Source: Shewanella sp. KT0246
GTDB taxonomy: Bacteria; Pseudomonadota; Gammaproteobacteria; Enterobacterales; Shewanellaceae
Assembly: GCF_019654955.1 (NCBI RefSeq)
Contig: NZ_BPEV01000019.1
Location: 1-64,000, forward strand
Reading direction: 5' to 3'
Length of the DNA: 64,000 nucleotides
Shown here: positions 1 through 64,000 of the stretch, piece by piece
Layout: every line of letters begins with the position of its first letter
Numbering within the stretch: the first letter of the stretch is position 1
Notes under the pieces: model-generated
What the model was told of the DNA's origin: nothing
Databases searched by the model: none
The model's input: only the letters and a program-made list of their open reading frames with translations
Made by a program: the position numbers and the translations under genes

Positions 1-45
1 AAATTGGGTATTATTAAATTGAACTTATCATTGGGAGGTATTTAG

Positions 46-1011
46 ATGAGAGATATTAGCTATAGTGACCTAGATTTATTAAGCATTAATATTCTAGTGA
101 ATCTCTATGAAAACAAATCCGCGACATATGTATCTAATAAATTGAACGTACCAGCGCCCAAGATAAGCCGTTGCCTTAAACATGCTCGTGAAATTTTTGG
201 CAATGAGCTGTTTATACGTAAGAAGTATGGCCTAGTACCTAACGAGTTCGCAGGCAAGGTTTATCCCATTGCTAAGCAGATCTTGGAATGCTCTAATAGC
301 CTGCAGCAGCTGCATGGTGAGGCTATTGCTGATAATGTTCATAACTTTGAAATTGTCGCTCCTGATTTAGTGTCATTTCCTTTTCCTAAGATGCTATTAA
401 CATCTATTAGAGATGCAGGTAAAGATGTCAATTTTAATATCTCTGCTTGGAATAAGTCTTCCCTTGATCATATTGTTTCTGGGGATATTGATATTGGTAT
501 CTGCTGCAGTAAAGCGATAGGTAATCTCGAAAGTATAGATGATAACTTAGCTGTATTACCGTTAAAAAAATTAAATAAACTTTTTTTGATTTGTGATGAG
601 AAACATCCAATTCTAAAAGAAGAAATTACCTTAGAGTCAATTGCCAAATACCCATACGTTAATAGTAATGTTGGTGATGCGGAACAGAAAATGAGTGCGT
701 TTCAAGAGTATTGCTACCGTAAACAGATATCACTAAATACAGAAATGGATTTAAATGGTGTTTCTAGCTTATTCGAATACCTAAGACAAACTAACGCAGT
801 TGCGTTACTGCCTTATAGCTCTATATATAACATGATCAATACGACGCCTGGCTTGCATGCTTGTCGGCTAGCAGAAGTTGAATCAGAAAGGTTGTTTATG
901 GAAGTCAAACCACCAACCTTATATATGGTTTATAACAAGAATAATCATGAAACTAATTTCCAGTGGTTATCAGAAAAAATTCAAGGGTTAGTTCATTCCG
1001 CTTTGCATTAA
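46..1011 (+). CDS. LysR-family transcriptional regulator
   Basis: A 321-residue protein with an N-terminal winged helix-turn-helix (about residues 8-65; the stretch around PAPKISRCLKHAREIFG is the recognition helix region) followed by a LysR-type effector-binding domain. The ATG has a strong GGGAGGT ribosome site 9 bases upstream. The DNA-binding half resembles that of the regulator encoded on the other strand at 1184-2116 (shared pattern LN...PK.SR......RE.....ELFIR..YGL.PN), so the two are probably paralogues. Its target is unknown; no divergently transcribed partner lies inside the window because the upstream flank is cut. A terminator follows the stop codon. Confidence 0.88.
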   Translation: MRDISYSDLDLLSINILVNLYENKSATYVSNKLNVPAPKISRCLKHAREIFGNELFIRKKYGLVPNEFAGKVYPIAKQILECSNSLQQLHGEAIADNVHNFEIVAPDLVSFPFPKMLLTSIRDAGKDVNFNISAWNKSSLDHIVSGDIDIGICCSKAIGNLESIDDNLAVLPLKKLNKLFLICDEKHPILKEEITLESIAKYPYVNSNVGDAEQKMSAFQEYCYRKQISLNTEMDLNGVSSLFEYLRQTNAVALLPYSSIYNMINTTPGLHACRLAEVESERLFMEVKPPTLYMVYNKNNHETNFQWLSEKIQGLVHSALH

Positions 1012-1030
1012 AATTGCTGAGGGTTTATAA

Positions 1031-1069
1031 ATAAAAAGCCACTCAATGATGAGTGGCTTTTTATTTTTG
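1031..1069 (+). terminator. Rho-independent terminator after the first LysR gene
   Basis: A perfect 15-bp stem (1031-1045 with 1050-1064), loop ATGA, with A-rich and T-rich ends. Because both ends carry A/T tracts it could work in both directions and also stop transcripts of the convergent LysR gene ending at 1184. Confidence 0.85.
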
Positions 1070-1183
1070 GTTTAATTTATATATAAAAATAAATTAAATC
1101 TGAAATAGCTAATTCTATTATTTAATATTGCCATTTTTAGTTAGTTTATCAATACTAAGGTTTTTATATAAATTTTGATATGA

Positions 1184-2116
1184 CTATAAGTTATCTTGCA
1201 TAATACTAGATAAAAGAGAAGTAAATTCATTTTGATGCGTTTCATGAAATTGCAAAAAATGACTGGGGTGACGTAAATTATTAATATTTTTAAAGTGTTC
1301 TTTATAGAATTCAGTCATATCAACTAGCTCTACATCATCACGTTGTTTACTTAATTCAAACGGAAAAACTGATGGTGCCCAACAGACATCATCAGAGTGA
1401 ACGACTCGCTCGAATGCCATTAATAAGCTTGAAGTAATTAAGCTAATATTGGCTTTAAGATCGACAGTTTCGCAACAGCGACTAACGAGTTCATTGAGCT
1501 CTGAAGTCGGCCCATTATGAATGAAGACTAATCTATGGCTCAGAATCGCCTCTAGGGTAATTTCACCTTGAAGAATGGGGTGATCTTTACGTACTACCAA
1601 AAACCAAAATTCAACATCGCCTAACTTATTATTGATGACACTTTCGTGTTGAAATTCACGAGAAGAAATGGAGTAGTCCAGTTTGCCTTGTACAATCATT
1701 TGCTCCACATTTTCAACCCAAGGGTGAATATCTACCGTGTGGCTTATACCGAGGATCTCACTGGCTTCTTCAATCGACTTTAAGATGAAGGTCGACATTT
1801 GTTCTGGGGCGCCAATATGCAACATACGATGATGCTCTGGCTTTGTGTTAGCCACGTCAGCCATTTGATCATAGGCAGACACGATATTTTTTGCGAGAGG
1901 GTAAAGACGTTCGGCCATCGCATTAGGCTGTAAGCCATATTGCTGTCTGATAAATAACTCATCATGGATTACTTCACGCATGGTACTAAGTGCGCGACTG
2001 ACCTTTGGCTGAGTGCTGTTGAGCTTTTCGGCAACCACACTGCCATTTTTGAACTCAAAGAGGCCAATAAGGACCTTAAGAGTAAAATAATCTAATCTTG
2101 ATAGTTGCTTTTGCAT
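1184..2116 (-). CDS. LysR-family transcriptional regulator
   Basis: A 310-residue LysR regulator: winged helix-turn-helix at residues about 8-65 (TQPKVSRALSTMREVI) and a C-terminal periplasmic-binding-like effector domain. It is convergent with, and apparently paralogous to, the LysR gene at 46-1011. The effector and targets cannot be read from sequence. LysR proteins commonly control a divergently transcribed neighbour; here that is the NlpC/P60 lipoprotein gene across a 364-bp gap, but the gap is long and a hairpin sits just before that gene, so the link is weak. Confidence 0.87.
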   Translation of the reverse strand: MQKQLSRLDYFTLKVLIGLFEFKNGSVVAEKLNSTQPKVSRALSTMREVIHDELFIRQQYGLQPNAMAERLYPLAKNIVSAYDQMADVANTKPEHHRMLHIGAPEQMSTFILKSIEEASEILGISHTVDIHPWVENVEQMIVQGKLDYSISSREFQHESVINNKLGDVEFWFLVVRKDHPILQGEITLEAILSHRLVFIHNGPTSELNELVSRCCETVDLKANISLITSSLLMAFERVVHSDDVCWAPSVFPFELSKQRDDVELVDMTEFYKEHFKNINNLRHPSHFLQFHETHQNEFTSLLSSIMQDNL

Positions 2117-2480
2117 TCATTTTTACCAAGTGCTTGAGTTATTCCGATTTTGGGAACTTATCATAACAATCAGTGTCTAAACCGTGTTCAACTCACAGAT
2201 TACCCCTTTAGAGGTATTTTGGCACTATTGTATGACCTAAACACTATATTATTCAGCTAGATAAAAAATACAAATGAGATGCAGTTTATTGATTTGTATG
2301 TTTTTGGTGACAATAATATATAAAGTGTTGGTGGTTTTTTGTTTAGTTGTTAAGTTGATCGCGTTTGGGAAATTGCTGATTTTAGCACTGAATTTCAAGT
2401 AAAACGGTATTACACTGGCACTTCTTGTTCTAGCATGGGTTTATGCTAGTTTTTAACTAGTAGATAGGTGGAAATAAAGC
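2117..2480. other. Intergenic region between LysR and NlpC/P60 genes
   Basis: This 364-bp AT-rich stretch has no convincing gene. It should hold the promoters of both flanking genes. Visible structures are an inverted repeat ATACAAAT/ATTTGTAT (2268-2275 and 2292-2299) and a small hairpin followed by five Ts at 2430-2454. I could not assign promoter boxes with confidence. Confidence 0.6.
2430..2454 (+). terminator. Terminator-like hairpin before the NlpC/P60 gene
   Basis: CTAGCAT (2430-2436) pairs with ATGCTAG (2443-2449) around a six-base loop and is followed by TTTTT. It lies 26 bp upstream of the start codon at 2481, a position fitting a leader attenuator or a stop for incoming transcription. 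The stem is only 7 bp and AT-rich, so strength is uncertain. Confidence 0.4.
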
Positions 2481-2978
2481 ATGCTCAGATTGAGTCTGGT
2501 AATGTGCATTGGTCTGTTTTTATCAGCATGTGCGAGTCAGCCTGATACAAATAGCTCGCAGGCCCATGGCGATGCTAGTCAAGAGAGGATCCCCGTTAAG
2601 GCTGAAGGTACACTTTGGAATGAAGTGCAGTTACTGAAATTTCATCAGCAATGGCAAGGTACGCCATATCGTTTAGGCGGGTTGTCTCCAAAAGGCATAG
2701 ATTGTTCTGGGCTGGTGTATGTTGCTTATCAAGATCTTATCGGATCAAGTATTCCAAGAACGGTGCGGGGACAAACCAGCTTGGGCAACCGTATTGCAAA
2801 AAGTGATCTGCAAAGTGGTGATTTAGTGTTTTTTAAAACCACAGGTAGTGGACGCCATGTTGGGATCTATTTATCCGGCCATCGTTTTTTGCATGTGTCG
2901 ACTAAAAAAGGGGTGATGATTTCCAGTATGGATAATGTTTACTGGAAACCCCGCTATTGGTTTGCGAGTCGTTTATAG
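2481..2978 (+). CDS. NlpC/P60 peptidoglycan endopeptidase, lipoprotein (MepS/Spr-like)
   Basis: A 165-residue lipoprotein. The N-terminus is a lipoprotein signal with lipobox LSAC, lipidated Cys about residue 16. The NlpC/P60 domain fills the rest: catalytic Cys75 in DCSGLV, His126 in RHVGIY and His138 in FLHVS. Family members cut D-glutamyl-mDAP or mDAP-D-Ala peptide bonds in peptidoglycan and act in cell-wall growth or recycling at the outer membrane. The length matches small Spr/MepS-type proteins. It stands alone, with a LysR gene on one side and mogA on the other. Confidence 0.88.
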   Translation: MLRLSLVMCIGLFLSACASQPDTNSSQAHGDASQERIPVKAEGTLWNEVQLLKFHQQWQGTPYRLGGLSPKGIDCSGLVYVAYQDLIGSSIPRTVRGQTSLGNRIAKSDLQSGDLVFFKTTGSGRHVGIYLSGHRFLHVSTKKGVMISSMDNVYWKPRYWFASRL

Positions 2979-3192
2979 TGCTGATCTTATTGGTGGCGAA
3001 TGCTGTTTTCTTTTATCGTTGCCTATTCCCGATGAGCAAGTTTACCTAAGTCTAAGATCTACAAACCTGTGTTGTTAACTCTTGATCAATCTCTCCGCCT
3101 AAAGAGTAAAATTGTGGTATTTTAGCCGCATCTAAAGTCTAATTTTTATTTAGACGTACAGCAATTAAATGATCAAGTTTAAGGATTTTGTC

Positions 3193-3726
3193 ATGACCAA
3201 AGCTAAAATCGGTATTGTTACGGTAAGCGACCGTGCAAGTGCAGGCGTGTATGAAGATTTATCGGGAAAAGCCATTATTGATGTGCTAAATGAGTATTTA
3301 ACATCAGAGTGGGAACCTGTTTATAAGGTAATTCCTGATGAAACTGCAGATATTGAAGCCACGTTAATTGATATGGCCGATGTGCAAAACTGTAGCTTGA
3401 TTGTCACTACTGGCGGTACAGGTCCTGCTAAGCGTGATGTGACACCTGAAGCGACAGAAGCCGTTTGCGATCGCATGATGCCAGGCTTTGGTGAGCTAAT
3501 GCGCGCTGAATCATTAAAGTTTGTGCCTACAGCTATTTTATCTCGTCAAACAGCTGGTTTACGTGGTGACTCGCTGATTGTTAACTTACCTGGCAAACCA
3601 AAATCAATTCGTGAATGTTTAGATGCCGTATTCCCAGCAATTCCATACTGCATTGATTTAATGGATGGCCCATTCTTAGAGTGTGATGAGTCAGTCATCA
3701 AGCCGTTCAGACCAAAAGCAAAGTAA
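3193..3726 (+). CDS. mogA: Molybdopterin adenylyltransferase MogA
   Basis: MogA adenylylates molybdopterin before molybdate insertion, a late step in molybdenum cofactor synthesis in the cytoplasm. The 177-residue protein has the MoaB/Mog fold motifs, including the TTGGTGPAKRDVTPEA loop that binds molybdopterin and the later LPGKPKSIREC segment. I chose the ATG at 3193 because AAGGA lies 7 bases upstream; an in-frame ATG at 3169 would add eight unlikely residues. Its product is needed by the arsenate reductase and both formate dehydrogenases in this window, but it is not in an operon with them. Confidence 0.93.
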   Translation: MTKAKIGIVTVSDRASAGVYEDLSGKAIIDVLNEYLTSEWEPVYKVIPDETADIEATLIDMADVQNCSLIVTTGGTGPAKRDVTPEATEAVCDRMMPGFGELMRAESLKFVPTAILSRQTAGLRGDSLIVNLPGKPKSIRECLDAVFPAIPYCIDLMDGPFLECDESVIKPFRPKAK

Positions 3727-3741
3727 TCTAATATTTGTTTA

Positions 3742-3776
3742 CTATAGGGTGAAATGCTTATGTCTTCACCCTATAG
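3742..3776 (+). terminator. Strong hairpin downstream of mogA
   Basis: Twelve perfect base pairs (3742-3753 with 3765-3776) and an 11-base loop, 15 bp after the mogA stop. No T-run follows, so it may act as an mRNA 3'-end stabiliser or a weak terminator rather than a classical intrinsic terminator. Confidence 0.5.
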
Positions 3777-3953
3777 CTACATTTCAAACCATTCATCAAA
3801 GCTTAACTCTTCTGTATTACACCGCGCTTAGCCCGTCATTTATCAGTCATCATCACATGATTGTAATGAGCACTTGTAAGCCTATCTATTGCGGCTCTTC
3901 TCAATTATCGCTAGTTGCTTATTTTCGACATAACGGATGACTGCAGCTAATGA

Positions 3954-4133
3954 CTACAGCCCTTTTCTAAAGATCAAATGCGCGCTATAGCCAGAAAATA
4001 TGGCAAGAAATGGAATGGCAATGAGATGTACAAATACATTGGGTGCAGTACTGAAGTTTAGTGACAGTAATAACCCCCAACTGACGAAAAGATAACTCAA
4101 ACTGACAATAATATGCTGGCTGACTTTTTTCAT
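3954..4133 (-). CDS. Small two-helix membrane protein, unknown function
   Basis: I do not recognise this 59-residue protein. It begins MKKVSQHIIV and has two hydrophobic helices (about residues 7-26 and 33-54) ending in a short basic tail FRKGL. The ATG at 4133 is preceded by AAGGAC at a good spacing; a longer reading frame to 4238 exists but its extra 35 residues lack a ribosome site and membrane character. It is divergent from the DJ-1/AraC regulator at 4251, which may control it. Confidence 0.55.
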   Translation of the reverse strand: MKKVSQHIIVSLSYLFVSWGLLLSLNFSTAPNVFVHLIAIPFLAIFSGYSAHLIFRKGL

Positions 4134-4250
4134 GACTTGTGTCCTTACTGCTAATGACTCACTGTGATTAACAGTATAAAAACTAGACAAATTGATTTTA
4201 AGTGTCATTATTGACAAATATAAAGTCAAAAGTGACATTTTGAGGTCGTG

Positions 4251-5258
4251 ATGAAAACAATTTATATTTTAGCGGCGGGTAACGTGGTGGCGAGCGGCCT
4301 GGTGAGCTTTTTAGATGTATTTAGTTTTTGTAATGCCTATTGGCGTCGTATTAATCAAGATGTCAAAGAAGACTTGTTTCATTGTCATGTCATTTCAGCT
4401 GACGGTCATAACGTAAAAACCAATCAAGGTTTTGAAGTACCCGCCAAAGGGCTAGCGCATCCTGATGATATTTTGCAGGCTGATGCCGTTATTCTGGCCT
4501 CGGCCTTTGTGACTAATCGGGCTGAGTTTCAAGCATTTTTAACCGATTTTGAGCCTTTAATAGCACCACTGTCGCGCTTTTCAGCTGCTGAAAAGCCTGT
4601 TGCGGCTTATTGTTCAGCAACATTACTGCTTGCTGCATCTGGCTTATTAAACCAAAGGCGAGCCACAACAGTGTGGTGGCTTAGCGAGATGTTTGAGCGC
4701 AATTTCAAAGATGTGAAGTTATGTATGGATTCATTAGTGGTGTCTGATGGCCATATCCATACCGCAGGCGCGACCACCTCAAATTTAAGCTTGGCGCTGC
4801 ATCTTATTTCGATTTTAGCGGGTGAACAAATGGCGCAGCAGATGGCGAAAATATTGCTGATCGATCCTAATCGCAGCTCTCAACAACCCTTTATGACAAT
4901 GGCGATTAATCCTGAACAGCATAAAGACGAATTAATACATAACGTCCAGCGTTGGATGCAGGATGACTTGAGCCAACACTGGTTGTTAGATGACATTGCA
5001 GATAAGTTTGCCGTAGGCAAGCGCACGTTGATTAGGCGCTTTAAAAAAGCCGTGAATGAAACGCCAGCGAGCTATATGCAGCGCCTTCGAGTAGATGAAG
5101 CAAAAAGGTTGCTAGAAACAACAGAATTGGCCATTGAGCAAATTGTCGAGCGGGTCGGGTATGAGGATGTTAGCTCGTTTAGAAAACTATTCATCCAGCT
5201 TACCAGTTTAAGCCCGCGTGCTTATCGACAAAAATTTAATACCTATGCCTGCTGCTAG
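4251..5258 (+). CDS. GlxA-like AraC-family regulator with DJ-1/PfpI domain
   Basis: A 335-residue regulator with two parts. Residues about 1-190 form a DJ-1/PfpI (class I glutamine amidotransferase-like) domain including the nucleophile-elbow motif AAYCSAT. Residues about 225-330 form an AraC DNA-binding domain with two helix-turn-helix units (VGKRTLIRRFKKAV and VGYEDVSSFRKLF). Relatives such as FtrA, GlxA and CdhR sense small metabolites. GTG at 4248 and ATG at 4251 are both possible; GAGG at 4242-4245 favours ATG. The target is unknown; the divergent small membrane protein is the nearest candidate. Confidence 0.87.
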   Translation: MKTIYILAAGNVVASGLVSFLDVFSFCNAYWRRINQDVKEDLFHCHVISADGHNVKTNQGFEVPAKGLAHPDDILQADAVILASAFVTNRAEFQAFLTDFEPLIAPLSRFSAAEKPVAAYCSATLLLAASGLLNQRRATTVWWLSEMFERNFKDVKLCMDSLVVSDGHIHTAGATTSNLSLALHLISILAGEQMAQQMAKILLIDPNRSSQQPFMTMAINPEQHKDELIHNVQRWMQDDLSQHWLLDDIADKFAVGKRTLIRRFKKAVNETPASYMQRLRVDEAKRLLETTELAIEQIVERVGYEDVSSFRKLFIQLTSLSPRAYRQKFNTYACC

Positions 5259-5287
5259 CGATACTTTTTTTGGGCTTTGAGTGCCAA

Positions 5288-5524
5288 CTAAAGTGAGTTA
5301 ATTTGCTGCTTTAAATCATACTCTGGCTCAGTGACAATTTTCTCAAGAGTGGCAATTCGCTGCTTGAGTTCATTGTTTTGTTGTCGCAGTAACTTCATTT
5401 CTTCAGTTTGATGACCTGACTTATTAGCGCTTTTTGACTTCATATACTGCTTAAAAATTTCAGTCGCTGTAGTGCCAACAGTAATCACAATGACTAAAGC
5501 TACAATGGCGTATTCTTGTTCCAT
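5288..5524 (-). CDS. PspB-like small membrane protein with coiled coil
   Basis: A 78-residue protein with one N-terminal transmembrane helix (about residues 6-23), a basic linker and a heptad-rich coiled coil (about 42-65, MKLLRQQNNELKQRIATLEK). This order matches phage-shock protein B, which signals membrane stress with PspC and PspA, and the segment LKQRIATLEKIV resembles the PspB tail. No pspA or pspC is adjacent, so the name is by architecture only. The start has a GGAG-type site just upstream on the minus strand. Confidence 0.6.
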   Translation of the reverse strand: MEQEYAIVALVIVITVGTTATEIFKQYMKSKSANKSGHQTEEMKLLRQQNNELKQRIATLEKIVTEPEYDLKQQINSL

Positions 5525-5551
5525 AACAGACTCCTTCCTATATGAGGGTTT

Positions 5552-5597
5552 ATACCAATCAGCATAAGAATGATCACTTATTTATCCAGATTGGTAT
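5552..5597. repeat. Inverted repeat ATACCAATC / GATTGGTAT
   Basis: Nine-base arms (5552-5560 and 5589-5597) around a 28-base AT-rich spacer, between the PspB-like gene and the end of the ABC permease gene. TATACCAATC-type palindromes are, from memory, common dispersed intergenic repeats in Shewanella and related marine bacteria. It could also help end the ABC operon transcript, which comes from the right. Confidence 0.45.
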
Positions 5598-5650
5598 TAG
5601 CATGATGAGCAAGCTTGGTATTCAACCTTACCCATGCATGCCTTTAACGT

Positions 5651-6799
5651 TTACAAACCAAATACTACTTTCTCGCTTTTCAGCAGTTTCTCTAGCCCTA
5701 ATGCCAGTGCAATTGACAGTACCAGTGTGGCTGCAGATGACACCAATAATTGCAGCATTGGTATTTCCCGTCCTTTAATAAAGGCCATTAGGGCTTGCTG
5801 TTGACCTGAAACAGGTAACCATTCCAGTACATCAGGGGCGATGTTGTAGCTCGCTGCCATTGATAAAGCGAGCGGGACAAACAGCACCATGGTGAGATAG
5901 GACTGAGCCTCTTTAAATGTTTTGGCCATAAATGACACAAACAATTGTAGGGTCGCCGCCATAATGGCGAGTGGAATGCCAATAAATAGCATTAGCCCCA
6001 TAAAGTCTGGCGAAATATTTACGCTAAAGCCAAGCTCTTGCCAAGGCACAAAGGTGTAGGCAAATTTAGACACGATTAAAATCAGCAATAAGCCCAGCAA
6101 TGCAAAGCAGGTGACTGCAATGATTTTACCTAGTACTAATTGGCGTGTACTAATAGGGTGGCTTAACAGCAGTGCTAATGAATTACGTTCACGTTCGCCC
6201 GCACTGGTATCAATAGCCAGGTTCATGCCTGAGATAAACACCGAATAAATCATGGTGAAAATGGCAATTCCTAAAATAAAGCCGCCTTTAGAATCTGGCG
6301 TTGCTTGATCTTCTACTACCACTTTAATTGGCTGCACAACAGCGGGGTTAATCCCACGTGCAATGAGACGTAAGCTGCCCATTTCACCGCTGTAGGCTTG
6401 CAGTTGGTTTTCAACTCTGCGAATGGATTGCTGTAGCTTTTCATTTGAGTTATCGGCGATTAAGGTGATTTCAGCAGGCTTTGCTTTCGCCATGTGCGCT
6501 GCGTAATCGTCACTGATGACGAGCTCGATATCTTTGACATCTTTAGCTGTAACCCCTTCGTCAGTTGAAGCGTTAATGCCGCGATTATTTAAGAATCGGA
6601 CTAGATCAGGCGCGTTGTCGGCATTGGTGATCTTGATGTTGAGATCTTCAGGGGTCGATAGTTGCCCAATCAACACCATAAACATGCCGCACATTAACAG
6701 CGGGGTACCGATGGCATAATATAGACCTGCCATTACTGAGCGTTTGTCACGCATTGCGTCGATGAGTTCTTTGCGAACCATTGCTATAACTGTTTTCAT
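5651..6799 (-). CDS. ABC-2 type transporter permease (NatB-like)
   Basis: A 382-residue inner-membrane permease of the ABC-2 (NatB/YhaP) class. One transmembrane helix near residues 20-46 is followed by a large extracytoplasmic domain (about 48-175) and then five or so helices (from about 178 to the C-terminus). It overlaps the ATPase gene upstream by one base (6799), so the two are translationally linked and form one exporter. NatAB relatives export sodium or toxic compounds; the substrate here is unknown. The secreted S33 peptidase gene starts this same three-gene unit. Confidence 0.86.
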   Translation of the reverse strand: MKTVIAMVRKELIDAMRDKRSVMAGLYYAIGTPLLMCGMFMVLIGQLSTPEDLNIKITNADNAPDLVRFLNNRGINASTDEGVTAKDVKDIELVISDDYAAHMAKAKPAEITLIADNSNEKLQQSIRRVENQLQAYSGEMGSLRLIARGINPAVVQPIKVVVEDQATPDSKGGFILGIAIFTMIYSVFISGMNLAIDTSAGERERNSLALLLSHPISTRQLVLGKIIAVTCFALLGLLLILIVSKFAYTFVPWQELGFSVNISPDFMGLMLFIGIPLAIMAATLQLFVSFMAKTFKEAQSYLTMVLFVPLALSMAASYNIAPDVLEWLPVSGQQQALMAFIKGREIPMLQLLVSSAATLVLSIALALGLEKLLKSEKVVFGL

Positions 6800-7533
6800 T
6801 AGGCTGCGATTCCTTCGTCAGTACCGATGAGTTTAATAAAGGCTTCTTCCAGTGAGGTTTCACCCGTTTGTTGGCAAAGCTCTTCTGGGCTACCTGTGGC
6901 AACCACTTTACCGTTAGCCATCACGATGACTTGGTCACATAAAGCGGCCACTTCTTGCATGACGTGGCTTGAAAACAACACGCAATGGCCTGCTTTTTTA
7001 AGCTCAATTAAAATATCTCGCAGTAACCTGGTACTCATGACATCTAAGCCACGTGTTGGCTCGTCTAAAATGATGTTGGTTGGCTGGTGCACTATCGCTT
7101 GGGCTAATGCAGTTTTCATGCGTTGCCCTTGTGAGAAACCTTTACATCGACGGTCGGCAATATCTTCGAGTTTTAATTGCGCGATGACATTGGCTGTTGC
7201 TTGTTTAGCATCAGCCTTTGACATGCCGCTGAGTTCGGCAAAGTAGCTAATGTATTCTCTTGGCGATAATCGCTCATATAAACCAAATGGGTCTGGGAAT
7301 AAACCTAATTGTGCTTTTGCTTTTGTCGGCTCTTTGGCAACATCAATACCATCGATTTCGGCATGGCCTTCATCTGCCGCTAATAAGCCAAACACTGTTC
7401 GTAGACAGGTGGTTTTACCCGCGCCATTTGGGCCAAGTAGTCCAGTAATATGACCGTCATGAGCACTAAAGCTGAGGTTATCCAGTGCTTGTACGTCGCC
7501 AATTTTTTTCGATAAATTCGATACAGTAATCAT
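6799..7533 (-). CDS. ABC transporter ATP-binding protein (NatA-like)
   Basis: A 244-residue ATPase with Walker A (LGPNGAGKTT, about residues 34-43), the Q-loop region, signature FSQGQRMK and Walker B plus D-loop (IILDEPTRGLD). It powers the permease encoded directly downstream. Its start lies two bases after the stop of the S33 peptidase gene, so all three genes on this strand are very likely one operon. The substrate is not evident. Confidence 0.92.
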   Translation of the reverse strand: MITVSNLSKKIGDVQALDNLSFSAHDGHITGLLGPNGAGKTTCLRTVFGLLAADEGHAEIDGIDVAKEPTKAKAQLGLFPDPFGLYERLSPREYISYFAELSGMSKADAKQATANVIAQLKLEDIADRRCKGFSQGQRMKTALAQAIVHQPTNIILDEPTRGLDVMSTRLLRDILIELKKAGHCVLFSSHVMQEVAALCDQVIVMANGKVVATGSPEELCQQTGETSLEEAFIKLIGTDEGIAA

Positions 7534-7535
7534 GA

Positions 7536-9086
7536 TTATTCTTCCTCAGCGTCAGCTGAAAGGGTTTCAACTGAGTTGGCATTTAAGTAAAAGCTTCTAC
7601 GGACATCCTTTTCTAAGCATTTACCGTCAATGTTATCTATCGAGCCACTGCTAACTAAATCTGCGATGAGATCGTTACCGCAGCTTTGATAAGCCACGCC
7701 ATGGGTAGCAAATTCAGAGACAAAATGTTTAGCATTAGTGAGTTTTTCTGTGGCCATATCGCCCCAGCTTGGTGGCGTTGCAGGATCTAGCTCACCTGAA
7801 AGCAAGAGGGTAGGAATGTCACTTGCGATAGCATCGCTAAAGCTGTTATCTACTTGCGGCATATTCCACACGCTGCACGTTGCCTCTAGTCCTTCTATCA
7901 TGGTGCCTCCCATGTAAGAGTCTTGTGCTTGTTCGCGCATGCTTGTTGTGATGCGATGAATGTCTTCGCCACAAACTACAGAGGCGTGCATTCCCATGGC
8001 GATACCTGTGCTATCTGAGGTTAAGGTGTAAATGCCTAATATGGGTTGGTAGTTCCCCAGAGCGGCTTGATGAATTGCATGCGGCGTTAACGAGCGAATG
8101 TTGGGCATGTATAGCGCCATTCTAATCGCACCGTTAAATTTACCTCGAGTCAGCAAAAAGCTGGTTAGCTCATCAGTTTGTGGATCGCGTACTTGTGTCT
8201 TGACTGGGGATTCAGCTAACTGATTATCGACAGAGATGAAATCTTGTTCAAGATCCGGGAATTGCTGACCGCATAAACTGTTTTGCTGACAGTCTTTAAA
8301 AAGAAGGGCGTAGCCTCTATCGATGGCTTCACCAATAGCGATAACACTTTGCTGCATTGGTACAACACCATCTAAAGTCACGGTGGCGACCGCATTTGGA
8401 TGTTCACGCATATATAGCTGCGCCATACGGGTACCGTACGATACACCATATAAATGCAGTTTTTCATAACCTAAGTGTTGGCGAATAGCTTCAAAGTCAG
8501 TTAACGCCGTTAAGCTGCCATATTGAGTGACATCAGCATCTATTTCATCTAAGCAGGCTTGAGTGTCTTTCACATAGTCCATATCGTCATCATTAAACGA
8601 TAGCACTGACATATCGTCATCATCACAGGCTAAGATATTAGATTGCCCAGTCCCACGTTGGTCAATCAATAAAATGTCGCGATCTTGACGGACTTTAGCC
8701 AGTACGCGGTCAAACCCTGCGGCATTTTCAATGGCTGATTGTCCTGGTCCGCCAGCAATGGCAAGCATGGCTTGTTTTTTAAAGCTGGGTTTAATCGCTG
8801 GTAATACAGCGTAATGAACGGTGATTTTCTTGCCATCAGGCTTGGCTGGATTTTCAGCCAATAATAATGAGCCGCACTGCACTTGCTCAGATAAACCATC
8901 AACATAACACGCTGAAAGTGGAGCTTGTTCAATAGCAACAGTGCTTTCATCTGCCGCAGCAGATAAGCTCATCATAGACAGTAAACCAACTTGAACGGCG
9001 CTTATCAGCTTTGATTTTGTTGTCAGCCAACGGGCATTGCTTACCTTGTTATAGGTTCCTTGCAACATAACTTTTCCGATGTTCAT
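7536..9086 (-). CDS. Secreted alpha/beta-hydrolase peptidase, S33 family (TAP-like)
   Basis: A 516-residue exported hydrolase. After an unusually long N-terminus (residues 1-45, with hydrophobic core LISAVQVGLLSMMSLSAAA) comes an alpha/beta-hydrolase domain: oxyanion region AIAGGPGQSA, DQRGTG, nucleophile Ser in GVSYGTRM, acid Asp in SGELDPATP and His in THGVAYQSCG. The C-terminal part is the TAP-like cap found in tripeptidyl aminopeptidases. The ATG at 9086 is supported by AAGGAAAG upstream. It heads an operon with a NatAB-like exporter, so peptide processing outside the cytoplasm may be coupled to export. Confidence 0.85.
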   Translation of the reverse strand: MNIGKVMLQGTYNKVSNARWLTTKSKLISAVQVGLLSMMSLSAAADESTVAIEQAPLSACYVDGLSEQVQCGSLLLAENPAKPDGKKITVHYAVLPAIKPSFKKQAMLAIAGGPGQSAIENAAGFDRVLAKVRQDRDILLIDQRGTGQSNILACDDDDMSVLSFNDDDMDYVKDTQACLDEIDADVTQYGSLTALTDFEAIRQHLGYEKLHLYGVSYGTRMAQLYMREHPNAVATVTLDGVVPMQQSVIAIGEAIDRGYALLFKDCQQNSLCGQQFPDLEQDFISVDNQLAESPVKTQVRDPQTDELTSFLLTRGKFNGAIRMALYMPNIRSLTPHAIHQAALGNYQPILGIYTLTSDSTGIAMGMHASVVCGEDIHRITTSMREQAQDSYMGGTMIEGLEATCSVWNMPQVDNSFSDAIASDIPTLLLSGELDPATPPSWGDMATEKLTNAKHFVSEFATHGVAYQSCGNDLIADLVSSGSIDNIDGKCLEKDVRRSFYLNANSVETLSADAEEE

Positions 9087-9136
9087 TACATCTTTCCTTT
9101 TTGCATTTCAGGATGATTGTGGTAACTTAACATTAG

Positions 9137-9164
9137 TGTATCGGTGTATCAATGTATTAATACA
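9137..9164. promoter_or_regulatory. Likely GntR (YtrA-type) operator
   Basis: TGTAT recurs exactly every 8 bases at 9137, 9145 and 9153, and the last copy forms a perfect 12-bp palindrome TGTATTAATACA (9153-9164). It sits in the 92-bp gap between the S33 peptidase gene (minus) and the GntR gene (plus), 14 bp before the latter's start. The position and symmetry fit autoregulation by the adjacent GntR protein, possibly of both divergent operons. Confidence 0.65.
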
Positions 9165-9178
9165 GTAAGTAAAGGCTA

Positions 9179-9553
9179 ATGCTAGAACTAATAAAAGTCA
9201 ACCCCAGTAGTGGCGAACCCATTTACCGACAATTGCATGAGCAAATTGTACGGTTAATTGTGGGTGGCCAATTACAAGTGGACCAAGTGTTGCCTTCGGT
9301 GAGACAACTTGCTGAGCACCTAGCGGTTAATCCAATGACAGTGTCACGAGCGATTCAACAATTAGTAGAGCAAGGTTGGCTTGAACGTCGACGTGGGCAA
9401 CCTACTCGAGTCGCGAATAGGCAATCTAACGATGACACGTCGGGTCCGCAATTACTTGTCCCCCAAGCACTTGATCTAATCAATCAAGCAAAGCAATTAG
9501 GTATCAGCCTTGAGGAGTTGCAAGCGTTAGTGGCAACTCAGTGGAAACAATAA
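9179..9553 (+). CDS. GntR-family regulator, YtrA subfamily
   Basis: A 124-residue regulator with a GntR winged helix-turn-helix at about residues 10-78 (PIYRQLHEQIVRLIVGG, then VRQLAEHLAVNPMTVSRAIQQL) and only a short C-terminal helical tail. This small size is typical of the YtrA subfamily, which represses an adjacent ABC transporter operon. The ATG is preceded by AAAGG. It is followed by an ABC ATPase and membrane protein, as expected for this subfamily, and a palindromic operator lies immediately upstream. Confidence 0.9.
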   Translation: MLELIKVNPSSGEPIYRQLHEQIVRLIVGGQLQVDQVLPSVRQLAEHLAVNPMTVSRAIQQLVEQGWLERRRGQPTRVANRQSNDDTSGPQLLVPQALDLINQAKQLGISLEELQALVATQWKQ

Positions 9554-9596
9554 TAAAAAAGCCATAACAGCAGTAAGTTAACAAGGAATACGTTAA

Positions 9597-10442
9597 ATGG
9601 ATATCAGTACTGAGGCAATTTTAAAATTCAACCAAGTCGACAAGTGTTTTGACGATAATGTGGTGCTTAAACAGTTAAGTTTTAGCTTGTCAGCTGGCAT
9701 GGTCGTAGGCTTATTAGGTCAAAATGGTGCGGGTAAATCGACGTTAATGCGTGCTGCATTAGGCATACTGAACATTGATGCGGGCGAAATTACGGCTTTA
9801 GGTGAGCAAGCAGCTGAACTATCTATCGAGGCAAAGTCTAAAATTGGCTACGTACCTCAGCAACCATTTGGCTATGAGGGTTTTACCATTGCTAGTGCGC
9901 TTGAACTGCACAGCAGCTTTTACCCTGAATGGGATAAGTCGCTCGAGTTAGATTGGTTAAATCGCTTTGGGCTTGAAGCTAACCAACAAGTGCAAAAATT
10001 ATCAGTGGGTCAACGTCAATCCTTAGCACTTATCATGGCCATGGCCTATCGCCCTCAATTACTTATCCTTGATGAACCCGTTGCCAGTTTAGATCCTATC
10101 GTTCGTCGTCAGTTTATGGGGGACTTGTTTGAGCTTGCTTTAGAGTCAGGTTCTGCCGTGTTGTTTTCGTCACACATTACTTCAGATTTAGAGCGTGTTG
10201 CCAGCCATGTAGCCTTAATTAAACAAGGTGAACTCGTACTATTTAAAGAAATTGATGCGTTACGTGAAGAAGTGATGTTAGTACAGCTTGCTGAAAACCA
10301 AACCTTACCTGATGGTGTAAGGGTATTGAATCGAAATCAACAACAAGTGCTGGTGGACAATGCTGATCAAGTTGAAATAACAGGCGCATTAAACAAAACC
10401 ACGCTCAATTTAGAGCAACTATTCATGGAATTACACCGATGA
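9597..10442 (+). CDS. ABC transporter ATP-binding protein (YtrB-like)
   Basis: A 281-residue ATPase: Walker A (LGQNGAGKST, about residues 42-51), signature LSVGQRQS and Walker B plus D-loop (LLILDEPVASLDP), followed by the usual C-terminal extension of exporter ATPases. The stop overlaps the start of the next gene by four bases (ATGA), so both are co-translated. It should energise the membrane protein encoded next. In Bacillus, YtrA-linked ABC systems respond to cell-wall stress; whether that applies here is unknown. Confidence 0.9.
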   Translation: MDISTEAILKFNQVDKCFDDNVVLKQLSFSLSAGMVVGLLGQNGAGKSTLMRAALGILNIDAGEITALGEQAAELSIEAKSKIGYVPQQPFGYEGFTIASALELHSSFYPEWDKSLELDWLNRFGLEANQQVQKLSVGQRQSLALIMAMAYRPQLLILDEPVASLDPIVRRQFMGDLFELALESGSAVLFSSHITSDLERVASHVALIKQGELVLFKEIDALREEVMLVQLAENQTLPDGVRVLNRNQQQVLVDNADQVEITGALNKTTLNLEQLFMELHR

Positions 10443-11764
10443 ATAGTCGACAGCCCATGAGCAACTTACAGCCCAAGTCGAATAAAGGTGCATTTCGTAA
10501 TCCATATAAAGGTTTTTACTCGATATGGATCCGCGATTTTGGCAGTTTGAGCTTCTTACTGGTGGCTTTACTTGGATTAGGGCTTGCCGTACTGACGTTA
10601 CTGACTAAGCCTGAAAAAGTTGAAGTGATTAATCTTACCTTGGGGATGTGTATTTTATCTGTCTCCGCTACTGTTGCTTGGCAGTTTATTAAATTGACTG
10701 CTAGTGAGCACGCAGCGCTTATTCCGCATTACCGTAAGCAAGTAATGGTTCAAGCCATTAGTGTTTTTATTCTGATGTCATTGATTTGCTACATAGTATT
10801 TGAGTCCACTGAGCAGGAGAGCATAGGGACGTTAATGCTGTTTTTCAGTATTGGTATGGGATTTATTTATGTGTGTTTAATCAAGCCACAGCGATTTAAC
10901 TTATCGGTATTTGTGTTTGTATTTATCCCTTTGGCACCCGAAGTGATCGTGTATTTACCTGAAGTGATTGTGAGTTATTTAGTGCTTCTGCCTGTGCTAC
11001 TTGGCTTTTTAATTGATAGACAATTATTACGTCTAAGCTGGAATGACGATGCCAGAGCGATTTATTTAAATGGCTTAGAAACTGGTTGGATGATTGGTCC
11101 TATTGCAGGGCAAAATCGCTGGTTTATGAAATTGAGTCGTTATCTGCATCCTGCAAGCTACTTTGTCGGCCCGATGCTCGGCATGATATTAATTGTCGTA
11201 CCTATTTTGAGTGTTGCCGCTATTTTTCTGTCTGCATACATGGAAGCTGATGTCCCGGTATTAATGGTGCTGTCGCAATTGATGATTATGGTGTGCTGTT
11301 TAATTCACTGGACACGTGTTCAGCGTTGGCGGGCAGCTGAAACCCTATATATGCTGCCCAGCTTTAGTGGTAAAACGGGTTTAGTAGGTCAGTTTTTTAA
11401 TTCTCAATTACGTTTGTTGATAATCGTAATTGCAATTATGTCACTGATTACCTTGTTATCTGCTCAGTTTAATTCACAAATTTCGTTAATGGTCGGCTTA
11501 CATGTCGTCGCCAGTACTACTTGGGCATCTGGCTTAGCACTTGCTTTTGGTGCGATGAGCCGTTCGGTACTTCAAGTAAGTTCTTCAATGCTGATCGTGA
11601 TCTTTAGCTCTGTATGGTTATCGACGTCGCTCGTTACCTTACGAGAAGAGAATGCTATAAGTCTTGGATATTATTGGGGAGATTTAGGGTTATTACTGTT
11701 AATGGCTGTTTTACTGGTTATCAGCAGAAACAAATTATGGAAAAATGGTGTTGCCAGTTTGTAA
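10439..11764 (+). CDS. Multi-spanning membrane protein, probable ABC permease subunit
   Basis: A 441-residue integral membrane protein with about ten to twelve hydrophobic helices in two groups (roughly residues 30-190 and 240-435) around a cytoplasmic loop. I recognise no permease signature in the sequence. Its four-base overlap with the ATPase gene and its position after a YtrA-type regulator support a role as the membrane partner of that ATPase. The first 25 residues are polar and basic. Confidence 0.72.
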   Translation: MNSRQPMSNLQPKSNKGAFRNPYKGFYSIWIRDFGSLSFLLVALLGLGLAVLTLLTKPEKVEVINLTLGMCILSVSATVAWQFIKLTASEHAALIPHYRKQVMVQAISVFILMSLICYIVFESTEQESIGTLMLFFSIGMGFIYVCLIKPQRFNLSVFVFVFIPLAPEVIVYLPEVIVSYLVLLPVLLGFLIDRQLLRLSWNDDARAIYLNGLETGWMIGPIAGQNRWFMKLSRYLHPASYFVGPMLGMILIVVPILSVAAIFLSAYMEADVPVLMVLSQLMIMVCCLIHWTRVQRWRAAETLYMLPSFSGKTGLVGQFFNSQLRLLIIVIAIMSLITLLSAQFNSQISLMVGLHVVASTTWASGLALAFGAMSRSVLQVSSSMLIVIFSSVWLSTSLVTLREENAISLGYYWGDLGLLLLMAVLLVISRNKLWKNGVASL

Positions 11765-11881
11765 AATGTAGCGATAATCTGTGAATTGACGCTAATTTAG
11801 ACTAAAAACTCTTATTTTTCTGTATGGCTTAAAGTAGAATGCCAAAAAGCGGAACACTTGTAAGCTAAAAGGTAATTATTA

Positions 11882-13675
11882 ATGTCTCTCGAACAATTTC
11901 ATTTAGTCAGACTTCTACAGCAGCAAAGCACAGCATTAGAAGATAACATCGCACTCGAAGGATTTGAGATGGCAGCCCCTTGGAACAAAGTTTCATGGAG
12001 CCAATTTGATACTATTACTAATAAAGTGGCACAGCTGTTAATTGATTTTGGTCTACAAGCCCAAGACAAAGTGGTTATCGTTGCGCAAAACAGCCCACAA
12101 TGGACATGTGCAGATATTGGCGCACTTAAAGCACGAACCGTAGTCGTACCTGTTTACCCAACAAGCCCAATGGAACAAGCTGTTTTCATCGTTAATGATG
12201 CCCGCGCTAAAGTCATTTTTGCAGGTGATGAGAGTCAATACGCAACAGCATGTAAAATCCAAGCACAGTGTCCAACTGTTGAGCATGTCGTGGTGTTTGA
12301 CAGCAATGTTAAGCTGGCCTCAGATGAGCATTTCCATTTTGACGATATCCTGATTGCAGAGACAACGCCTGCAAGCGAAGCTGAACTTGAGCTGCGTTTA
12401 TCGCAAACCAATCTTGATGACTTATTAACCCTTATTTATACCTCTGGTACGACTGGCGATCCTAAAGGTGTGATGCTGGATTATCGTAATATTGCCTCGA
12501 TGATCGAACAACACGATACAGAAATTGCTTTTAAAGCGGGTGATGTCTCATTGGCATTCTTACCACTTAGCCATGTGTTTGAACGTGGTTGGAGTTTTTA
12601 TGTATTGTGTCGTGGTGGTCATAATGTTTACCTTGCTGATACAAACCGCGTTAAAGAGGCGATTGCTGAAGTTCGCCCGCATACCTTATGTGTCGTGCCA
12701 CGCTTTTTAGAAAAAGTGTATAGCGCTGTGCATGACAAAGTGAACAGTGCGCCAGCAATACGTCAAAAACTATTTAACTGGGCTATTGGTGTGGGTTCAC
12801 GACAGTTTGAAGTCGGCCAAGGTCGCAAGAAAGCCAGCGCCGCATTATCTGTGCAATGGAAGCTGGCTAACAAATTAGTATTCAGCAAATTACAGAATGT
12901 ATTAGGCGGTCGCCTTAAGTTTATGCCTGTTGGCGGCGCTGCATTAGATGTTAATGTTGGCGGCTTTTTCCACAGTATTGGTGTGCCAATCTTGTGTGGC
13001 TACGGCATGACTGAAACCTGTGCCACCGTGACGTGTAATACGCTTGATAATCGAGTGTCTGGTTCAAACGGTAAACCACTGAGTGCTATGGAAGTGAAAA
13101 TCGGTGCTAATAACGAAATTTTAGTACGTGGTGACACCGTGATGCGTGGTTACTTTAACCGTCCACAAGATACTGAAGAAGCGTTTGAAGATGGTTGGTT
13201 AAAAACCGGTGATGCAGGCATGTTAGATGCTGAAGGTAACCTATACATTACCGACCGCATTAAAGAGCTGATGAAAACCTCGAACGGTAAATACATCGCA
13301 CCGCAACGTGTTGAAGGTAAAGTGAGCTGTTGCCCGTTCATCGAACAAGTTGCGATTGTGGCTGATGCCCGTAACTATGTATCGGCGTTAATTGTACCTG
13401 CGTTTGAGTCACTTGAATCTTGGGCCAAAGAACATGAGATTAAGTTTGAAAACCCAATAGAGCTGTTACGCCATAGCCAAGTGGTAGAGCATTTTGAGCA
13501 ACGTTTGAAAGAGCTACAACACGAGCTAGCGGGATTTGAGAAAATTAAGAAATTTACCTTATTGCCAGAAGCCTTTTCGATGGAGTCGGGCTTAATTACC
13601 CCAACCATGAAACTGCGTCGTAAGAAGATTTACTCAAAGTACGTTAATGAGATTGATGCGATGTACGCGAAGTAA
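11882..13675 (+). CDS. Long-chain acyl-CoA synthetase / AMP-dependent ligase (FadD15-like)
   Basis: A 597-residue AMP-forming ligase that activates a carboxylic acid, probably a long-chain fatty acid, to acyl-CoA. Visible motifs are the P-loop TLIYTSGTTGDPKGVML (about residues 184-200), GYGMTE (A5), the hinge motif YITDRIKELMKTSNGKYIAP and a conserved C-terminal lysine region. The domain order and length match the FadD15/FAA1-like bacterial group rather than E. coli FadD. It is a single-gene unit closed by a terminator. No fatty-acid degradation genes are adjacent; substrate chain length is not readable. Confidence 0.9.
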   Translation: MSLEQFHLVRLLQQQSTALEDNIALEGFEMAAPWNKVSWSQFDTITNKVAQLLIDFGLQAQDKVVIVAQNSPQWTCADIGALKARTVVVPVYPTSPMEQAVFIVNDARAKVIFAGDESQYATACKIQAQCPTVEHVVVFDSNVKLASDEHFHFDDILIAETTPASEAELELRLSQTNLDDLLTLIYTSGTTGDPKGVMLDYRNIASMIEQHDTEIAFKAGDVSLAFLPLSHVFERGWSFYVLCRGGHNVYLADTNRVKEAIAEVRPHTLCVVPRFLEKVYSAVHDKVNSAPAIRQKLFNWAIGVGSRQFEVGQGRKKASAALSVQWKLANKLVFSKLQNVLGGRLKFMPVGGAALDVNVGGFFHSIGVPILCGYGMTETCATVTCNTLDNRVSGSNGKPLSAMEVKIGANNEILVRGDTVMRGYFNRPQDTEEAFEDGWLKTGDAGMLDAEGNLYITDRIKELMKTSNGKYIAPQRVEGKVSCCPFIEQVAIVADARNYVSALIVPAFESLESWAKEHEIKFENPIELLRHSQVVEHFEQRLKELQHELAGFEKIKKFTLLPEAFSMESGLITPTMKLRRKKIYSKYVNEIDAMYAK

Positions 13676-13702
13676 TCTCGTCTAGAGTTAAATGAAGTTT
13701 TT

Positions 13703-13730
13703 AAAGGGCATCTAATGGTGCCCTTTTTTG
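13703..13730 (+). terminator. Terminator after the acyl-CoA synthetase gene
   Basis: AAAGGGCA (13703-13710) pairs with TGCCCTTT (13719-13726) around an eight-base loop and runs into a six-base T tract. It lies 27 bp after the stop codon. Confidence 0.85.
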
Positions 13731-13823
13731 TGCCTGCTTTCTAAGGAAAGCATTCAAGCAGCAATCAGTTATAGGTATTATGATCAGTTCTATATGCCTT
13801 ATCTGAAATTACCCGAGTAAACC

Positions 13824-14435
13824 ATGGCTAAAATCGATGTTAAGAAACAACTGAAACACTTATATCAGCCGTCGAAAAAACAGGTAGTCAGTGTTGAAGT
13901 GCCACCAATGCATTACTTGATGGTAGTCGGCAAAGGTGAGCCTGGAAGCCCACAGTATGCGGAGGCTATAGAGGCACTATATTCAGCCGCTTATACTATT
14001 AAGTTTATGATCAAAAAGGGCGTCACCGACGTTGATTACGGTGTACTCCCACTTGAAGGTTTATGGTGGGCTGAGGATATGGATGACTTTATCAATGATA
14101 ATAAACATAACTGGCAATGGACCATGATGATTATGCAGCCTGATTGGGTTGATAAGGCATTAGTTGAAGCGGCCATCAGCCAAGTGAAATTGAAAAAGGA
14201 TTTAGCGGCGATAGAATTGGTACGCTTTGCATCTTTCAGTGAAGGTTCATGCGCGCAGATTCTGCATGTGGGGCCCTTTTCAGAAGAAGGCCCAACAGTT
14301 GCTAAAGTACATGGCTTTATTGAGTCTGCTGGGTTTACCTTATCGGGTAAACATCACGAGATATATTTGTCCGACATTCGTCGTGCAGCCCCTGACAACT
14401 GGAAAACTGTTATTAGGCAACCATATAAAATTTAA
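13824..14435 (+). CDS. GyrI-like small-molecule-binding domain protein
   Basis: A 203-residue cytoplasmic protein of the GyrI-like (SHS2/TipAS) superfamily. It has no DNA-binding domain. Recognisable segments are the strand VEVPPMHYLMVVGKGEPG near residues 24-41, the WW pair in PLEGLWWAED and the repeated second half with HVGPFSEEGPTV, which is the classic GyrI-like motif. Relatives bind hydrophobic small molecules, and a few are reported to hydrolyse cyclopropanoid toxins. No operon partner is clear; the downstream lipase gene is 84 bp away. Confidence 0.8.
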   Translation: MAKIDVKKQLKHLYQPSKKQVVSVEVPPMHYLMVVGKGEPGSPQYAEAIEALYSAAYTIKFMIKKGVTDVDYGVLPLEGLWWAEDMDDFINDNKHNWQWTMMIMQPDWVDKALVEAAISQVKLKKDLAAIELVRFASFSEGSCAQILHVGPFSEEGPTVAKVHGFIESAGFTLSGKHHEIYLSDIRRAAPDNWKTVIRQPYKI

Positions 14436-14519
14436 GCTTAACGTTAACAGTAAGCCATCACAGTAGTGTCATAAAAGGGCTATATTCTCAATTCAGTTTG
14501 CTTAACTGAACCTGCTACT

Positions 14520-15308
14520 TTGAAAAAATTAAAACGCTATCAATATGAACGTTATGCTGTGCTATGCAAAGTCACTTATCGAGATGACTTTTCGCCTGAA
14601 AAGCTAGGTTTCTCTCATGAACATTATCGAGATATCGCCAATCGCTGGGGAAATATTTGTGCTCGGATAATGTGGCATGCAGATAAAAAAGAAGTGTTAG
14701 TGGTGTTTCGAGGCTCGCAAACCCTCAATGAGTGGCTGATTAACTGTCAGTGCTGGCCTAAAGCGAAACAGTTTAACGATTGTAAGTACCATGTTCATGC
14801 AGGCTATGATTACCTTTTAGAGCAAAAAACTAATCCTATACAGCCGCATTACGATCCTAATATCAGTTTATTCTCCCAATTACAGATGGTGCTCTATCCC
14901 TTGATAGTCGCAGGTAAGCGGGTTTCTTTGACGGGGCATTCATCAGGTGGCGCGATGGCGATATTAGCTGCTGATCGATTAGAGCGCTTATATCCCAACT
15001 CAATCAAACGTGTGGTGACCTTTGGCCAGCCTTCTCCTGGTTTTAAGAGCTTCCAAAAAGCGTATTTATTACAACGACGTACTTATCGTATTTGCTGTGA
15101 TATCGACGTAGTGACTTTTTTGCCGCCACTTCCGGGGATTTTCTTTCATGTGGGTAAAATGCTCTGGCTGCACAACGAACGTGTCTATGAAAATACGCCG
15201 CCGATAAAACGCTTTTTGTTGAGCTTTGTAAGCTGGATAGTGTCACCGTTTGCCTTTCATTACATGCATAAATACATTCGCAATAAAGACTTCTTTGATG
15301 ATATCTAA
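14520..15308 (+). CDS. Lipase, class 3 (alpha/beta hydrolase)
   Basis: A 262-residue class 3 lipase-like protein. The nucleophile elbow is GHSSGGAMA (about residues 139-147), the oxyanion-side strand VLVVFRGSQT precedes it, and the catalytic Asp probably lies in CDIDVVTFLPP with a His in the following WLHNERVY segment. No signal peptide is visible, so it seems cytoplasmic or membrane-associated. Translation appears to begin at a TTG (14520) because no in-frame ATG or GTG lies in a better place and the ribosome site is weak; the true start is uncertain. The substrate is unknown. Confidence 0.78.
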   Translation: MKKLKRYQYERYAVLCKVTYRDDFSPEKLGFSHEHYRDIANRWGNICARIMWHADKKEVLVVFRGSQTLNEWLINCQCWPKAKQFNDCKYHVHAGYDYLLEQKTNPIQPHYDPNISLFSQLQMVLYPLIVAGKRVSLTGHSSGGAMAILAADRLERLYPNSIKRVVTFGQPSPGFKSFQKAYLLQRRTYRICCDIDVVTFLPPLPGIFFHVGKMLWLHNERVYENTPPIKRFLLSFVSWIVSPFAFHYMHKYIRNKDFFDDI

Positions 15309-15420
15309 TATTTTGACCCCAACTCTTGGCTGACTTACACTGCGAGCAGTTTTGTTATTTACTAAACAAGTTATAAAACTAAGTAATAGCCAATAAAGCC
15401 AATAATAACAAGAGGTCAGC

Positions 15421-15834
15421 ATGTCAGAAACCCAATTTAGCTTAACCCTAACGCCACGTTTTTGTGAAACCGATGCACTGGGGCATATTAATAACACAGT
15501 CATTCCTGTGTGGTTTGAGGCGGCACGAGATCCGATTTTTGAAATCGTTAATCCAGGCCAAGATTTATCAAAATGGAACATGATCATTGCAGGATTTAAC
15601 ATCGCATTTAATGCGCCAACCTTTTACGGCCAAGATGTACTCGTTAAAACTCATATCAGCCGAGTGGGCAACAGTAGTTTCGAGATTGCTCAAAGTTGCT
15701 GGCAAAACGGACGCCAAACTGCTGAGGCTAAAACCACTATGGTGCATTACGATTATCAGGCTGAAAAAAGCCAACCGATGACTGCTGAAGTGAAGGAACA
15801 ACTGGCGGCATTAACTGGAGATATGACGGCTTAA
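15421..15834 (+). CDS. Acyl-CoA thioesterase, hotdog (4HBT) family
   Basis: A 137-residue hotdog-fold protein. The 4HBT signature is clear: RFCETDALGHINNTVIPVWFE, where the Asp of ETDALGHINN is the usual catalytic residue. Members hydrolyse acyl-CoA or aromatic acyl-CoA thioesters. AAGAGGT lies just upstream of the ATG. It is convergent with a second, related thioesterase at 15946-16377, an unusual side-by-side arrangement of two paralogous-looking enzymes. Confidence 0.86.
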   Translation: MSETQFSLTLTPRFCETDALGHINNTVIPVWFEAARDPIFEIVNPGQDLSKWNMIIAGFNIAFNAPTFYGQDVLVKTHISRVGNSSFEIAQSCWQNGRQTAEAKTTMVHYDYQAEKSQPMTAEVKEQLAALTGDMTA

Positions 15835-15851
15835 GGTTAATGGGTGATAAA

Positions 15852-15879
15852 GCGCGAGCGGGTAATAAAAAGCTCGCGC
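15852..15879. terminator. GC-rich hairpin between convergent thioesterase genes
   Basis: GCGCGAGC (15852-15859) pairs perfectly with GCTCGCGC (15872-15879) around a 12-base loop. It lies between two convergent genes. No good T tract follows on either strand, so terminator activity is possible but unproven. Confidence 0.45.
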
Positions 15880-15945
15880 ACAGATCAAAGTTTCTAGCTC
15901 ATCTTGGGTGGCATACCCTGTAAATTCTTAGCTAAAACCTGACGT

Positions 15946-16377
15946 TTATGCTTGTTCTAAGTGTTGATTTAACGCATCAAGTAACTCTGGTGTCAACTTG
16001 GCTTTTTGTCCCGTTTTAAAGTTAAACATCACCACATTGGCAGTGCCAGTTGTTGTTACCGCTTGTTGCGCCTTACTGAAAATACGGTAATGCATGATAA
16101 AGCGGTCTTCTTTTACGTCACTAATATTGACGCTGACTAATAACGTATCAGGGAATGTCACTGGTCGTTTGTAACGCGCGTGGGTTTCACTTAAAACAGG
16201 ACCAACGGCGGTTTTTTCAAGTTCGGCCATCATGTTTATCTGGCTAAAAAAATCAATTCGAGCGGTTTCAAAGTAGCGAAAATACACCACATTGTTGACG
16301 TGATTGAGTGCATCCATTTCACCCCATGCTACTGGAATTTCAGTAATAATCGCATGTTGCTGAATAAACTGGTCCAT
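15946..16377 (-). CDS. Acyl-CoA thioesterase, hotdog (YbgC/4HBT) family
   Basis: A 143-residue hotdog thioesterase with the signature WGEMDALNHVNNVVYFRYFETARIDFF at about residues 18-44; the Asp in EMDALNHVNN is the expected catalytic residue. It resembles the YbgC/FcbC group, which hydrolyses short or medium acyl-CoA. It is convergent with the other thioesterase gene. A GGGAGT sequence lies upstream of its ATG. The physiological substrate is unknown. Confidence 0.87.
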   Translation of the reverse strand: MDQFIQQHAIITEIPVAWGEMDALNHVNNVVYFRYFETARIDFFSQINMMAELEKTAVGPVLSETHARYKRPVTFPDTLLVSVNISDVKEDRFIMHYRIFSKAQQAVTTTGTANVVMFNFKTGQKAKLTPELLDALNQHLEQA

Positions 16378-16521
16378 ATAAATCTTACTCCCTAATAAAG
16401 TTAAACGCTTGTTTGATTTTTATTCAGGTTAACAGGCAAAACCTAGTTCAACAAGCATGGAATGCTTTGCTATCAATTAGGCAATATGTTTTGATAATGT
16501 TAAACCACTATTTGCTATGGA

Positions 16522-17787
16522 ATGTGCCGCTTGAACTCCTTTAACTACCCACGATTACAGCAGCTACTTTATCGTCCTGTTGTGAGTGTATCGGCCTTAC
16601 CCCGAGTGATACTCAGTTATATTAAGACCATCATCGATAAGTTGACTGTGGCGCAAAAGCTGTACTTCATCGCCTTCCTTTTGATGTTTACCACCGATGG
16701 AGTGACGATGGTGGGGATCATTGCCATGATTGCAATGATGATTGAGTTTTGGCCATTGTTTACTAAAACTTGGCATAGTTTAGCCGGTAAAGCTTTTTTG
16801 TTGTTGTTTTATGCCATTATCGCTAACTTCTCATTAGTGTGGGCTGCATCCGTTGTTAATGAAGTATCAGGCGTTGATGCTGATCATTTAACCTATACCC
16901 ACAATCTCGTTATTCTGCTCTATATGCCAGTATGGTTTGTACTGGTGAGCGGAGTGGCGTTAATGCTGCTGCAAGCGGTAATTCCAATTTACTTTGTGTT
17001 GATGCCACTACTTAGCTTGCTTGGTGTTAAATCAATACGTTTTACTAATAGTGAGCATTATCGAAAACGCACTATATTGCTACGAATGATATTGGCGTAT
17101 GTGGTGTTAGCTAACCTGTATTTATTAAGTGATATTGAAAACACCTTTGAAAGTAGTGATCCCAGAGCCAAAATGATCAAATTGTTAGAAGAGGAAACAG
17201 GTGAAAAACCTGAAGATATTGATGCTGGTTTGCAAAAGCTGTCAGCCGTTGGTGCGAAAATTGTTGAAGCTAAGGCTGAGGGAGAGGTTAAGGGAGAGGC
17301 AGAAACAGAAACAACTTTAGCCGCTGAGAATAATGACATAGAAAGCCTTAGCTCTACAGAGCCAGTGCATGCACCTGTTTCTGTTCCTGGTTCTGTGACT
17401 TCGACTTCTAACAAAGATACTCCTCCAGATATCGCCGCGAGCACTCAAAAGGTGATTGAGGATGCAGTTCAGCAATCAATTAAACAAGTGCAGCAAAATG
17501 AAGTGAAACGTTTGAGTGTTGGGGCAGATGAAGTCGCTGAACGACGGTACGATATTATCCGCGAGAGTTATCGCTTGATGGTGAGAATGACGATTGCTAA
17601 TTTTATTTACTATTTTGAGGGTAACCAGTTTTCTCGCTGTGAATCTCAAGCGGATAGTAAAGTGGTTGAGTTAAATGACTACGAGATATTAGAAATCATT
17701 CCATCCGATGAAGAGGATAGTCGATACGGTTATGACTTTTTGGTAAAAGCTTGTGTTTCACCCGCATTTCCGGTTAAGAGCGAATGA
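16522..17787 (+). CDS. Uncharacterised membrane protein with acidic linker
   Basis: I do not recognise a family. The 421-residue protein has about four membrane helices in residues 45-200 (for example YFIAFLLMFTTDGVTMVGII and MLLQAVIPIYFVLMPLLSLL), then a cytoplasmic or periplasmic tail: a low-complexity Glu/Ala/Thr/Ser-rich linker (about 235-320) and a C-terminal folded region (about 335-421) with FIYYFEGNQFSRC. It overlaps the following beta-barrel gene by four bases, so the two products likely work together across the envelope. Confidence 0.65.
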   Translation: MCRLNSFNYPRLQQLLYRPVVSVSALPRVILSYIKTIIDKLTVAQKLYFIAFLLMFTTDGVTMVGIIAMIAMMIEFWPLFTKTWHSLAGKAFLLLFYAIIANFSLVWAASVVNEVSGVDADHLTYTHNLVILLYMPVWFVLVSGVALMLLQAVIPIYFVLMPLLSLLGVKSIRFTNSEHYRKRTILLRMILAYVVLANLYLLSDIENTFESSDPRAKMIKLLEEETGEKPEDIDAGLQKLSAVGAKIVEAKAEGEVKGEAETETTLAAENNDIESLSSTEPVHAPVSVPGSVTSTSNKDTPPDIAASTQKVIEDAVQQSIKQVQQNEVKRLSVGADEVAERRYDIIRESYRLMVRMTIANFIYYFEGNQFSRCESQADSKVVELNDYEILEIIPSDEEDSRYGYDFLVKACVSPAFPVKSE

Positions 17788-18797
17788 TGAATAAGCCAAT
17801 GCGTTTAGTCTTAAACTGTATTGTATTTAGCTATGCTTTTGGGCTAATAAGTGCCCCGTCTTTTGCCAATGCTGACGGTGCTCTTGATCAAAAATTGAGT
17901 GATGTGACCAAAGGTAATATTGCCACTGCAATTGTATTGTCGGATGCCAGTTTAGTGTCTTTGGGAGTGGTTAATTTTGACCCAAGCAATATCGTTGACT
18001 TGGACAACATTGATACAGGGTCTAAAGAATCAATTCAGCGCCGTAAAGAGTTGAGCGTTTACTCGATCCCATGGGAAAGTCAATGGCTTGAATTAACCCC
18101 TGATTGGCAAATGGCCAGCTTTGTTAAGTTCTCTTACATCAATTCGAAACAATCTTTACTGCTTTCTGATCAAGCAAACATGACCGAAAAGCTAGACGAA
18201 AAGAGTTATTTATTATCAGCAGAACAGCGTTGGAAATATAGCTTATCTGAAAACTGGGGGATGCAACTTGGATTGGGTGGTCACTACATTTGGTATCGTA
18301 ATGACTTTGATTATAGCCCTGATATAGAGTTCTATCGCGAGTTATTTGATGGGCAGGTATTTAATACCTCTTATGATGCGTGGATGATTGACCCTTCAGT
18401 ACAAGTGCATTATCAAGGTCATCTTTGGAATAATAAATGGCAGTTTATTAGCCGTTATAATTATGCCCTCGGTAATATCGTTCATGCAGACGGGTCTGCT
18501 CAATCGGGATCGCCTGAGGTTAGCCGGTTTAGCAATACGTTTATTTATCATTATCCACTGCCAGAGCTTATGAGTTATCGCAATGAAATGCGCTTTTTGT
18601 TTAAGCGAATTGACTTAACCGGTGATGCAGTGGATACCATGGGAACCAATCATTATTACGAAACAGGACTAGGCTGGATTGTTGAAACTCCTGCATTATC
18701 TTCATGGTTAACTAATGTAGGAATTGGAGTTACGGTGAATATTGATAGTGCGTTAAGTGGCGGTAGCTTGGTGCTATTGTTTAATGAAGATATTTAA
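17784..18797 (+). CDS. Outer-membrane beta-barrel protein, possibly solitary autotransporter-like
   Basis: A 337-residue exported protein: signal peptide to about residue 29 (ending FANA), then alternating aromatic and polar strands typical of an outer-membrane barrel, with aromatic-rich turns such as GGHYIWYRNDFDYS. It resembles what I remember of the solitary outer-membrane autotransporter-like barrel family of Vibrio and Shewanella (start of mature part with AIVLSDASLVSLG), but this is tentative. It starts inside the end of the inner-membrane protein gene (ATGA overlap), suggesting an inner/outer membrane pair. Confidence 0.62.
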   Translation: MMNKPMRLVLNCIVFSYAFGLISAPSFANADGALDQKLSDVTKGNIATAIVLSDASLVSLGVVNFDPSNIVDLDNIDTGSKESIQRRKELSVYSIPWESQWLELTPDWQMASFVKFSYINSKQSLLLSDQANMTEKLDEKSYLLSAEQRWKYSLSENWGMQLGLGGHYIWYRNDFDYSPDIEFYRELFDGQVFNTSYDAWMIDPSVQVHYQGHLWNNKWQFISRYNYALGNIVHADGSAQSGSPEVSRFSNTFIYHYPLPELMSYRNEMRFLFKRIDLTGDAVDTMGTNHYYETGLGWIVETPALSSWLTNVGIGVTVNIDSALSGGSLVLLFNEDI

Positions 18798-18844
18798 TAA
18801 CGAGTTGAATGAAGATATTTAATCGAGCCTGAATGATGGCCAAT

Positions 18845-18872
18845 AAAAAACGACCTTGAAGGTCGTTTTTTT
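18845..18872. terminator. Bidirectional terminator between barrel gene and mtnC
   Basis: AAAAAACGACC pairs with GGTCGTTTTTT around the loop TTGAA (core stem 18851-18855 with 18861-18865). With A and T tracts at both ends it can serve both convergent genes. Confidence 0.85.
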
Positions 18873-18891
18873 GTTGCTAAATAGGGGATAA

Positions 18892-19572
18892 TTAATCAAT
18901 TTTCAGGGCAGAAAAATCGCTGATTTGAGTAAACTTAGCGGTCTTTTGATTATCAAAACGTACCATTTGCACAGTGTGTAGCCCGGCAGCATCGGCGGCT
19001 TTTAGCTCTTCAACCACATCAGAAACAAACAAGACTTGTTTCGGGCTCAAACTAACGGTATTGAGGATATTGCAGTAAGCTTGTTTGTCTAATTTGTTCC
19101 CCGTACGGGTATCAAAATGGCCATTAAACTTAGGTGTTAAGTCCCCTGCATCGCTGTGGCTAAATAACATTTTTTGCGCTTCAGCTGAACCTGAAGAGAA
19201 GCTGTAAATACGGATATTAGCTGCTTCAATACGTGGAATAGCATCGATGAAATCTGGGTAAATATGACCGGTAAACTCACCGCTTGCGTAACCTTGCTTC
19301 CAAATAAGACCTTGAAGGGTTTTGAGTGGCGTTGCTTTACGGTCTTCATCAATCCACTGGGATAGGATTTCTGTTACGCGTTCAACAGAGGCGTCTTGCT
19401 CTAGTGCAAGGTCGCGAACGTCGCTGATACAGTATTCAACCAGTGGGTTATGTTGATTTTTATCAAGAAAATCACCCATGGCTTTTTTTGAATACGGGAA
19501 TAGTACATCTTGAATAAAATCTAGATCAGTCGTGGTGCCAGCTGTATCTACGATAATCGCTCTAATACCCAT
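18892..19572 (-). CDS. mtnC: Enolase-phosphatase E1 (methionine salvage)
   Basis: MtnC converts 2,3-diketo-5-methylthiopentyl-1-phosphate to the acireductone in methionine salvage, doing both enolisation and dephosphorylation. The 226-residue HAD-family protein has the E1-specific start [15 protein letters not shown] (nucleophile Asp), then [11 protein letters not shown] and [20 protein letters not shown] place the start at the ATG at 19572 because the family begins here; a TTG at 19590 would add six residues. No other mtn gene lies nearby, so it is a stand-alone gene in this window. Confidence 0.92.
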
Positions 19573-19779
19573 AATGTCTACGTACTCCAATCCTTAAATG
19601 TGCTTGACCAAGATCCTAAGCTTTATTAGGTCTGATGGCTAGTCAAATTGAACAACAAAGGTAAGGATTACTCAAATCAATGATATTCCACTGTTATTAG
19701 CTGCCAATGCTGTTATGTTTAGGTATTATGCATAAACAAAGCAGTGATAATTAAACCAAGCACTTAAAGGTGACAGGCT

Positions 19780-20223
19780 ATGATTTCTAAATGGGCAAAA
19801 CGTTTCTTTCAGATGGCTGAACTTGTTGGTTCATGGAGTAAAGACCCGTCAACACAAGTGGGCGCGGTGATCACTAAACATAATCGTATCGTGTCTGTCG
19901 GGTTTAATGGCTATCCCCATGGGATTTCTGATAGCGCAGAAACTGACGATCGTGAAATGAAGTTATTGAAAACCTTGCATGCAGAAGAGAATGCCATCTT
20001 ATTCGCTAAGCGCGATTTAGGCGATTGTGATATCTGGGTTACCCATTTTCCTTGTCCTAACTGCGCCGCTAAAATCATTCAAACCGGTATTACGGGTGTG
20101 TATTGCCCAGAGCAAAGTGAGGACTTTTTATCTCGCTGGGGCGATAAGATTAAAGTCAGCCAAGATATGTTTTTGCAAGCAGGAGTAAAAGTGAACTGGC
20201 TGCCGGTTCATGAGCTTGAATAG
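19780..20223 (+). CDS. Deoxycytidylate deaminase-like zinc protein
   Basis: A 147-residue member of the cytidine/deoxycytidylate deaminase family. The zinc site is complete: His67 with catalytic Glu69 in HAEENA, and Cys92 and Cys95 in PCPNC. The start SWAKRFFQMAELVGSWSKDPSTQVGAVI is typical of ComEB/dCMP deaminases, which produce dUMP for thymidylate synthesis. A GGTGACAGG ribosome site lies upstream. It is a single gene ended by a terminator. A related nucleoside substrate cannot be excluded. Confidence 0.87.
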   Translation: MISKWAKRFFQMAELVGSWSKDPSTQVGAVITKHNRIVSVGFNGYPHGISDSAETDDREMKLLKTLHAEENAILFAKRDLGDCDIWVTHFPCPNCAAKIIQTGITGVYCPEQSEDFLSRWGDKIKVSQDMFLQAGVKVNWLPVHELE

Positions 20224-20593
20224 CATTGAGAGTTGCCTTTTTTCTTTTCATATCTCTGTGTGATTAAGCCGACGTTAAGTCGGTTTTTTTATATCTGCGT
20301 TTTATTTCAACATTCTATTCCGCACTAAATTAGTCAACTAATACTCCTAAAGGGATATTCATTAAGCCAATGCTTATTCTTTCTGCTTTTTATTCCTCAT
20401 CATATATTTCACTTTTGTTTCAATTGTTTAAGGTTTAAATGTTGCAAAGTTAGCTCAAGCATTAGCCATTGTTAAATTTATATTCTGTGATTCATGCCCT
20501 TTAATTTGTCTTCTAAATGCTCATTTACAAATGTATATATATAAATAAGCGTATATGCAGTTGATGATATGTAGTGTGTTCAAGGGGATTGAG
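20224..20593 (+). promoter_or_regulatory. Leader and promoter region of arrAB
   Basis: A 370-bp AT-rich region between the deaminase gene and arrA. After the terminator at 20266-20290 it holds no gene I can support. A run of TATATATAAATAAG and GTATATGC at about 20533-20555 and the alternating AT-rich content suggest promoter and operator sequences, but I cannot assign an exact -35/-10 pair, a clear CRP site (TGTGA-N6-TCACA) or a clear FNR site. Confidence 0.45.
20266..20290 (+). terminator. Terminator after the deaminase gene
   Basis: CCGAC (20269-20273) pairs with GTCGG (20279-20283), extended by A-T and G-T pairs, followed by seven Ts. It isolates arrAB from the upstream gene. Confidence 0.8.
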
Positions 20594-23158
20594 ATGAGCA
20601 ATAAAATAGATACAGGTAGAAGAGCGTTGTTAAAAACCTCTGCAGCAGGTGCTGCACTATCTGGAATAGGTTGTAGTAGTTCGAGTTCAATTGAACCTGT
20701 AATGAAGGGAATTGAGCAAGAGCTACCAAGTAAAGATACAGTTACTGGTACTGGTCAGTGGGTAGGTACAACGTGTCAAGGATGTACTTCTTGGTGTGCC
20801 AAGCAAGTTTATGTGATGGACGGGCGTGCGATTAAATTAAGAGGTAACGTTAATTCTAAAGTGCACGGTGAAGCAAGTTGCCCAAGGCAGCACCTTAGTC
20901 TTCAGCAAGTCTATGATCCAGATAGAGTGAAAACACCGCTTATGCGAACAAACCCTAAGAAAGGCAAAGAGCATGATCCTATGTTCAAACCGATTTCTTG
21001 GGATGAAGCTTTAGATTTACTGGCTGATAAAATTCTAGCGCTTCGAGCTGCCGACGAATCTCATAAATATGCTTTATTGCGTGGTCGCTATTCCCATATC
21101 AATGAGCTGATGTATAAACATCTTACTCAAATGATTGGTTCTCCAAATAATATTTCCCACAGTTCAATATGTGCAGAAGCCCATAAAATGGGGCCATACT
21201 ACCAAGATGGTAACTGGGGTTATAACCAGTATGATGTTGAAAATGCTAAATTTATTCTTTCATTTGGTGCCGACCCCATTGCGAGTAATCGCCAAGTTTC
21301 CTATTACTCAAAAACTTGGGGCGCAGCGCTAGATAGCGCAAAAGTGGTCGTAGTAGACCCTCGTTTATCGGTATCAGCCAGTAAGGCTCACAAATGGATC
21401 CCAATCGAGCCGTCACAAGACAGTGTATTAGCGTTAGCCATTGCTCATGTGGCATTAACTGAAGGTCTGTGGCATAAGCCATTTGTGGGGGACTTTGCTA
21501 ATAAGCAAAACCAGTTCATTGCCGGTCAAGAAGTCGATGCTGCAGCATTTAATGAGTTACATACTCATGGCGTGGTTGATTGGTGGAACATTAGCTTAAA
21601 AGATTACACTCCTGAATGGGCAGAGTCTGTCACTAATATTCCTGCTGATACCATTATCAATATTGCGCGCGATATGGGCAAAGCTGCACCTGCAGTACAA
21701 GTGTGGACATCACGTGGGGCTGTGATGCATACCCGCGGAACTTACACTTCACTTGCTTGTCATGCATTAAATGGCTTATTCGGTGGCATTGATAATAAAG
21801 GGGGAGTATTCCCTGCTAATAAAATCAAACTAAATAAGAAGTTCCCTGACTCTAAGCCGTACCTTGATAACGTGGCTAAGAAAGGGGTTAAGCACCCTAA
21901 AATTGATCAACGTGGCACCTTAGCTTTCCCTGCGCTTAAAAAAGGTAAACCAGGCGGTGGTGTTGTCACCAGCAATACGCCTAATGGCATGCTAAGTGCT
22001 GATCCGTATGACATTAAAGTCATGTTGGCATACTTCAACAACTTTAATTTCTCATCACCTGAAGGCCAGCGTTGGAATGAAGCGTTAAGTCAGCTTGATT
22101 TCATGGCACACGTGACCACCAATATTTCAGAGTTTAGTTGGTTTGCCGACATCATTTTACCTGCTAACCACCACATGTTTGAAAAGTGGGGCGTATTAGA
22201 TTCAATTGGTAATGGCGTGCATCAAGTGTCAGTGCAACAGCCTTCAATTGATCGCATATGGAACACTAAAGAAGATGAGTCAGAAATCCCATATTTATTA
22301 GCTAAAAAGTTAGCTGATAAAGGTTTTGATATGCCTTGGCGCTATATCAATGAACAGTTACTTGATCCTGAAACTAAGCAGCCAGCTAAGAGCGAAAAAG
22401 ACTTTGGTGAGCTACTAGTGAAATACGTGACTTCGCCATTATGGACTGACGGTGCTGCCAAATATGGCGATAACATGACGTCTTGGAAAGAGTTCACCGA
22501 TAAAGGCGTGTGGAACAGCCATCCTTATGAACTGAAAAGCCGCTGGGGGAAATTTAAAACTGAGACCCATAAGTTTGAGTTTTATAGTAAAACCCTTGAG
22601 AAAGCCCTTAATAAACATGCGAAGAACCATCATGTCAGTGTTGATGAGGTCATGGAGGCATGTGATTACCAAGCCCGAGGTAAAGTTGCTTTCGTACCGC
22701 ATTACGAAGACCCATACCGCTTCGGTGATGAAAAACTGTATCCATTATTGCTGGTGGATCAAAAGGCGCGATTAAGTAAAGAAGGTCGCTCAGCCAATAC
22801 ACCATGGTTCTATGAATTTAAAGATCTTGATCCTGGAGATATTGCCAATGAAGACACGGCGAAAATCAACCCTATTGACGGTGAAAAACTGGGGCTTAAA
22901 ACCGGTGACAAGATTGTCATATCGAGCCCTGTAGGTGAGTTAACTTGCACAGTTGCGTTATGGGAAGGAGTAAGACCTGGCACTGTAGCAAAATGTTTTG
23001 GCCAAGGACACTGGGCTTATGGTCGCCATGCGAGCAAGACATTTGGTAAAGAGGCGAGAGGTGGTTCAAACAACGACATTATCGCTGATAGATATGACAG
23101 ATTAAGTGGCGCATCAGCGTACTATGGCCATGTTCGTATTAACGTAAAAAAAGCCTGA
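20594..23158 (+). CDS. arrA: Respiratory arsenate reductase, catalytic molybdopterin subunit ArrA
   Basis: ArrA reduces arsenate to arsenite in the periplasm during anaerobic respiration. With the ATG at 20594 (AAGGGG 6 bases upstream) it has 854 residues, the length I recall for the Shewanella ANA-3 enzyme. It has a Tat signal (Arg9-Arg10 in TGRRALLK), a 4Fe-4S site (Cys61, Cys64, Cys68, Cys96), Mo ligand Cys193, and Arg165, Tyr166, His189, Lys198 and Tyr210, matching by number the active-site residues I remember from the ANA-3 structure. The RGRY sequence before the Cys supports ArrA rather than the oxidase ArxA or polysulfide/thiosulfate reductases. arrB follows after 11 bp. Confidence 0.88.
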   Translation: MSNKIDTGRRALLKTSAAGAALSGIGCSSSSSIEPVMKGIEQELPSKDTVTGTGQWVGTTCQGCTSWCAKQVYVMDGRAIKLRGNVNSKVHGEASCPRQHLSLQQVYDPDRVKTPLMRTNPKKGKEHDPMFKPISWDEALDLLADKILALRAADESHKYALLRGRYSHINELMYKHLTQMIGSPNNISHSSICAEAHKMGPYYQDGNWGYNQYDVENAKFILSFGADPIASNRQVSYYSKTWGAALDSAKVVVVDPRLSVSASKAHKWIPIEPSQDSVLALAIAHVALTEGLWHKPFVGDFANKQNQFIAGQEVDAAAFNELHTHGVVDWWNISLKDYTPEWAESVTNIPADTIINIARDMGKAAPAVQVWTSRGAVMHTRGTYTSLACHALNGLFGGIDNKGGVFPANKIKLNKKFPDSKPYLDNVAKKGVKHPKIDQRGTLAFPALKKGKPGGGVVTSNTPNGMLSADPYDIKVMLAYFNNFNFSSPEGQRWNEALSQLDFMAHVTTNISEFSWFADIILPANHHMFEKWGVLDSIGNGVHQVSVQQPSIDRIWNTKEDESEIPYLLAKKLADKGFDMPWRYINEQLLDPETKQPAKSEKDFGELLVKYVTSPLWTDGAAKYGDNMTSWKEFTDKGVWNSHPYELKSRWGKFKTETHKFEFYSKTLEKALNKHAKNHHVSVDEVMEACDYQARGKVAFVPHYEDPYRFGDEKLYPLLLVDQKARLSKEGRSANTPWFYEFKDLDPGDIANEDTAKINPIDGEKLGLKTGDKIVISSPVGELTCTVALWEGVRPGTVAKCFGQGHWAYGRHASKTFGKEARGGSNNDIIADRYDRLSGASAYYGHVRINVKKA

Positions 23159-23169
23159 GGTAAGAGATT

Positions 23170-23874
23170 ATGAGACTCGGAATGGTAATTGACCTACAAA
23201 AATGTGTAGGTTGCGGTGGCTGTGATTTAGCCTGTAAAACCGAAAATAACACTGCTGATGGCGTTAAATGGTCGGATCATATAACTAAAACGGAAGGACG
23301 TTTTCCTGACGTGCAATACAGTTACATACCAACCATGTGTAACCATTGTACCAATGCTGCTTGTGTTAACGTGTGCCCTACAGGTGCAATGTATAAAGAC
23401 GAACGTGGATTAACGCTGCAAGATAATGATAAATGTATCGGTTGTAGAAAATGTGAGCGAGCTTGCCCTTATGGGGTCATTAGCTATAACAGACAAGAGC
23501 CTCATCGTGAGTGGCAAGATGATAAAGCTCTAGTGGCTGGCGCTACTGGATCTCCTCATGCTTTATTGAAAAAAGTAGACATTAAAACTTTTCCATATAT
23601 GAACCCTGAGCGTGGTGATACCTATCCTGAAGTTCGCCCAAGAAGAACCACTGAAAAATGTACCTTGTGTGATCATCGCTTAGATAAAGGGCTAAGTCCT
23701 GCATGTGTGACGGCTTGTCCATCTGGCGCGAGAGTATTTGGTGACTTTGACGATCCAAATAGTGAAGCGTCACGTTTGATTAAAATGAACAAGACTCAAC
23801 AGCTCAATCTAGATGCAGGTACGAAGCCGAATGTTTATTACATTCGCAGTTTTAACGTGAAAACTTTGTATTAA
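23170..23874 (+). CDS. arrB: Respiratory arsenate reductase, iron-sulfur subunit ArrB
   Basis: A 234-residue periplasmic ferredoxin-like subunit carrying electrons to ArrA. It has four cysteine groups for 4Fe-4S clusters: CVGCGGCDLAC near the start, CNHCTNAACVNVCP, CIGCRKCERACP, and CTLCDHRLDKGLSPACVTACP. It has no Tat signal and probably crosses the membrane bound to ArrA. Length and opening MRLGMVIDLQKCVGCGGC match ArrB as I remember it. GAGGTAAGAG precedes the ATG. No membrane anchor gene follows; in Shewanella, quinol electrons reach ArrAB through CymA. Confidence 0.88.
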   Translation: MRLGMVIDLQKCVGCGGCDLACKTENNTADGVKWSDHITKTEGRFPDVQYSYIPTMCNHCTNAACVNVCPTGAMYKDERGLTLQDNDKCIGCRKCERACPYGVISYNRQEPHREWQDDKALVAGATGSPHALLKKVDIKTFPYMNPERGDTYPEVRPRRTTEKCTLCDHRLDKGLSPACVTACPSGARVFGDFDDPNSEASRLIKMNKTQQLNLDAGTKPNVYYIRSFNVKTLY

Positions 23875-23923
23875 ACAGCATTACAAAATTAAGTTTTAGT
23901 GAGTCGTGTTGAAGATTAGAAAT

Positions 23924-23956
23924 GAGATGCAGGTGTTAAAGCTGCATCTCTTTTTT
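23924..23956 (+). terminator. Terminator after arrAB
   Basis: GAGATGCAG (23924-23932) pairs perfectly with CTGCATCTC (23942-23950) around a nine-base loop and is followed by six Ts. It closes the arrAB operon before the convergent arsR gene. Confidence 0.9.
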
Positions 23957-23983
23957 CTGCCTGAAATAGAATCGAAGGAATGG

Positions 23984-24355
23984 TTACTTAGTCGAACTGC
24001 CGCACAAGATTTTTGGGCGGTCCTGATTTTCGCCAACCAAATTAAGCTTGGATAACGCTTCTTCAATTAATGTTTTATTACCCGAATAAGTATCAGTCAA
24101 CACTTGTTTTGCCCATGCTGGTAACTGCTCATTAATCGAGTAATAAATCCACTGCCCTTGTCGTCGATTGACAACAATGCCTGCCGATTTTAATAAGGCT
24201 AGGTTACGAGATATCTTAGGTTGGATGACATCTAGAGCTTCAGTAAATTCACAGACACACAGCTCTTTCTCAACAACCAACAGCATCACAATAGATAAGC
24301 GAATAGGGTCTGTTAAGGATTTGAAAAGGCTAACTGGTTCGAACTGAGAAGTCAT
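23984..24355 (-). CDS. arsR: ArsR-family arsenite-responsive repressor
   Basis: A 123-residue winged helix repressor. The arsenite-sensing loop ELCVCEF carries Cys33 and Cys35, matching Cys32 and Cys34 of E. coli ArsR, while the third Cys of that protein is Thr38 here. The segments IQPKISRNLALLK and RQGQWIYYSINEQLPAWA also follow E. coli ArsR closely. It is convergent with arrAB, and no arsB, acr3 or arsC gene is adjacent. An additional C-terminal Cys118 is present. It likely represses itself and perhaps arrAB; in Shewanella ANA-3 an ArsR protein is reported to act on arr. Confidence 0.9.
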   Translation of the reverse strand: MTSQFEPVSLFKSLTDPIRLSIVMLLVVEKELCVCEFTEALDVIQPKISRNLALLKSAGIVVNRRQGQWIYYSINEQLPAWAKQVLTDTYSGNKTLIEEALSKLNLVGENQDRPKILCGSSTK

Positions 24356-24382
24356 GATTCATACTGATTGAAAATTTGGCCT

Positions 24383-24411
24383 ACCATATGTTTTTTACCT
24401 TGTTGAGTCAA
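24383..24411 (-). promoter_or_regulatory. Candidate arsR promoter with CATATG operator-like core
   Basis: Reading the minus strand, TTGACT (complement of 24406-24411) is 17 bases before TATGGT (complement of 24383-24388), a near-consensus sigma-70 pair 28 bp upstream of the arsR start. The spacer ends in a run of A followed by CATATG, resembling the CATATG-containing core of the E. coli ars operator as I remember it. The operator assignment is inference. Confidence 0.5.
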
Positions 24412-24512
24412 TTCTAATGCTGCTGAAAGTGAACCTCGATAAGTAAAGTTTAGTGATGAATTTTCGTCAGGGCAAATCAAGATAAAGTGGTAGTTTTGTA
24501 TTCATGCAGAAT

Positions 24513-24538
24513 AAAGCCGACATAATGTCGGCTTTTTA
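24513..24538. terminator. Hairpin with T-run between arsR and hutI
   Basis: AAAGCCGACA (24513-24522) pairs with TGTCGGCTTT (24526-24535) around the loop TAA. The T tract is best on the plus strand, but the nearest reading gene is hutI on the minus strand ending at 24560; symmetrical A and T ends allow it to terminate hutI. Confidence 0.75.
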
Positions 24539-24559
24539 CTTTTTGGCGAAATGATTAAG

Positions 24560-25786
24560 TTACTGATGAACCACTACGCCATTTTTGACGACATCTTTAC
24601 ACGGATTCAAGCCGTATGAGTAGGCCAGTTGTGCAGGAGTGGTGATATCCCATAAGCAAAAATCTGCCTGCATTCCTTGAGCTAATACGCCGACACTGTG
24701 CTCTATCCCTAATGCTTTGGCTGCATTGGCAGTAATGCCTTTTAACGCTTCTTCTGGGGTTAATCTAAATAGGGTACATGCCATATTTAACATCAGCAGC
24801 GTTGAGCAAATAGGGGATGAACCTGGGTTAAAATCACTGGCAACCACAATCGGCACTTGATGTTGGCGTAATAAATCAATTGGCGGCATTTTGGTTTCAC
24901 GCAGGAAGTAATAAGCACCCGGTAATAAGGTGGCACAGGTGCCACTGGCGGCAAGGGCTTTAACGCCGTCTTCATCTAAGTATTCAATATGGTCAACGGA
25001 TTTTGCGCCAAGTTTGGCTGCCATTGCCGAGCCACCCATATTGGATAATTGCTCTGCATGGAGCTTGATCTCAAGACCTGCTTCTTTCGCGGCAGTTAAT
25101 ACTCGCTCAGTTTGGTCTAAGTTGAATGCTATATTTTCACAAAATACATCAGCGGCATCAGCTAAACCTTGATCAATCACAGTTGGCAGCATGTCATTAA
25201 TAACCACATCCACATAGGCATCAACATCGTCTTTGTATTCAGGTGGAATAGCGTGGGCACCTAAGAAAGTGGTTTTTACATCAACGTGGTGATGTTTACC
25301 TAACTCTCGGGCAACTTTCAATAACTTCACTTCTGTGTCGGTATCGAGGCCATAACCAGACTTTATTTCAACAGTGGTGACACCTTCTTTGGCTAAGGCA
25401 TTTAAGCGTTGGCGACCTAACTCAAATAATTCCGCTTCATCAGCTTCACGACAGGCTTTTACGGTAGAAATAATACCGCCGCCAGCGCGAGCGATGTCTT
25501 CATAGCTTGCGCCCTGTAAGCGCATTTCGAACTCATTGGCTCGGCTACCAGCAAAGATTAAATGGGTATGAGCATCAATAAGTCCTGGAGTTAACCAACC
25601 GCCTTTGCCACGGTAGACTGGAATATCAAATACATCGAATTCAGGTAAATCTTTTCGCTGTCCAATCCAAGCAATTTTGCCATCTTTTACTGCTAAAGCT
25701 GCGTCGGTAATTGCGCCGTAAGCGGCTGAATTAGTTGGATCCATTGTAGCGATATTGACGTCAATCCAAACATGATCCCACGACAT
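24560..25786 (-). CDS. hutI: Imidazolonepropionase
   Basis: HutI hydrolyses 4-imidazolone-5-propionate to N-formimino-L-glutamate, the third step of histidine degradation. The 408-residue amidohydrolase shows the metal motif [10 protein letters not shown] near residues 70-79, then [26 protein letters not shown] and [10 protein letters not shown], all characteristic of HutI. It is divergent from hutC and shares a 206-bp regulatory region with a HutC-type palindrome over its likely promoter. Confidence 0.97.
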
Positions 25787-25829
25787 AGCAACTCCATTAT
25801 CTGTAAAATTTTATTCTAATAGTGACAAA

Positions 25830-25859
25830 ACAATACTTGTTTTTACTTGTATATACAAG
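25830..25859 (-). promoter_or_regulatory. HutC operator overlapping the hutI promoter
   Basis: CTTGTATATACAAG (25846-25859) is a perfect 14-bp palindrome matching the known HutC-type GntR operator. On the minus strand TTGTAT inside it (complement of 25853-25858) is 17 bases from TATTGT (complement of 25830-25835), so the repressor would cover the -35 box of hutI. It lies between hutI and hutC. Urocanate is the established inducer for HutC. Confidence 0.82.
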
Positions 25860-25992
25860 GTAAGGTTAAAGCCGAGTTTTTAGTCAGTCAGTGGCTTTAA
25901 TCGCCAATATCCTCATGATATCGGTGTTGTTTACAGCAATAAAGAGCGGTTTAAAACCATTATCACTGATGACATTAGATTGACAACCACCA

Positions 25993-26712
25993 ATGGATAA
26001 GACGATGGCACTAGCAAAATTTGAACAAATTAAGCAGTACATTCTAGCTCGTATTGAAGCGGGCGAGTGGCGAGAAAATGATCGTGTGCCATCTGAAAAT
26101 CAGTTAACCGAGTTAATGGATTGCAGCCGAATGACAGCTCGCCGCGCGTTAACTGAGTTAGTTGAATCTGGTGTGTTAGAGCGAAGCCAAGGCTTAGGTA
26201 CATTTGTTGCGGGGCTTAAGTCGCAATCTTCTTTGTTGGCGATTCGAAACATTGCTGACGAAATTAAAGACCGCGGTCATGGCTATAGCGTTAAACAATT
26301 AGAACTAACCCAAGTTGCAGCAGAAGGCGCGGTGGCAGTTTCATTGGGGTTAGCAGAGGGTAGTCCGGTGTTTTACTCGGTATTAGTTCATTGCGAGCAA
26401 GACCAACCTTTGCAAGTGGAAGAGCGTTATGTGAATCCGCACATGATCCCCGATTATTTAAAACAAGATTTCAATCTGCTGACGCCTCATGAGTATTTAT
26501 CTAAGGTTGCGCCGTTAACTGAGGCGCGCCACACCGTAGAAGCGGTGATTGCCAATGAGCAAACCCAACAACGATTAGCGATTGAAGCAACTGAGCCTTG
26601 CCTACAAATTTTACGTCGCACCTGGTCCCGTAAAGGTGTGGTGAGTTTTGCCCGTTTAATCCATCCCGGCAGTAAGTTCAGCTTGGGTGGCCATTTAACG
26701 TTTAATCAATAA
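25993..26712 (+). CDS. hutC: Histidine utilisation repressor HutC
   Basis: A 239-residue GntR/HutC-family repressor. The N-terminal winged helix-turn-helix covers about residues 9-75 (RVPSENQLTELMDCSRMTARRALTELV), followed by the UTRA effector domain (about 95-235), which binds urocanate in this family. An internal ATG at 26005 is an alternative start; neither has a strong ribosome site. It is divergent from hutI and 93 bp upstream of hutU on the same strand, so it controls both arms of the hut regulon. Confidence 0.94.
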   Translation: MDKTMALAKFEQIKQYILARIEAGEWRENDRVPSENQLTELMDCSRMTARRALTELVESGVLERSQGLGTFVAGLKSQSSLLAIRNIADEIKDRGHGYSVKQLELTQVAAEGAVAVSLGLAEGSPVFYSVLVHCEQDQPLQVEERYVNPHMIPDYLKQDFNLLTPHEYLSKVAPLTEARHTVEAVIANEQTQQRLAIEATEPCLQILRRTWSRKGVVSFARLIHPGSKFSLGGHLTFNQ

Positions 26713-26805
26713 AAACAGCAACAACAATAAATACAGTCAAACCATAGCCCCATTAACGACTTCATTAAATGGTGTTGTGGTTGAAGATTAATAAAAGGAA
26801 AAAGC

Positions 26806-28479
26806 ATGAATAATAGACATGATCCTAGCCGCAATATTATTGCGCCACACGGCACTACACTCGCCTGTAAAAGCTGGTTAACAGAAGCTGCCATGCGCAT
26901 GTTAATGAACAACCTGCACCCAGATGTGGCCGAGCGCCCTGAAGACTTAGTGGTTTATGGTGGGATTGGCCGTGCCGCCCGCGACTGGCAGTGTTATGAC
27001 AAAATTATTGAAGTGCTGCAACGCCTTGAAGATGACGAAACTTTATTAGTGCAATCAGGTAAACCTGTGGGCGTATTTACCACCCATAGCAACGCGCCAC
27101 GAGTGATTATTGCAAACTCAAACTTAGTACCACATTGGGCTAATTGGGAGCACTTTAACGAACTCGATAAGAAAGGTTTGGCAATGTACGGCCAAATGAC
27201 CGCGGGTTCTTGGATTTATATTGGCACTCAAGGGATTGTTCAAGGCACTTACGAGACCTTTGTAGCAATGGCAAAACAACACTTTGGCGGCAGTGCTGCT
27301 GGTAAGTGGATTTTAACCGGTGGTCTTGGCGGCATGGGCGGTGCACAACCTTTGGCTGGCACTATGGCAGGATACTCAGTACTGGCATGTGAAGTCGATG
27401 AAACCCGTATTGATTTTCGCTTACGCACCCGTTATGTGGATAAAAAAGCCACGTCATTAGATGAAGCATTAGCAATCATTGATGAGGCTAATGCTTCTGG
27501 TAACCCTGTTTCTGTCGGTTTACTGGGTAATGCAGCTGATATCTTTGCTGAATTGGTTGAACGTGGTGTAACGCCAGACGTTGTGACAGACCAAACCTCT
27601 GCTCACGATCCATTAAACGGTTATTTACCTCAAGGTTGGACGTTAGAGCAAGCTGCTGAAATGCGCAAAACTGATGAAGCAGCAGTAGTAAGCGCTGCTA
27701 AAAAATCGATGGCAGTTCAAGTTAATGCCATGCTAGCACTGCAAGCGGCAGGGGCGGCAACAACCGATTATGGTAACAATATCCGTCAAATGGCATTTGA
27801 AGAAGGTGTTGAAAATGCCTTTGATTTCCCAGGTTTTGTTCCCGCTTATGTTCGCCCACTGTTTTGTGAAGGTATTGGACCGTTTCGCTGGGTAGCTTTA
27901 TCTGGCGACCCTGAAGATATTTATAAAACCGATGCCAAGGTGAAAGAGCTCATTCCTGATAACCCGCATCTACACAATTGGTTAGACATGGCCCGTGAGC
28001 GTATTGAGTTTCAAGGCTTACCAGCCCGTATTTGTTGGGTGGGCTTAAAAGACCGCGCACGCTTGGCATTAGCGTTTAATGAAATGGTTAAAAATGGCGA
28101 GTTATCAGCACCGATTGTGATTGGTCGAGATCATTTAGATTCTGGCTCTGTTGCCAGTCCTAACCGTGAAACTGAATCAATGCTTGATGGTTCTGATGCC
28201 GTATCAGATTGGCCATTAATGAATGCCTTATTAAATACTGCCAGTGGCGCAACATGGGTGTCATTACACCATGGCGGTGGCGTCGGTATGGGCTTCAGTC
28301 AACACTCTGGTGTGGTTATTGTGGCTGATGGTAGCGATGATGCAGCGCAAAGATTGGGCCGCGTGTTATGGAATGACCCTGCAACAGGTGTGATGCGTCA
28401 CGCTGATGCAGGATACGATATCGCCATTGACTGTGCCAAAGAGCAAGGTCTAGATTTACCAATGCAAGGAGCAAAGTAA
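26806..28479 (+). CDS. hutU: Urocanate hydratase
   Basis: HutU converts urocanate to 4-imidazolone-5-propionate with NAD as a tightly bound cofactor. The 557-residue protein is full length for the family, with the motif [15 protein letters not shown] (about residues 170-184), the catalytic Cys region and C-terminal [31 protein letters not shown] precedes the ATG. Its stop codon overlaps the hutH start by one base (TAATG), indicating translational coupling. Confidence 0.97.
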
Positions 28480-30023
28480 TGACTGCGACACAACATAGAT
28501 TACTACTAAACCCAGGTACTTTATCATTAGCTCAGTTACGTAAAATTGGTCGTGGGTCGGTTCATATTACCTTAGTGGAAGAAGCCAAAGCGGATATCAA
28601 CACCAGTGCAGGACTTGTCCAACAAGTGCTGGATGAAGGTCGCACTGTGTATGGCATTAATACTGGTTTTGGCTTGTTGGCGAACACTAAAATTGCCCCT
28701 GAAGATTTACAGTTACTGCAACGTTCAATTGTATTGTCACATGCTGCGGGCACTGGTCAATACATGCAAGATGCAACTGTACGTTTAATGATGGTGTTAA
28801 AAATTAATTCATTAAGTCGTGGCTTTTCGGGCATTCGATTAGAGGTGATTAATTTCCTTATTCAGCTAGTTAACGCGGGTGTTTACCCATGTATTCCTGA
28901 AAAGGGTTCAGTAGGAGCATCAGGTGATTTAGCGCCACTTTCACATATGTGTTTACCACTTTTAGGCGAAGGTGAGATGAGCTACCAAGGGCAAATCATC
29001 ACAGCGACTGAAGGGCTGGAGATTGCTGGGCTTGAGCCAATTGAGCTTGCTGCTAAAGAAGGTTTAGCATTGTTAAATGGCACGCAAGCATCAACAGCAT
29101 TAGCCCTTGAAGGCTTATTCCATGCTGAAGATTTATTTGCGGCTAGTTCGGTAATTGGCGCTATGAGTGTTGAAGCTGCAATGGGCAGTCGTAGCCCGTT
29201 TGATGCACGTATTCACGCGGCTCGTGGTCAAAAAGGTCAGATTGATTCTGCGGCTATTTTCCGTAATTTGCTGGGTGATGAGTCTGAAATCAGTGCTAGT
29301 CACGTAGATTGTGAAAAGGTACAAGATCCTTATTCACTGCGTTGTCAGCCACAAGTGTTAGGTGCATGTTTAACCCAAATTCGCCATGCTGCTGAAGTAC
29401 TCGCTGTTGAATCAAACGGCGTAACTGATAACCCATTAGTATTCCAAGACACTGGCGATATTATCTCAGGTGGTAATTTCCATGCTGAACCTGTGGCCAT
29501 GGCTGCTGATAACTTAGCGATTGCTATTGCTGAACTTGGCTCAATTGCAGAGCGTCGTATTGCGCTGTTAATTGATTCTAGCCTGTCTAAGCTGCCTCCA
29601 TTCTTAGTTGAAAATGGCGGCGTTAACTCAGGGTTTATGATTGCTCAAGTTACCGCAGCAGCGCTTGCATCCGAAAATAAAACTTATGCTCATCCAGCAT
29701 CTGTAGACAGCTTACCGACTTCAGCAAACCAAGAAGATCATGTCTCTATGGCCACATTTGCGGCGCGTCGCTTACGTGATATGTCTGAGAATACTCGTGG
29801 TGTATTAGCTGTTGAGCTACTGGCAGCGGCACAAGGGCTCGATTTCCGTAAACCTTTAGCGCCAAGTGATGCCGTGGCAAGCGCCAAAGCTGAGCTACGT
29901 GAAGTGGTCGATTATTATGACAAAGACCGTTTCTTTGCCCCAGATATCGATAATGCTACTGATTTGTTGTACAGCGCGAGTTTTAATCGCTACTTGCCAG
30001 CAGGCCTATTAGCTAGTTTCTAA
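28479..30023 (+). CDS. hutH: Histidine ammonia-lyase
   Basis: HutH deaminates L-histidine to urocanate, the first step of the pathway. The 514-residue protein contains the Ala-Ser-Gly triad in [15 protein letters not shown] (about residues 143-157) that cyclises to the MIO electrophile, the Tyr loop GINTGFG, and the C-terminal [14 protein letters not shown] segment. It starts inside the hutU stop codon and ends with a strong terminator. No hutG or formiminoglutamate deiminase gene is in this cluster. Confidence 0.97.
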
Positions 30024-30040
30024 TGAATGACAGTTAATAA

Positions 30041-30067
30041 AAAAGGACCTTCAGGTCCTTTTTTATT
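30041..30067 (+). terminator. Terminator after hutUH
   Basis: A near-perfect inverted repeat: AAAAGGACCT (30041-30050) with AGGTCCTTTT (30053-30062), extended by further A-T pairs and a T tract. It is symmetric, so it may also stop transcripts of the minus-strand gene ending at 30095. Confidence 0.9.
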
Positions 30068-30094
30068 GCCTTTAAACAGGGTTCTTCAATAAAG

Positions 30095-30640
30095 TTACAT
30101 AGTGAAACCAATTGAAATTATCGCTGCTTCTGCGCTGGTATCGTAACCCGCGCCAATCACAAACCCTTCCATAAAGGTGTAACGGATGCCGACCTCAGCG
30201 CCCCATTCTTTTTGGCGGTCGCGTTCCCAAACAGGCTCTGCGCCTACGATTAGTGGTACGATATTATCTGTGGTATTTTCTTCATAAATGAATACAGTAG
30301 CACCGCCATAAACACTTAAATCTTGAGTTAAACTGTAGCTTAAACCAAAGCGCCACATGTATTCTTTGGCATAACCTTCACCGGCAGGATCGGGCACTTC
30401 AATGTCATATTCACTACCCCAAGCGTAACCAATGTAATACCCCCAATCAGCATAATCTGGATCAAAGTGTCTCGCTGCAATAGTGACACCAAACATATCG
30501 CCACGGGTATCAATGTAATCGACTAATAATGCAACTGAAGGGGTGAAGTTTTGCTCTTCATCAGTTGTGTTTGCTTGAGCGTGTTGACTAAAAGCTACTA
30601 AGCTAAAAGTAAGCGCGATGGTAAGCCAGAATTGTTTCAT
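30095..30640 (-). CDS. Outer-membrane beta-barrel protein, unknown function
   Basis: A 181-residue exported protein. The signal peptide runs to about residue 23 (ending HAQA). The mature part has alternating strands with frequent Tyr, Trp and Gly (WGYYIGYAWGSEYD, LSVYGGATVFIYEE, GAGYDTSAEAAIISIGFTM), ending in an aromatic-hydrophobic final strand, as in small OmpW- or OmpA-like barrels. I recognise no closer family. It is convergent with hutH and alone on its strand. Confidence 0.65.
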   Translation of the reverse strand: MKQFWLTIALTFSLVAFSQHAQANTTDEEQNFTPSVALLVDYIDTRGDMFGVTIAARHFDPDYADWGYYIGYAWGSEYDIEVPDPAGEGYAKEYMWRFGLSYSLTQDLSVYGGATVFIYEENTTDNIVPLIVGAEPVWERDRQKEWGAEVGIRYTFMEGFVIGAGYDTSAEAAIISIGFTM

Positions 30641-30872
30641 TGAGTACCTCTACCTGTTTGGATGGCGTTATTGTTAGGGTTTGAGAAACAGAGGTCAATA
30701 TTTGCTCGTAGATTTACCATAGATCTCATGGAATGTTCTATTGTTGTTGTGAGTTTGTTTTATGTCAGTGGGTGGCTTAATGAGGTTTTGTCATATATTT
30801 GATTATCATCGTTTAAAACAAGAAATATGGTATGTTAGCCAATGATTTGTAGGTCATTAAAGGAATAAAGTA

Positions 30873-32141
30873 GTGGATAACGAGTTACGCACAGATATTG
30901 CCCAATGGTTATTGGAAGCGGGTGTAAATAGTCAGCCCTCTGACAGTTTGGCGACGTCGATTTTACTGTTTGCTAGTTTTTTGATTGCAACTATTGCTTA
31001 CTACATCACTAAAAAAGTGTTTGTAAAAGCAGTGAATACAGTCATCCAAAAATCTGCGGTAACTTGGGATGATATTTTCATGCGCTATGGCGTATTGGAA
31101 AAGTTGGCTTTGTTAGTTCCGGCATTCATTCTCGACTTGTTTGTGCCTATTGTATTAACCCATCAGGAATTATTAGGCATCATACTTGACCGCAGTTTAA
31201 GTGTACTGGTGGTGATTTTTATCATTCGCGCATTGTATTCAGGTCTCGATGCCATGAACGAAATTGCTGACGTCAAATTAATCAGCCGTCGTTTACCTGT
31301 TAAAAGCTTTGTACAGCTGACCAAATTATTCTTATTTTTCATTGGTGCCATTATTTCGGTATCAGTACTTGCAGATCAGTCGCCAATTTATTTTTTAAGT
31401 GGTTTAGGTGTTGCGACCGGTTTAGTGATGTTGGTGTTTAGAGACACCATCTTAGGATTCGTTGCTGGTATTCAGCTTGCTGCAAACCGCATGGTGAGCA
31501 AAGGTGACTGGATTCAAATGGATAAATACGGCGCAGATGGCGCGGTAGATGAAGTTTCTCTTAACACGGTTAAAGTTCGTAATTGGGATAACACTATTAC
31601 GATGATCCCAGCTTATGCTCTAGTATCAGACGCTTTTAAAAACTGGCGTGGTATGTCTGAAAAGGGCGGTCGCCGTATTAAGCGTTCGATTAACCTTGAT
31701 GTGAATAGCATTCATTTTTTATCAGCGGAAGAAGTGGCGCGATTATCTAAAGTGAATTATTTAAAAGATTACTTCCCTAAAATAATCTCCGAAATCACTC
31801 ATTCAAATGAACAAGTCAGTGACTTTGATATGCCTGTTAATGGTCGCCGCTTGACGAATGTGGGTACCTTTAGAGCTTATTTAGATGCATATTTACGTCA
31901 CAACAATAAGCTTCATAAAGACATGACCTTAATGGTACGTCAGCTTGCGCCAACCACTGAAGGTTTACCTATTGAGCTGTACGTATTTACCAATGATACC
32001 CGTTGGGCATTTTACGAAGGGATCCAAGCGGATATTTTCGACCATGTGTTTGCCATTTTGCCTGAGTTTGGTTTAAAGGCATTTCAAAATCCGACAGGTA
32101 ATGACATCCGTAGTATTAAACCTGAAGCAGAGGTTCATTAA
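30873..32141 (+). CDS. MscS-family mechanosensitive channel (YbdG-like)
   Basis: A 422-residue inner-membrane channel of the MscS superfamily, similar in length and layout to E. coli YbdG. It has about five transmembrane helices in residues 23-200, with the pore-lining segment near GVATGLVMLVFRDTILGFVAGIQLA, followed by a soluble beta domain (VSKGDWIQM ... VRNWDNTITMIPAYALVSD) and a cytoplasmic C-terminal domain. Translation starts at GTG (30873) with AAAGGAATAAAG upstream. Such channels release solutes on hypo-osmotic shock; YbdG gives modest protection in E. coli. Confidence 0.86.
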   Translation: MDNELRTDIAQWLLEAGVNSQPSDSLATSILLFASFLIATIAYYITKKVFVKAVNTVIQKSAVTWDDIFMRYGVLEKLALLVPAFILDLFVPIVLTHQELLGIILDRSLSVLVVIFIIRALYSGLDAMNEIADVKLISRRLPVKSFVQLTKLFLFFIGAIISVSVLADQSPIYFLSGLGVATGLVMLVFRDTILGFVAGIQLAANRMVSKGDWIQMDKYGADGAVDEVSLNTVKVRNWDNTITMIPAYALVSDAFKNWRGMSEKGGRRIKRSINLDVNSIHFLSAEEVARLSKVNYLKDYFPKIISEITHSNEQVSDFDMPVNGRRLTNVGTFRAYLDAYLRHNNKLHKDMTLMVRQLAPTTEGLPIELYVFTNDTRWAFYEGIQADIFDHVFAILPEFGLKAFQNPTGNDIRSIKPEAEVH

Positions 32142-32234
32142 GCGAGCTTTTTTGCTTTTCTTTTAATAATACTCAAACTATTGGATTGGCTGTGTACTTT
32201 AAAAGCCATCGATTAAAAACAAGCTATTAAAGTC

Positions 32235-32266
32235 AAACTAAGCCAAAGCCTAGTTTGGCTTAGTTT
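32235..32266. terminator. Hairpin overlapping the end of the acyltransferase gene
   Basis: AAACTAAGCCAAA (32235-32247) pairs with TTTGGCTTAGTTT (32254-32266), loop GCCTAG. The stem includes the last codons and stop of the minus-strand acyltransferase gene. Thirteen pairs make it a likely shared terminator for the two convergent genes, though the T tract is short. Confidence 0.6.
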
Positions 32267-32831
32267 CTGATGATTCCATTCTGGGCTCATACACGGGGAT
32301 CACTTTAGGGTGACGTCCCGTTATCCCTCTAAAGAAGTCCATTATTTGATTCATATCTGTGGTCATATCCCCGCTCGTATCCATTGGAGTATTGAGCACA
32401 ATAGATTTGCGTGAAAAATCTAATCCAACGGTAATGATAGGAACCTTGGCCTTAACTGCAATATGATAAAACCCTGTTTTCCATCGGGTAACAGCACTGC
32501 GAGTCCCTTCGGGGGCTAACGCCAATTTATATTGGTTATCAGCTTCAAAAAGCTGCACTGCGGCATCGACCATATTGTTATTCTTACTGCGATTAACAGG
32601 GCTACCGCCTAACCATCTGAAAAACCATCCCCATGGCGGAATAAACAATTGATGCTTACCCAGAAAGTGAATTTTTATCCCTAATGCTGAGCGAGCAATA
32701 ATACCAATGATAAAGTCCCAGTTGCTGGTATGAGGGCCAACAACCATGATGAATTGACCTTCACGAGGGGCACTACCTTCAAAGCGCCAGCCATTAATAT
32801 TAAGTAGCCATAAACTAATTTTACGAAACAT
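32250..32831 (-). CDS. PlsC-like 1-acylglycerol-3-phosphate O-acyltransferase family protein
   Basis: A 193-residue acyltransferase. It carries the HX4D catalytic motif as HTSNWD (about residues 33-38), a GSPVNRS block and the EGTRS substrate-binding motif followed by WKTGFYHIA. Family members transfer acyl groups to lysophospholipid or related acceptors at the inner membrane. The small size and WGWFFRWLGG segment fit the short acyltransferases of gammaproteobacteria rather than PlsC proper. No partner genes are adjacent. Confidence 0.82.
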   Translation of the reverse strand: MFRKISLWLLNINGWRFEGSAPREGQFIMVVGPHTSNWDFIIGIIARSALGIKIHFLGKHQLFIPPWGWFFRWLGGSPVNRSKNNNMVDAAVQLFEADNQYKLALAPEGTRSAVTRWKTGFYHIAVKAKVPIITVGLDFSRKSIVLNTPMDTSGDMTTDMNQIMDFFRGITGRHPKVIPVYEPRMESSETKPN

Positions 32832-33125
32832 GGACTATTTTCCAGTTTATTTGTATCTGATACGCTAGAATCTAGCGATAAGATAATGAAATATTTTACG
32901 ATTATCATATTGAGGACTGTAAGTGTTCAAGGTGATATCGTTTTAGCAACAGTGTCGTTTTTATCTGAAAAATATCAGGTAGAAAGACAAGTTGAGCCAT
33001 TAATGAGTATCAACGTCAGTGCTGTGATAGTTAACTAACCTATCGTATTCATTGCCGTAATACAAAAGTGCCAATTGATTATTTGTTTGTAGAAATGACG
33101 ATTAGGCAATGAGCAAGGAGAGTGT

Positions 33126-33911
33126 GTGAAGCACCTTACAATAATCAGTATTAATGTCATTTGTATGCTGTTTTCAATGGTAACCATTACGCAAGCTATT
33201 GCAGCAGATAAAGTTGTAGAGGAACAGGTTGCAAAGGAACAAGCAGCGAGCGAAACGGCTAGCCAAACACAAACCGAGCAAGCATTGAAAACTGTGCCGC
33301 TAAAGCCCTCGACCACAGAAAAAGTCGAAGTGGGTTCAATTGAGCCTGTTGATAGTGTTGATACTAAAGAAACACTAGCCAGTGAACCAGAAGCCGCTAC
33401 AGTGAACGATGTTGTTAATAGCACCACAGATGAGGTCGTAAAACAGCCTGAAACATTTACTCCAATCACACCTGTAGCCGCGGTTGATATTAATCCTGAA
33501 GATGCAGCGCCTATTTCACTAGATGAAGTGAATTCTGATAGTGCTATCCCAACCGATCGTATTCGTTCAGTGATTTCGAACCAAGAGAAGGCTTGGAATA
33601 GTGGCAATATTGATGCCTACATGGAAGGTTACTGGAAAAGTGACAAACTACGTTTTGTATCAAACGGCAAATATAATTATGGTTGGGATTCTATTCTTGC
33701 CAGTTATAAGCGCAGTTACCCAACAGCACAACGTATGGGTAAACTCAGCTTCAATGTACGCGAAATCAAAATGTTGAGTAACTACGCAGCGTTAGTCGTT
33801 GGACGTTGGACACTAGAGCGGGCCAAGGACAAACCTAGCGGTGTATTTACCTTATTGATAGAGCGTATTGATGATAAATGGGTTATCACTCACGACCATT
33901 CATCAGATTAG
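33126..33911 (+). CDS. Exported protein with C-terminal NTF2/SnoaL-like domain
   Basis: A 261-residue protein starting at GTG with AAGGAG 5 bases upstream. It has a signal peptide (about residues 1-26, ending AIAA), a long disordered Glu/Thr/Val-rich region (about 27-135) and a C-terminal NTF2-like domain (about 138-261) with NQEKAWNSGNIDAYMEGYW, LSFNVREIKML and KWVITHDHSSD, as in DUF4440/SnoaL-type proteins. The C-terminal domain may bind a small ligand; its function is unknown. The linker suggests it spans periplasmic distance. Confidence 0.72.
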   Translation: MKHLTIISINVICMLFSMVTITQAIAADKVVEEQVAKEQAASETASQTQTEQALKTVPLKPSTTEKVEVGSIEPVDSVDTKETLASEPEAATVNDVVNSTTDEVVKQPETFTPITPVAAVDINPEDAAPISLDEVNSDSAIPTDRIRSVISNQEKAWNSGNIDAYMEGYWKSDKLRFVSNGKYNYGWDSILASYKRSYPTAQRMGKLSFNVREIKMLSNYAALVVGRWTLERAKDKPSGVFTLLIERIDDKWVITHDHSSD

Positions 33912-33945
33912 TCATTATCAAGGTAAACTTTAGATCCTAGGGCAA

Positions 33946-34713
33946 TTATTCAAGTTTAATATTGAATTTCTGTTGCCCTAAATTTCTCGCTTTGCCATCA
34001 AAACGCACTTCAGTAAATTGGATATTTCCTAGGGCATCTTGTATCACAATGCTGGTGGATCGTGTGCCGTACTCTGGATGCTTAATAAAAATTGCTGACA
34101 GTAACCTTTCCCATTCTAGATCAATACCAGTACTCGGTAAGCTGGCATCGTCCGCTTCGGATTCATCACGCATCAAGTTCAGCATTTGTTCTATATCTGG
34201 CTCATTATGGCTCAATACATGCTGCTCTAACGCTTGTTGCCCTTTAGCCATCTTTGGCCATACATCATCTAAAGCGCCATTACTTACAGCATGAAAGCCT
34301 TTATTCAAAGGTAGATTTTCAGCTGTGGAGCTATTAAAACACCACAGTTTTTTGTCTTGCTGATAAACCAAATTGAATGGACTGTAATTGGCACTGTGTT
34401 GCTTTAGCCATTGCTCATTAAAATCGGTATCACTCGATAAGGCTTTAAGCACTAATTCTCCACGACTGCGCATGCCTTCGCTTTCAGTGTTGTGACGGAT
34501 ATTGGTAAGTGCAGCGAACTGTCCGAGCTTGTTTACGCCTAACCAAGTGCCACCTGCTTGTAAGTCTTTACCAGCAATGATTTGCGATGTATTAATTGTT
34601 TGTGGCCAACAATGAGCTGGCTCAGTAGGGCGGTGATGGAATTCATCACGATTAGCGCAAACGATTAACGGCCATTTAGGATGCATGTCGACAGCGATAA
34701 ATAAAATGCACAT
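33946..34713 (-). CDS. NRDE (TANGO2-like) family protein
   Basis: A 255-residue NRDE-domain protein, named from the CANRDEF motif near residues 22-28, with GGTWLGVNKLGQFAALTN following. The family start MCILFI supports ATG at 34713; a longer frame to 34746 adds 11 hydrophobic residues without a good ribosome site. The conserved second-position Cys fits an N-terminal nucleophile fold. The biochemical role is unknown; the eukaryotic relative TANGO2 has been linked to heme or lipid handling. Confidence 0.83.
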   Translation of the reverse strand: MCILFIAVDMHPKWPLIVCANRDEFHHRPTEPAHCWPQTINTSQIIAGKDLQAGGTWLGVNKLGQFAALTNIRHNTESEGMRSRGELVLKALSSDTDFNEQWLKQHSANYSPFNLVYQQDKKLWCFNSSTAENLPLNKGFHAVSNGALDDVWPKMAKGQQALEQHVLSHNEPDIEQMLNLMRDESEADDASLPSTGIDLEWERLLSAIFIKHPEYGTRSTSIVIQDALGNIQFTEVRFDGKARNLGQQKFNIKLE

Positions 34714-34903
34714 AAACTCTACCAAAAGAAGGTGATAAAACATCATAACCTAATTTTTAAAGGCTAAGCATTAGCAAAAGAAGATTACTCATTTAAGGAG
34801 AATTGGGAGATGACTAGGAGAAGGTTCCTTTGATGAGTTGTTAGCCAAGACAAACGCTCAATGCCGAAGGTTAGCTAGGGCAATGAGCGATTTAACCATT
34901 CAA

Positions 34904-36487
34904 TTAATGGTGATGTTTATGGTTATGTTTTTGACCAGAGTCAGAGCCATGGTTGTGAGCATGTTCGTGGTCATGGTTGTGGCCTTTAAACTTGATCATC
35001 AAACGGCTGAGAAACTCTCTTGGGCCTAAGCGTAGTAGGCTTGCGCTGAAAATTAACCCAACTATCACTACGCCGGCAATATTGATGCTATTCGGTAAAA
35101 TTAATAGCTGATGCCAATCGCCTAACAACTGTTCTGCAAATAATAACGCGATGGCTAATACTGCTGTTAATGCCGCGCGCATGGTCCAATTCATTAATTT
35201 AAGCTGGCTGATACTAAGTACTGGTGCAGCAATCAATGCGAAAGCGACAGCAACGTTACTCCAGCCACTATAAGCTAAAGAGAGTGCCAATACTGCAGCG
35301 CCGAGATTACAGAAACGCATTGGTAAAAATACTGCCAGTAATATCATCACTTGTAATGCTGGGTGCTCAAGATGTACTGATGGATGACCAATCAGATTCG
35401 CCAAAATCAGGCTTAATGCAATCCAAGGTGCACTTCGGTCAACGAGATGTGCAAAGCCAAAACGCCAACATGAAGTCGGCAAGTTCTCATGAGGGTCGGT
35501 CAGTTCGACTTTCCCTAAACTTAATAATAATCCTACAAGTAGCAAACCAATCGCTTGATACAGAGCAAACCAAGGGCCAAGCAATAGCAATGTAATAAAT
35601 AGGGCTTCGGGACCAGCAAGGCGTTGTAACCAACGGCTGGATAAACTGTTATTTTGAGGCGATAATCCAGCTTTAAAGCGAGCGGTCGCAATTAAATAAC
35701 TGATAATGACAACAGGTGAAACGGTCAGTAACCAATTAATAAATTGGCCTGAGCCATGACTATGATGGACATGATCATGACCACCAGTATCAACAAGTAC
35801 TAACACGGCAAGTAAAGCGACACCCAATAAGCTGCCAATGCCTGCTTGATATTGATAGCGCCCTTGCTGATCTTCATCATGATTTCCGTGAGGTTGATGC
35901 AATACAACATGCAAGATTGAACCAGTCACAAAGGCTTGTAAATAAACGGTATTGTCGATGCTAATATGTTGAAGAAGCTGCTCGCCTGTAAAATATCCCA
36001 CACCGGTTAAAATCATCATTGCGGCAAGGACGGCACTCGCCCATCGGGTACCTACTTGTGGTTTCAGCAGCCACCAAATCGCTACTCCTACTGGTAAACG
36101 ATGCATGACTACGCCGAGAGCTAGCAAAATGGAATTGCCCTCTTGCTGGGCTAATACCATAGCACCACCATCCGTAATGGTATGAAGGAGTAAGCCACCG
36201 ATACCTAAGGTTAGGGTGACATTATGGGTAATATCTGAGTAACGGTGAAATAGTCTTTCGCTAGCGGTTGGCCCCCAAAGTCCAAGGACAACAAAAAATA
36301 GGGTGAGGATCCCGCCATGTTCAAGCAGTTCTGGCAAAATATGGATAAGCACTAGCCCGCCTAAAGAGACGAAGATAAATCCATCTAGGCCTTTATGTAG
36401 TCCACTTCCAGAAGAAAAGTAGCGATAACAAAGCGGCCCAAATAAAAGTGCGATACAACTAGCGACAAGATAGAGCATGGAATCCAA
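34904..36487 (-). CDS. ZIP-like membrane protein with His-rich tail
   Basis: A 527-residue protein with about 13 membrane helices. The first half has ZIP-type features: LHTITDGGAMV and VVMHRLPVGVAIWW look like the metal-binding helices HNxxDG and HExPEG, with Arg replacing the first Glu. A His-rich loop HDHVHHSHGSG is in the middle, and the second half (about 265-500) is a further hydrophobic permease-like block. The tail is extremely His-rich (KGHNHDHEHAHNHG, then KHNHKHHH). A zinc, nickel or other divalent metal role is likely; direction and ion are unknown. Confidence 0.68.
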   Translation of the reverse strand: MDSMLYLVASCIALLFGPLCYRYFSSGSGLHKGLDGFIFVSLGGLVLIHILPELLEHGGILTLFFVVLGLWGPTASERLFHRYSDITHNVTLTLGIGGLLLHTITDGGAMVLAQQEGNSILLALGVVMHRLPVGVAIWWLLKPQVGTRWASAVLAAMMILTGVGYFTGEQLLQHISIDNTVYLQAFVTGSILHVVLHQPHGNHDEDQQGRYQYQAGIGSLLGVALLAVLVLVDTGGHDHVHHSHGSGQFINWLLTVSPVVIISYLIATARFKAGLSPQNNSLSSRWLQRLAGPEALFITLLLLGPWFALYQAIGLLLVGLLLSLGKVELTDPHENLPTSCWRFGFAHLVDRSAPWIALSLILANLIGHPSVHLEHPALQVMILLAVFLPMRFCNLGAAVLALSLAYSGWSNVAVAFALIAAPVLSISQLKLMNWTMRAALTAVLAIALLFAEQLLGDWHQLLILPNSINIAGVVIVGLIFSASLLRLGPREFLSRLMIKFKGHNHDHEHAHNHGSDSGQKHNHKHHH

Positions 36488-36704
36488 AAGAATCTAAGAA
36501 ACGGAAAAAACAATCAAGTATATCCTAGTATTTAGCTTAACTTAATACTTGGGTTGCTTGATTATCCATCATCATGAGAATTTACACGGTAAAGCCTAAT
36601 AGAAATCGTTAAAAAATAAACTAATTTTACTGCTCATACCTCCTAAATAGCTGTATTAAGTATACAATAGCGTTTCTTTGTTAATTATTAATAGAATAAA
36701 TGTA
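36488..36704. other. Divergent region between ZIP-like gene and marC-type gene
   Basis: A 217-bp intergenic region holding both promoters. It contains a split inverted repeat: CAATCAAGTAT near 36511 versus ATACTT and CTTGATT at 36545-36563. I found no convincing Zur-type palindrome. Confidence 0.4.
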
Positions 36705-37298
36705 ATGGACATATTTTCAGCCGCAGTGATGTTATTTTTGATCATGGATCCGTTAGGGAACTTGCCAATATTTGCATCAATCTTGAGGCATATAGAACCT
36801 AAAAAGCGTCGCCGAGTACTAATCCGCGAGTTATTAATTGCGCTTGCCATTATGCTGCTATTTTTATTCGCTGGTGAAGCGATTCTTAATTTTCTAAATT
36901 TACGTCAAGAGTCGGTCAGTATTGCTGGCGGTATCATATTGTTTTTAATTGCAATTAAAATGATATTTCCACAGCCTGGTGGTGTAGTAGGCCTTGCCGC
37001 TGGTGAAGAACCCTTTATCGTACCTATGGCTATTCCGCTTATGGCTGGCCCTTCAGTGTTAGCGGCGTTAATTTTACTTGCTCATAGTGATAGCTCACGA
37101 ATGACGGACTGGACGATTGCTTTATTTGCTGCATGGGGCGTAAGTGCGGTTATTTTGCTGTTTTATAAAGTCTTCACGCGACTATTGGGTGAAAAAGGCC
37201 TTACCGCGGTAGAGCGACTAATGGGAATGGTGCTAGTAATGATATCGGTGCAAATGTTCCTTGATGGGGTATCGAGTTACTTGAAAAGTACTGCATGA
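36705..37298 (+). CDS. MarC-family membrane protein, YhgN-like
   Basis: A 197-residue inner-membrane protein with six helices, closely following E. coli YhgN: MDPLGNLPIFASIL near the start, IAGGIILFLIAIKMIFP, AGEEPFIVPMAIPLMAGPSVLAAL and LLGEKGLTAVERLMG. The ATG at 36705 is chosen because homologues begin here; the frame is open nine codons further upstream. MarC proteins were once called antibiotic resistance proteins, but this is not established and the function is unknown. A terminator follows. Confidence 0.88.
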   Translation: MDIFSAAVMLFLIMDPLGNLPIFASILRHIEPKKRRRVLIRELLIALAIMLLFLFAGEAILNFLNLRQESVSIAGGIILFLIAIKMIFPQPGGVVGLAAGEEPFIVPMAIPLMAGPSVLAALILLAHSDSSRMTDWTIALFAAWGVSAVILLFYKVFTRLLGEKGLTAVERLMGMVLVMISVQMFLDGVSSYLKSTA

Positions 37299-37337
37299 GA
37301 TTAGCGATGATCCTTACAGGGATAATTTTCGTATATT

Positions 37338-37361
37338 AAGGCCGCCATAGCGGTCTTTTTT
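37338..37361 (+). terminator. Terminator after the YhgN-like gene
   Basis: AAGGCCGC pairs with GCGGTCTT around the loop CATA (about 37338-37345 with 37350-37357, including one G-T pair) and continues into a T run. Confidence 0.8.
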
Positions 37362-37541
37362 GTACCTGATGTTTAACGATAAGTTTTTGTTATTTAGAGG
37401 TATTAACCTATTTATTGGGCTGGTGTATATTTATGCGAACATTGGTTGTGTAAATGTGGTTAAAAAATCTCGCACCCCAATTGTAACTGCTGAGTGATAA
37501 CTGTTAATGTTCGGTTAACCTATAATGTTGTAAGTTGAATT

Positions 37542-37811
37542 ATGAAACGGATTTTAGCAGTACTTTTAAGCGGTTCTTTGCTGGCGTGCAGCCACCAAAC
37601 TGCAGTTCAAAACACTCATGCAGAGGTTAAACCACCGAAAATACAGTGTGGTGCCACTCCGCCGCTACTTGATACTCAAGGGATAAGAGATAATTTACTC
37701 GAGCGTGGGGATATCACCCTCGATATGACTGAAGCAGAGCAACAAGCTGTAGTTAATGAATATATAGCGAAACGCAATAATGCCTACAAAAAATGTAAAC
37801 AAGGGAAGTAG
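37542..37811 (+). CDS. Small lipoprotein resembling the propeptide of the adjacent M6 protease
   Basis: An 89-residue lipoprotein: signal with lipobox LLAC (Cys at about residue 16), then about 70 mature residues. The part IRDNLLERGDITLDMTEAE aligns without gaps to residues about 41-59 of the M6 protease encoded two bases downstream (IIYWLTKRGELSVDASDGE): both share L..RG-[DE]-x-x-x-D-x-x-x-x-E-x-Q. This suggests a propeptide-like helper or inhibitor, held in the membrane. Function is inference; no known family name comes to mind. Confidence 0.68.
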   Translation: MKRILAVLLSGSLLACSHQTAVQNTHAEVKPPKIQCGATPPLLDTQGIRDNLLERGDITLDMTEAEQQAVVNEYIAKRNNAYKKCKQGK

Positions 37812-37813
37812 TT

Positions 37814-40693
37814 ATGGCTAATAAATTTAAGCAACCTCGAACATCTTTGATTACACCGGTAGCATTATCTTTGGCGGCATTATTCAGCGTATCTTCCATA
37901 GCAGCTCCGATAAAACATACATCTCCTGCCGATGCTGGCGTGATAAACCCACAACAAATTATTTATTGGCTAACCAAACGCGGTGAATTAAGCGTCGATG
38001 CATCTGATGGCGAAAAACAAATAGCACTGCAGAATTTTACCCGTAAAGCCCGTGCTAACAACCATGCTGTGCCAGCAGAGCAAACAAAACGAGTTAATCA
38101 AATTGCGCGCACTAAACAGCAACAGAATGCTAGCTCTGTGGTTGCCTTCGCCGATAGCGACATCAAAAAAGCGGTTAATGTGCTTGCTGTATTGGTTGAT
38201 TTTCCTGACTTGCCTTACAACGACAATAGGCTGACTTCTGCCGATACAGGGATGTATTACAGCAATTATTCTGTGGAGCACTACGAAGACATTTTATTTT
38301 CGAAAACGGGTTTTACTGGGCCTAATGGTGAGAATCTAGAAACTGCATTTCAGTATTTTGATCAAGCATCGGGCGAAACATTTACCTTTGATGGTGAAGT
38401 GAAAGGTTGGGTGACTGCAGATAACAACGCTGCATTTTATGGCGGCAATGACGCCAACAATAACGATGATGATAAAGCGGCGCCTGAGTTAGTAATGGAA
38501 GCGGTGACAAAGGCTGTGGCAGGAATGACCACCGCTGAGTTAGCTCAATACGATATTGAAGATCCTTACGATATCAACAATAACGGCAATCTTGATGAGC
38601 CTGATGGCATCATTGACCATATTGTTATTTTTCATTCAAGTGTCGGTGAAGAGGCTGGTGGTGGTGTGCTAGGTACAGATGCTATTTGGTCTCACAGATA
38701 CTATGTTGGTGTGAGCACGTTTGGTAGTACGCTGCCAGGCACATCAATGAAAGTTTATGGCTATACCGTTCAGCCAATTGATTCAGCAACTGGGGTGATT
38801 ACCCATGAGTTCGGTCATGATCTTGGATTACCTGATGAATATGACACCTCAGGCACAGCAGGCTCTGGCTCTCCTGTCGGTAGCTGGTCATTAATGTCTG
38901 GCGGCTCTTGGGTTGGCCAAGAAACGGCAGGCAATTATATTGCTGGTACTAGGCCTTCCGGCTTCAGCCCTTATGCACGTTCTTATCTGCAACAGCGTTA
39001 TAAAGGTAAATGGGTTAACGAACAAACCATCAATTGGGCTGATATTGGTGAAACAGGCTTTTCGGCCGATTTAGTTTCGGCGGTCAATGCTGATGCAGTG
39101 AATCAACTGTCAATCGCACTGCCAACTGCCTCAGTAGATTTTAAGCAACCGCTGACAGGTGAGTATCAATACCACTCAGGTAAAGGTCATTTAATGACAA
39201 ACACCATGAATTTTAATCTTGATGTACCAGAAGGGACGCCATTATTACTGTCATTCCAAGCCCATTGGGATATTGAGGTGGATTATGACTATACCCAAGT
39301 ATTAATTAACGGTGTTGCTATTGAAGGTAATCACACGGCCGCTTCTAATCCTCTTTACAGTAACGTTTCCCATTATATTTCAGGCTTATCGAGTGATATT
39401 AGTTCAGCTAGTGGTGCTGATTCATGGGTCGAGCTGACCTACGACTTAGCTGCTTATGCGGGTCAAAATGTACAAGTTGAAATTAATTACATCACTGATG
39501 AAGCCGTTGGTGGATACGGGATAGCCATTGATGATATCGCGTTGACCCATCAAGGAAGTGTGGTTTATCAAGACGGCGCAGAATCTGCTGATGCAGTTAC
39601 CCTAGATGGTTTTGCACGAATAGATGACAGCTTACCAGGCTTGCCGCAACGTTATATTGTCCAACTTAGAAACTATCAAGGAATTGATGAAGGCTTAGCT
39701 AATATCGGCTATGAGTCAGGTGTTCTCTTATGGCTTGAGAATGAGAATTATGAGGACAATAACGTTACTGAGCATGCAGGTTACGGATTAATTGGTCTGG
39801 TTGATGCGGATCAAAACTTAATCACGAATGGCTCAACTGATGTGCAAATTCGCGATGCGAGCTTTAGCTTATACCCACAGACTACGTATCCGTCAGACGC
39901 ACACCTAAGCAATATCAGCTTGTTTGATGATAGTCGTGACTATAGTGCACCATTACAACCGCAGTCAGGCATGATATTACGAGAGCTAGGTTTAACCATG
40001 AATGTGACGGCGCAATCGACCAACAGTGATACCGCGACGGTTGAATTTAAACGTAGTGTTGTTATCACTGACCCAGGCGAAACGTCACTGGAAGCAAGCT
40101 TTGATGTTGTTGTCAGCGATTATACAGCTGTGTTCACCGCTAACGCTGAAGGTGGTGAGGGTGATTACATTTATGCATGGGCGTTTGGTGAGGCTGGTGT
40201 AACAAGCACGTTAGCAAACCCAACACATACTTATACGAGTTCAGATGGTTTTGTCGTCACACTAACCGTTACAGACTCAGCAGGTGAGACTGCTACTTAT
40301 AGTCGAATCGTTGAGGTAGTCATTCCTATAGCAGCTGACTTTGACATTACAATAGTGGGCGATAATGATATGACAGTTCGTTTGACCAATAATACCTCTG
40401 GTGGCTTTGGTGATTTGAACTACTCATGGGATATGGGGGATGGCAATACTGTAACTGGTGAAAATCCAGCTGATTACACCTATGCTGCCGATGGTAGCTA
40501 TACCATCTTACTGACAGTAACAGATGAAAAAGGCAATCAACACCTTCATGCAGTAAGCTTAACCTTTCCGATAGTTGTAACCGAAGAAAACGTCGATAGT
40601 GGTGACAGTAGCGGTGGTAGCTTAGGCTGGTTCACCTTATTGATACTGAGTTTATTAACTCGCAACAGACTCAATATTAAAAGAAAGATTTAG
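37814..40693 (+). CDS. M6-family secreted metalloprotease with PKD domains and GlyGly-CTERM
   Basis: A 959-residue exported zinc protease. Signal peptide to about residue 31 (SSIAA), propeptide to about 115, then an M6 (immune inhibitor A-like) catalytic domain with zinc motif HEFGHDLGLPDE (His331, Glu332, His335) and a following SLMSGGSW Met-turn. Residues about 760-925 hold two PKD-like repeats (YAWAFGEAGVTS and YSWDMGDGNTVTG). The C-terminus SGGSLGWFTLLILSLLTRNR is a GlyGly-CTERM signal, known in Shewanella and Vibrio to be cut by rhombosortase for type II secretion. Probably digests extracellular protein. Confidence 0.9.
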   Translation: MANKFKQPRTSLITPVALSLAALFSVSSIAAPIKHTSPADAGVINPQQIIYWLTKRGELSVDASDGEKQIALQNFTRKARANNHAVPAEQTKRVNQIARTKQQQNASSVVAFADSDIKKAVNVLAVLVDFPDLPYNDNRLTSADTGMYYSNYSVEHYEDILFSKTGFTGPNGENLETAFQYFDQASGETFTFDGEVKGWVTADNNAAFYGGNDANNNDDDKAAPELVMEAVTKAVAGMTTAELAQYDIEDPYDINNNGNLDEPDGIIDHIVIFHSSVGEEAGGGVLGTDAIWSHRYYVGVSTFGSTLPGTSMKVYGYTVQPIDSATGVITHEFGHDLGLPDEYDTSGTAGSGSPVGSWSLMSGGSWVGQETAGNYIAGTRPSGFSPYARSYLQQRYKGKWVNEQTINWADIGETGFSADLVSAVNADAVNQLSIALPTASVDFKQPLTGEYQYHSGKGHLMTNTMNFNLDVPEGTPLLLSFQAHWDIEVDYDYTQVLINGVAIEGNHTAASNPLYSNVSHYISGLSSDISSASGADSWVELTYDLAAYAGQNVQVEINYITDEAVGGYGIAIDDIALTHQGSVVYQDGAESADAVTLDGFARIDDSLPGLPQRYIVQLRNYQGIDEGLANIGYESGVLLWLENENYEDNNVTEHAGYGLIGLVDADQNLITNGSTDVQIRDASFSLYPQTTYPSDAHLSNISLFDDSRDYSAPLQPQSGMILRELGLTMNVTAQSTNSDTATVEFKRSVVITDPGETSLEASFDVVVSDYTAVFTANAEGGEGDYIYAWAFGEAGVTSTLANPTHTYTSSDGFVVTLTVTDSAGETATYSRIVEVVIPIAADFDITIVGDNDMTVRLTNNTSGGFGDLNYSWDMGDGNTVTGENPADYTYAADGSYTILLTVTDEKGNQHLHAVSLTFPIVVTEENVDSGDSSGGSLGWFTLLILSLLTRNRLNIKRKI

Positions 40694-40721
40694 TGTTCGA
40701 AGTCCATCACTAGATAGAAAT

Positions 40722-40753
40722 AGGCATGGTGAACACCATGCCTTTCTTTTTGC
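40722..40753. terminator. Terminator between M6 protease and ubiC
   Basis: AGGCATGGTG (40723-40732) pairs with CACCATGCCT (40735-40744) and is followed by TTTCTTTTT. It lies 29 bp after the protease stop. Confidence 0.85.
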
Positions 40754-40791
40754 TGAAAGTTATAGGTTTATATAAGCTTTGAGACAAAGGC

Positions 40792-41355
40792 TTATCCCAG
40801 ATTAATTTTAGCGACAGCGGCAGGTAAGAAAATTTCACTGACGATAATGTCTTGCTCAGCTAAATTGAAATAGCGGCGACGTCCCCATAGTGGTGAATCC
40901 ACTTCTTGAGATAAACTGGTGGCAAGCTTGGCTAATTTGCTGCAACTTTCAAACTCTGCAACTTCGATTTTGCCTGGAGTAATATTGTCGCTTGAAAACA
41001 ACAGTTCGCCTAAAGGCCTAGTACCTAATCCTTTAAAGTTATGTTGCTGACTGGCCGATAAGCTTTCAGGTATTAATGTGCGGGCAAATACCCATGGCTC
41101 ACCATCAAGACATAACAATACTTCTCGGACCCAAACTCGGCTTTGATTAGGGCATTCACCAGCTAATGGAGCAGTAAGGTGCTCACCAAGAACTTTGACT
41201 TCAAAATGTTGGCAACAGCTTCTTAATTTTTGAGTTAAACTGCCCGTGGCAAGTAACCATTCTTTTAGGGCTGTTTTTGGCATAGAATGGAACTTCTCAG
41301 GTGAAAACCATTGGATTGATTCACCGTAGGGAAAGCTTAGGCTGGTCACTGTCAT
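40792..41355 (-). CDS. ubiC: Chorismate pyruvate-lyase
   Basis: UbiC converts chorismate to 4-hydroxybenzoate and pyruvate, the first committed step of ubiquinone synthesis. The 187-residue protein shows the family blocks [16 protein letters not shown] (about residues 29-44), [23 protein letters not shown] and [11 protein letters not shown], with the active-site Arg and Glu residues expected in VREV and the [16 protein letters not shown] end. It is divergent from the FliL-like gene. A ubiA gene, often linked, is not adjacent. Confidence 0.92.
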
Positions 41356-41433
41356 TCTTTACTCGTTACAATGTACAAAACGAGTGCAGTTTATCACGGT
41401 AGCGCATATATCAATAATGGAGTTTGTTTAACT

Positions 41434-41835
41434 ATGGCAAAGTACGTATACGCAATTTTACTTTCAATGATGTTTTCAATGAATGTATATAGTGCCGATG
41501 AAAAAGCGGTTGAAAACTTTGCTTACTATGGTTTTGAGCCAGACATTGTTACCAATTACATTTCAAATCGAAAAAAATTAGGATTTGTAAAAATAAGTGT
41601 CGAACTGATGGTGAAAGATCCTGATCACCTTTTATTGATTGAACATCATGATCCGTTACTGCGTGCCGCGATTGTTGAAGTCTTAGGTAATCAAGCTGAA
41701 GATAAAGTGAAATCATTAACGGGTCGTGAAGATATTCGCCGTGAGTGCTATGAAACCGTTAATAAGCTTTTAGAAGAAGAAACCGGACAACAAATCGTGG
41801 TTAATTTATTATTTACCAAGTACTTATACGATTAA
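41434..41835 (+). CDS. FliL-like exported protein
   Basis: A 133-residue protein with a FliL-type C-terminal domain (KLGFVKISVELMVKDPDHLLLIEHHDPLLRAAIVEVLGNQ). FliL normally sits at the flagellar motor. Here the start is a cleavable-looking signal peptide (residues 1-21, ending VYSA) rather than a retained membrane helix, and no flagellar gene is near. I use ATG at 41434 with GGAG 11 bases upstream; the upstream in-frame extension has no support. Its last base overlaps the rlmF start. It may be a periplasmic motor accessory. Confidence 0.75.
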   Translation: MAKYVYAILLSMMFSMNVYSADEKAVENFAYYGFEPDIVTNYISNRKKLGFVKISVELMVKDPDHLLLIEHHDPLLRAAIVEVLGNQAEDKVKSLTGREDIRRECYETVNKLLEEETGQQIVVNLLFTKYLYD

Positions 41836-42965
41836 TGAAACCTCAAAGTAAATCAAAAGCAGTTAATACAAATACCAAAGGCACTGCACGCAAATCCGAA
41901 AGTCGCGCGAAGAGTGCCAAGCATGTGAAAAGTCAAAATAAAAAGAATCACCCAACAAATGCAAAAAAAGTAAAATCTATCTCAAAGGCGCTGCATCCAA
42001 GAAATAAGCATAATCAAGGCTATGATTTTGCAAAACTTATTTCAGAGTGTCCCAAATTGTCCCACTTTGTTAGGCCTAACCCTTACGGTAATTTATCAAT
42101 AGATTTTTCCGATCCACAAGCGGTAAAAGCTCTTAATGCGGCTATATTAAAAACCGATTATCAGATTGAGCACTGGGATATACCTGAAGGCTTTTTGTGT
42201 CCGCCAGTGCCGGGTAGAGTGGACTATTTGCACTATATTGCTGACCTATTAAGTGTGAATGGCAAGGTACCAAAAGGTCAAAAAGTAAAGGCTCTAGACA
42301 TTGGAACAGGAGCTAATGGCATATATCCATTATTGGGCATTCAATCGTATGGCTGGCAGTTTGTAGCAAGCGACATTGATCCTACTTCAATTGCGACTGT
42401 AGCTGGTGTTGCTGATAAAAATCAACTGATTAACCAAAAGCTTAGCTTGCGACTGCAAGCTGACGCTAACCATATCTTTAGCGGTATTATTGCCGATAAT
42501 GAACGCTTTGATATCACCTTGTGTAACCCCCCTTTTCATCGTTCGTTAGAAGAGGCAACGCAAGGAAGTATTAAAAAGAATATCAATTTAGCAGCTAACA
42601 GAGCTAAGAAAGGCGTAAACAAGCCGCAAGCAACCAAAACTGCAAACGCTAACAAACAAGCGGCAAGCAGTTTGAATTTTGGTGGTCAGAAAGCTGAGCT
42701 TTGGTGCGAAGGTGGTGAGCAACAGTTTTTAGCCAATATGATTACTGAAAGCCAACAGTTTGCTTCGCAGTGTCTGTGGTTCAGTTCTTTAGTCTCTAAG
42801 TCAGAAAACTTAAAGCCTTGTTATGCTTTGCTAGAAAAGCTATCTGCAGACAGTGTCAAAACCATTGAAATGCAGCAAGGGAACAAAATTACTCGAGTAT
42901 TAGCTTGGAGTTTTTTGACTGAGGTTCAGCGAAGACAGTGGGCTAAATTTAGAAATATGCAGTGA
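41835..42965 (+). CDS. rlmF: 23S rRNA (adenine-1618-N6)-methyltransferase
   Basis: RlmF methylates A1618 of 23S rRNA using S-adenosylmethionine. The 376-residue protein has a very basic N-terminal tail (about residues 1-55, Lys- and Ser-rich), SAM motif I ALDIGTGANGIYPLLG (about 154-169) and the amino-methyltransferase motif NPPF in DITLCNPPFHRSLEEA. A Lys/Ala-rich insert (about 250-280) follows the catalytic motif. The start overlaps the stop of the FliL-like gene (TAATG), so translation is probably coupled. Confidence 0.93.
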   Translation: MKPQSKSKAVNTNTKGTARKSESRAKSAKHVKSQNKKNHPTNAKKVKSISKALHPRNKHNQGYDFAKLISECPKLSHFVRPNPYGNLSIDFSDPQAVKALNAAILKTDYQIEHWDIPEGFLCPPVPGRVDYLHYIADLLSVNGKVPKGQKVKALDIGTGANGIYPLLGIQSYGWQFVASDIDPTSIATVAGVADKNQLINQKLSLRLQADANHIFSGIIADNERFDITLCNPPFHRSLEEATQGSIKKNINLAANRAKKGVNKPQATKTANANKQAASSLNFGGQKAELWCEGGEQQFLANMITESQQFASQCLWFSSLVSKSENLKPCYALLEKLSADSVKTIEMQQGNKITRVLAWSFLTEVQRRQWAKFRNMQ

Positions 42966-43052
42966 GTTCACATTCAGTTAGTGCAAAATTAGTGAATAAA
43001 AAGCAGTGACATGACTGACGGAGATTTTAAAGCTAATCAGTTCTTTACCCGA

Positions 43053-43084
43053 GTTAACAACCTCATATAATGGAGGTTGTTAAC
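43053..43084. terminator. Hairpin between rlmF and fdhD
   Basis: A perfect 12-bp stem, GTTAACAACCTC (43053-43064) with GAGGTTGTTAAC (43073-43084), loop ATATAATG, between two convergent genes. There is no clear T run on either side, so strength as a terminator is uncertain. Confidence 0.6.
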
Positions 43085-43098
43085 CTTTAGATATACTT

Positions 43099-43974
43099 TT
43101 ACTTTTCTTTATTGGCATCAAAATCAATGTTTTCGGCGCCATGATAAACAAGGAAATGACGACCTTTAGCACGAGCAATAATGGTAATGCCCATCTTCTG
43201 TGCTAGTTCAAGCCCCATCTGAGTGACACCACTACGAGAAAGCAGTACAGGAATACCCATTTTAGCCACTTTGATCACCATCTCTGATGTAAGGCGACCT
43301 GTGGTATAAAAGATTTTATCGTTACCACTTTCGCCTTCTAACCACATGTCACCAGCTAAAGTATCAACAGCATTGTGACGACCTACATCTTCAATGAATG
43401 CTTGAATTTGATCGTCTTTACAAATACCACAGCCATGCACTGCACCAGCATTTTTGTAGGTGTCATTGTAGGCATTAATATTCTTCAGTAAGCTATACAG
43501 AGTAGACTGCTTAAGTTCAGGTTTAGGCAAGTTGATGTCATCAAGCCCTTGCATGAAGCCGCCGTAGACGGTGCCTTGGCCACAACCTGATGTTACTGTT
43601 TTTTCAGAAAGTTTTTCATCTAAATCGGCTGTTTTTTCTTGAGTTAAAATCGCAGCAGAATTGACATCCCAATCAACAATAATCGACTCAAGCAAATTCG
43701 CATCATTCACAAACCCTTGGTTTTTTAAATACCCTAGTGCTAATGACTCAGGCTTAGCCCCTAATGTCATCAAAGTCACAATCGGCTGCCAATTCAAGTA
43801 AACCGTTAGTGGTCTTTCACAGGCGACAAATTTATCAATGCTCTCACCTAATTCATTTATGGCTTTAACGGGCAGAGTTAATGGTACTTCAGCTTGGGTT
43901 TTGACCAGTTTTAGTGGGGCTTTGGTGCGTGTATTGGTTTGCGTCATTGATATTGTGGCCTCTGACTGTGTCAT
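43099..43974 (-). CDS. fdhD: Formate dehydrogenase accessory sulfurtransferase FdhD
   Basis: FdhD transfers sulfur from a cysteine desulfurase to the molybdenum cofactor, which formate dehydrogenases need for activity. The 291-residue protein shows the Cys-containing VTSGCGQGTVYGG loop (about residues 129-141), HGCGICKDDQI and the RHNAVDTLAGDM and TGRLTSEMVIK blocks of the family. It is divergent from the fdh operon across a 388-bp regulatory region, which fits its role for the two FdhA proteins encoded here. Confidence 0.94.
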   Translation of the reverse strand: MTQSEATISMTQTNTRTKAPLKLVKTQAEVPLTLPVKAINELGESIDKFVACERPLTVYLNWQPIVTLMTLGAKPESLALGYLKNQGFVNDANLLESIIVDWDVNSAAILTQEKTADLDEKLSEKTVTSGCGQGTVYGGFMQGLDDINLPKPELKQSTLYSLLKNINAYNDTYKNAGAVHGCGICKDDQIQAFIEDVGRHNAVDTLAGDMWLEGESGNDKIFYTTGRLTSEMVIKVAKMGIPVLLSRSGVTQMGLELAQKMGITIIARAKGRHFLVYHGAENIDFDANKEK

Positions 43975-44147
43975 CTATCGCCATCATCGGCTAAAAGATG
44001 AGAATCGTGATTAAAACTAACTGAATATCAGCATAGCAACTTTTGTTCCTCTCACAGTAAGTAGATTGTAAATGCGTGATCTAACACTAAAGTTAATCAG
44101 TAACAGCTAATTAACGTAGCCTTATGTCCTAGTAAATTTAGCAATAT

Positions 44148-44160
44148 GGACAAATTGTCC
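44148..44160. promoter_or_regulatory. Palindrome GGACAAATTGTCC upstream of the sigma-54 promoter
   Basis: A perfect 6+1+6 palindrome 54 bp upstream of the -24 box. An extra half site GTCCTA at 44126-44131 repeats GTCCTA at 44157-44162. The distance suits an upstream activating site for an enhancer-binding protein. The protein is unknown. Confidence 0.5.
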
Positions 44161-44213
44161 TACTCTTAGAGTTGATTAAGCGATCTAGGTCAAATTTTTG
44201 GTTTCATTTTATC

Positions 44214-44229
44214 TGGCATCATTTTTGCA
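44214..44229 (+). promoter_or_regulatory. Sigma-54 (-24/-12) promoter of the fdh operon
   Basis: TGGCA (44214-44218) and TTGCA (44225-44229) keep the invariant GG and GC with exactly ten bases between them, matching the RpoN consensus TGGCAC-N5-TTGC. It lies 134 bp upstream of the DUF3305 start. An RpoN promoter implies an enhancer-binding activator and strict condition-dependent expression. Confidence 0.7.
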
Positions 44230-44362
44230 TTTTAATCACTAATTAGAAGAATAAGCCTGTTTATTTCAATATTTTAAGTCACACAGTTGTTAATCAACTT
44301 GATGTATTTATTGTATTTTTGTTTATTCCTCGTTGGTTCATGTTTTTAAGGGCAAAGCTTTT

Positions 44363-44827
44363 ATGCAACACACTGAAGATGTTTGGCCTATGTATGTTTC
44401 GCTAAAGAAAGTCGAGAAGATGGTTGGTCGCTGGCCCTCTGTCACTTGGGAAGTTGACCAATTACTTCCTGCGACACATGAAGCTCCTGAAGGGGCGAAA
44501 TTAGTTTTATTTGAATTACATAAAGATGAGCGTGGCAGTTACCGAATCAATCTCGATATGGACAACACCATGTTATATATCGTTTGTGATGAATTAGCTG
44601 ATGAATCGTTAGTTCCAGCAGCAATCTCTTGCGACCAAAACGTGGCAGCAGGTTGTTTGGAGTCAGAAACCCCTGTGCTGAATGTACCTATGCCAGAAGC
44701 ATTAGCTTGCTGGGTCGAAGCATTTATTACTCGTCATGGAGAAGTTGAGATATCAGCTAAGCGACGTAAGCATGTAAATCGTCGTAAAGGGCAAGGCCCA
44801 AGCGTAGATCACCTTCGGAGTCATTAA
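44363..44827 (+). CDS. DUF3305 protein, formate dehydrogenase locus
   Basis: A 154-residue soluble protein of the DUF3305 family, found beside formate dehydrogenase genes in many proteobacteria. It starts at ATG 44363 with AAGGG upstream (a TTG at 44333 would add ten residues). The N-terminal core has VSLKKVEKMVGRWPSVTWEV and FELHKDERGSYRINL; the C-terminus is basic (KRRKHVNRRKGQG). It overlaps the DUF3306 gene by one base (TAATG). Function is unknown, but conserved position suggests a role in making or regulating the enzyme. Confidence 0.8.
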   Translation: MQHTEDVWPMYVSLKKVEKMVGRWPSVTWEVDQLLPATHEAPEGAKLVLFELHKDERGSYRINLDMDNTMLYIVCDELADESLVPAAISCDQNVAAGCLESETPVLNVPMPEALACWVEAFITRHGEVEISAKRRKHVNRRKGQGPSVDHLRSH

Positions 44828-45456
44828 TGAGCGATAAGCCTAGAGGTTTTTTCTCGCGTTGGAGTGAACGTAGAGAGCAAGTTGAAGCTGAAGCAGCACA
44901 AGAGCAAGCTGATAAAGAGTTACTCGCTGAGTCAGCGCAAACTGAGTCAACAGATGGCAGTGAACATCTTGAGACCCAGACGGTAGCATCAGATGCTGAT
45001 CAAGCAGACAAAATACTTGAAGCAGAAGATTTACCGGATCCAGAGAAAATTGAAGTGGGTGGCAGTTTTGCTTCTTTCATGGGAGCAAATGTCTCTCCTG
45101 AAGCTAAATCAGCAGCATTAAAGGCGCTCTGGAAACAACCGCAGTATAACGAAATTGATGGCCTACTTGAGTATGCTCTTGATTACAGCAACCAACCTAA
45201 ATTGAGCGCAGAAGTCTCAGCTGAGTTGGCTAAAAAAGTATTCCGAAACGTGATGAAAGACGAAGAAGAAACTGCTGAAGATGAAACGTTATTAGCAAGC
45301 GAGGGAGATGACTCAGTTGGTGATGCAACTGAAGCCCCGCAAGTATTAAATGAGAAGAGTGAATTAGTCGCAGAGACTGACTTAGTTAATCAGAGTGATG
45401 ATCTGGTTATGGCACAGAATGCGGAACAACCGCTTCAAGCCCAAACTAAAGTTTAG
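44827..45456 (+). CDS. DUF3306 protein, formate dehydrogenase locus
   Basis: A 209-residue acidic protein of the DUF3306 family. It opens GFFSRWSERREQ, has a low-complexity Glu/Ala/Ser region (about residues 15-70), then the conserved block LPDPEKIEVGGSFASFMG and ALKALWKQPQYNEIDGLLEYALDY (about 72-125), and ends in another acidic tail. It overlaps the DUF3305 gene and precedes the poly-ferredoxin gene by about 100-160 bp. No enzymatic motif is visible; an accessory role in formate dehydrogenase assembly is inferred from context. Confidence 0.82.
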   Translation: MSDKPRGFFSRWSERREQVEAEAAQEQADKELLAESAQTESTDGSEHLETQTVASDADQADKILEAEDLPDPEKIEVGGSFASFMGANVSPEAKSAALKALWKQPQYNEIDGLLEYALDYSNQPKLSAEVSAELAKKVFRNVMKDEEETAEDETLLASEGDDSVGDATEAPQVLNEKSELVAETDLVNQSDDLVMAQNAEQPLQAQTKV

Positions 45457-45559
45457 TTATAAGCAAATAATTTTATGTCCACTATTTAGTGTCAGATTAA
45501 GAACTTATAGATTTCGAGCTGATGTGATTGATGCTTAAAGATGAAAGCCTCAATGACTA

Positions 45560-47290
45560 ATGGATTTACAGCACAGTATAAGTCTTTTGCACACTAAAAC
45601 TGTTCAGGAACGCAATGTGAGCAATAGTCAAACCCCGCTTGAACTACAACAAGTTCGTCAGCAGGTATTAGCACAGACTCAAGTGATTCAAAACTTGATT
45701 CCACCGACAGTGAGTTACACAACTGAAGGTAATGTGTTAGTCATCGGTCCAGAAGATTTGGCTCGATTAGCTGCAGACAAATTGTCTACTATGGCCAATA
45801 CTGTGATTTTGGCCAATGAAGCCATTACTAGCCAAGATGAAGCGCATCTTGAAGCGGTAATGAATGCTGCCGTGAATAGCGAAAGCTATTACAACAAACT
45901 TATCTCAGTAAAAGGCTTTCTAGGGCAATTCCAAGTCACGGTTGAAAGTGAAGGTCAAGACAGCAACGCTGCTGAATTGAGCCTAGTTGCTATCCGCAAG
46001 CCACACTTTGATATTGTACTCGATTTGAGCATGAGCCCATGTTTAAACCTTGAAATGCTGCCACCTGGTTACTTTTACGTTGGTCAAGATGCTGAAAAAC
46101 TAGCGGACGCATTGGATCAAATTCCAGATTTAGTCGGTGAATTTGATAAACCGCGTTATGTAAAAGTGAACAGTGATATCTGTGCTCATAACCGTAATGG
46201 CGTCAATGGTTGTAACCGTTGTCTGAATTTCTGTCCTGCTGATGCTATTAGCAGCATTGAGCAAAAAATCGAAATCGATCCTTACCTATGTCATGGCGCA
46301 GGCAGTTGCACTAATGCTTGTCCAACGGGTGCCATAGCATTTGATTTACCAACGCCACAAGCACTTCATAGCTACATTCAAAAATTAGTTAGTCGTTACC
46401 TTGAGCAAGCACAAGCTGCGCCTGTCATCTTATTCCATGACAGTGCCGTCGGTGCAGAGCTCATTACCGCTGATTTAGTGGGTGATATCATTCCGGTGGA
46501 ACTGGAAGAAATCACCGTTGCGAGTATCGATCACTGGATGTCAGCACTTGCGTGGGGGGCACGTCAGGTATTAATTCTAAATACTGATGCGACAGCGCCG
46601 ACATTGACGCAAATGCTTAACGGTGAATTGTCATTAGCTAACACCATTTTAGATGAAATGGGTCAGCCTCAACGCATTAGCTTAATTGATACCCAAACAT
46701 TGGCATCGTTGAATGACAAATTGGCTATTAGCCTAGATTGGCCATTAATCGTTCCTGCTGCGTTCACACCAAGCACTAAGCGTGAAACCTTATACGCTGC
46801 AATTGATCATTTAAATGAACAAGCTGCAGCGACTGAGACCTGCATTGCGATTAGCAATGTCCCATACGGTAAAGTCGAAGTTAACGCTGACAAATGTACC
46901 TTGTGTATGTCGTGTGTTGCGACTTGTCCTACTCAAGCATTGACTGATGGCGGTGATAAACCTGCGCTTCATTTTGTTGAGCAAGACTGTGTTCAGTGTG
47001 GCTTATGTGAAAGTTCTTGTCCTGAAGATGTGATTAGCATTACCTCGCAAATCAATTTAGACCAAGCATCACGTCAGCAACGTCAAACGCTAAAAGAAGA
47101 GCCTCCGTTTGAATGTATTCGCTGTGGTACCGCGTTTGCAACTCAATCTATGGTTCATCGCATGATTGATATGATTGGAGGTCACTCAGCATTTAACGCC
47201 AATATTGAGCGTTTGAAAATGTGTGGTGATTGCCGCGTAAAAGATATGTTTGAAGACATTCTTGAAGACCCTGAGAAGCAACTTCGATAA
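45560..47290 (+). CDS. Poly-4Fe-4S protein of the formate dehydrogenase locus
   Basis: A 576-residue cytoplasmic iron-sulfur protein. It holds four complete ferredoxin-type clusters: CNRCLNFCP with an upstream Cys, CHGAGSCTNACP, CTLCMSCVATCP and CVQCGLCESSCP, plus a C-terminal CIRCG and CGDC pair. No Tat signal or membrane helix is visible. A GTG at 45617 has a better ribosome site (AGGAA, 6 bases) than ATG at 45560 and would give 557 residues; the start is unsettled. Probably delivers electrons or helps mature the formate dehydrogenases; the substrate is unknown. Confidence 0.8.
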   Translation: MDLQHSISLLHTKTVQERNVSNSQTPLELQQVRQQVLAQTQVIQNLIPPTVSYTTEGNVLVIGPEDLARLAADKLSTMANTVILANEAITSQDEAHLEAVMNAAVNSESYYNKLISVKGFLGQFQVTVESEGQDSNAAELSLVAIRKPHFDIVLDLSMSPCLNLEMLPPGYFYVGQDAEKLADALDQIPDLVGEFDKPRYVKVNSDICAHNRNGVNGCNRCLNFCPADAISSIEQKIEIDPYLCHGAGSCTNACPTGAIAFDLPTPQALHSYIQKLVSRYLEQAQAAPVILFHDSAVGAELITADLVGDIIPVELEEITVASIDHWMSALAWGARQVLILNTDATAPTLTQMLNGELSLANTILDEMGQPQRISLIDTQTLASLNDKLAISLDWPLIVPAAFTPSTKRETLYAAIDHLNEQAAATETCIAISNVPYGKVEVNADKCTLCMSCVATCPTQALTDGGDKPALHFVEQDCVQCGLCESSCPEDVISITSQINLDQASRQQRQTLKEEPPFECIRCGTAFATQSMVHRMIDMIGGHSAFNANIERLKMCGDCRVKDMFEDILEDPEKQLR

Positions 47291-47300
47291 GAGACCCGAT

Positions 47301-47990
47301 ATGACCGAATTAGTTAGAGAAATTTCAGAAAACGATCAGCTACGGGCAGATATTTACCAAATATTAGCAGCCTTATTACGTCGTCATCCAAGTGCTGAAC
47401 TGCTTGCGTTTTTAGCAGAACTTGAAATTGATGCAGAAGAAGAAAGTGACATCACAGCGGCTTGGGCTGCATTGAAAGTTGCTGCAACCAAATACACAGA
47501 AAAAGAACTTGAAGAAGAATACTTCAACATTTTCTATGGTGTGGGTCGTGGTGAAGTACTGCCTTATGGTAGTTGGTTCATGACAGGTTCATTAATGGAC
47601 AAGCCTTTAGCATTATTACGTCAAGACCTACTGCAATTAGGTTTTGCTCGTGAAGATGAAGTTAAAGAGCCTGAAGATCATGTTGCTGCATTATGTGAAG
47701 TCATGGGTACCTTGATTTTAGAAGCGCCTGGTTACCGCCAGTTAGCTTTTTACCAACGTCATATTGGCAGTTGGATTGCACGTTTCTGTGACACATTGGA
47801 AAAAACTCCAAGTGCTGCGTTTTACGCACCTGTTGCACAGTTAGCAAAAGCATTTTTTGAAATTGAAGCAAATGAATTTGAGCAATTAAGCTTAGACATT
47901 CCTGTGAACTGCCCTGGTAGTGAAGCAGAAGCTGCAGCATCAGAAAGTGTTGAAAAAATTGAACCTTCAACTAACGAATTGGCATCTTAA
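47301..47990 (+). CDS. TorD-family molybdoenzyme chaperone
   Basis: A 230-residue all-helical chaperone of the TorD/DmsD/NarJ group, which protects the Tat signal and helps load molybdenum cofactor. Signature regions are ELEEEYFNIFYGVGRGEVLPYGSW (the typical YxxLFxG-like stretch, about residues 71-94), DHVAALCEVM and the helix HIGSWIARFCDTLE. The frame is open back to 47250, but ATG at 47301 follows the previous stop and has GAGA upstream. It is the last assembly gene before a hairpin-rich leader and fdhX, so FdhX/FdhA are the expected clients. Confidence 0.88.
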   Translation: MTELVREISENDQLRADIYQILAALLRRHPSAELLAFLAELEIDAEEESDITAAWAALKVAATKYTEKELEEEYFNIFYGVGRGEVLPYGSWFMTGSLMDKPLALLRQDLLQLGFAREDEVKEPEDHVAALCEVMGTLILEAPGYRQLAFYQRHIGSWIARFCDTLEKTPSAAFYAPVAQLAKAFFEIEANEFEQLSLDIPVNCPGSEAEAAASESVEKIEPSTNELAS

Positions 47991-48021
47991 TTTAGCCTTA
48001 GTTATTGCAGGTGCAAAGATT

Positions 48022-48100
48022 TATGCCGCTGAATGTTAATTCAGTGGCATAGACCGAAACGGGAGGCAACTCCCACTCAATCTAGGGTGTCACCACCCTG
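48022..48100 (+). ncRNA. Structured leader RNA with three consecutive hairpins
   Basis: Three stems fill the gap between the chaperone and fdhX genes: an 11- to 13-bp stem (48022-48034 with 48039-48051, one G-T pair), GGGAG-GCAA-CTCCC (48061-48074; a GNRA tetraloop) and AGGGTG-TCAC-CACCCT (48084-48099). The last is followed by GTTATTT. It may separate expression of assembly and structural genes or be a cis-regulatory RNA. No known riboswitch class could be matched. Confidence 0.5.
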
Positions 48101-48128
48101 TTATTTAAGCGTTTATTAAGGAGAGACT

Positions 48129-48329
48129 ATGAAGAAGCAAGCTTCCGTCATGGATCGTCGTCAAATGCTAAAAGCATTGGCTGTCGGTAGTGCCGCTGGC
48201 GCAGTTGCTACTGTTAGCGGACAAGCTCTAGCCGCCTCACCAGAAGCCACACCAGTTGTGGGTAAAAGTGATGGTTATAGAGAAACAAGCCATGTACGTA
48301 GTTACTACGATACGTTACGTAGTAAGTAA
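48129..48329 (+). CDS. Formate-dehydrogenase-associated Tat-signal small protein (FdhX type)
   Basis: A 66-residue protein with a twin-arginine signal (DRRQMLKALAVGSAAGAVATVSGQALA), leaving about 30 mature residues: SPEATPVV then GKSDGYRETSHVRSYYDTLRSK. It matches the small Tat-target protein found beside formate dehydrogenases. AAGGAGAG precedes the ATG, and fdhA follows after about 15 bases. It is the first copy of two; the second is at 53742. It may guide export or form a small subunit. Confidence 0.88.
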   Translation: MKKQASVMDRRQMLKALAVGSAAGAVATVSGQALAASPEATPVVGKSDGYRETSHVRSYYDTLRSK

Positions 48330-48346
48330 TTAAAGGAGAATATGTG

Positions 48347-51196
48347 ATGCGATTAACCCGCAAAACAGAGAAAGTTGAAGTAGCAGATAAACCTGCACTT
48401 GGACTGAATCGTCGCCAATTTTTGAAGTCAGCTACATTCGCTACAGGCGGTATTGCTGCGGCATCAATGCTTGGTGCTGGAATGATGCGTAAAGCAGAAG
48501 CCAAAGATGTACCACATGATGCACCAACTGAAGTAAAACGTACTATTTGTTCTCACTGTTCAGTGGGCTGTGGTATTTATGCTGAAGTACAAAATGGTGT
48601 TTGGACTGGTCAAGAGCCAGCATTCGATCATCCATTTAACGCTGGTGGCCACTGTGCAAAAGGTGCTGCATTACGTGAGCATGGTCATGGTGAAAAACGT
48701 CTTAAATACCCAATGAAGCTGGAAGGCGGAAAGTGGAAAAAACTTTCTTGGGAACAAGCGATTGAAGAGGTTGGCCAAAAAGCCTTAGATATCCGTCAAG
48801 AATCTGGTCCAGATTCAGTATTTTTCATGGGTAGTGCTAAGTTCTCTAACGAACAAGCTTATATGTACCGCAAATTAGCGGCAATGTGGGGCACGAACAA
48901 CGTCGACCACTCTGCACGTATTTGTCACTCTACCACTGTAGCCGGTGTTGCAAACACTTGGGGTTACGGTGCGCAAACGAACTCATTTAATGACATTCGT
49001 AAATCGAAAGCGATGATGTTCATCGGTTCGAACCCTTGTGAAGCTCACCCAGTTTCAATGCAACACATCCTTGAAGGTAAAGAGCGCGGCGCGAAAATTA
49101 TCGTAGTCGACCCTCGTTTCACCCGAACTGCAGCTAAGTCTGACGAGTTCGTGCATATTCGTCCTGGTACGGATATTCCTTACATTTATGGTTTGTTGTG
49201 GCATATTTTTGAAAACGGTTGGGAAGACCAAACTTTCATCGACCAACGTGTATACGGTATGGAACGTATCCGTGAGGAAGTGAAAAAGTGGAATCCTGCA
49301 GAAGTTGAGAATGTTGCCGGTGTACCTGAAAAGCAAATGCATCGTGTGGCTAAATTACTAGCTGAAACTAAACCAGGTACTGTGGTTTGGTGTATGGGTG
49401 GTACTCAGCATCACGTTGGTAATGCTAACACGCGTGCATACTGTATCCTGCAATTAGCCCTTGGTAACATGGGTGTTGAAGGTGGTGGTACTAACATTTT
49501 CCGTGGTCACGATAACGTTCAAGGTGCGACTGACTTTGGCTTATTATTCGATACATTACCTGGTTACTACGGCCTGAAAACAGGCTCTTGGAAACATTGG
49601 TGTAATGTGTGGGATCTTGAATATGACTGGGTTAAAAACCGTTTCGATCAAGAGCAACGTTTAGGTCAAGATCCTATGACCTCAACAGGTATCCCTTGTT
49701 CTCGTTGGCATGATGGTGTACTTGAAGACAAATCTAAGATTGCTCAGAAAGATAACATTCGCATGTCATTCTTCTGGGGCCAATCTGTAAACACTGAAAC
49801 TCGTGGTCGTGAAGTGCGTGAAGCATTGAACAAAATGGACACAGTAGTTGTTGTGGATCCTTTCCCAACAATGGCGGGTGTTATGCACGAGCGTACTGAT
49901 GGCGTTTACTTATTGCCAGCAGCAACTCAGTTTGAAACTTACGGTTCTGTATCGGCTTCAAACCGCTCACTACAGTGGCGTACACAGGTTATCGAACCAT
50001 TATTTGAGTCAAAAGCTGACCACATTATTATGTATAAGCTGGCGAAAAAATGGGGTATCGAAGGCGAATTCTGTAAACATATCAAAGTGAATGGTGATGA
50101 GCCGTTGATTGAAGATATGACTCGAGAGTTCAACAAAGGTATGTGGACCATTGGTTACACAGGCCAAAGCCCTGAGCGTTTGAAAATGCACCAAGAAAAC
50201 TGGGGCACGTTCGATATCGAGAGCTTAGAAGCACCAGGCGGCCCAGCTAAAGGTGAAACTTACGGTTTACCTTGGCCTTGTTGGGGCACACCAGAAAACA
50301 AACATCCAGGTACACAGATCCTTTATCGTACTGGACGTGAAGTTAAGTATGGTGGCGGTAACTTCCGTGCACGTTACGGTGTTGAGCATGAAGGTAATAA
50401 CATTCTTGCAGAAGGTTCTTACTCGAAAGGCAGTGAAATTCAAGACGGTTATCCTGAATTTACCGCAGACATGCTTAAGCAGCTTGGTTGGTGGGATGAT
50501 TTAACCGCTGAAGAAAAAGTTCACGCAGAAGGCAAAAACTGGAAAACAGATATTTCTGGTGGTATCCAACGCGTAGCGATTAATCACGGTTGTATCCCTT
50601 ACGGTAACGCGAAAGCGCGTGTTATTGTTTGGAACTTCCCAGATGATATCCCAATCCATCGCGAGCCTTTATATACCCCTCGTCGTGACTTAGTGTCTAA
50701 GTACCCAACCTACGAAGACCGTATGGTTGCACGTCTTCCTACTCTGTATAAGTCTATTCAAGATAAAGACTTTGCTAAAGACTTCCCATTAGCAGTCACA
50801 ACGGGTCGTTTAGTTGAGTACGAAGGTGGTGGTGAAGAAACGCGCTCAAATCCATGGCTTGCAGAATTACAGCAAGAAATGTTTATTGAGATTAACCCTG
50901 CTGATGCAGCAGATCGCGGCTTACGTGATGGTGATGACGTATTTGTTCACAGTCCAGAAGGCGCTAAAATCACAGTTAAAGCTATGGTGACTCCACGAGT
51001 CATTGCTGGTGAATGTTTCATGCCATACCACTTCGCGGGTGTTTTCGAAGGCAAGAGCCTAGAGAAGAGTTACCCAGAAGGAACGGTTCCTTATGTGATT
51101 GGTGAATCTGCCAATACCGTAATGACCTACGGTTATGATGTTGTGACTCAGATGCAAGAGACTAAGTCTAGCTTGTGTCAGATCAGCAAAGCCTAA
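48347..51196 (+). CDS. fdhA: Formate dehydrogenase catalytic subunit, cysteine type (copy 1)
   Basis: Oxidises formate to CO2 at a molybdopterin site in the periplasm. The 949-residue protein has a Tat signal (NRRQFLKSA), a 4Fe-4S site (CSHCSVGCGIY then C), and Mo ligand Cys193 in SARICHSTT, where E. coli FdnG has selenocysteine. C-terminal molydopterin-dinucleotide domain is complete. Start at ATG 48347 with AAAGGAG; GTG 48344 is possible. Downstream fdhB and fdhC form the complex with FdhA. A second copy follows at 53957, with patches of near-identical DNA. Confidence 0.94.
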   Translation: MRLTRKTEKVEVADKPALGLNRRQFLKSATFATGGIAAASMLGAGMMRKAEAKDVPHDAPTEVKRTICSHCSVGCGIYAEVQNGVWTGQEPAFDHPFNAGGHCAKGAALREHGHGEKRLKYPMKLEGGKWKKLSWEQAIEEVGQKALDIRQESGPDSVFFMGSAKFSNEQAYMYRKLAAMWGTNNVDHSARICHSTTVAGVANTWGYGAQTNSFNDIRKSKAMMFIGSNPCEAHPVSMQHILEGKERGAKIIVVDPRFTRTAAKSDEFVHIRPGTDIPYIYGLLWHIFENGWEDQTFIDQRVYGMERIREEVKKWNPAEVENVAGVPEKQMHRVAKLLAETKPGTVVWCMGGTQHHVGNANTRAYCILQLALGNMGVEGGGTNIFRGHDNVQGATDFGLLFDTLPGYYGLKTGSWKHWCNVWDLEYDWVKNRFDQEQRLGQDPMTSTGIPCSRWHDGVLEDKSKIAQKDNIRMSFFWGQSVNTETRGREVREALNKMDTVVVVDPFPTMAGVMHERTDGVYLLPAATQFETYGSVSASNRSLQWRTQVIEPLFESKADHIIMYKLAKKWGIEGEFCKHIKVNGDEPLIEDMTREFNKGMWTIGYTGQSPERLKMHQENWGTFDIESLEAPGGPAKGETYGLPWPCWGTPENKHPGTQILYRTGREVKYGGGNFRARYGVEHEGNNILAEGSYSKGSEIQDGYPEFTADMLKQLGWWDDLTAEEKVHAEGKNWKTDISGGIQRVAINHGCIPYGNAKARVIVWNFPDDIPIHREPLYTPRRDLVSKYPTYEDRMVARLPTLYKSIQDKDFAKDFPLAVTTGRLVEYEGGGEETRSNPWLAELQQEMFIEINPADAADRGLRDGDDVFVHSPEGAKITVKAMVTPRVIAGECFMPYHFAGVFEGKSLEKSYPEGTVPYVIGESANTVMTYGYDVVTQMQETKSSLCQISKA

Positions 51197-51222
51197 TTAA
51201 CTTGATGAGGAGATAAGCCACT

Positions 51223-51819
51223 ATGGCAGTCATGAAATTTTTGTGTGACACAAAACGCTGCATCGAGTGTAACGGTTGCGTCACAGCTTGTAAGAACGAA
51301 AACGATTCCGCTCTAGAGTGGGGAATTCAACGTCGACGTGTGGTTACTATCAATGATGGTGAACCAGGCGAAGCATCAATCTCAGTTGCATGTATGCACT
51401 GTACAGATGCACCTTGTATGGCCGTTTGTCCTGCAGATTGTTTTTATCAAACTGACGACGGCATTGTGCTGCATGACAAAGATACTTGTATCGGTTGTGG
51501 TTACTGTTTTTATGCTTGTCCTTTCGGTGCTCCACAGTTCCCGAAAAAGACTGCATACGGTAGCCGAGGCAAAATGGATAAGTGTACTTTCTGTGCCGGT
51601 GGCCCAGAAGAGAACCATTCAGAAGCTGAACGCCTGAAATACGGTGCGAACCGTATTGCTGAAGGTAAATTACCTATGTGTGCAGAGCTTTGTTCAACCA
51701 AAGCATTGTTAGCTGGTGATGCTGAGATTGTATCGACCATTTATCGCGAGCGTATGGCGAAACGTGGTAACCCGAATACCATTTGGGGCTATGATCCTAA
51801 AACAGGTGATTTGGTATAG
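51223..51819 (+). CDS. fdhB: Formate dehydrogenase iron-sulfur subunit (copy 1)
   Basis: A 198-residue four-cluster ferredoxin subunit passing electrons from FdhA to FdhC. Cysteine groups are CDTKRCIECNGCVTAC, CMHCTDAPCMAVCP, CIGCGYCFYACP and CTFCAGGP, with a final CAELCS. There is no Tat signal, so it is likely exported with FdhA. It lies 26 bp after fdhA with a GAGGAG site. It is nearly the same as the second FdhB (56841-57410), but nine residues longer at the C-terminus. Confidence 0.93.
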   Translation: MAVMKFLCDTKRCIECNGCVTACKNENDSALEWGIQRRRVVTINDGEPGEASISVACMHCTDAPCMAVCPADCFYQTDDGIVLHDKDTCIGCGYCFYACPFGAPQFPKKTAYGSRGKMDKCTFCAGGPEENHSEAERLKYGANRIAEGKLPMCAELCSTKALLAGDAEIVSTIYRERMAKRGNPNTIWGYDPKTGDLV

Positions 51820-51869
51820 GCAGTGCAAAAGGTTGCGGGCTTTGGTCCGTAACCAAGCAAGGAGTGACA

Positions 51870-52880
51870 ATGTTGAACAAACAGTTAAACAAATCACTGC
51901 GTAGCTTGTTTGCTCTGTTGGTTCTGGTGATGGGGTTAGGGTTTTCAACCACAACTTTAGCGGCAGATGAACAATCAAGTAAGCAGCAGGCAGGGAAAGA
52001 AAACCCGGCAGATTTATGGCGAGCAGTTAAGGCTGGAGACAGCGGTTTTACGACAGCTCAAGGTATTGAACCAGGTGTATTGATTAATGTTGGCGGCAAC
52101 GAAGGTCGATTAATTAGGGATAACTACATTACTCCAGGAGTAGCACTTGCTCTGGTTGGTGTATTTGGTGCCTTTTTAATATTTTACTTTGTTAATGGCC
52201 CGGCAAAATTAAGCAAAGGCTTCTCTGGCAAGATGGTCGAGCGTTGGTCAAAAGCAGACATTTGGCTACATTGGATTATGGCCATTGCTTGTCTAACCTT
52301 AATGCTGACAGGCTTAGTGATCATACTGGGTAAATTTGCAATTCAACCGTACGTAAGCGACAGCATTTGGGCGGGAGTGATTGCCTTTTGTAAGTTTGTA
52401 CATGATTGGGTTGGTCCGGTATTTATCGTATCTTGGTTACTGTGTATCGTTAAGTGGATGCCACTTCAAACCATTAAAATGTATGACATCAAATGGTTCT
52501 TAGTGGTGGGTGGTTACATCAACTTTGGTCCATTTAAAGGTAAGCACCCTGATAGCGGTTTTGCTAACGCGGGTGAAAAAATGTGGTTCTGGACATTAGT
52601 CTTGTTCGGTCTATTTATCAGTGTATCTGGCATGATGTTAGTGTTACCTGGTTTGGATTTACCACGTGAAGCCTCGATGGTTGCATTACTCGTTCACGGT
52701 GTGAGCGCTGCTATTTTGATTGCATTTACGATTGTGCACATCTGGATGGCAACGGCATTAAGTGAAGGCGGTATGGAATCTATGGTATCTGGGTATTGTG
52801 ATGAAAACTGGGCAATCCAGCATCATAATCTTTGGTACGATGAAATCAAAGCCAATGGTACGTTGAAATACCAAAAGTAA
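51870..52880 (+). CDS. fdhC: Formate dehydrogenase cytochrome b subunit (copy 1)
   Basis: A 336-residue membrane cytochrome b that passes formate electrons to quinone. It has an N-terminal signal-like segment (to about residue 31), one helix near residues 88-108, and four core helices. The haem-ligating His residues are expected in ADIWLHWIMAI, FVHDWVGP and IAFTIVHIWMA. ATG 51870 is preceded by AAGGAG, with GTG 51864 less likely. A strong terminator follows, so the first cassette ends here. Confidence 0.9.
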   Translation: MLNKQLNKSLRSLFALLVLVMGLGFSTTTLAADEQSSKQQAGKENPADLWRAVKAGDSGFTTAQGIEPGVLINVGGNEGRLIRDNYITPGVALALVGVFGAFLIFYFVNGPAKLSKGFSGKMVERWSKADIWLHWIMAIACLTLMLTGLVIILGKFAIQPYVSDSIWAGVIAFCKFVHDWVGPVFIVSWLLCIVKWMPLQTIKMYDIKWFLVVGGYINFGPFKGKHPDSGFANAGEKMWFWTLVLFGLFISVSGMMLVLPGLDLPREASMVALLVHGVSAAILIAFTIVHIWMATALSEGGMESMVSGYCDENWAIQHHNLWYDEIKANGTLKYQK

Positions 52881-52910
52881 ATTAGCTAAAGCCTTTAACG
52901 TTTAAGCAGT

Positions 52911-52955
52911 AAAAAACACCTCAACTGAGATTATCTCGTTGGGGTGTTTTTATTT
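52911..52955 (+). terminator. Terminator after fdhC copy 1
   Basis: AAAAAACACCTCAAC (52911-52925) pairs with GTTGGGGTGTTTTT (52938-52951), with one G-T pair, closing an inner hairpin and running into a T tract. It separates the two formate dehydrogenase cassettes. Confidence 0.9.
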
Positions 52956-53741
52956 GGAAGCTTCTTTTTTGTGGAAGTGTCGATAAGCTTTCAAGTACAG
53001 CTAATGGTGAGTATTACTGATTAAGTTTTTACTTTGTAAACAGACTGTCTTTCAACGGCCCATATTCATGAGCAAAAGACTCCCGATAAATATGCTTTGG
53101 GCATATCTCTCATTGACTTTATTTCAAAAAGTGACCTTTATCTAGATTGATGTTTTTCATCAGAAGTGCAGGCACAAAAATATTGTTGTTTCTGGCTTTG
53201 AACTAAGACATATAACCTCTCTCGATTTAGCTTCATTTAAACAAGAACGTCATTTGATTGTTAATGGATTCATTAAAGGTAATTAACCCTATTCTCTGTT
53301 TATTTTTAATAGCTAAAAGTACTATTCTATCTAGTTTTAAGCACTAAATGCTATATGTAAATAGGAAGAGTTATCACTACCAATAAAGTATGACAAACAG
53401 TGCTAACTTGATGAGATGTTAAGGTTTTTAACAATCGTTTCCTCCCTGCTTCAAGGCCCGTTCGAGGACTATTGAGAGATACCCATTTCAAAGTATGACT
53501 CAGTTAACGCTTTGTCGATTTTGTGTCGTTTTTTGGAATATGAACAGGGGTCAGATCAATTTATTTCAACTTATCTCTCTATATATTAGCCCGGTAAATT
53601 TTGGAACATTATTCATTTAGAAGTGTTTTTACCTTTTCGGTCTACTTTCATTAACTTGTTGTTAACAACTGTTTTGAAAAGTCGAAAAGGCCTATGAGGG
53701 CATCAACCAAAGAGTTGATGTGATTTAAACCGGGAGTAAAG
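52956..53741. other. 786-bp noncoding region between fdh cassettes
   Basis: AT-rich, with no supported gene. Visible signals are a GGGGTCAGATC motif (53547-53557) like those found beside REP-associated transposase genes, a perfect palindrome GTTGTTAACAAC (53658-53669) and a hairpin just before the second fdhX (53701-53720). The promoter of the second cassette should be here. No sigma-54 site like the one at 44214 was found. Confidence 0.55.
53701..53720 (+). promoter_or_regulatory. Leader hairpin before fdhX copy 2
   Basis: CATCAAC (53701-53707) pairs with GTTGATG (53714-53720), six-base loop, 21 bp before the start at 53742 and just upstream of the GGGAG ribosome site. It is simpler than the leader of the first cassette and not obviously related. 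Confidence 0.4.
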
Positions 53742-53939
53742 ATGAAGAAGCAACAGCCTGATCTGAACCGCAGATCTTTGCTGAAAGCCATCACCGTAGG
53801 TAGCGCTGCTACTGCAGCTATCGCTGTATCAGGTGTGAGTGTGGCTCAAGCAACCGAGAGTAACGTTAGCAGCAAAAATGCTAAAGGTTACAAAGAAACT
53901 GCGCATATTCGTAGCTACTACGATAGCTTACGCGGATAA
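53742..53939 (+). CDS. Formate-dehydrogenase-associated Tat-signal small protein (copy 2)
   Basis: A 65-residue Tat-signal protein, LNRRSLLKAITVGSAATAAIA then a short mature part ending KGYKETAHIRSYYDSLRG. It shares the Y[KR]ET.H[IV]RSYYD motif with copy 1 at 48129, so both copies are real and conserved. CGGGAG precedes the ATG. It is followed by the second fdhA after 17 bp. Role as for copy 1; unproven. Confidence 0.87.
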   Translation: MKKQQPDLNRRSLLKAITVGSAATAAIAVSGVSVAQATESNVSSKNAKGYKETAHIRSYYDSLRG

Positions 53940-53956
53940 TTCAGGAGAAATAAGCG

Positions 53957-56812
53957 ATGAAGTTAACTCGCAAGTCTACCGCAGCTCCTAAAGCTGCTAC
54001 CAAGTCGCTCGGTATCAACCGTCGTCAATTTATGAAGAATGCAGGTATTGCAACTGGTGGTATCGCCGCTGCTTCATTAATGGGCACAGGTATGATGCGT
54101 AGAGCTGAAGCTCATGATGTACCGCATGATGCACCTACTGAAATCAAACGCACTGTATGTTCTGCATGTGCTGTTGGTTGTGGTTTATACGCAGAAGTAC
54201 AAAATGGTGTTTGGACTGGTCAAGAACCAGCTTTCGATCACCCATTTAATGCTGGTGGCCACTGTGCTAAAGGTGCTGCATTACGTGAACATGGTCACGG
54301 TGAAAAGCGTCTTAAGTACCCAATGAAACTTGTTGATGGCAAGTGGAAAAAATTATCTTGGGAACAAGCTTACAACGAAGTCGGCGACAAAATGCTTGAT
54401 ATTCGTGAAGAGTCAGGTCCTGATTCAGTTTACTTTATGGGTAGTGCTAAGTTCTCGAACGAAGGCTGCTACATGTATCGTAAATTTGCGGCAATGTGGG
54501 GCACGAACAACGTCGATCACTCTGCACGTATTTGTCACTCTACCACGGTAGCTGGTGTTGCTAACACTTGGGGCTACGGTGCGCAAACTAACTCTTTCAA
54601 TGATATCCAGAATGCAAATGCAATCTTCTTCATCGGTGCAAACCCGGCTGAAGCGCATCCAGTTGCAATGCAGCATATCTTAATCGCGAAAGAGAAAAAC
54701 AACGCTAAGATTATCGTTGTTGACCCTCGTTTCTCTCGTACTGCAGCGCACGCTGACCTACATTGTGGTCTTCGTCCTGGTACTGATATTCCATTCATCT
54801 ACGGTATGCTTTGGCACATCTTCGAAAATGGTTGGGAAGACAAAACGTTCATCCAAGAACGTGTTTTCGAAATGGAAACAATTCGCGAAGAAGTGAAAAA
54901 GTTCCCACCGAAAGAAGTTGCTGACATCACTGGTTGTAGCGAAGAAGAAGTTTACCAAGCTGCGAAAATGATGGCAGATAACCGTCCAGGTACTGTTGTT
55001 TGGTGTATGGGTGGTACTCAGCATCACGTCGGTAATGCGAACACTCGTGCTTACTGTATCCTTCAATTAGCACTAGGTAACATGGGTGTTAAAGGCGGCG
55101 GAACAAATATTTTCCGTGGTCACGATAACGTTCAAGGCGCAACTGACTTAGGTTTGTTATTCGATAACTTACCTGGTTACTACGGCCTGACTTCTGGCGC
55201 ATGGGATCACTGGACAAACGTTTGGGACCTAGATAGAGATTGGGTTTCTAGCCGTTTTGACCAAAATGAATACCTTGGCCGTGTTCCAATGAACACTCCG
55301 GGTATCCCTTGTTCTCGCTGGCATGATGGTGTTTTAGAAACGCCTGAAAAATTAGCTCAAAAAGACCGTGTACGTATGGGCTTCTTCTGGGGTCAATCAG
55401 TTAACACTGAAACTCGTCAAGATGATGTTCGTGAAGCACTAGACAAGATGGACACAGTAGTTGTTGTGGATCCTTTCCCAACAATGGCTGGTGTTATGCA
55501 CCGTCGTCAAAACGGCGTGTACTTGCTACCAGCTTGTACTCAGTTTGAAACTGAAGGTTCAGTATCTAACTCTGGTCGTTCACAACAATGGCGTGAAAAG
55601 ATTGTTGAGCCATTATTTGAATCAAAAACTGACCTTGAGATTATGTATCGTCTATCTCAAAAGCTTGGTTTTGCTGATGAGTACACTAAGCGTATCGCTA
55701 AAGATGCAAATGATGTACTAGTCATTGAAGACATTACTCGCGAAATTAACCGCGGTATGTGGACTATTGGTATGTCAGGTCAAAGCCCTGAGCGTATCAA
55801 AGAACACACTCAAAACTGGGGCACGTTCAGCAACAAGACTCTTGAAGCTGCTGGCGGACCTGCTAAAGGCGAAACTTACGGTTTACCTTGGCCTTGTTGG
55901 GGTACTCCGGAGCAGAAGCATCCAGGTACTCAAATTCTTTACAATACGCATAAGCACGTGCTTGACGGCGGCGGTAACTTCCGTGCCCGTTACGGTATTG
56001 AATACAAAGGTAAAAACTTGTTAGCGGAAGGCAGCTTCTCTAAAGGCGCTGAAATCACTGACGGTTACCCAGAGTTCACTGCAGACATGCTTAAACAGCT
56101 TGGCTGGTTTGACGAACTGACTGCTGAAGAAAAAGTTCACGCAGAAGGTAAAAACTGGAAAACTGATATCTCTGGTGGTATCCAACGCGTTGCAATGAAG
56201 CACGGCTGTATCCCTTACGGTAATGCTAAAGCTCGTTGTATTGTATGGACATTCCCTGATGAAGTACCTGTTCACCGTGAGCCGTTATACACGCCTCGTC
56301 GTGACTTAGTATCTAAGTACCCAACGTACGCTGATATGCAAGTACATCGTTTACCAACACTGTACAAGTCAATTCAAGACAATGACAACTCTGCTAAGTA
56401 CCCACTTGCATTAACGTCAGGCCGTCTGGTTGAGTACGAAGGTGGTGGTGAAGAGTCTCGTTCTAACCCTTGGTTAGCAGAACTTCAACAAGAAATGTTT
56501 GTTGAAATTAACCCTGCAGATGCAGCTGATCGTGGTCTACGTGATGGCGATACAGTTTGGTTAGAAGGTGCTGAAGGCGGACGCATCAAGATTAAAGCAA
56601 TGGTCACTCCACGCGTTAAGCCTGGTGTAACTTGGATGCCATACCACTTCGCGGGTGAAATGCACGGCGAAAGCCTTGCACCTAACTATCCAGAAGGCAC
56701 TGTACCTTACGTATTAGGTGAATCAGCTAACACTGCACTGACCTATGGTTATGACCCTGTAACACAAATGCAGGAAACCAAAGCGTCGCTTTGTCAAATT
56801 GAAAAAGCGTAA
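53957..56812 (+). CDS. fdhA: Formate dehydrogenase catalytic subunit, cysteine type (copy 2)
   Basis: A 951-residue paralogue of the first FdhA with the same Tat signal type (NRRQFMKNA), 4Fe-4S motif (CSACAVGCGLY) and Mo ligand Cys193 in SARICHSTT. AGGAGA precedes the ATG. Long stretches are identical in DNA to copy 1 even at silent sites (for example around 55450-55490 and 54500-54555), pointing to gene conversion or recent duplication, while other parts diverge. The two may respond to different conditions; no assembly genes are duplicated. Confidence 0.94.
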   Translation: MKLTRKSTAAPKAATKSLGINRRQFMKNAGIATGGIAAASLMGTGMMRRAEAHDVPHDAPTEIKRTVCSACAVGCGLYAEVQNGVWTGQEPAFDHPFNAGGHCAKGAALREHGHGEKRLKYPMKLVDGKWKKLSWEQAYNEVGDKMLDIREESGPDSVYFMGSAKFSNEGCYMYRKFAAMWGTNNVDHSARICHSTTVAGVANTWGYGAQTNSFNDIQNANAIFFIGANPAEAHPVAMQHILIAKEKNNAKIIVVDPRFSRTAAHADLHCGLRPGTDIPFIYGMLWHIFENGWEDKTFIQERVFEMETIREEVKKFPPKEVADITGCSEEEVYQAAKMMADNRPGTVVWCMGGTQHHVGNANTRAYCILQLALGNMGVKGGGTNIFRGHDNVQGATDLGLLFDNLPGYYGLTSGAWDHWTNVWDLDRDWVSSRFDQNEYLGRVPMNTPGIPCSRWHDGVLETPEKLAQKDRVRMGFFWGQSVNTETRQDDVREALDKMDTVVVVDPFPTMAGVMHRRQNGVYLLPACTQFETEGSVSNSGRSQQWREKIVEPLFESKTDLEIMYRLSQKLGFADEYTKRIAKDANDVLVIEDITREINRGMWTIGMSGQSPERIKEHTQNWGTFSNKTLEAAGGPAKGETYGLPWPCWGTPEQKHPGTQILYNTHKHVLDGGGNFRARYGIEYKGKNLLAEGSFSKGAEITDGYPEFTADMLKQLGWFDELTAEEKVHAEGKNWKTDISGGIQRVAMKHGCIPYGNAKARCIVWTFPDEVPVHREPLYTPRRDLVSKYPTYADMQVHRLPTLYKSIQDNDNSAKYPLALTSGRLVEYEGGGEESRSNPWLAELQQEMFVEINPADAADRGLRDGDTVWLEGAEGGRIKIKAMVTPRVKPGVTWMPYHFAGEMHGESLAPNYPEGTVPYVLGESANTALTYGYDPVTQMQETKASLCQIEKA

Positions 56813-56840
56813 TTGCAGCTTAAGCTAGGAGAATTGCCAA

Positions 56841-57410
56841 ATGGCTACAATGAAATTTTTATGTGATACCAAGCGCTGCATTGAATGTAATGGTTGTGTC
56901 ACAGCTTGTAAAAACGAAAACGACTCTGCTCTAGAGTGGGGTATTCAACGTCGTCGCGTAGTAACCATCAATGATGGTGTTAAAGGCGAAGCGTCTATCT
57001 CTGTTGCTTGTATGCACTGTAGTGATGCACCTTGTATGGCTGTATGTCCTGCAGATTGTTTCTACAAAACAGAAGACGGTATCGTTCTTCACGACAAAGA
57101 TACTTGTATCGGTTGTGGTTACTGTTTATATGCATGTCCGTTCGGAGCTCCTCAGTTCCCTCAGTCTGGTGCTTTTGGTAGCCGTGGCAAAATGGACAAG
57201 TGTACTTTCTGTGCCGGTGGCCCTGAAGAAGATCATTCACACGCTGAGCGTGAGAAGTACGGTGCAAACCGTGTCGCTGAAGGTAAGCTTCCAATGTGTG
57301 CTGAGCTTTGTGCAACTAAGTCGCTACTTGCTGGTGATGCAGAAATCGTTTCTGCCATCTTCCGTGAGCGTGTTGCTTATCGCGGTGCTAACAAAGGTGT
57401 TTGGGGTTAA
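56841..57410 (+). CDS. fdhB: Formate dehydrogenase iron-sulfur subunit (copy 2)
   Basis: A 189-residue subunit with the same four cysteine groups as copy 1: CDTKRCIECNGCVTAC, CMHCSDAPCMAVCP, CIGCGYCLYACP and CTFCAGGP. The first 50 residues are almost identical to copy 1. The C-terminus is nine residues shorter, ending NKGVWG. AGGAGAA lies upstream. It sits between fdhA and fdhC copy 2. Confidence 0.93.
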   Translation: MATMKFLCDTKRCIECNGCVTACKNENDSALEWGIQRRRVVTINDGVKGEASISVACMHCSDAPCMAVCPADCFYKTEDGIVLHDKDTCIGCGYCLYACPFGAPQFPQSGAFGSRGKMDKCTFCAGGPEEDHSHAEREKYGANRVAEGKLPMCAELCATKSLLAGDAEIVSAIFRERVAYRGANKGVWG

Positions 57411-57484
57411 TCTCCGCCTAAGTTAGTCAGCTTAGCTATGATGCCTGAGGCAACTCGGGCATCGAATAGCATAGAGGATGTATT

Positions 57485-58474
57485 ATGAACAAGTGGTTCA
57501 AACAAATTGGCGTTGTTATCGCACTGATGTTCAGTGTTATGACATTCGCACACGCTAGTGGAAGTGGTGAAGAATCTCTTACCGTTCAAGATGGCAATGC
57601 GCAATTATGGGCACAGCTTAAAGACGGTGTAGAGGGACGTACCACATCTACCAGTGAGTTCCATGCACAACCAATCAATACTTATGATTTACGTGTATTC
57701 GAACTTCGTAGTGACTTATTAGCGCCAGCTTTAATGGCTGCGTTATTTGGCATGATCATCATCTTCTTACTGTTTATTAAAATAAACGGTATTTCAAAAT
57801 TACACGGTGGTTTCACCGGTAAGATGGTGTATCGCTGGTCTAAATTTGATGTATCAATTCACTGGTTAGGTGCGATTCCTTGCTTGTTATTGATTCTGAC
57901 AGGTTTAGTACTACTTGCTGGTCGTTTCTTCTTCCAACCGTATATCGGTGAAGGAATGTGGGCTGGTATGGTAAATGCTTCTAAAGTTATCCATGATTAT
58001 ATGGCTATCCCATTCATGTTGGGTTGGGCGTTAATGGTAGTACTTTGGGCTAAAAACCAAATGCCAAAAATGTACGACATTAAATGGATGATGGTTGTTG
58101 GTGGTTACATTAACTTCGGTCCATTTAAAGGTAAGCACCCTGACGCTGGCTTTGCTAACGCAGGTGAAAAACTATGGTTCTGGGCTTTCGCTCTATTCGG
58201 TCTATTCATCTCAGTATCAGGAATGTTATTACTATTCCCGAACTTATTTGAACCAAGCCGTAACCTAAGCTTACTTGCTCTTATTGTTCACTCAGTAAGT
58301 GCTATCGTTATCTGTGCTTTCTCTATCGTACATATCTTCATGGCAACAGCTATGTCAGAAGGTGGTATGGATTGTATGGTGTCTGGCTACTGTGATGAGC
58401 AGTGGGCTAAGCAGCATCACAACCTTTGGTATGACGAAATCAAAGAAAAAGGCGAGCTTAAATATAAAGACTAA
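57485..58474 (+). CDS. fdhC: Formate dehydrogenase cytochrome b subunit (copy 2)
   Basis: A 329-residue cytochrome b paralogue: signal-like N-terminus (to about residue 25, ending AHA), helix near 79-98 and four core helices. His ligands are expected in FDVSIHWLGAI, VIHDYMAIPF and FSIVHIFMATAM. GAGGATGT precedes the ATG. The sequence around KMYDIKWMMVVGGYINFGPFKGKHPDAGFANAG (given in part) closely matches copy 1. A terminator follows, closing the second cassette. Confidence 0.9.
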   Translation: MNKWFKQIGVVIALMFSVMTFAHASGSGEESLTVQDGNAQLWAQLKDGVEGRTTSTSEFHAQPINTYDLRVFELRSDLLAPALMAALFGMIIIFLLFIKINGISKLHGGFTGKMVYRWSKFDVSIHWLGAIPCLLLILTGLVLLAGRFFFQPYIGEGMWAGMVNASKVIHDYMAIPFMLGWALMVVLWAKNQMPKMYDIKWMMVVGGYINFGPFKGKHPDAGFANAGEKLWFWAFALFGLFISVSGMLLLFPNLFEPSRNLSLLALIVHSVSAIVICAFSIVHIFMATAMSEGGMDCMVSGYCDEQWAKQHHNLWYDEIKEKGELKYKD

Positions 58475-58785
58475 TTAGTCTTAATATTAAGTCGTAAACA
58501 CCCTCAACAGCATCGCTTTTGAGGGTGTTTTTATATCTGAAACTTTAAACCCAACCTGGCAACATCAATCTTTATTATATTTAACATATGGATAGTGTAT
58601 ATTAGATTCTGATTAATTAATGAGTACTAATCTGTGATCTTCATGGTAAAAATCAACAGATATAGTTGTGATTAACCCCTAAGTTATAGATAGTTCACAT
58701 AATGGTTACTCGATTGAGAGTACTCTGCTCAATCTGCAACCAAGTAGCGTTGCTAGTGTGTACAAATTTTTAGATAGGAAGTGCT
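58475..58785. other. Region between fdh copy 2 and the HemN-like gene
   Basis: A 311-bp stretch without a gene: terminator at its start, then AT-rich DNA that should contain the promoter of the HemN-like gene. I saw no clear regulator site. Confidence 0.5.
58496..58532 (+). terminator. Terminator after fdhC copy 2
   Basis: AAACACCCTCAA (58496-58507) pairs with TTGAGGGTGTTT (58519-58530), 12 pairs, loop 11 bases, T run at the end. Confidence 0.9.
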
Positions 58786-60123
58786 ATGTCATCGATAATT
58801 AAGCCATCAGATAAAATTATCCAATCGCCTTATGAAGCGAATATTACCACCCCAGATTGGATGATTAGCGGGATGGAAAAAGTGATGCAGTTTTATGTTG
58901 ATCGTAACTTACGATTAGATACTGTTTCAGCTGAAATGATGCCAAAGCCTGTTGAAGGTAAAAAGTACATGCTATATGCGCATGTGCCTTTTTGTCATAC
59001 CTTATGTTCATATTGTACTTTCCATCGCTTCCTATTTAAGGAAGAAAAAGCGCGTCGCTATTTTGTTTCGCTGCGTAAAGAAATGGATATGGTTAAAAAT
59101 TTAGGTTACGACTTCGAATCTATGTACATTGGTGGCGGGACGACTACGGTACTCGAAGACGAACTAGCACGCACAATTGAACATGCTAAAACTTTATTCC
59201 CAAATATTAAAGAAGTGTCGTGTGAATCTGATCCACAACACTTAGATAGCGATGGCTTTAAGCAATTAAAAGGCTTAGTGGATCGTATGTCTATCGGTGT
59301 TCAAAGTTTTAATGATGACATTTTGACCATGACAGACCGAATTGAGAAGTTTGGTAATGGCCAGCAAACTTTTGACCGCATCATGGCGGCAAAAGAGTTA
59401 TTCCCAATTATTAATGTTGATTTGATTTTCGGTTTCCGTGGTCAAACAGATGAGATTATTCAACATGATTTGGATATGGCATCAAAATTAGACCCACGCC
59501 AAATCACCACTTACCCATTAATGATTACCCACCAAACTCGTAAGAGTGTTAAGGGGAAATTGGCTGCGCCGCACGGTGATATGGCCCGTCAGTATCGTCA
59601 GATTTTGAATAGCTTAAATGGTCAATACACGCAGCTTTCAGGTTGGGCATTTGGTAAAGCCAATAATGAAGGCTTCGACGAATACGTTATCGATTTCGAT
59701 GAGTATTTAGGTGTCGGTTCTGGTTCATTCAGCTTTTTGGATGACACCTTGTACGTAAATACCTTCTCGCTCAAAAAATACCAACAGCGTATTGAAAACG
59801 GTTTGATGGGGGTTGAGCAACAAAAGCAATATGGCAAAAAAGAAGTTATGCAATACCGCTTCTTGTTAGGCATGTTCTCTGGTCGCCTTTCTCGCAAATA
59901 CTTCCGCGATACGTTCGGTGTAAACTTAGATACTGCGTTATTTAAAGAAATGGCATCAATGAAATTAATGGGCGCCATTAAAAATGACCCGAATGACCCT
60001 GATAAAATTATTTGGACCGATAACGGTAAAATGATGGGCTTATTGATGATGAAAGAATTCTACTCAGGTATGGATAACGTGCGCGCACAACTGCGTAAGC
60101 CACTGACACCTGAAGATATGTAA
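58786..60123 (+). CDS. HemN-like radical SAM protein (coproporphyrinogen III oxidase family)
   Basis: A 445-residue radical SAM enzyme. The SAM-cluster motif is Cys70, Cys74 and Cys77 in CHTLCSYC, followed by the HemN-type MYIGGGTTTVLEDEL, SIGVQSFNDDIL and DLIFGFRGQT. It is in the family of oxygen-independent coproporphyrinogen III oxidase, but paralogues include haem transporters or haem-degrading proteins, so the substrate is uncertain. It sits beside the formate dehydrogenase locus, whose cytochrome b subunits need haem. AGGAAG precedes the ATG. Confidence 0.82.
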   Translation: MSSIIKPSDKIIQSPYEANITTPDWMISGMEKVMQFYVDRNLRLDTVSAEMMPKPVEGKKYMLYAHVPFCHTLCSYCTFHRFLFKEEKARRYFVSLRKEMDMVKNLGYDFESMYIGGGTTTVLEDELARTIEHAKTLFPNIKEVSCESDPQHLDSDGFKQLKGLVDRMSIGVQSFNDDILTMTDRIEKFGNGQQTFDRIMAAKELFPIINVDLIFGFRGQTDEIIQHDLDMASKLDPRQITTYPLMITHQTRKSVKGKLAAPHGDMARQYRQILNSLNGQYTQLSGWAFGKANNEGFDEYVIDFDEYLGVGSGSFSFLDDTLYVNTFSLKKYQQRIENGLMGVEQQKQYGKKEVMQYRFLLGMFSGRLSRKYFRDTFGVNLDTALFKEMASMKLMGAIKNDPNDPDKIIWTDNGKMMGLLMMKEFYSGMDNVRAQLRKPLTPEDM

Positions 60124-60156
60124 TTCTGACACCAGTTGTTTCTAAATAGCTAGAAT

Positions 60157-60187
60157 AAAGGCAGTGATAATCATCACTGCCTTTTTT
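60157..60187 (+). terminator. Terminator after the HemN-like gene
   Basis: AAAGGCAGTGAT (60157-60168) pairs with ATCACTGCCTTT (60173-60184), loop AATC, followed by further Ts. Confidence 0.9.
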
Positions 60188-60293
60188 GTTTTTTGCAGTA
60201 TACTGATTTTGATATCGACCGAAGGTGCTATTCATTTAAAGCGCTTTTTTAAGACCTTCAATTTGAGATTAAACGCTGAATATAGAGACTGCT

Positions 60294-61133
60294 ATGGCCA
60301 ACATTTTACTGCTTGCCAATATTAATTGTGACCGACTACTTGAACTTGATAAACCCCTGCAAACAGGTGGACGCTTCCATTATCAAGACGGAGGCTTAAG
60401 GTTAGGTGGTGGCGGAGCTAATACAGGTATTGGCCTTGTGTGGGCTGGTCATTCTGTTTCGTTAGTAAGCCAAGTGGGAAATGATAAAATTGGCAACTGG
60501 ATTTTAGCTCAAGCAAGCACCCAAGGTTTAGATTGTCGCTTAGTAGAACGCTTTCAAGGTAATACCTGTGAAATGTTATTGGTAATGACACCTGATGGCG
60601 AACGCACGATAATCCGTCCTGAAAGACCTATTTTTGAGCTATCTTCGCCGCCAAAGTGGCAACAATTTGATGCTTTATACTCTAACTCTTCAGCTAAAGG
60701 TATTAGTCGCTGGACAGAGTCTGCACTGGATTCTTGCTTGGTTGTATCTCAATTAGCTAAAGACGAGCGAGTGCGTCCGTGTCATATTTTGATTGCTTCA
60801 ATCACTGATATGGAAGGGCGTTGTAATGGTGATAAGTGGGGCTTTGCTGCAAGCATTGCTGGTGAGTCTTTACGTTACTTTGTGGTCACAGATGGTGAGA
60901 ATGGAGCCATTGCCTACAGTGAGCATGAACAAGTTCATGTGCCTGCGGTTTTATCAGAGGTGGTGGATACTACAGGTGCTGGTGATGCCTATGCCGCAGG
61001 CTTGATTCATTACCTGTGTGAGCAAAAAACCATTGGTGAAGCAATGGAAGAAGGGGCGAGATGGGCTGCATTTGCTGTTGCTACACCAAGTTCTGTACCA
61101 GGAGATGGCTTAAAAACCTACCTAGAAACATAG
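60294..61133 (+). CDS. PfkB-family carbohydrate kinase
   Basis: A 279-residue PfkB (ribokinase-like) sugar kinase. The N-terminal side has RLGGGGANTGIGLVWAG (substrate loop) and the C-terminal signature DTTGAGDAYAAG, where Asp231 is the catalytic base. The sugar cannot be named from sequence. It is short for the family (usually about 300), losing part of the middle. It is a single gene, flanked by terminators. Confidence 0.88.
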   Translation: MANILLLANINCDRLLELDKPLQTGGRFHYQDGGLRLGGGGANTGIGLVWAGHSVSLVSQVGNDKIGNWILAQASTQGLDCRLVERFQGNTCEMLLVMTPDGERTIIRPERPIFELSSPPKWQQFDALYSNSSAKGISRWTESALDSCLVVSQLAKDERVRPCHILIASITDMEGRCNGDKWGFAASIAGESLRYFVVTDGENGAIAYSEHEQVHVPAVLSEVVDTTGAGDAYAAGLIHYLCEQKTIGEAMEEGARWAAFAVATPSSVPGDGLKTYLET

Positions 61134-61537
61134 TAAAACGAGTCATAATGACAAGTTCATTCTTCCGTCATATAACTGTCTCTGTTCTGTCATGAACTGC
61201 ATTTATAATTTTGCCGTAATTTGTTGAAAGGCAATCTTTTCCGCTAAAGATTAGTTTTAAATAATCCTTCCTACTTCCTGGAAGTTAATTGCAATCCTAT
61301 TTATTTTGTTTGAATTTATGGCCCTGTATTCCCCCATTTGCAGGGCCTTTTTTATCTAATAAACAAACTACCTAATCACTCAGCCTGATCCATACTCAAC
61401 TCTAGCGATAAAAGTCGATGCGTCTTTAATGCTTTTCAGTTAGTATTTACATTGGTTTAACATGTTCGCATATACCAGTTCTTTTAGATGCCATCATCGT
61501 TTGAGGCTTTGAAGAACTAAGATTTAGTAGGGGCGTT
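61134..61537 (+). other. 404-bp intergenic region, possibly holding a small RNA
   Basis: There is no protein gene here. A well-formed terminator (61320-61353) lies 187 bp after the PfkB stop, unusually far for that gene, so an independent short transcript ending there is possible. The remainder before 61538 should hold the diguanylate cyclase promoter. Confidence 0.35.
61320..61353 (+). terminator. Terminator 190 bp after the PfkB gene
   Basis: GGCCCTG (61320-61326) pairs with CAGGGCC (61341-61347), loop of 14 bases, tail of six Ts. Confidence 0.85.
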
Positions 61538-62995
61538 ATGGGAAATAAAGTTTGGAACGATAAGAAGCGTTTTATATGGATGCTATCTATATTGCTGTTA
61601 GCCGCATTTATTGTCACCAGCGGTATTAGTTATCAAGTCGCTCATGAGTCATTAAGCGAACAAATTGAAGACAATACATTGCCACTCACCAGTGACAATA
61701 TCTATTCAGAAATTCAACAAGACCTACTACGACCTATCTTTATATCCTCCTTAATGGCACAAGACACTTTTGTCAGAGACTGGACCATTAATGATGAACA
61801 AGAACCTGAAAAATTAGTTCGATACCTCAAAGAAATTCAAGAAAAGTACAATACTGTCACCAGTTTTTTTGTGTCAGAAGCTAGCCGAAATTATTATCAT
61901 TCCACGGGTGTATTACGAAAAATAGAAGACGTGTCTGTTGATGATGCTTGGTACTTTAGAGTGCGCTCATTACCAACATCTGAAGACTATGAAATCAATA
62001 TTGATACCGATACAGCAAATAAAAATCGTACGGTTATTTATGTGAACTATAAAGTGTATGACTTTGATGGAAACTTTATTGGTGTCACCGGAGTTGGCTT
62101 AGCAGTTGAAAGCGTTAAAAAGATGATTGAGCTTTATCAAACTCGCTATAACCGTAAAGTGTACTTTTCTGATAGACAAGGCAACATTACTCTACGTAGT
62201 GAAGGGTTTGATGGCGCTTCAACATTGCAGTCTACCCAAGGTTTAGAAAAGTTAGCCACACGTATTTTAACGAGTCCAAGTGCTTCTTTTTCTTATCTAC
62301 GGGATAATCGCACGATATACCTCAACAGCCGATTAGTGGAAGAATTCCAATGGTATTTGATGGTAGAGCAAGATGAAGTGTTAGCTGAGAAAAAGTTACT
62401 GACCACCTTTTGGGTGAACATTGGCCTGAGTTTAGTGGTGACCTTTGGGATATTACTTATTGCCAATATGACTCTAGGTAAATATCAACGAAAACTTGAG
62501 ATGATGGCCTCTACCGATAAATTAACGGGGGCGGCAAATAGGCAAGCATTTGAAGAGTACTTTACTCGTTCAATATCTCGTGCGGTGGTTGAGTCGATTC
62601 CCATGGCTGTTTTGATACTCGATATTGATCATTTCAAACAGGTGAATGATAAATATGGTCATAATATTGGGGACTTAGTTATTCAGTCTGCGGCTAATGT
62701 GCTCAAGTTACATTTAAGTAATGCCGACTTACTATGTCGCTGGGGCGGCGAAGAGTTTTTGATATTGTTGCCGAACAACAATGCCAGTCAAGCACATGAT
62801 TTAGCAGATAAAATACGAGAGTCTGTTGCAGCGAAAAACATAAAAGTAAATGGCAGTGATATTAATATCACCATCAGCTGCGGTGTGGCAGAGTACCGTA
62901 AAACAGAAACTCCAGAAGAGTTAATTAACCGTGCAGATATCGCCTTATATCAAGCGAAAGAGCAAGGACGGAATCAGGTAGTCTTATCCTATTAA
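61538..62995 (+). CDS. Membrane diguanylate cyclase with periplasmic sensor
   Basis: A 485-residue protein: transmembrane helix near residues 12-32, periplasmic Cache-like sensor (about 33-290), a second helix (about 292-312), then a GGDEF domain (about 325-485). The active site is GGEEF (residues 403-407 in RWGGEEFL), as in active cyclases, which make the messenger cyclic di-GMP. The inhibitory RxxD site expected just before it is replaced by SNAD, so feedback inhibition may be lost. The ligand is unknown. It is a single gene. Confidence 0.9.
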   Translation: MGNKVWNDKKRFIWMLSILLLAAFIVTSGISYQVAHESLSEQIEDNTLPLTSDNIYSEIQQDLLRPIFISSLMAQDTFVRDWTINDEQEPEKLVRYLKEIQEKYNTVTSFFVSEASRNYYHSTGVLRKIEDVSVDDAWYFRVRSLPTSEDYEINIDTDTANKNRTVIYVNYKVYDFDGNFIGVTGVGLAVESVKKMIELYQTRYNRKVYFSDRQGNITLRSEGFDGASTLQSTQGLEKLATRILTSPSASFSYLRDNRTIYLNSRLVEEFQWYLMVEQDEVLAEKKLLTTFWVNIGLSLVVTFGILLIANMTLGKYQRKLEMMASTDKLTGAANRQAFEEYFTRSISRAVVESIPMAVLILDIDHFKQVNDKYGHNIGDLVIQSAANVLKLHLSNADLLCRWGGEEFLILLPNNNASQAHDLADKIRESVAAKNIKVNGSDINITISCGVAEYRKTETPEELINRADIALYQAKEQGRNQVVLSY

Positions 62996-63054
62996 TTAAT
63001 TGTTTTATGGTTAAACGAAAACGTTAATACAAATTCAACGACGAGAGAGTAGTA

Positions 63055-63759
63055 ATGGCAGGCCATGTGTTAGCAAAGAAGATTTCAGGTTTATTCCGCG
63101 GTGATAAAATTGATGTCAATAAAGGTATTGAAACGGCCATGGATAACAAGCTAGCTGTGCCAAGCCTTAAGGTGAATAAGTCTGGCGTTGATGGCGATAC
63201 TCAAGCAGATCCTGTTCATCACGGCGGTGAGGAGCGTGTATTACATCACTTTCCGCGAGAGCATTATGGCCAATACCGTCGCTGGGATTTAATCACTAAC
63301 TTTAAAGATGTGCCAGCCATGGGCGAGAACATCAGTACGGTAGGTTTAGATGAATCTCAGGTGAATATTGGCGATATTATTCAAATTGGTGATGTACTTT
63401 TGCAAGTGACACAACCGCGCTCGCCATGCTTTAAACTTAATGTGCAATTTGGCCACCCTAAATTTGCGTTAGCAATGCAAGAGAGCCGAATGTGTGGCTG
63501 GTTCTATAAAGTCTTGCGAGAAGGTGTGATTAAGGCAGGCGACAGTGTGATATTGATCGAGAGAAAAACAGATATCAGTATTGCTCAAGCCATGAAGATC
63601 TATTTTTTAGCCGAAATAGACCCTGAGCAGTATCAGCAATTAATGCAATGTGAAGGTTTGGCTAAAAACTGGGTAGCGAGCATGCAAAACCGTATCGATA
63701 CTCAGAAAATAGAGAATTGGCAATACCGGTTATATGGCCCAGAAGGCGATCCTGCTTAA
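63055..63759 (+). CDS. MOSC-domain protein, YiiM-like
   Basis: A 234-residue MOSC-domain protein close to E. coli YiiM, which with molybdenum cofactor reduces N-hydroxylated bases and gives 6-N-hydroxylaminopurine resistance. The domain shows KSGVDGDTQADPVHHGGEE (about residues 42-60), FPREHYGQY and the Cys-containing QPRSPCFKLNVQFG (Cys125, the likely Mo ligand). GAGAGAG lies upstream of the ATG. It adds another molybdenum-cofactor user to the window. Confidence 0.88.
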   Translation: MAGHVLAKKISGLFRGDKIDVNKGIETAMDNKLAVPSLKVNKSGVDGDTQADPVHHGGEERVLHHFPREHYGQYRRWDLITNFKDVPAMGENISTVGLDESQVNIGDIIQIGDVLLQVTQPRSPCFKLNVQFGHPKFALAMQESRMCGWFYKVLREGVIKAGDSVILIERKTDISIAQAMKIYFLAEIDPEQYQQLMQCEGLAKNWVASMQNRIDTQKIENWQYRLYGPEGDPA

Positions 63760-63801
63760 GCGCATTTGATAGATAAAAATTAATAACGACAAGGAACAAG
63801 A

Positions 63802-64000
63802 ATGAGTGAAGTGATTGAGAAAGAAGCCAGAGATATGGGGTTACTGGTTTATGCAGCGAGCTTTGCAGGTTATATCATTCCACTTGGCAGCATTATTGGC
63901 CCGCTTATCGTATGGCTAATGAAGCGTGATGATTTTGAGTTCGTTAATGAATGTGGCAAAAATTGCATTAACTTTAAATTGAGCCTACTTATATATGTGA
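63802..64000 (+). CDS. DUF4870 membrane protein, cut by the window end
   Basis: An open frame from ATG 63802 (AAGGAACAAG upstream) runs to the window end (66 codons seen). The translated start is MSEVIEKEARDMGLLVYAAS with two hydrophobic stretches (GYIIPLGSIIGPLIVWLMK and the last residues). The pattern FAGYIIPLGSIIGPLIVWLMKRD, noted in parts, matches DUF4870 (Tic20-like) small membrane proteins, whose function is unknown. The 3' end is missing from the window. Confidence 0.75.
   Translation, partial: MSEVIEKEARDMGLLVYAASFAGYIIPLGSIIGPLIVWLMKRDDFEFVNECGKNCINFKLSLLIYV

Follow-up and report, generated by a model that had tools for sequence, protein, structure and literature searches.

Does a pair of arsenate reductase genes that lies among hut genes, with an arsR gene for company, still form a working respiratory unit, and by what route did it reach its place? 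We examined this in a window of 64,000 nucleotides (the whole stretch of DNA analysed, whose numbering is used here) from Shewanella sp. KT0246.

The trio encodes a respiratory arsenate reductase and an ArsR-family protein

The arrA gene (20594..23158, + strand) is predicted to encode the catalytic molybdopterin subunit, with 854 aa and a twin-arginine N-terminus; this length is counted from the twin-arginine start, and an ATG upstream at 20555 gives 867 aa. It is followed by arrB (23170..23874, + strand) for the iron-sulfur subunit (234 aa, 16 cysteines) and by a convergent ArsR-family repressor gene, arsR (23984..24355, − strand, 123 aa). On the left lies a gene for a ComEB-like (deoxy)cytidylate deaminase (19780..20223, + strand), whose matches were below the family cut-offs. 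On the right, a hutI-like amidohydrolase gene (24560..25786, − strand) is followed by hutC, hutU and hutH, names that we assigned from gene order. The first-pass annotation had described the neighbours as hut and unrelated genes, and this proved correct.

The ArrA protein scored 1707.5 bits against the NCBI equivalog model NF041714 (cut-off 1600) and ArrB 463.1 bits against NF041715 (cut-off 450). The solved ArrA structure of Shewanella sp. ANA-3 (6cz7) aligned over residues 43-853 of the window protein, which is 73% identical to it, and ArrB matched 6cz7_B. Comparison with the ANA-3 chromosome confirmed the agreement in residue numbers and lengths that had been proposed at first pass: both ArrA proteins have 854 aa, with R165, Y166, H189, C193, K198 and Y210 at the same numbers, and both ArrB proteins have 234 aa, with the 16 cysteines at identical positions. 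We take the six ArrA residues to be those of the ANA-3 active site; they are also kept in all 12 other ArrA sequences of our tree.

That tree covered 13 ArrA sequences, two proteins with the Arx layout, two PsrA/PhsA-like proteins (among them L044 of genome G011) and a molybdoenzyme on a very long branch (L003, contig C58 of G000); TtrA was not included. The 13 ArrA sequences fell on one side of a branch (support 96/99), with the window protein inside the clade and the Arx-layout and PsrA/PhsA-like proteins outside, and grouping it with the two Arx-layout proteins was rejected (p 0.00012). These two were called Arx by gene order, for which we assumed the layout B'-A-B-C-D; their records name no arx gene. 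At positions 166 and 198 they carry W and V/E, whereas the window ArrA has Y and K. The family model, the tree and the residues thus argue for a respiratory arsenate reductase, as first proposed. The arrA gene is under strong purifying selection, with a dN/dS of about 0.02 against two close relatives (dN 0.0226 and dS 0.966 against G105).

Detoxification genes lie on other contigs

Queries for Acr3, ArsB, ArsC, ArsA, ArsJ and ArsR (phmmer, 10594-33155) matched only the ArsR of the trio. One suggestion of the first-pass annotation was that the detoxification genes lie elsewhere, and a search of the host genome bore this out: acr3 (450 bits, cut-off 282.8), an arsR-gapdh-arsJ cluster (ArsJ 626 bits, cut-off 400; arsenic-type GAPDH 565 bits, cut-off 450) and arsC (141 bits, cut-off 106) were found on other contigs, and arsB had no match in that genome. 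One set of genome searches, those for detoxification genes included, ran over 18 entries, three pairs of which are the same genome (G032/G062, G022/G063 and G029/G066). The host Acr3 is 96% identical to the TC10 type and 32% identical to that of G019, and its gene has an ArsR-family gene of its own that lacks the CxC pair. The host genome also encodes a homologue, 187 aa long and 85% identical to the ANA-3 protein, that we take to be CymA, presumably the quinol-side electron donor expected in Shewanella.

The expectation that arr genes usually sit beside efflux genes does not hold generally in this sample, as 16 of the 25 arr loci had no match to Acr3, ArsB, ArsC, ArsA or ArsJ in the flank examined. 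Among these are four Ferrimonas loci (L020, L024, L025 and L027), which resemble the window in this respect. The ArrA proteins of Ferrimonas and Paraferrimonas are 67-70% identical to the window ArrA; unlike the window, however, their loci have no convergent arsR directly after arrB. In the ANA-3 island, arsDABC lies divergently beside arrA and the opposite flank holds genes for ArsR and ArsJ; in the unit of the window, the only arsenic gene besides arrAB is arsR, which is convergent and of a different type. According to the parts consulted of the reports on plasmid pSheB of Shewanella sp. O23S and on Aeromonas sp. O23A, arrAB is likewise a module found on different replicons and sites, but there the arr modules adjoin ars operons (PMC6429310, PMC5446998).

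Putative operators lie upstream of arrA and not of arsR

The ArsR of the trio scored 110.5 bits against NF007528 (cut-off 97), and has the winged-helix domain (Pfam HTH_5) and a CxC metalloid site, so that the convergent ArsR with an ELCVC motif was correctly recognised at first pass. The ArsR metalloid site has three cysteines, two of which are present here. This ArsR is a separate type, sharing 43-50% identity with the ArsR proteins compared from the island and from detoxification loci, against 65-85% across the nine other genomes of its ArrA subclade (group A, below).

An operator matrix was trained on nine detoxification arsR promoters, taken from 13 loci of detoxification type (L226-L238). 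Left out were L229 (the ANA-3 island arsR, whose upstream stretch has no evident site), L230 (a near copy of G032), and L237 and L238 (G140), in which no ORF with an LCVC motif was found. Two overlapping matches, 20523-20558 and 20539-20574, make up a putative operator region (20523..20574, + strand) just ahead of arrA. Their scores of 13.9 and 13.3 are the top two of all positions in the 64 kb, though far under those of the training sites (30.8-41.1), in an A+T-rich promoter and with an unrelated chance site at 12.9. The arrA promoter contained a match in all ten group-A genomes, at scores that shuffled sequences reached in at most 2 of 300 cases, the window score being weak; in 9/9 group-A loci scanned the top site of the matrix lay upstream of arrA, in the window only narrowly. 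ANA-3 also has an operator-like site upstream of arrA. The same scan found no operator match upstream of the trio's own arsR in any of the ten group-A promoters, and none at the acr3 promoter of the host genome.

Autoregulation through an operator at the own gene is common in the ArsR family, but is not required. Because candidate sites lie upstream of arrA and none upstream of the trio arsR, it is probable that ArsR keeps arrAB repressed as long as As(III) is absent and that it does not regulate itself. The matrix matches further suggest that the trio ArsR may share a binding language with the detoxification ArsR proteins of the genus.

Two side observations concern these promoters. A consensus scan gave a promoter-like site for arsR, TTGACT-17-TATGGT (24383..24411, − strand), free of an ArsR operator match, in a region with no more promoter-like sites than shuffled sequence. 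All ten group-A arrA promoters share an unchanged CRP-like TGTGA, but its other half varies, and we make no claim for it.

One trio occupies four kinds of neighbourhood

The arrA gene was present in 16 of the 129 Shewanella genomes examined. Relatives with arr include Shewanella sp. TC10 and S. pneumatophori. Ten carriers form one ArrA subclade (group A, support 100/100), each with the arrangement arrA-arrB-<arsR; the other six, group B, are of the ANA-3 type. Within group A, four kinds of neighbourhood surround the trio, and about 3.9 kb is all that these have in common. (The genes of L166-L168 are known as the best matches of L159, L160 and L163 among the matches listed.) Against five loci at other sites, blastn homology was restricted to the trio and its promoters, with main pieces running from 20464-20536 to 24346-24422; in G019 one further, weak piece extends to 20455. 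The common unit thus extends over approximately 20464..24422. That the locus had moved, as was suggested at first pass, is borne out in this sense.

In the window the trio lies between the deaminase gene and hutI. The same interval measures 70-114 bp in four relatives (G031, G028, G074 and G035), which have empty sites, and holds an octaheme-cytochrome set in place of the trio in six others. The only likeness between the two flanks is a pair of terminator-like GCCGAC hairpins, one 3' of the deaminase gene (20266..20286) and one ahead of hutI (24513..24535); among the loci fetched, only the window has them on both sides, and the empty site of G031 has one.

Searches for a mobile element were negative. 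No long repeats bracketed the unit as target-site duplications or terminal repeats, none of 10 neighbouring proteins tested had an integrase or transposase domain, and the window contained no RNA families or tRNAs, hence no tRNA attachment site. At E 1e-100 the plasmid collection was without a match; relaxing the threshold to 1e-20 gave 55 records, the best of them 32% identical. This last negative is a weak one, since pSheB, an arr carrier according to the part consulted of its report (PMC6429310), also failed to match.

Discussion

We consider it likely that the trio is a functional, self-contained unit of arsenate respiration. ArrAB would be exported by Tat and reduce periplasmic arsenate to arsenite, drawing electrons from the quinol pool by way of CymA, whose gene lies elsewhere. 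A promoter of its own, not subject to regulation, would drive the convergent arsR, and the repressor would occupy the putative operators just upstream of arrA until As(III), bound by the cysteine pair, released it and the respiration genes came on. Acr3, GAPDH-ArsJ and ArsC from other loci would supply detoxification. Within its ArrA subclade the trio behaves as a single piece that has settled at four chromosomal sites.

Our further proposal is tentative, and we hold it at a little under even confidence: that arrAB is joined in a bare 3.9 kb cassette by a respiratory ArsR that differs from those of detoxification and is not autoregulated. Among Shewanella this cassette would have changed its chromosomal site at least three times with no mobile element that can be recognised, and one lineage would have it share an intergenic slot with an octaheme-cytochrome respiratory set. 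CymA and a shared operator language would be the only wires between such a plug-in module and its host. The enzyme itself is already known; its packaging as a compact three-gene unit is the new part. No description of an arrA-arrB-<arsR trio was found in the portions of the open-access literature searched, which is not proof that none exists.

How the trio spread can be read in two ways. The bare 3.9 kb trio may quite possibly have moved horizontally among Shewanella lineages and inserted at the four sites. Its patchy presence and the empty sites fit this, as do near relatives that lack arrA, among them G145 within the G107/G121 group and G031 next to G140. In addition, group A is a single ArrA clade, yet an rpoB tree rejected (p 9e-6) a clade that sets its carriers apart from five further carriers of arrA; that tree had 29 rows from 30 chosen genomes and covered five of the six group-B genomes, since G120, with rpoB in two pieces, was omitted. 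Within group A, however, the conflict between ArrA and rpoB is weak: enforcing the rpoB grouping gave p 0.036 on protein and p 0.13 on DNA; ArrA diverges (81-86%) about as much as HutI (82-83%) in four pairs, and the neighbouring proteins tested lack integrase and transposase domains. This near-congruence and core-like divergence speak for a second history, which we hold to be as probable as the first, each a little short of an even chance: arrAB-arsR of group A would be ancestral in the genus, often lost and relocated within chromosomes, and group B would have come later by transfer. That history needs loss in most of the 129 genomes and at least three relocations of one trio, and the rpoB tree strongly joins G032/G149 to G019/G107/G121, rejecting the ArrA grouping at p 0.00025.

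That an ANA-3-type ars-arr island has decayed or been reduced to this locus is very unlikely. The absence of ars efflux genes nearby would fit, but the reading frames are intact, the dN/dS of arrA is low, the trio is identical in make-up across ten genomes and its ArsR is not of the island type; the first-pass suggestion of a reduced locus is accordingly not upheld. An ArxA-like arsenite oxidase, or an enzyme for another oxyanion, is extremely improbable: ArxA, the anaerobic arsenite oxidase, belongs to the same molybdoenzyme family, and enzymes of the ArrA type can catalyse the reverse reaction in vitro, but Y166 and K198, the tree and neighbouring genes that differ from the Arx layout all stand against it.

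A functional unit under ArsR control, our preferred reading, would have consequences beyond this strain. The arrA gene is used as a tracker of environmental arsenic release, and annotation by neighbourhood may cast doubt on such a trio. With an As(III) sensor and no efflux gene of its own, the trio would allow arsenate respiration to be gained or lost independently of the resistance island, and it may offer a clean natural case for telling respiratory from detoxification control by ArsR.

The arr trio and the identity of ArrA

The three genes are arrA (20594-23158, forward strand), arrB (23170-23874, forward strand) and, convergent with arrB, the repressor gene arsR (23984-24355, reverse strand). 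All three scored above their NCBIfam cut-offs and have intact reading frames; they lie on contig C19 of a 4.85 Mb genome assembled in 183 contigs. The closest solved structure for the arrA product was the ArrA of 6cz7-6cza (residues 43-853 aligned), and the arrB product aligned over its full length with the ArrB of the same structures. The six residues that the first-pass annotation named for the active site (R165, Y166, H189, C193, K198 and Y210) and both subunit lengths agreed with the Shewanella sp. ANA-3 genes. Its reading of the protein as a respiratory arsenate reductase was borne out by an 18-row tree, in which 13 ArrA rows including the window protein share one side of a branch (96/99), with two proteins from Arx gene layouts and two PsrA/PhsA-like proteins outside it. 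Grouping the window protein with the Arx-layout rows was rejected by a tree test (P = 0.00012). Position 166 is Y in all 13 ArrA rows and W in the two Arx-layout rows, and position 198 is K in all 13 and V or E in those two. For arrA, dN and dS were 0.0226 and 0.966 against G105, and 0.0234 and 1.017 against Shewanella sp. TC10 (G140); dS was saturated and unusable for the five more distant arrA rows compared. Elsewhere in the window (48344-58474), two successive operons, which we take to be formate dehydrogenase-like, encode large, iron-sulfur and cytochrome b-like subunits; both large subunits are distant ArrA relatives.

Distribution and genomic neighborhoods

ArrA was found at E < 1e-200 in 16 of 129 genomes of the genus. 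Ten, forming one subclade (group A), carry proteins 81-100% identical to that of the window, and six including ANA-3 (group B) carry proteins 71-74% identical. The order arrA, arrB, convergent arsR holds in every group A genome, in four kinds of neighborhood: between a deaminase gene and hutI (the window genome, G105, TC10 and G023); adjoining a 2-hydroxyacid dehydrogenase and ketoacyl synthase (S. pneumatophori and 1CM18E); adjoining an SMP-30-like gene (S. waksmanii); and adjoining a DUF1223 gene or its neighbor (S. kaireitica, G019 and G121, of which 5.5 kb was seen). Blastn comparison with five loci located at different sites gave main alignments starting at 20464-20536 and ending at 24346-24422, with one additional weak alignment, to G019, reaching 20455; the shared stretch runs from the arrA promoter to about the arsR promoter. 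No transposase or integrase domain was detected among ten neighboring proteins tested. At least one of Acr3, ArsB, ArsC, ArsA or ArsJ was encoded in 9 of 25 arr loci and none in 16, within flanks of at most 10 kb each side, some shorter, and with Shewanella queries that may miss distant relatives, above all in the Gemmatimonadota locus.

In four relatives the deaminase-hutI gap is short (G031, 97 bp; G028, 114 bp; G074, 87 bp; G035, 70 bp). The G035 hutI is broken into two reading frames (locus L158, 1595-2859). In six relatives (G094, G137, G134, G034, G008 and G020; loci L159, L160, L163, L166, L167 and L168) the gap is about 4.1 kb and holds genes for a mono-heme cytochrome, a DUF3373 protein (frame split in G020) and an octaheme cytochrome, assigned by family models in G137 and through BLAST in the other five. 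The G137 octaheme cytochrome scored 624 bits against the model for the octaheme tetrathionate reductase family, whose cut-off is 375. One slot houses two respiratory modules, arr in the window and the octaheme-cytochrome set in these relatives. Judged from coordinates, the gap in G073 and G099 is about as large as in these six; in G142 and G092 it contains one or two other genes. In G105 a DNA/RNA non-specific endonuclease gene lies between the deaminase gene and arrA (L164, 6969-7805). Two GCCGAC hairpins, the sole exact-pattern places in the 64 kb, flank the unit in the window, and a single one lies at the empty G031 site; the pattern occurred in 7 of 256 loci, all of which cover the window or G031 places just named. 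The hairpins fit insertion of the unit beside them, or excision between them, as a hint only, because they are absent from TC10, which the rpoB tree places as sister to G031.

Evolutionary history

Group A is a single ArrA clade (100/100). An rpoB tree of 29 genomes rejected its carriers as one clade against five group B carriers (P = 9e-6), a result that later entry of group B could also cause. Within the ten genomes, ArrA and rpoB disagree on the placement of G032/G149: rpoB rejected the ArrA grouping (P = 0.00025), and ArrA rejected the rpoB grouping only at P = 0.036 as protein and not at all as DNA (P = 0.13). Identity to the window is alike for ArrA (81-86%) and HutI (82-83%) in G019, G023, G032 and G022. 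Transfer of the trio is possible, and so is ancestral retention with relocation.

Detoxification genes and electron supply

The first-pass annotation had suggested that detoxification genes might lie away from arr, and they do: acr3 on C22 (3729-4718, 450 bits), consecutive arsR, arsenic-type GAPDH and arsJ genes on C3, and arsC (TIGR00014) at C51. A search of this genome for ArsB gave no match. Acr3 scored above cut-off in 16 of 18 genome entries searched (15 distinct genomes, G105 and G121 not among them), ArsB matched in 5 of these 18, and ArsJ was present in all 11 genomes searched (group A and ANA-3). The window genome's acr3 shares 96% identity with the TC10 gene but only 32% with the G019 gene, and is preceded by a small gene of the ArsR family that lacks the CxC pair. 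An ABM-domain gene follows acr3 (L076, 3230-5415), this acr3 type being common to TC10 and not G019.

A NapC/NirT-family protein of 187 residues, which has four CxxCH motifs and shares 85% identity with its ANA-3 counterpart, is presumably CymA, judging from sequence and length. After cymA on C11 lies a 197-bp tandem array (L211, 1399-3113) of 6.1 copies including the gene's own end, each unit containing a terminator-like hairpin and the final codons of cymA. In TC10 (L212, contig end) cymA is followed by three further copies, and none was reported in G105. Anchoring subunits vary among arr operons according to one study, which names ArrC and CymA (PMC12481199).

A candidate operator upstream of arrA

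A weight matrix was built from nine detoxification arsR promoters out of 13 loci, with no arr promoter in training; the aligned site spans 36 bases with three half-sites at fixed spacing. In all nine group A loci scanned, its top site fell upstream of arrA, with the first base 48-111 bp ahead of the gene's start. Among eight other arr loci the arrA-upstream site ranked first in six and third in one; in ANA-3, which has higher-scoring sites elsewhere in its arsenic island, it came fourth. For all 16 arrA promoters (ten group A, six others), 0 to 2 of 300 shuffles equaled the score. The evidence from the window alone is thin, because its site scored 13.9, an unrelated place (41428) 12.9 and the training sites 30.8-41.1; the candidate operator is carried by recurrence across loci, the ten group A promoters sharing descent.

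A matrix site was absent from all ten trio-arsR promoters, where between 66 and 248 of 300 shuffles scored as well, and from the acr3 promoters of the window genome and TC10. A promoter-like TTGACT-17-TATGGT precedes the trio arsR, in a region overall no richer in such sites than shuffles. Because arrA promoters have the matrix site, trio-arsR promoters lack it and a promoter-like site precedes arsR, ArsR is probably supplied constantly and, through the predicted binding, would repress arrA until released by As(III).

Relation to known arr systems

The enzyme is already known, since arrAB modules have been described: PMC6429310 places arrAB beside arsDABC in ANA-3-like strains and plasmid pSheB and calls arr/ars co-localization common with variable module structure, and PMC5446998 describes an ars and arr module in Aeromonas O23A. 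The trio is a variation on these known modules, with an ArsR of its own that seems not to be autoregulated and with recurrence at several sites.
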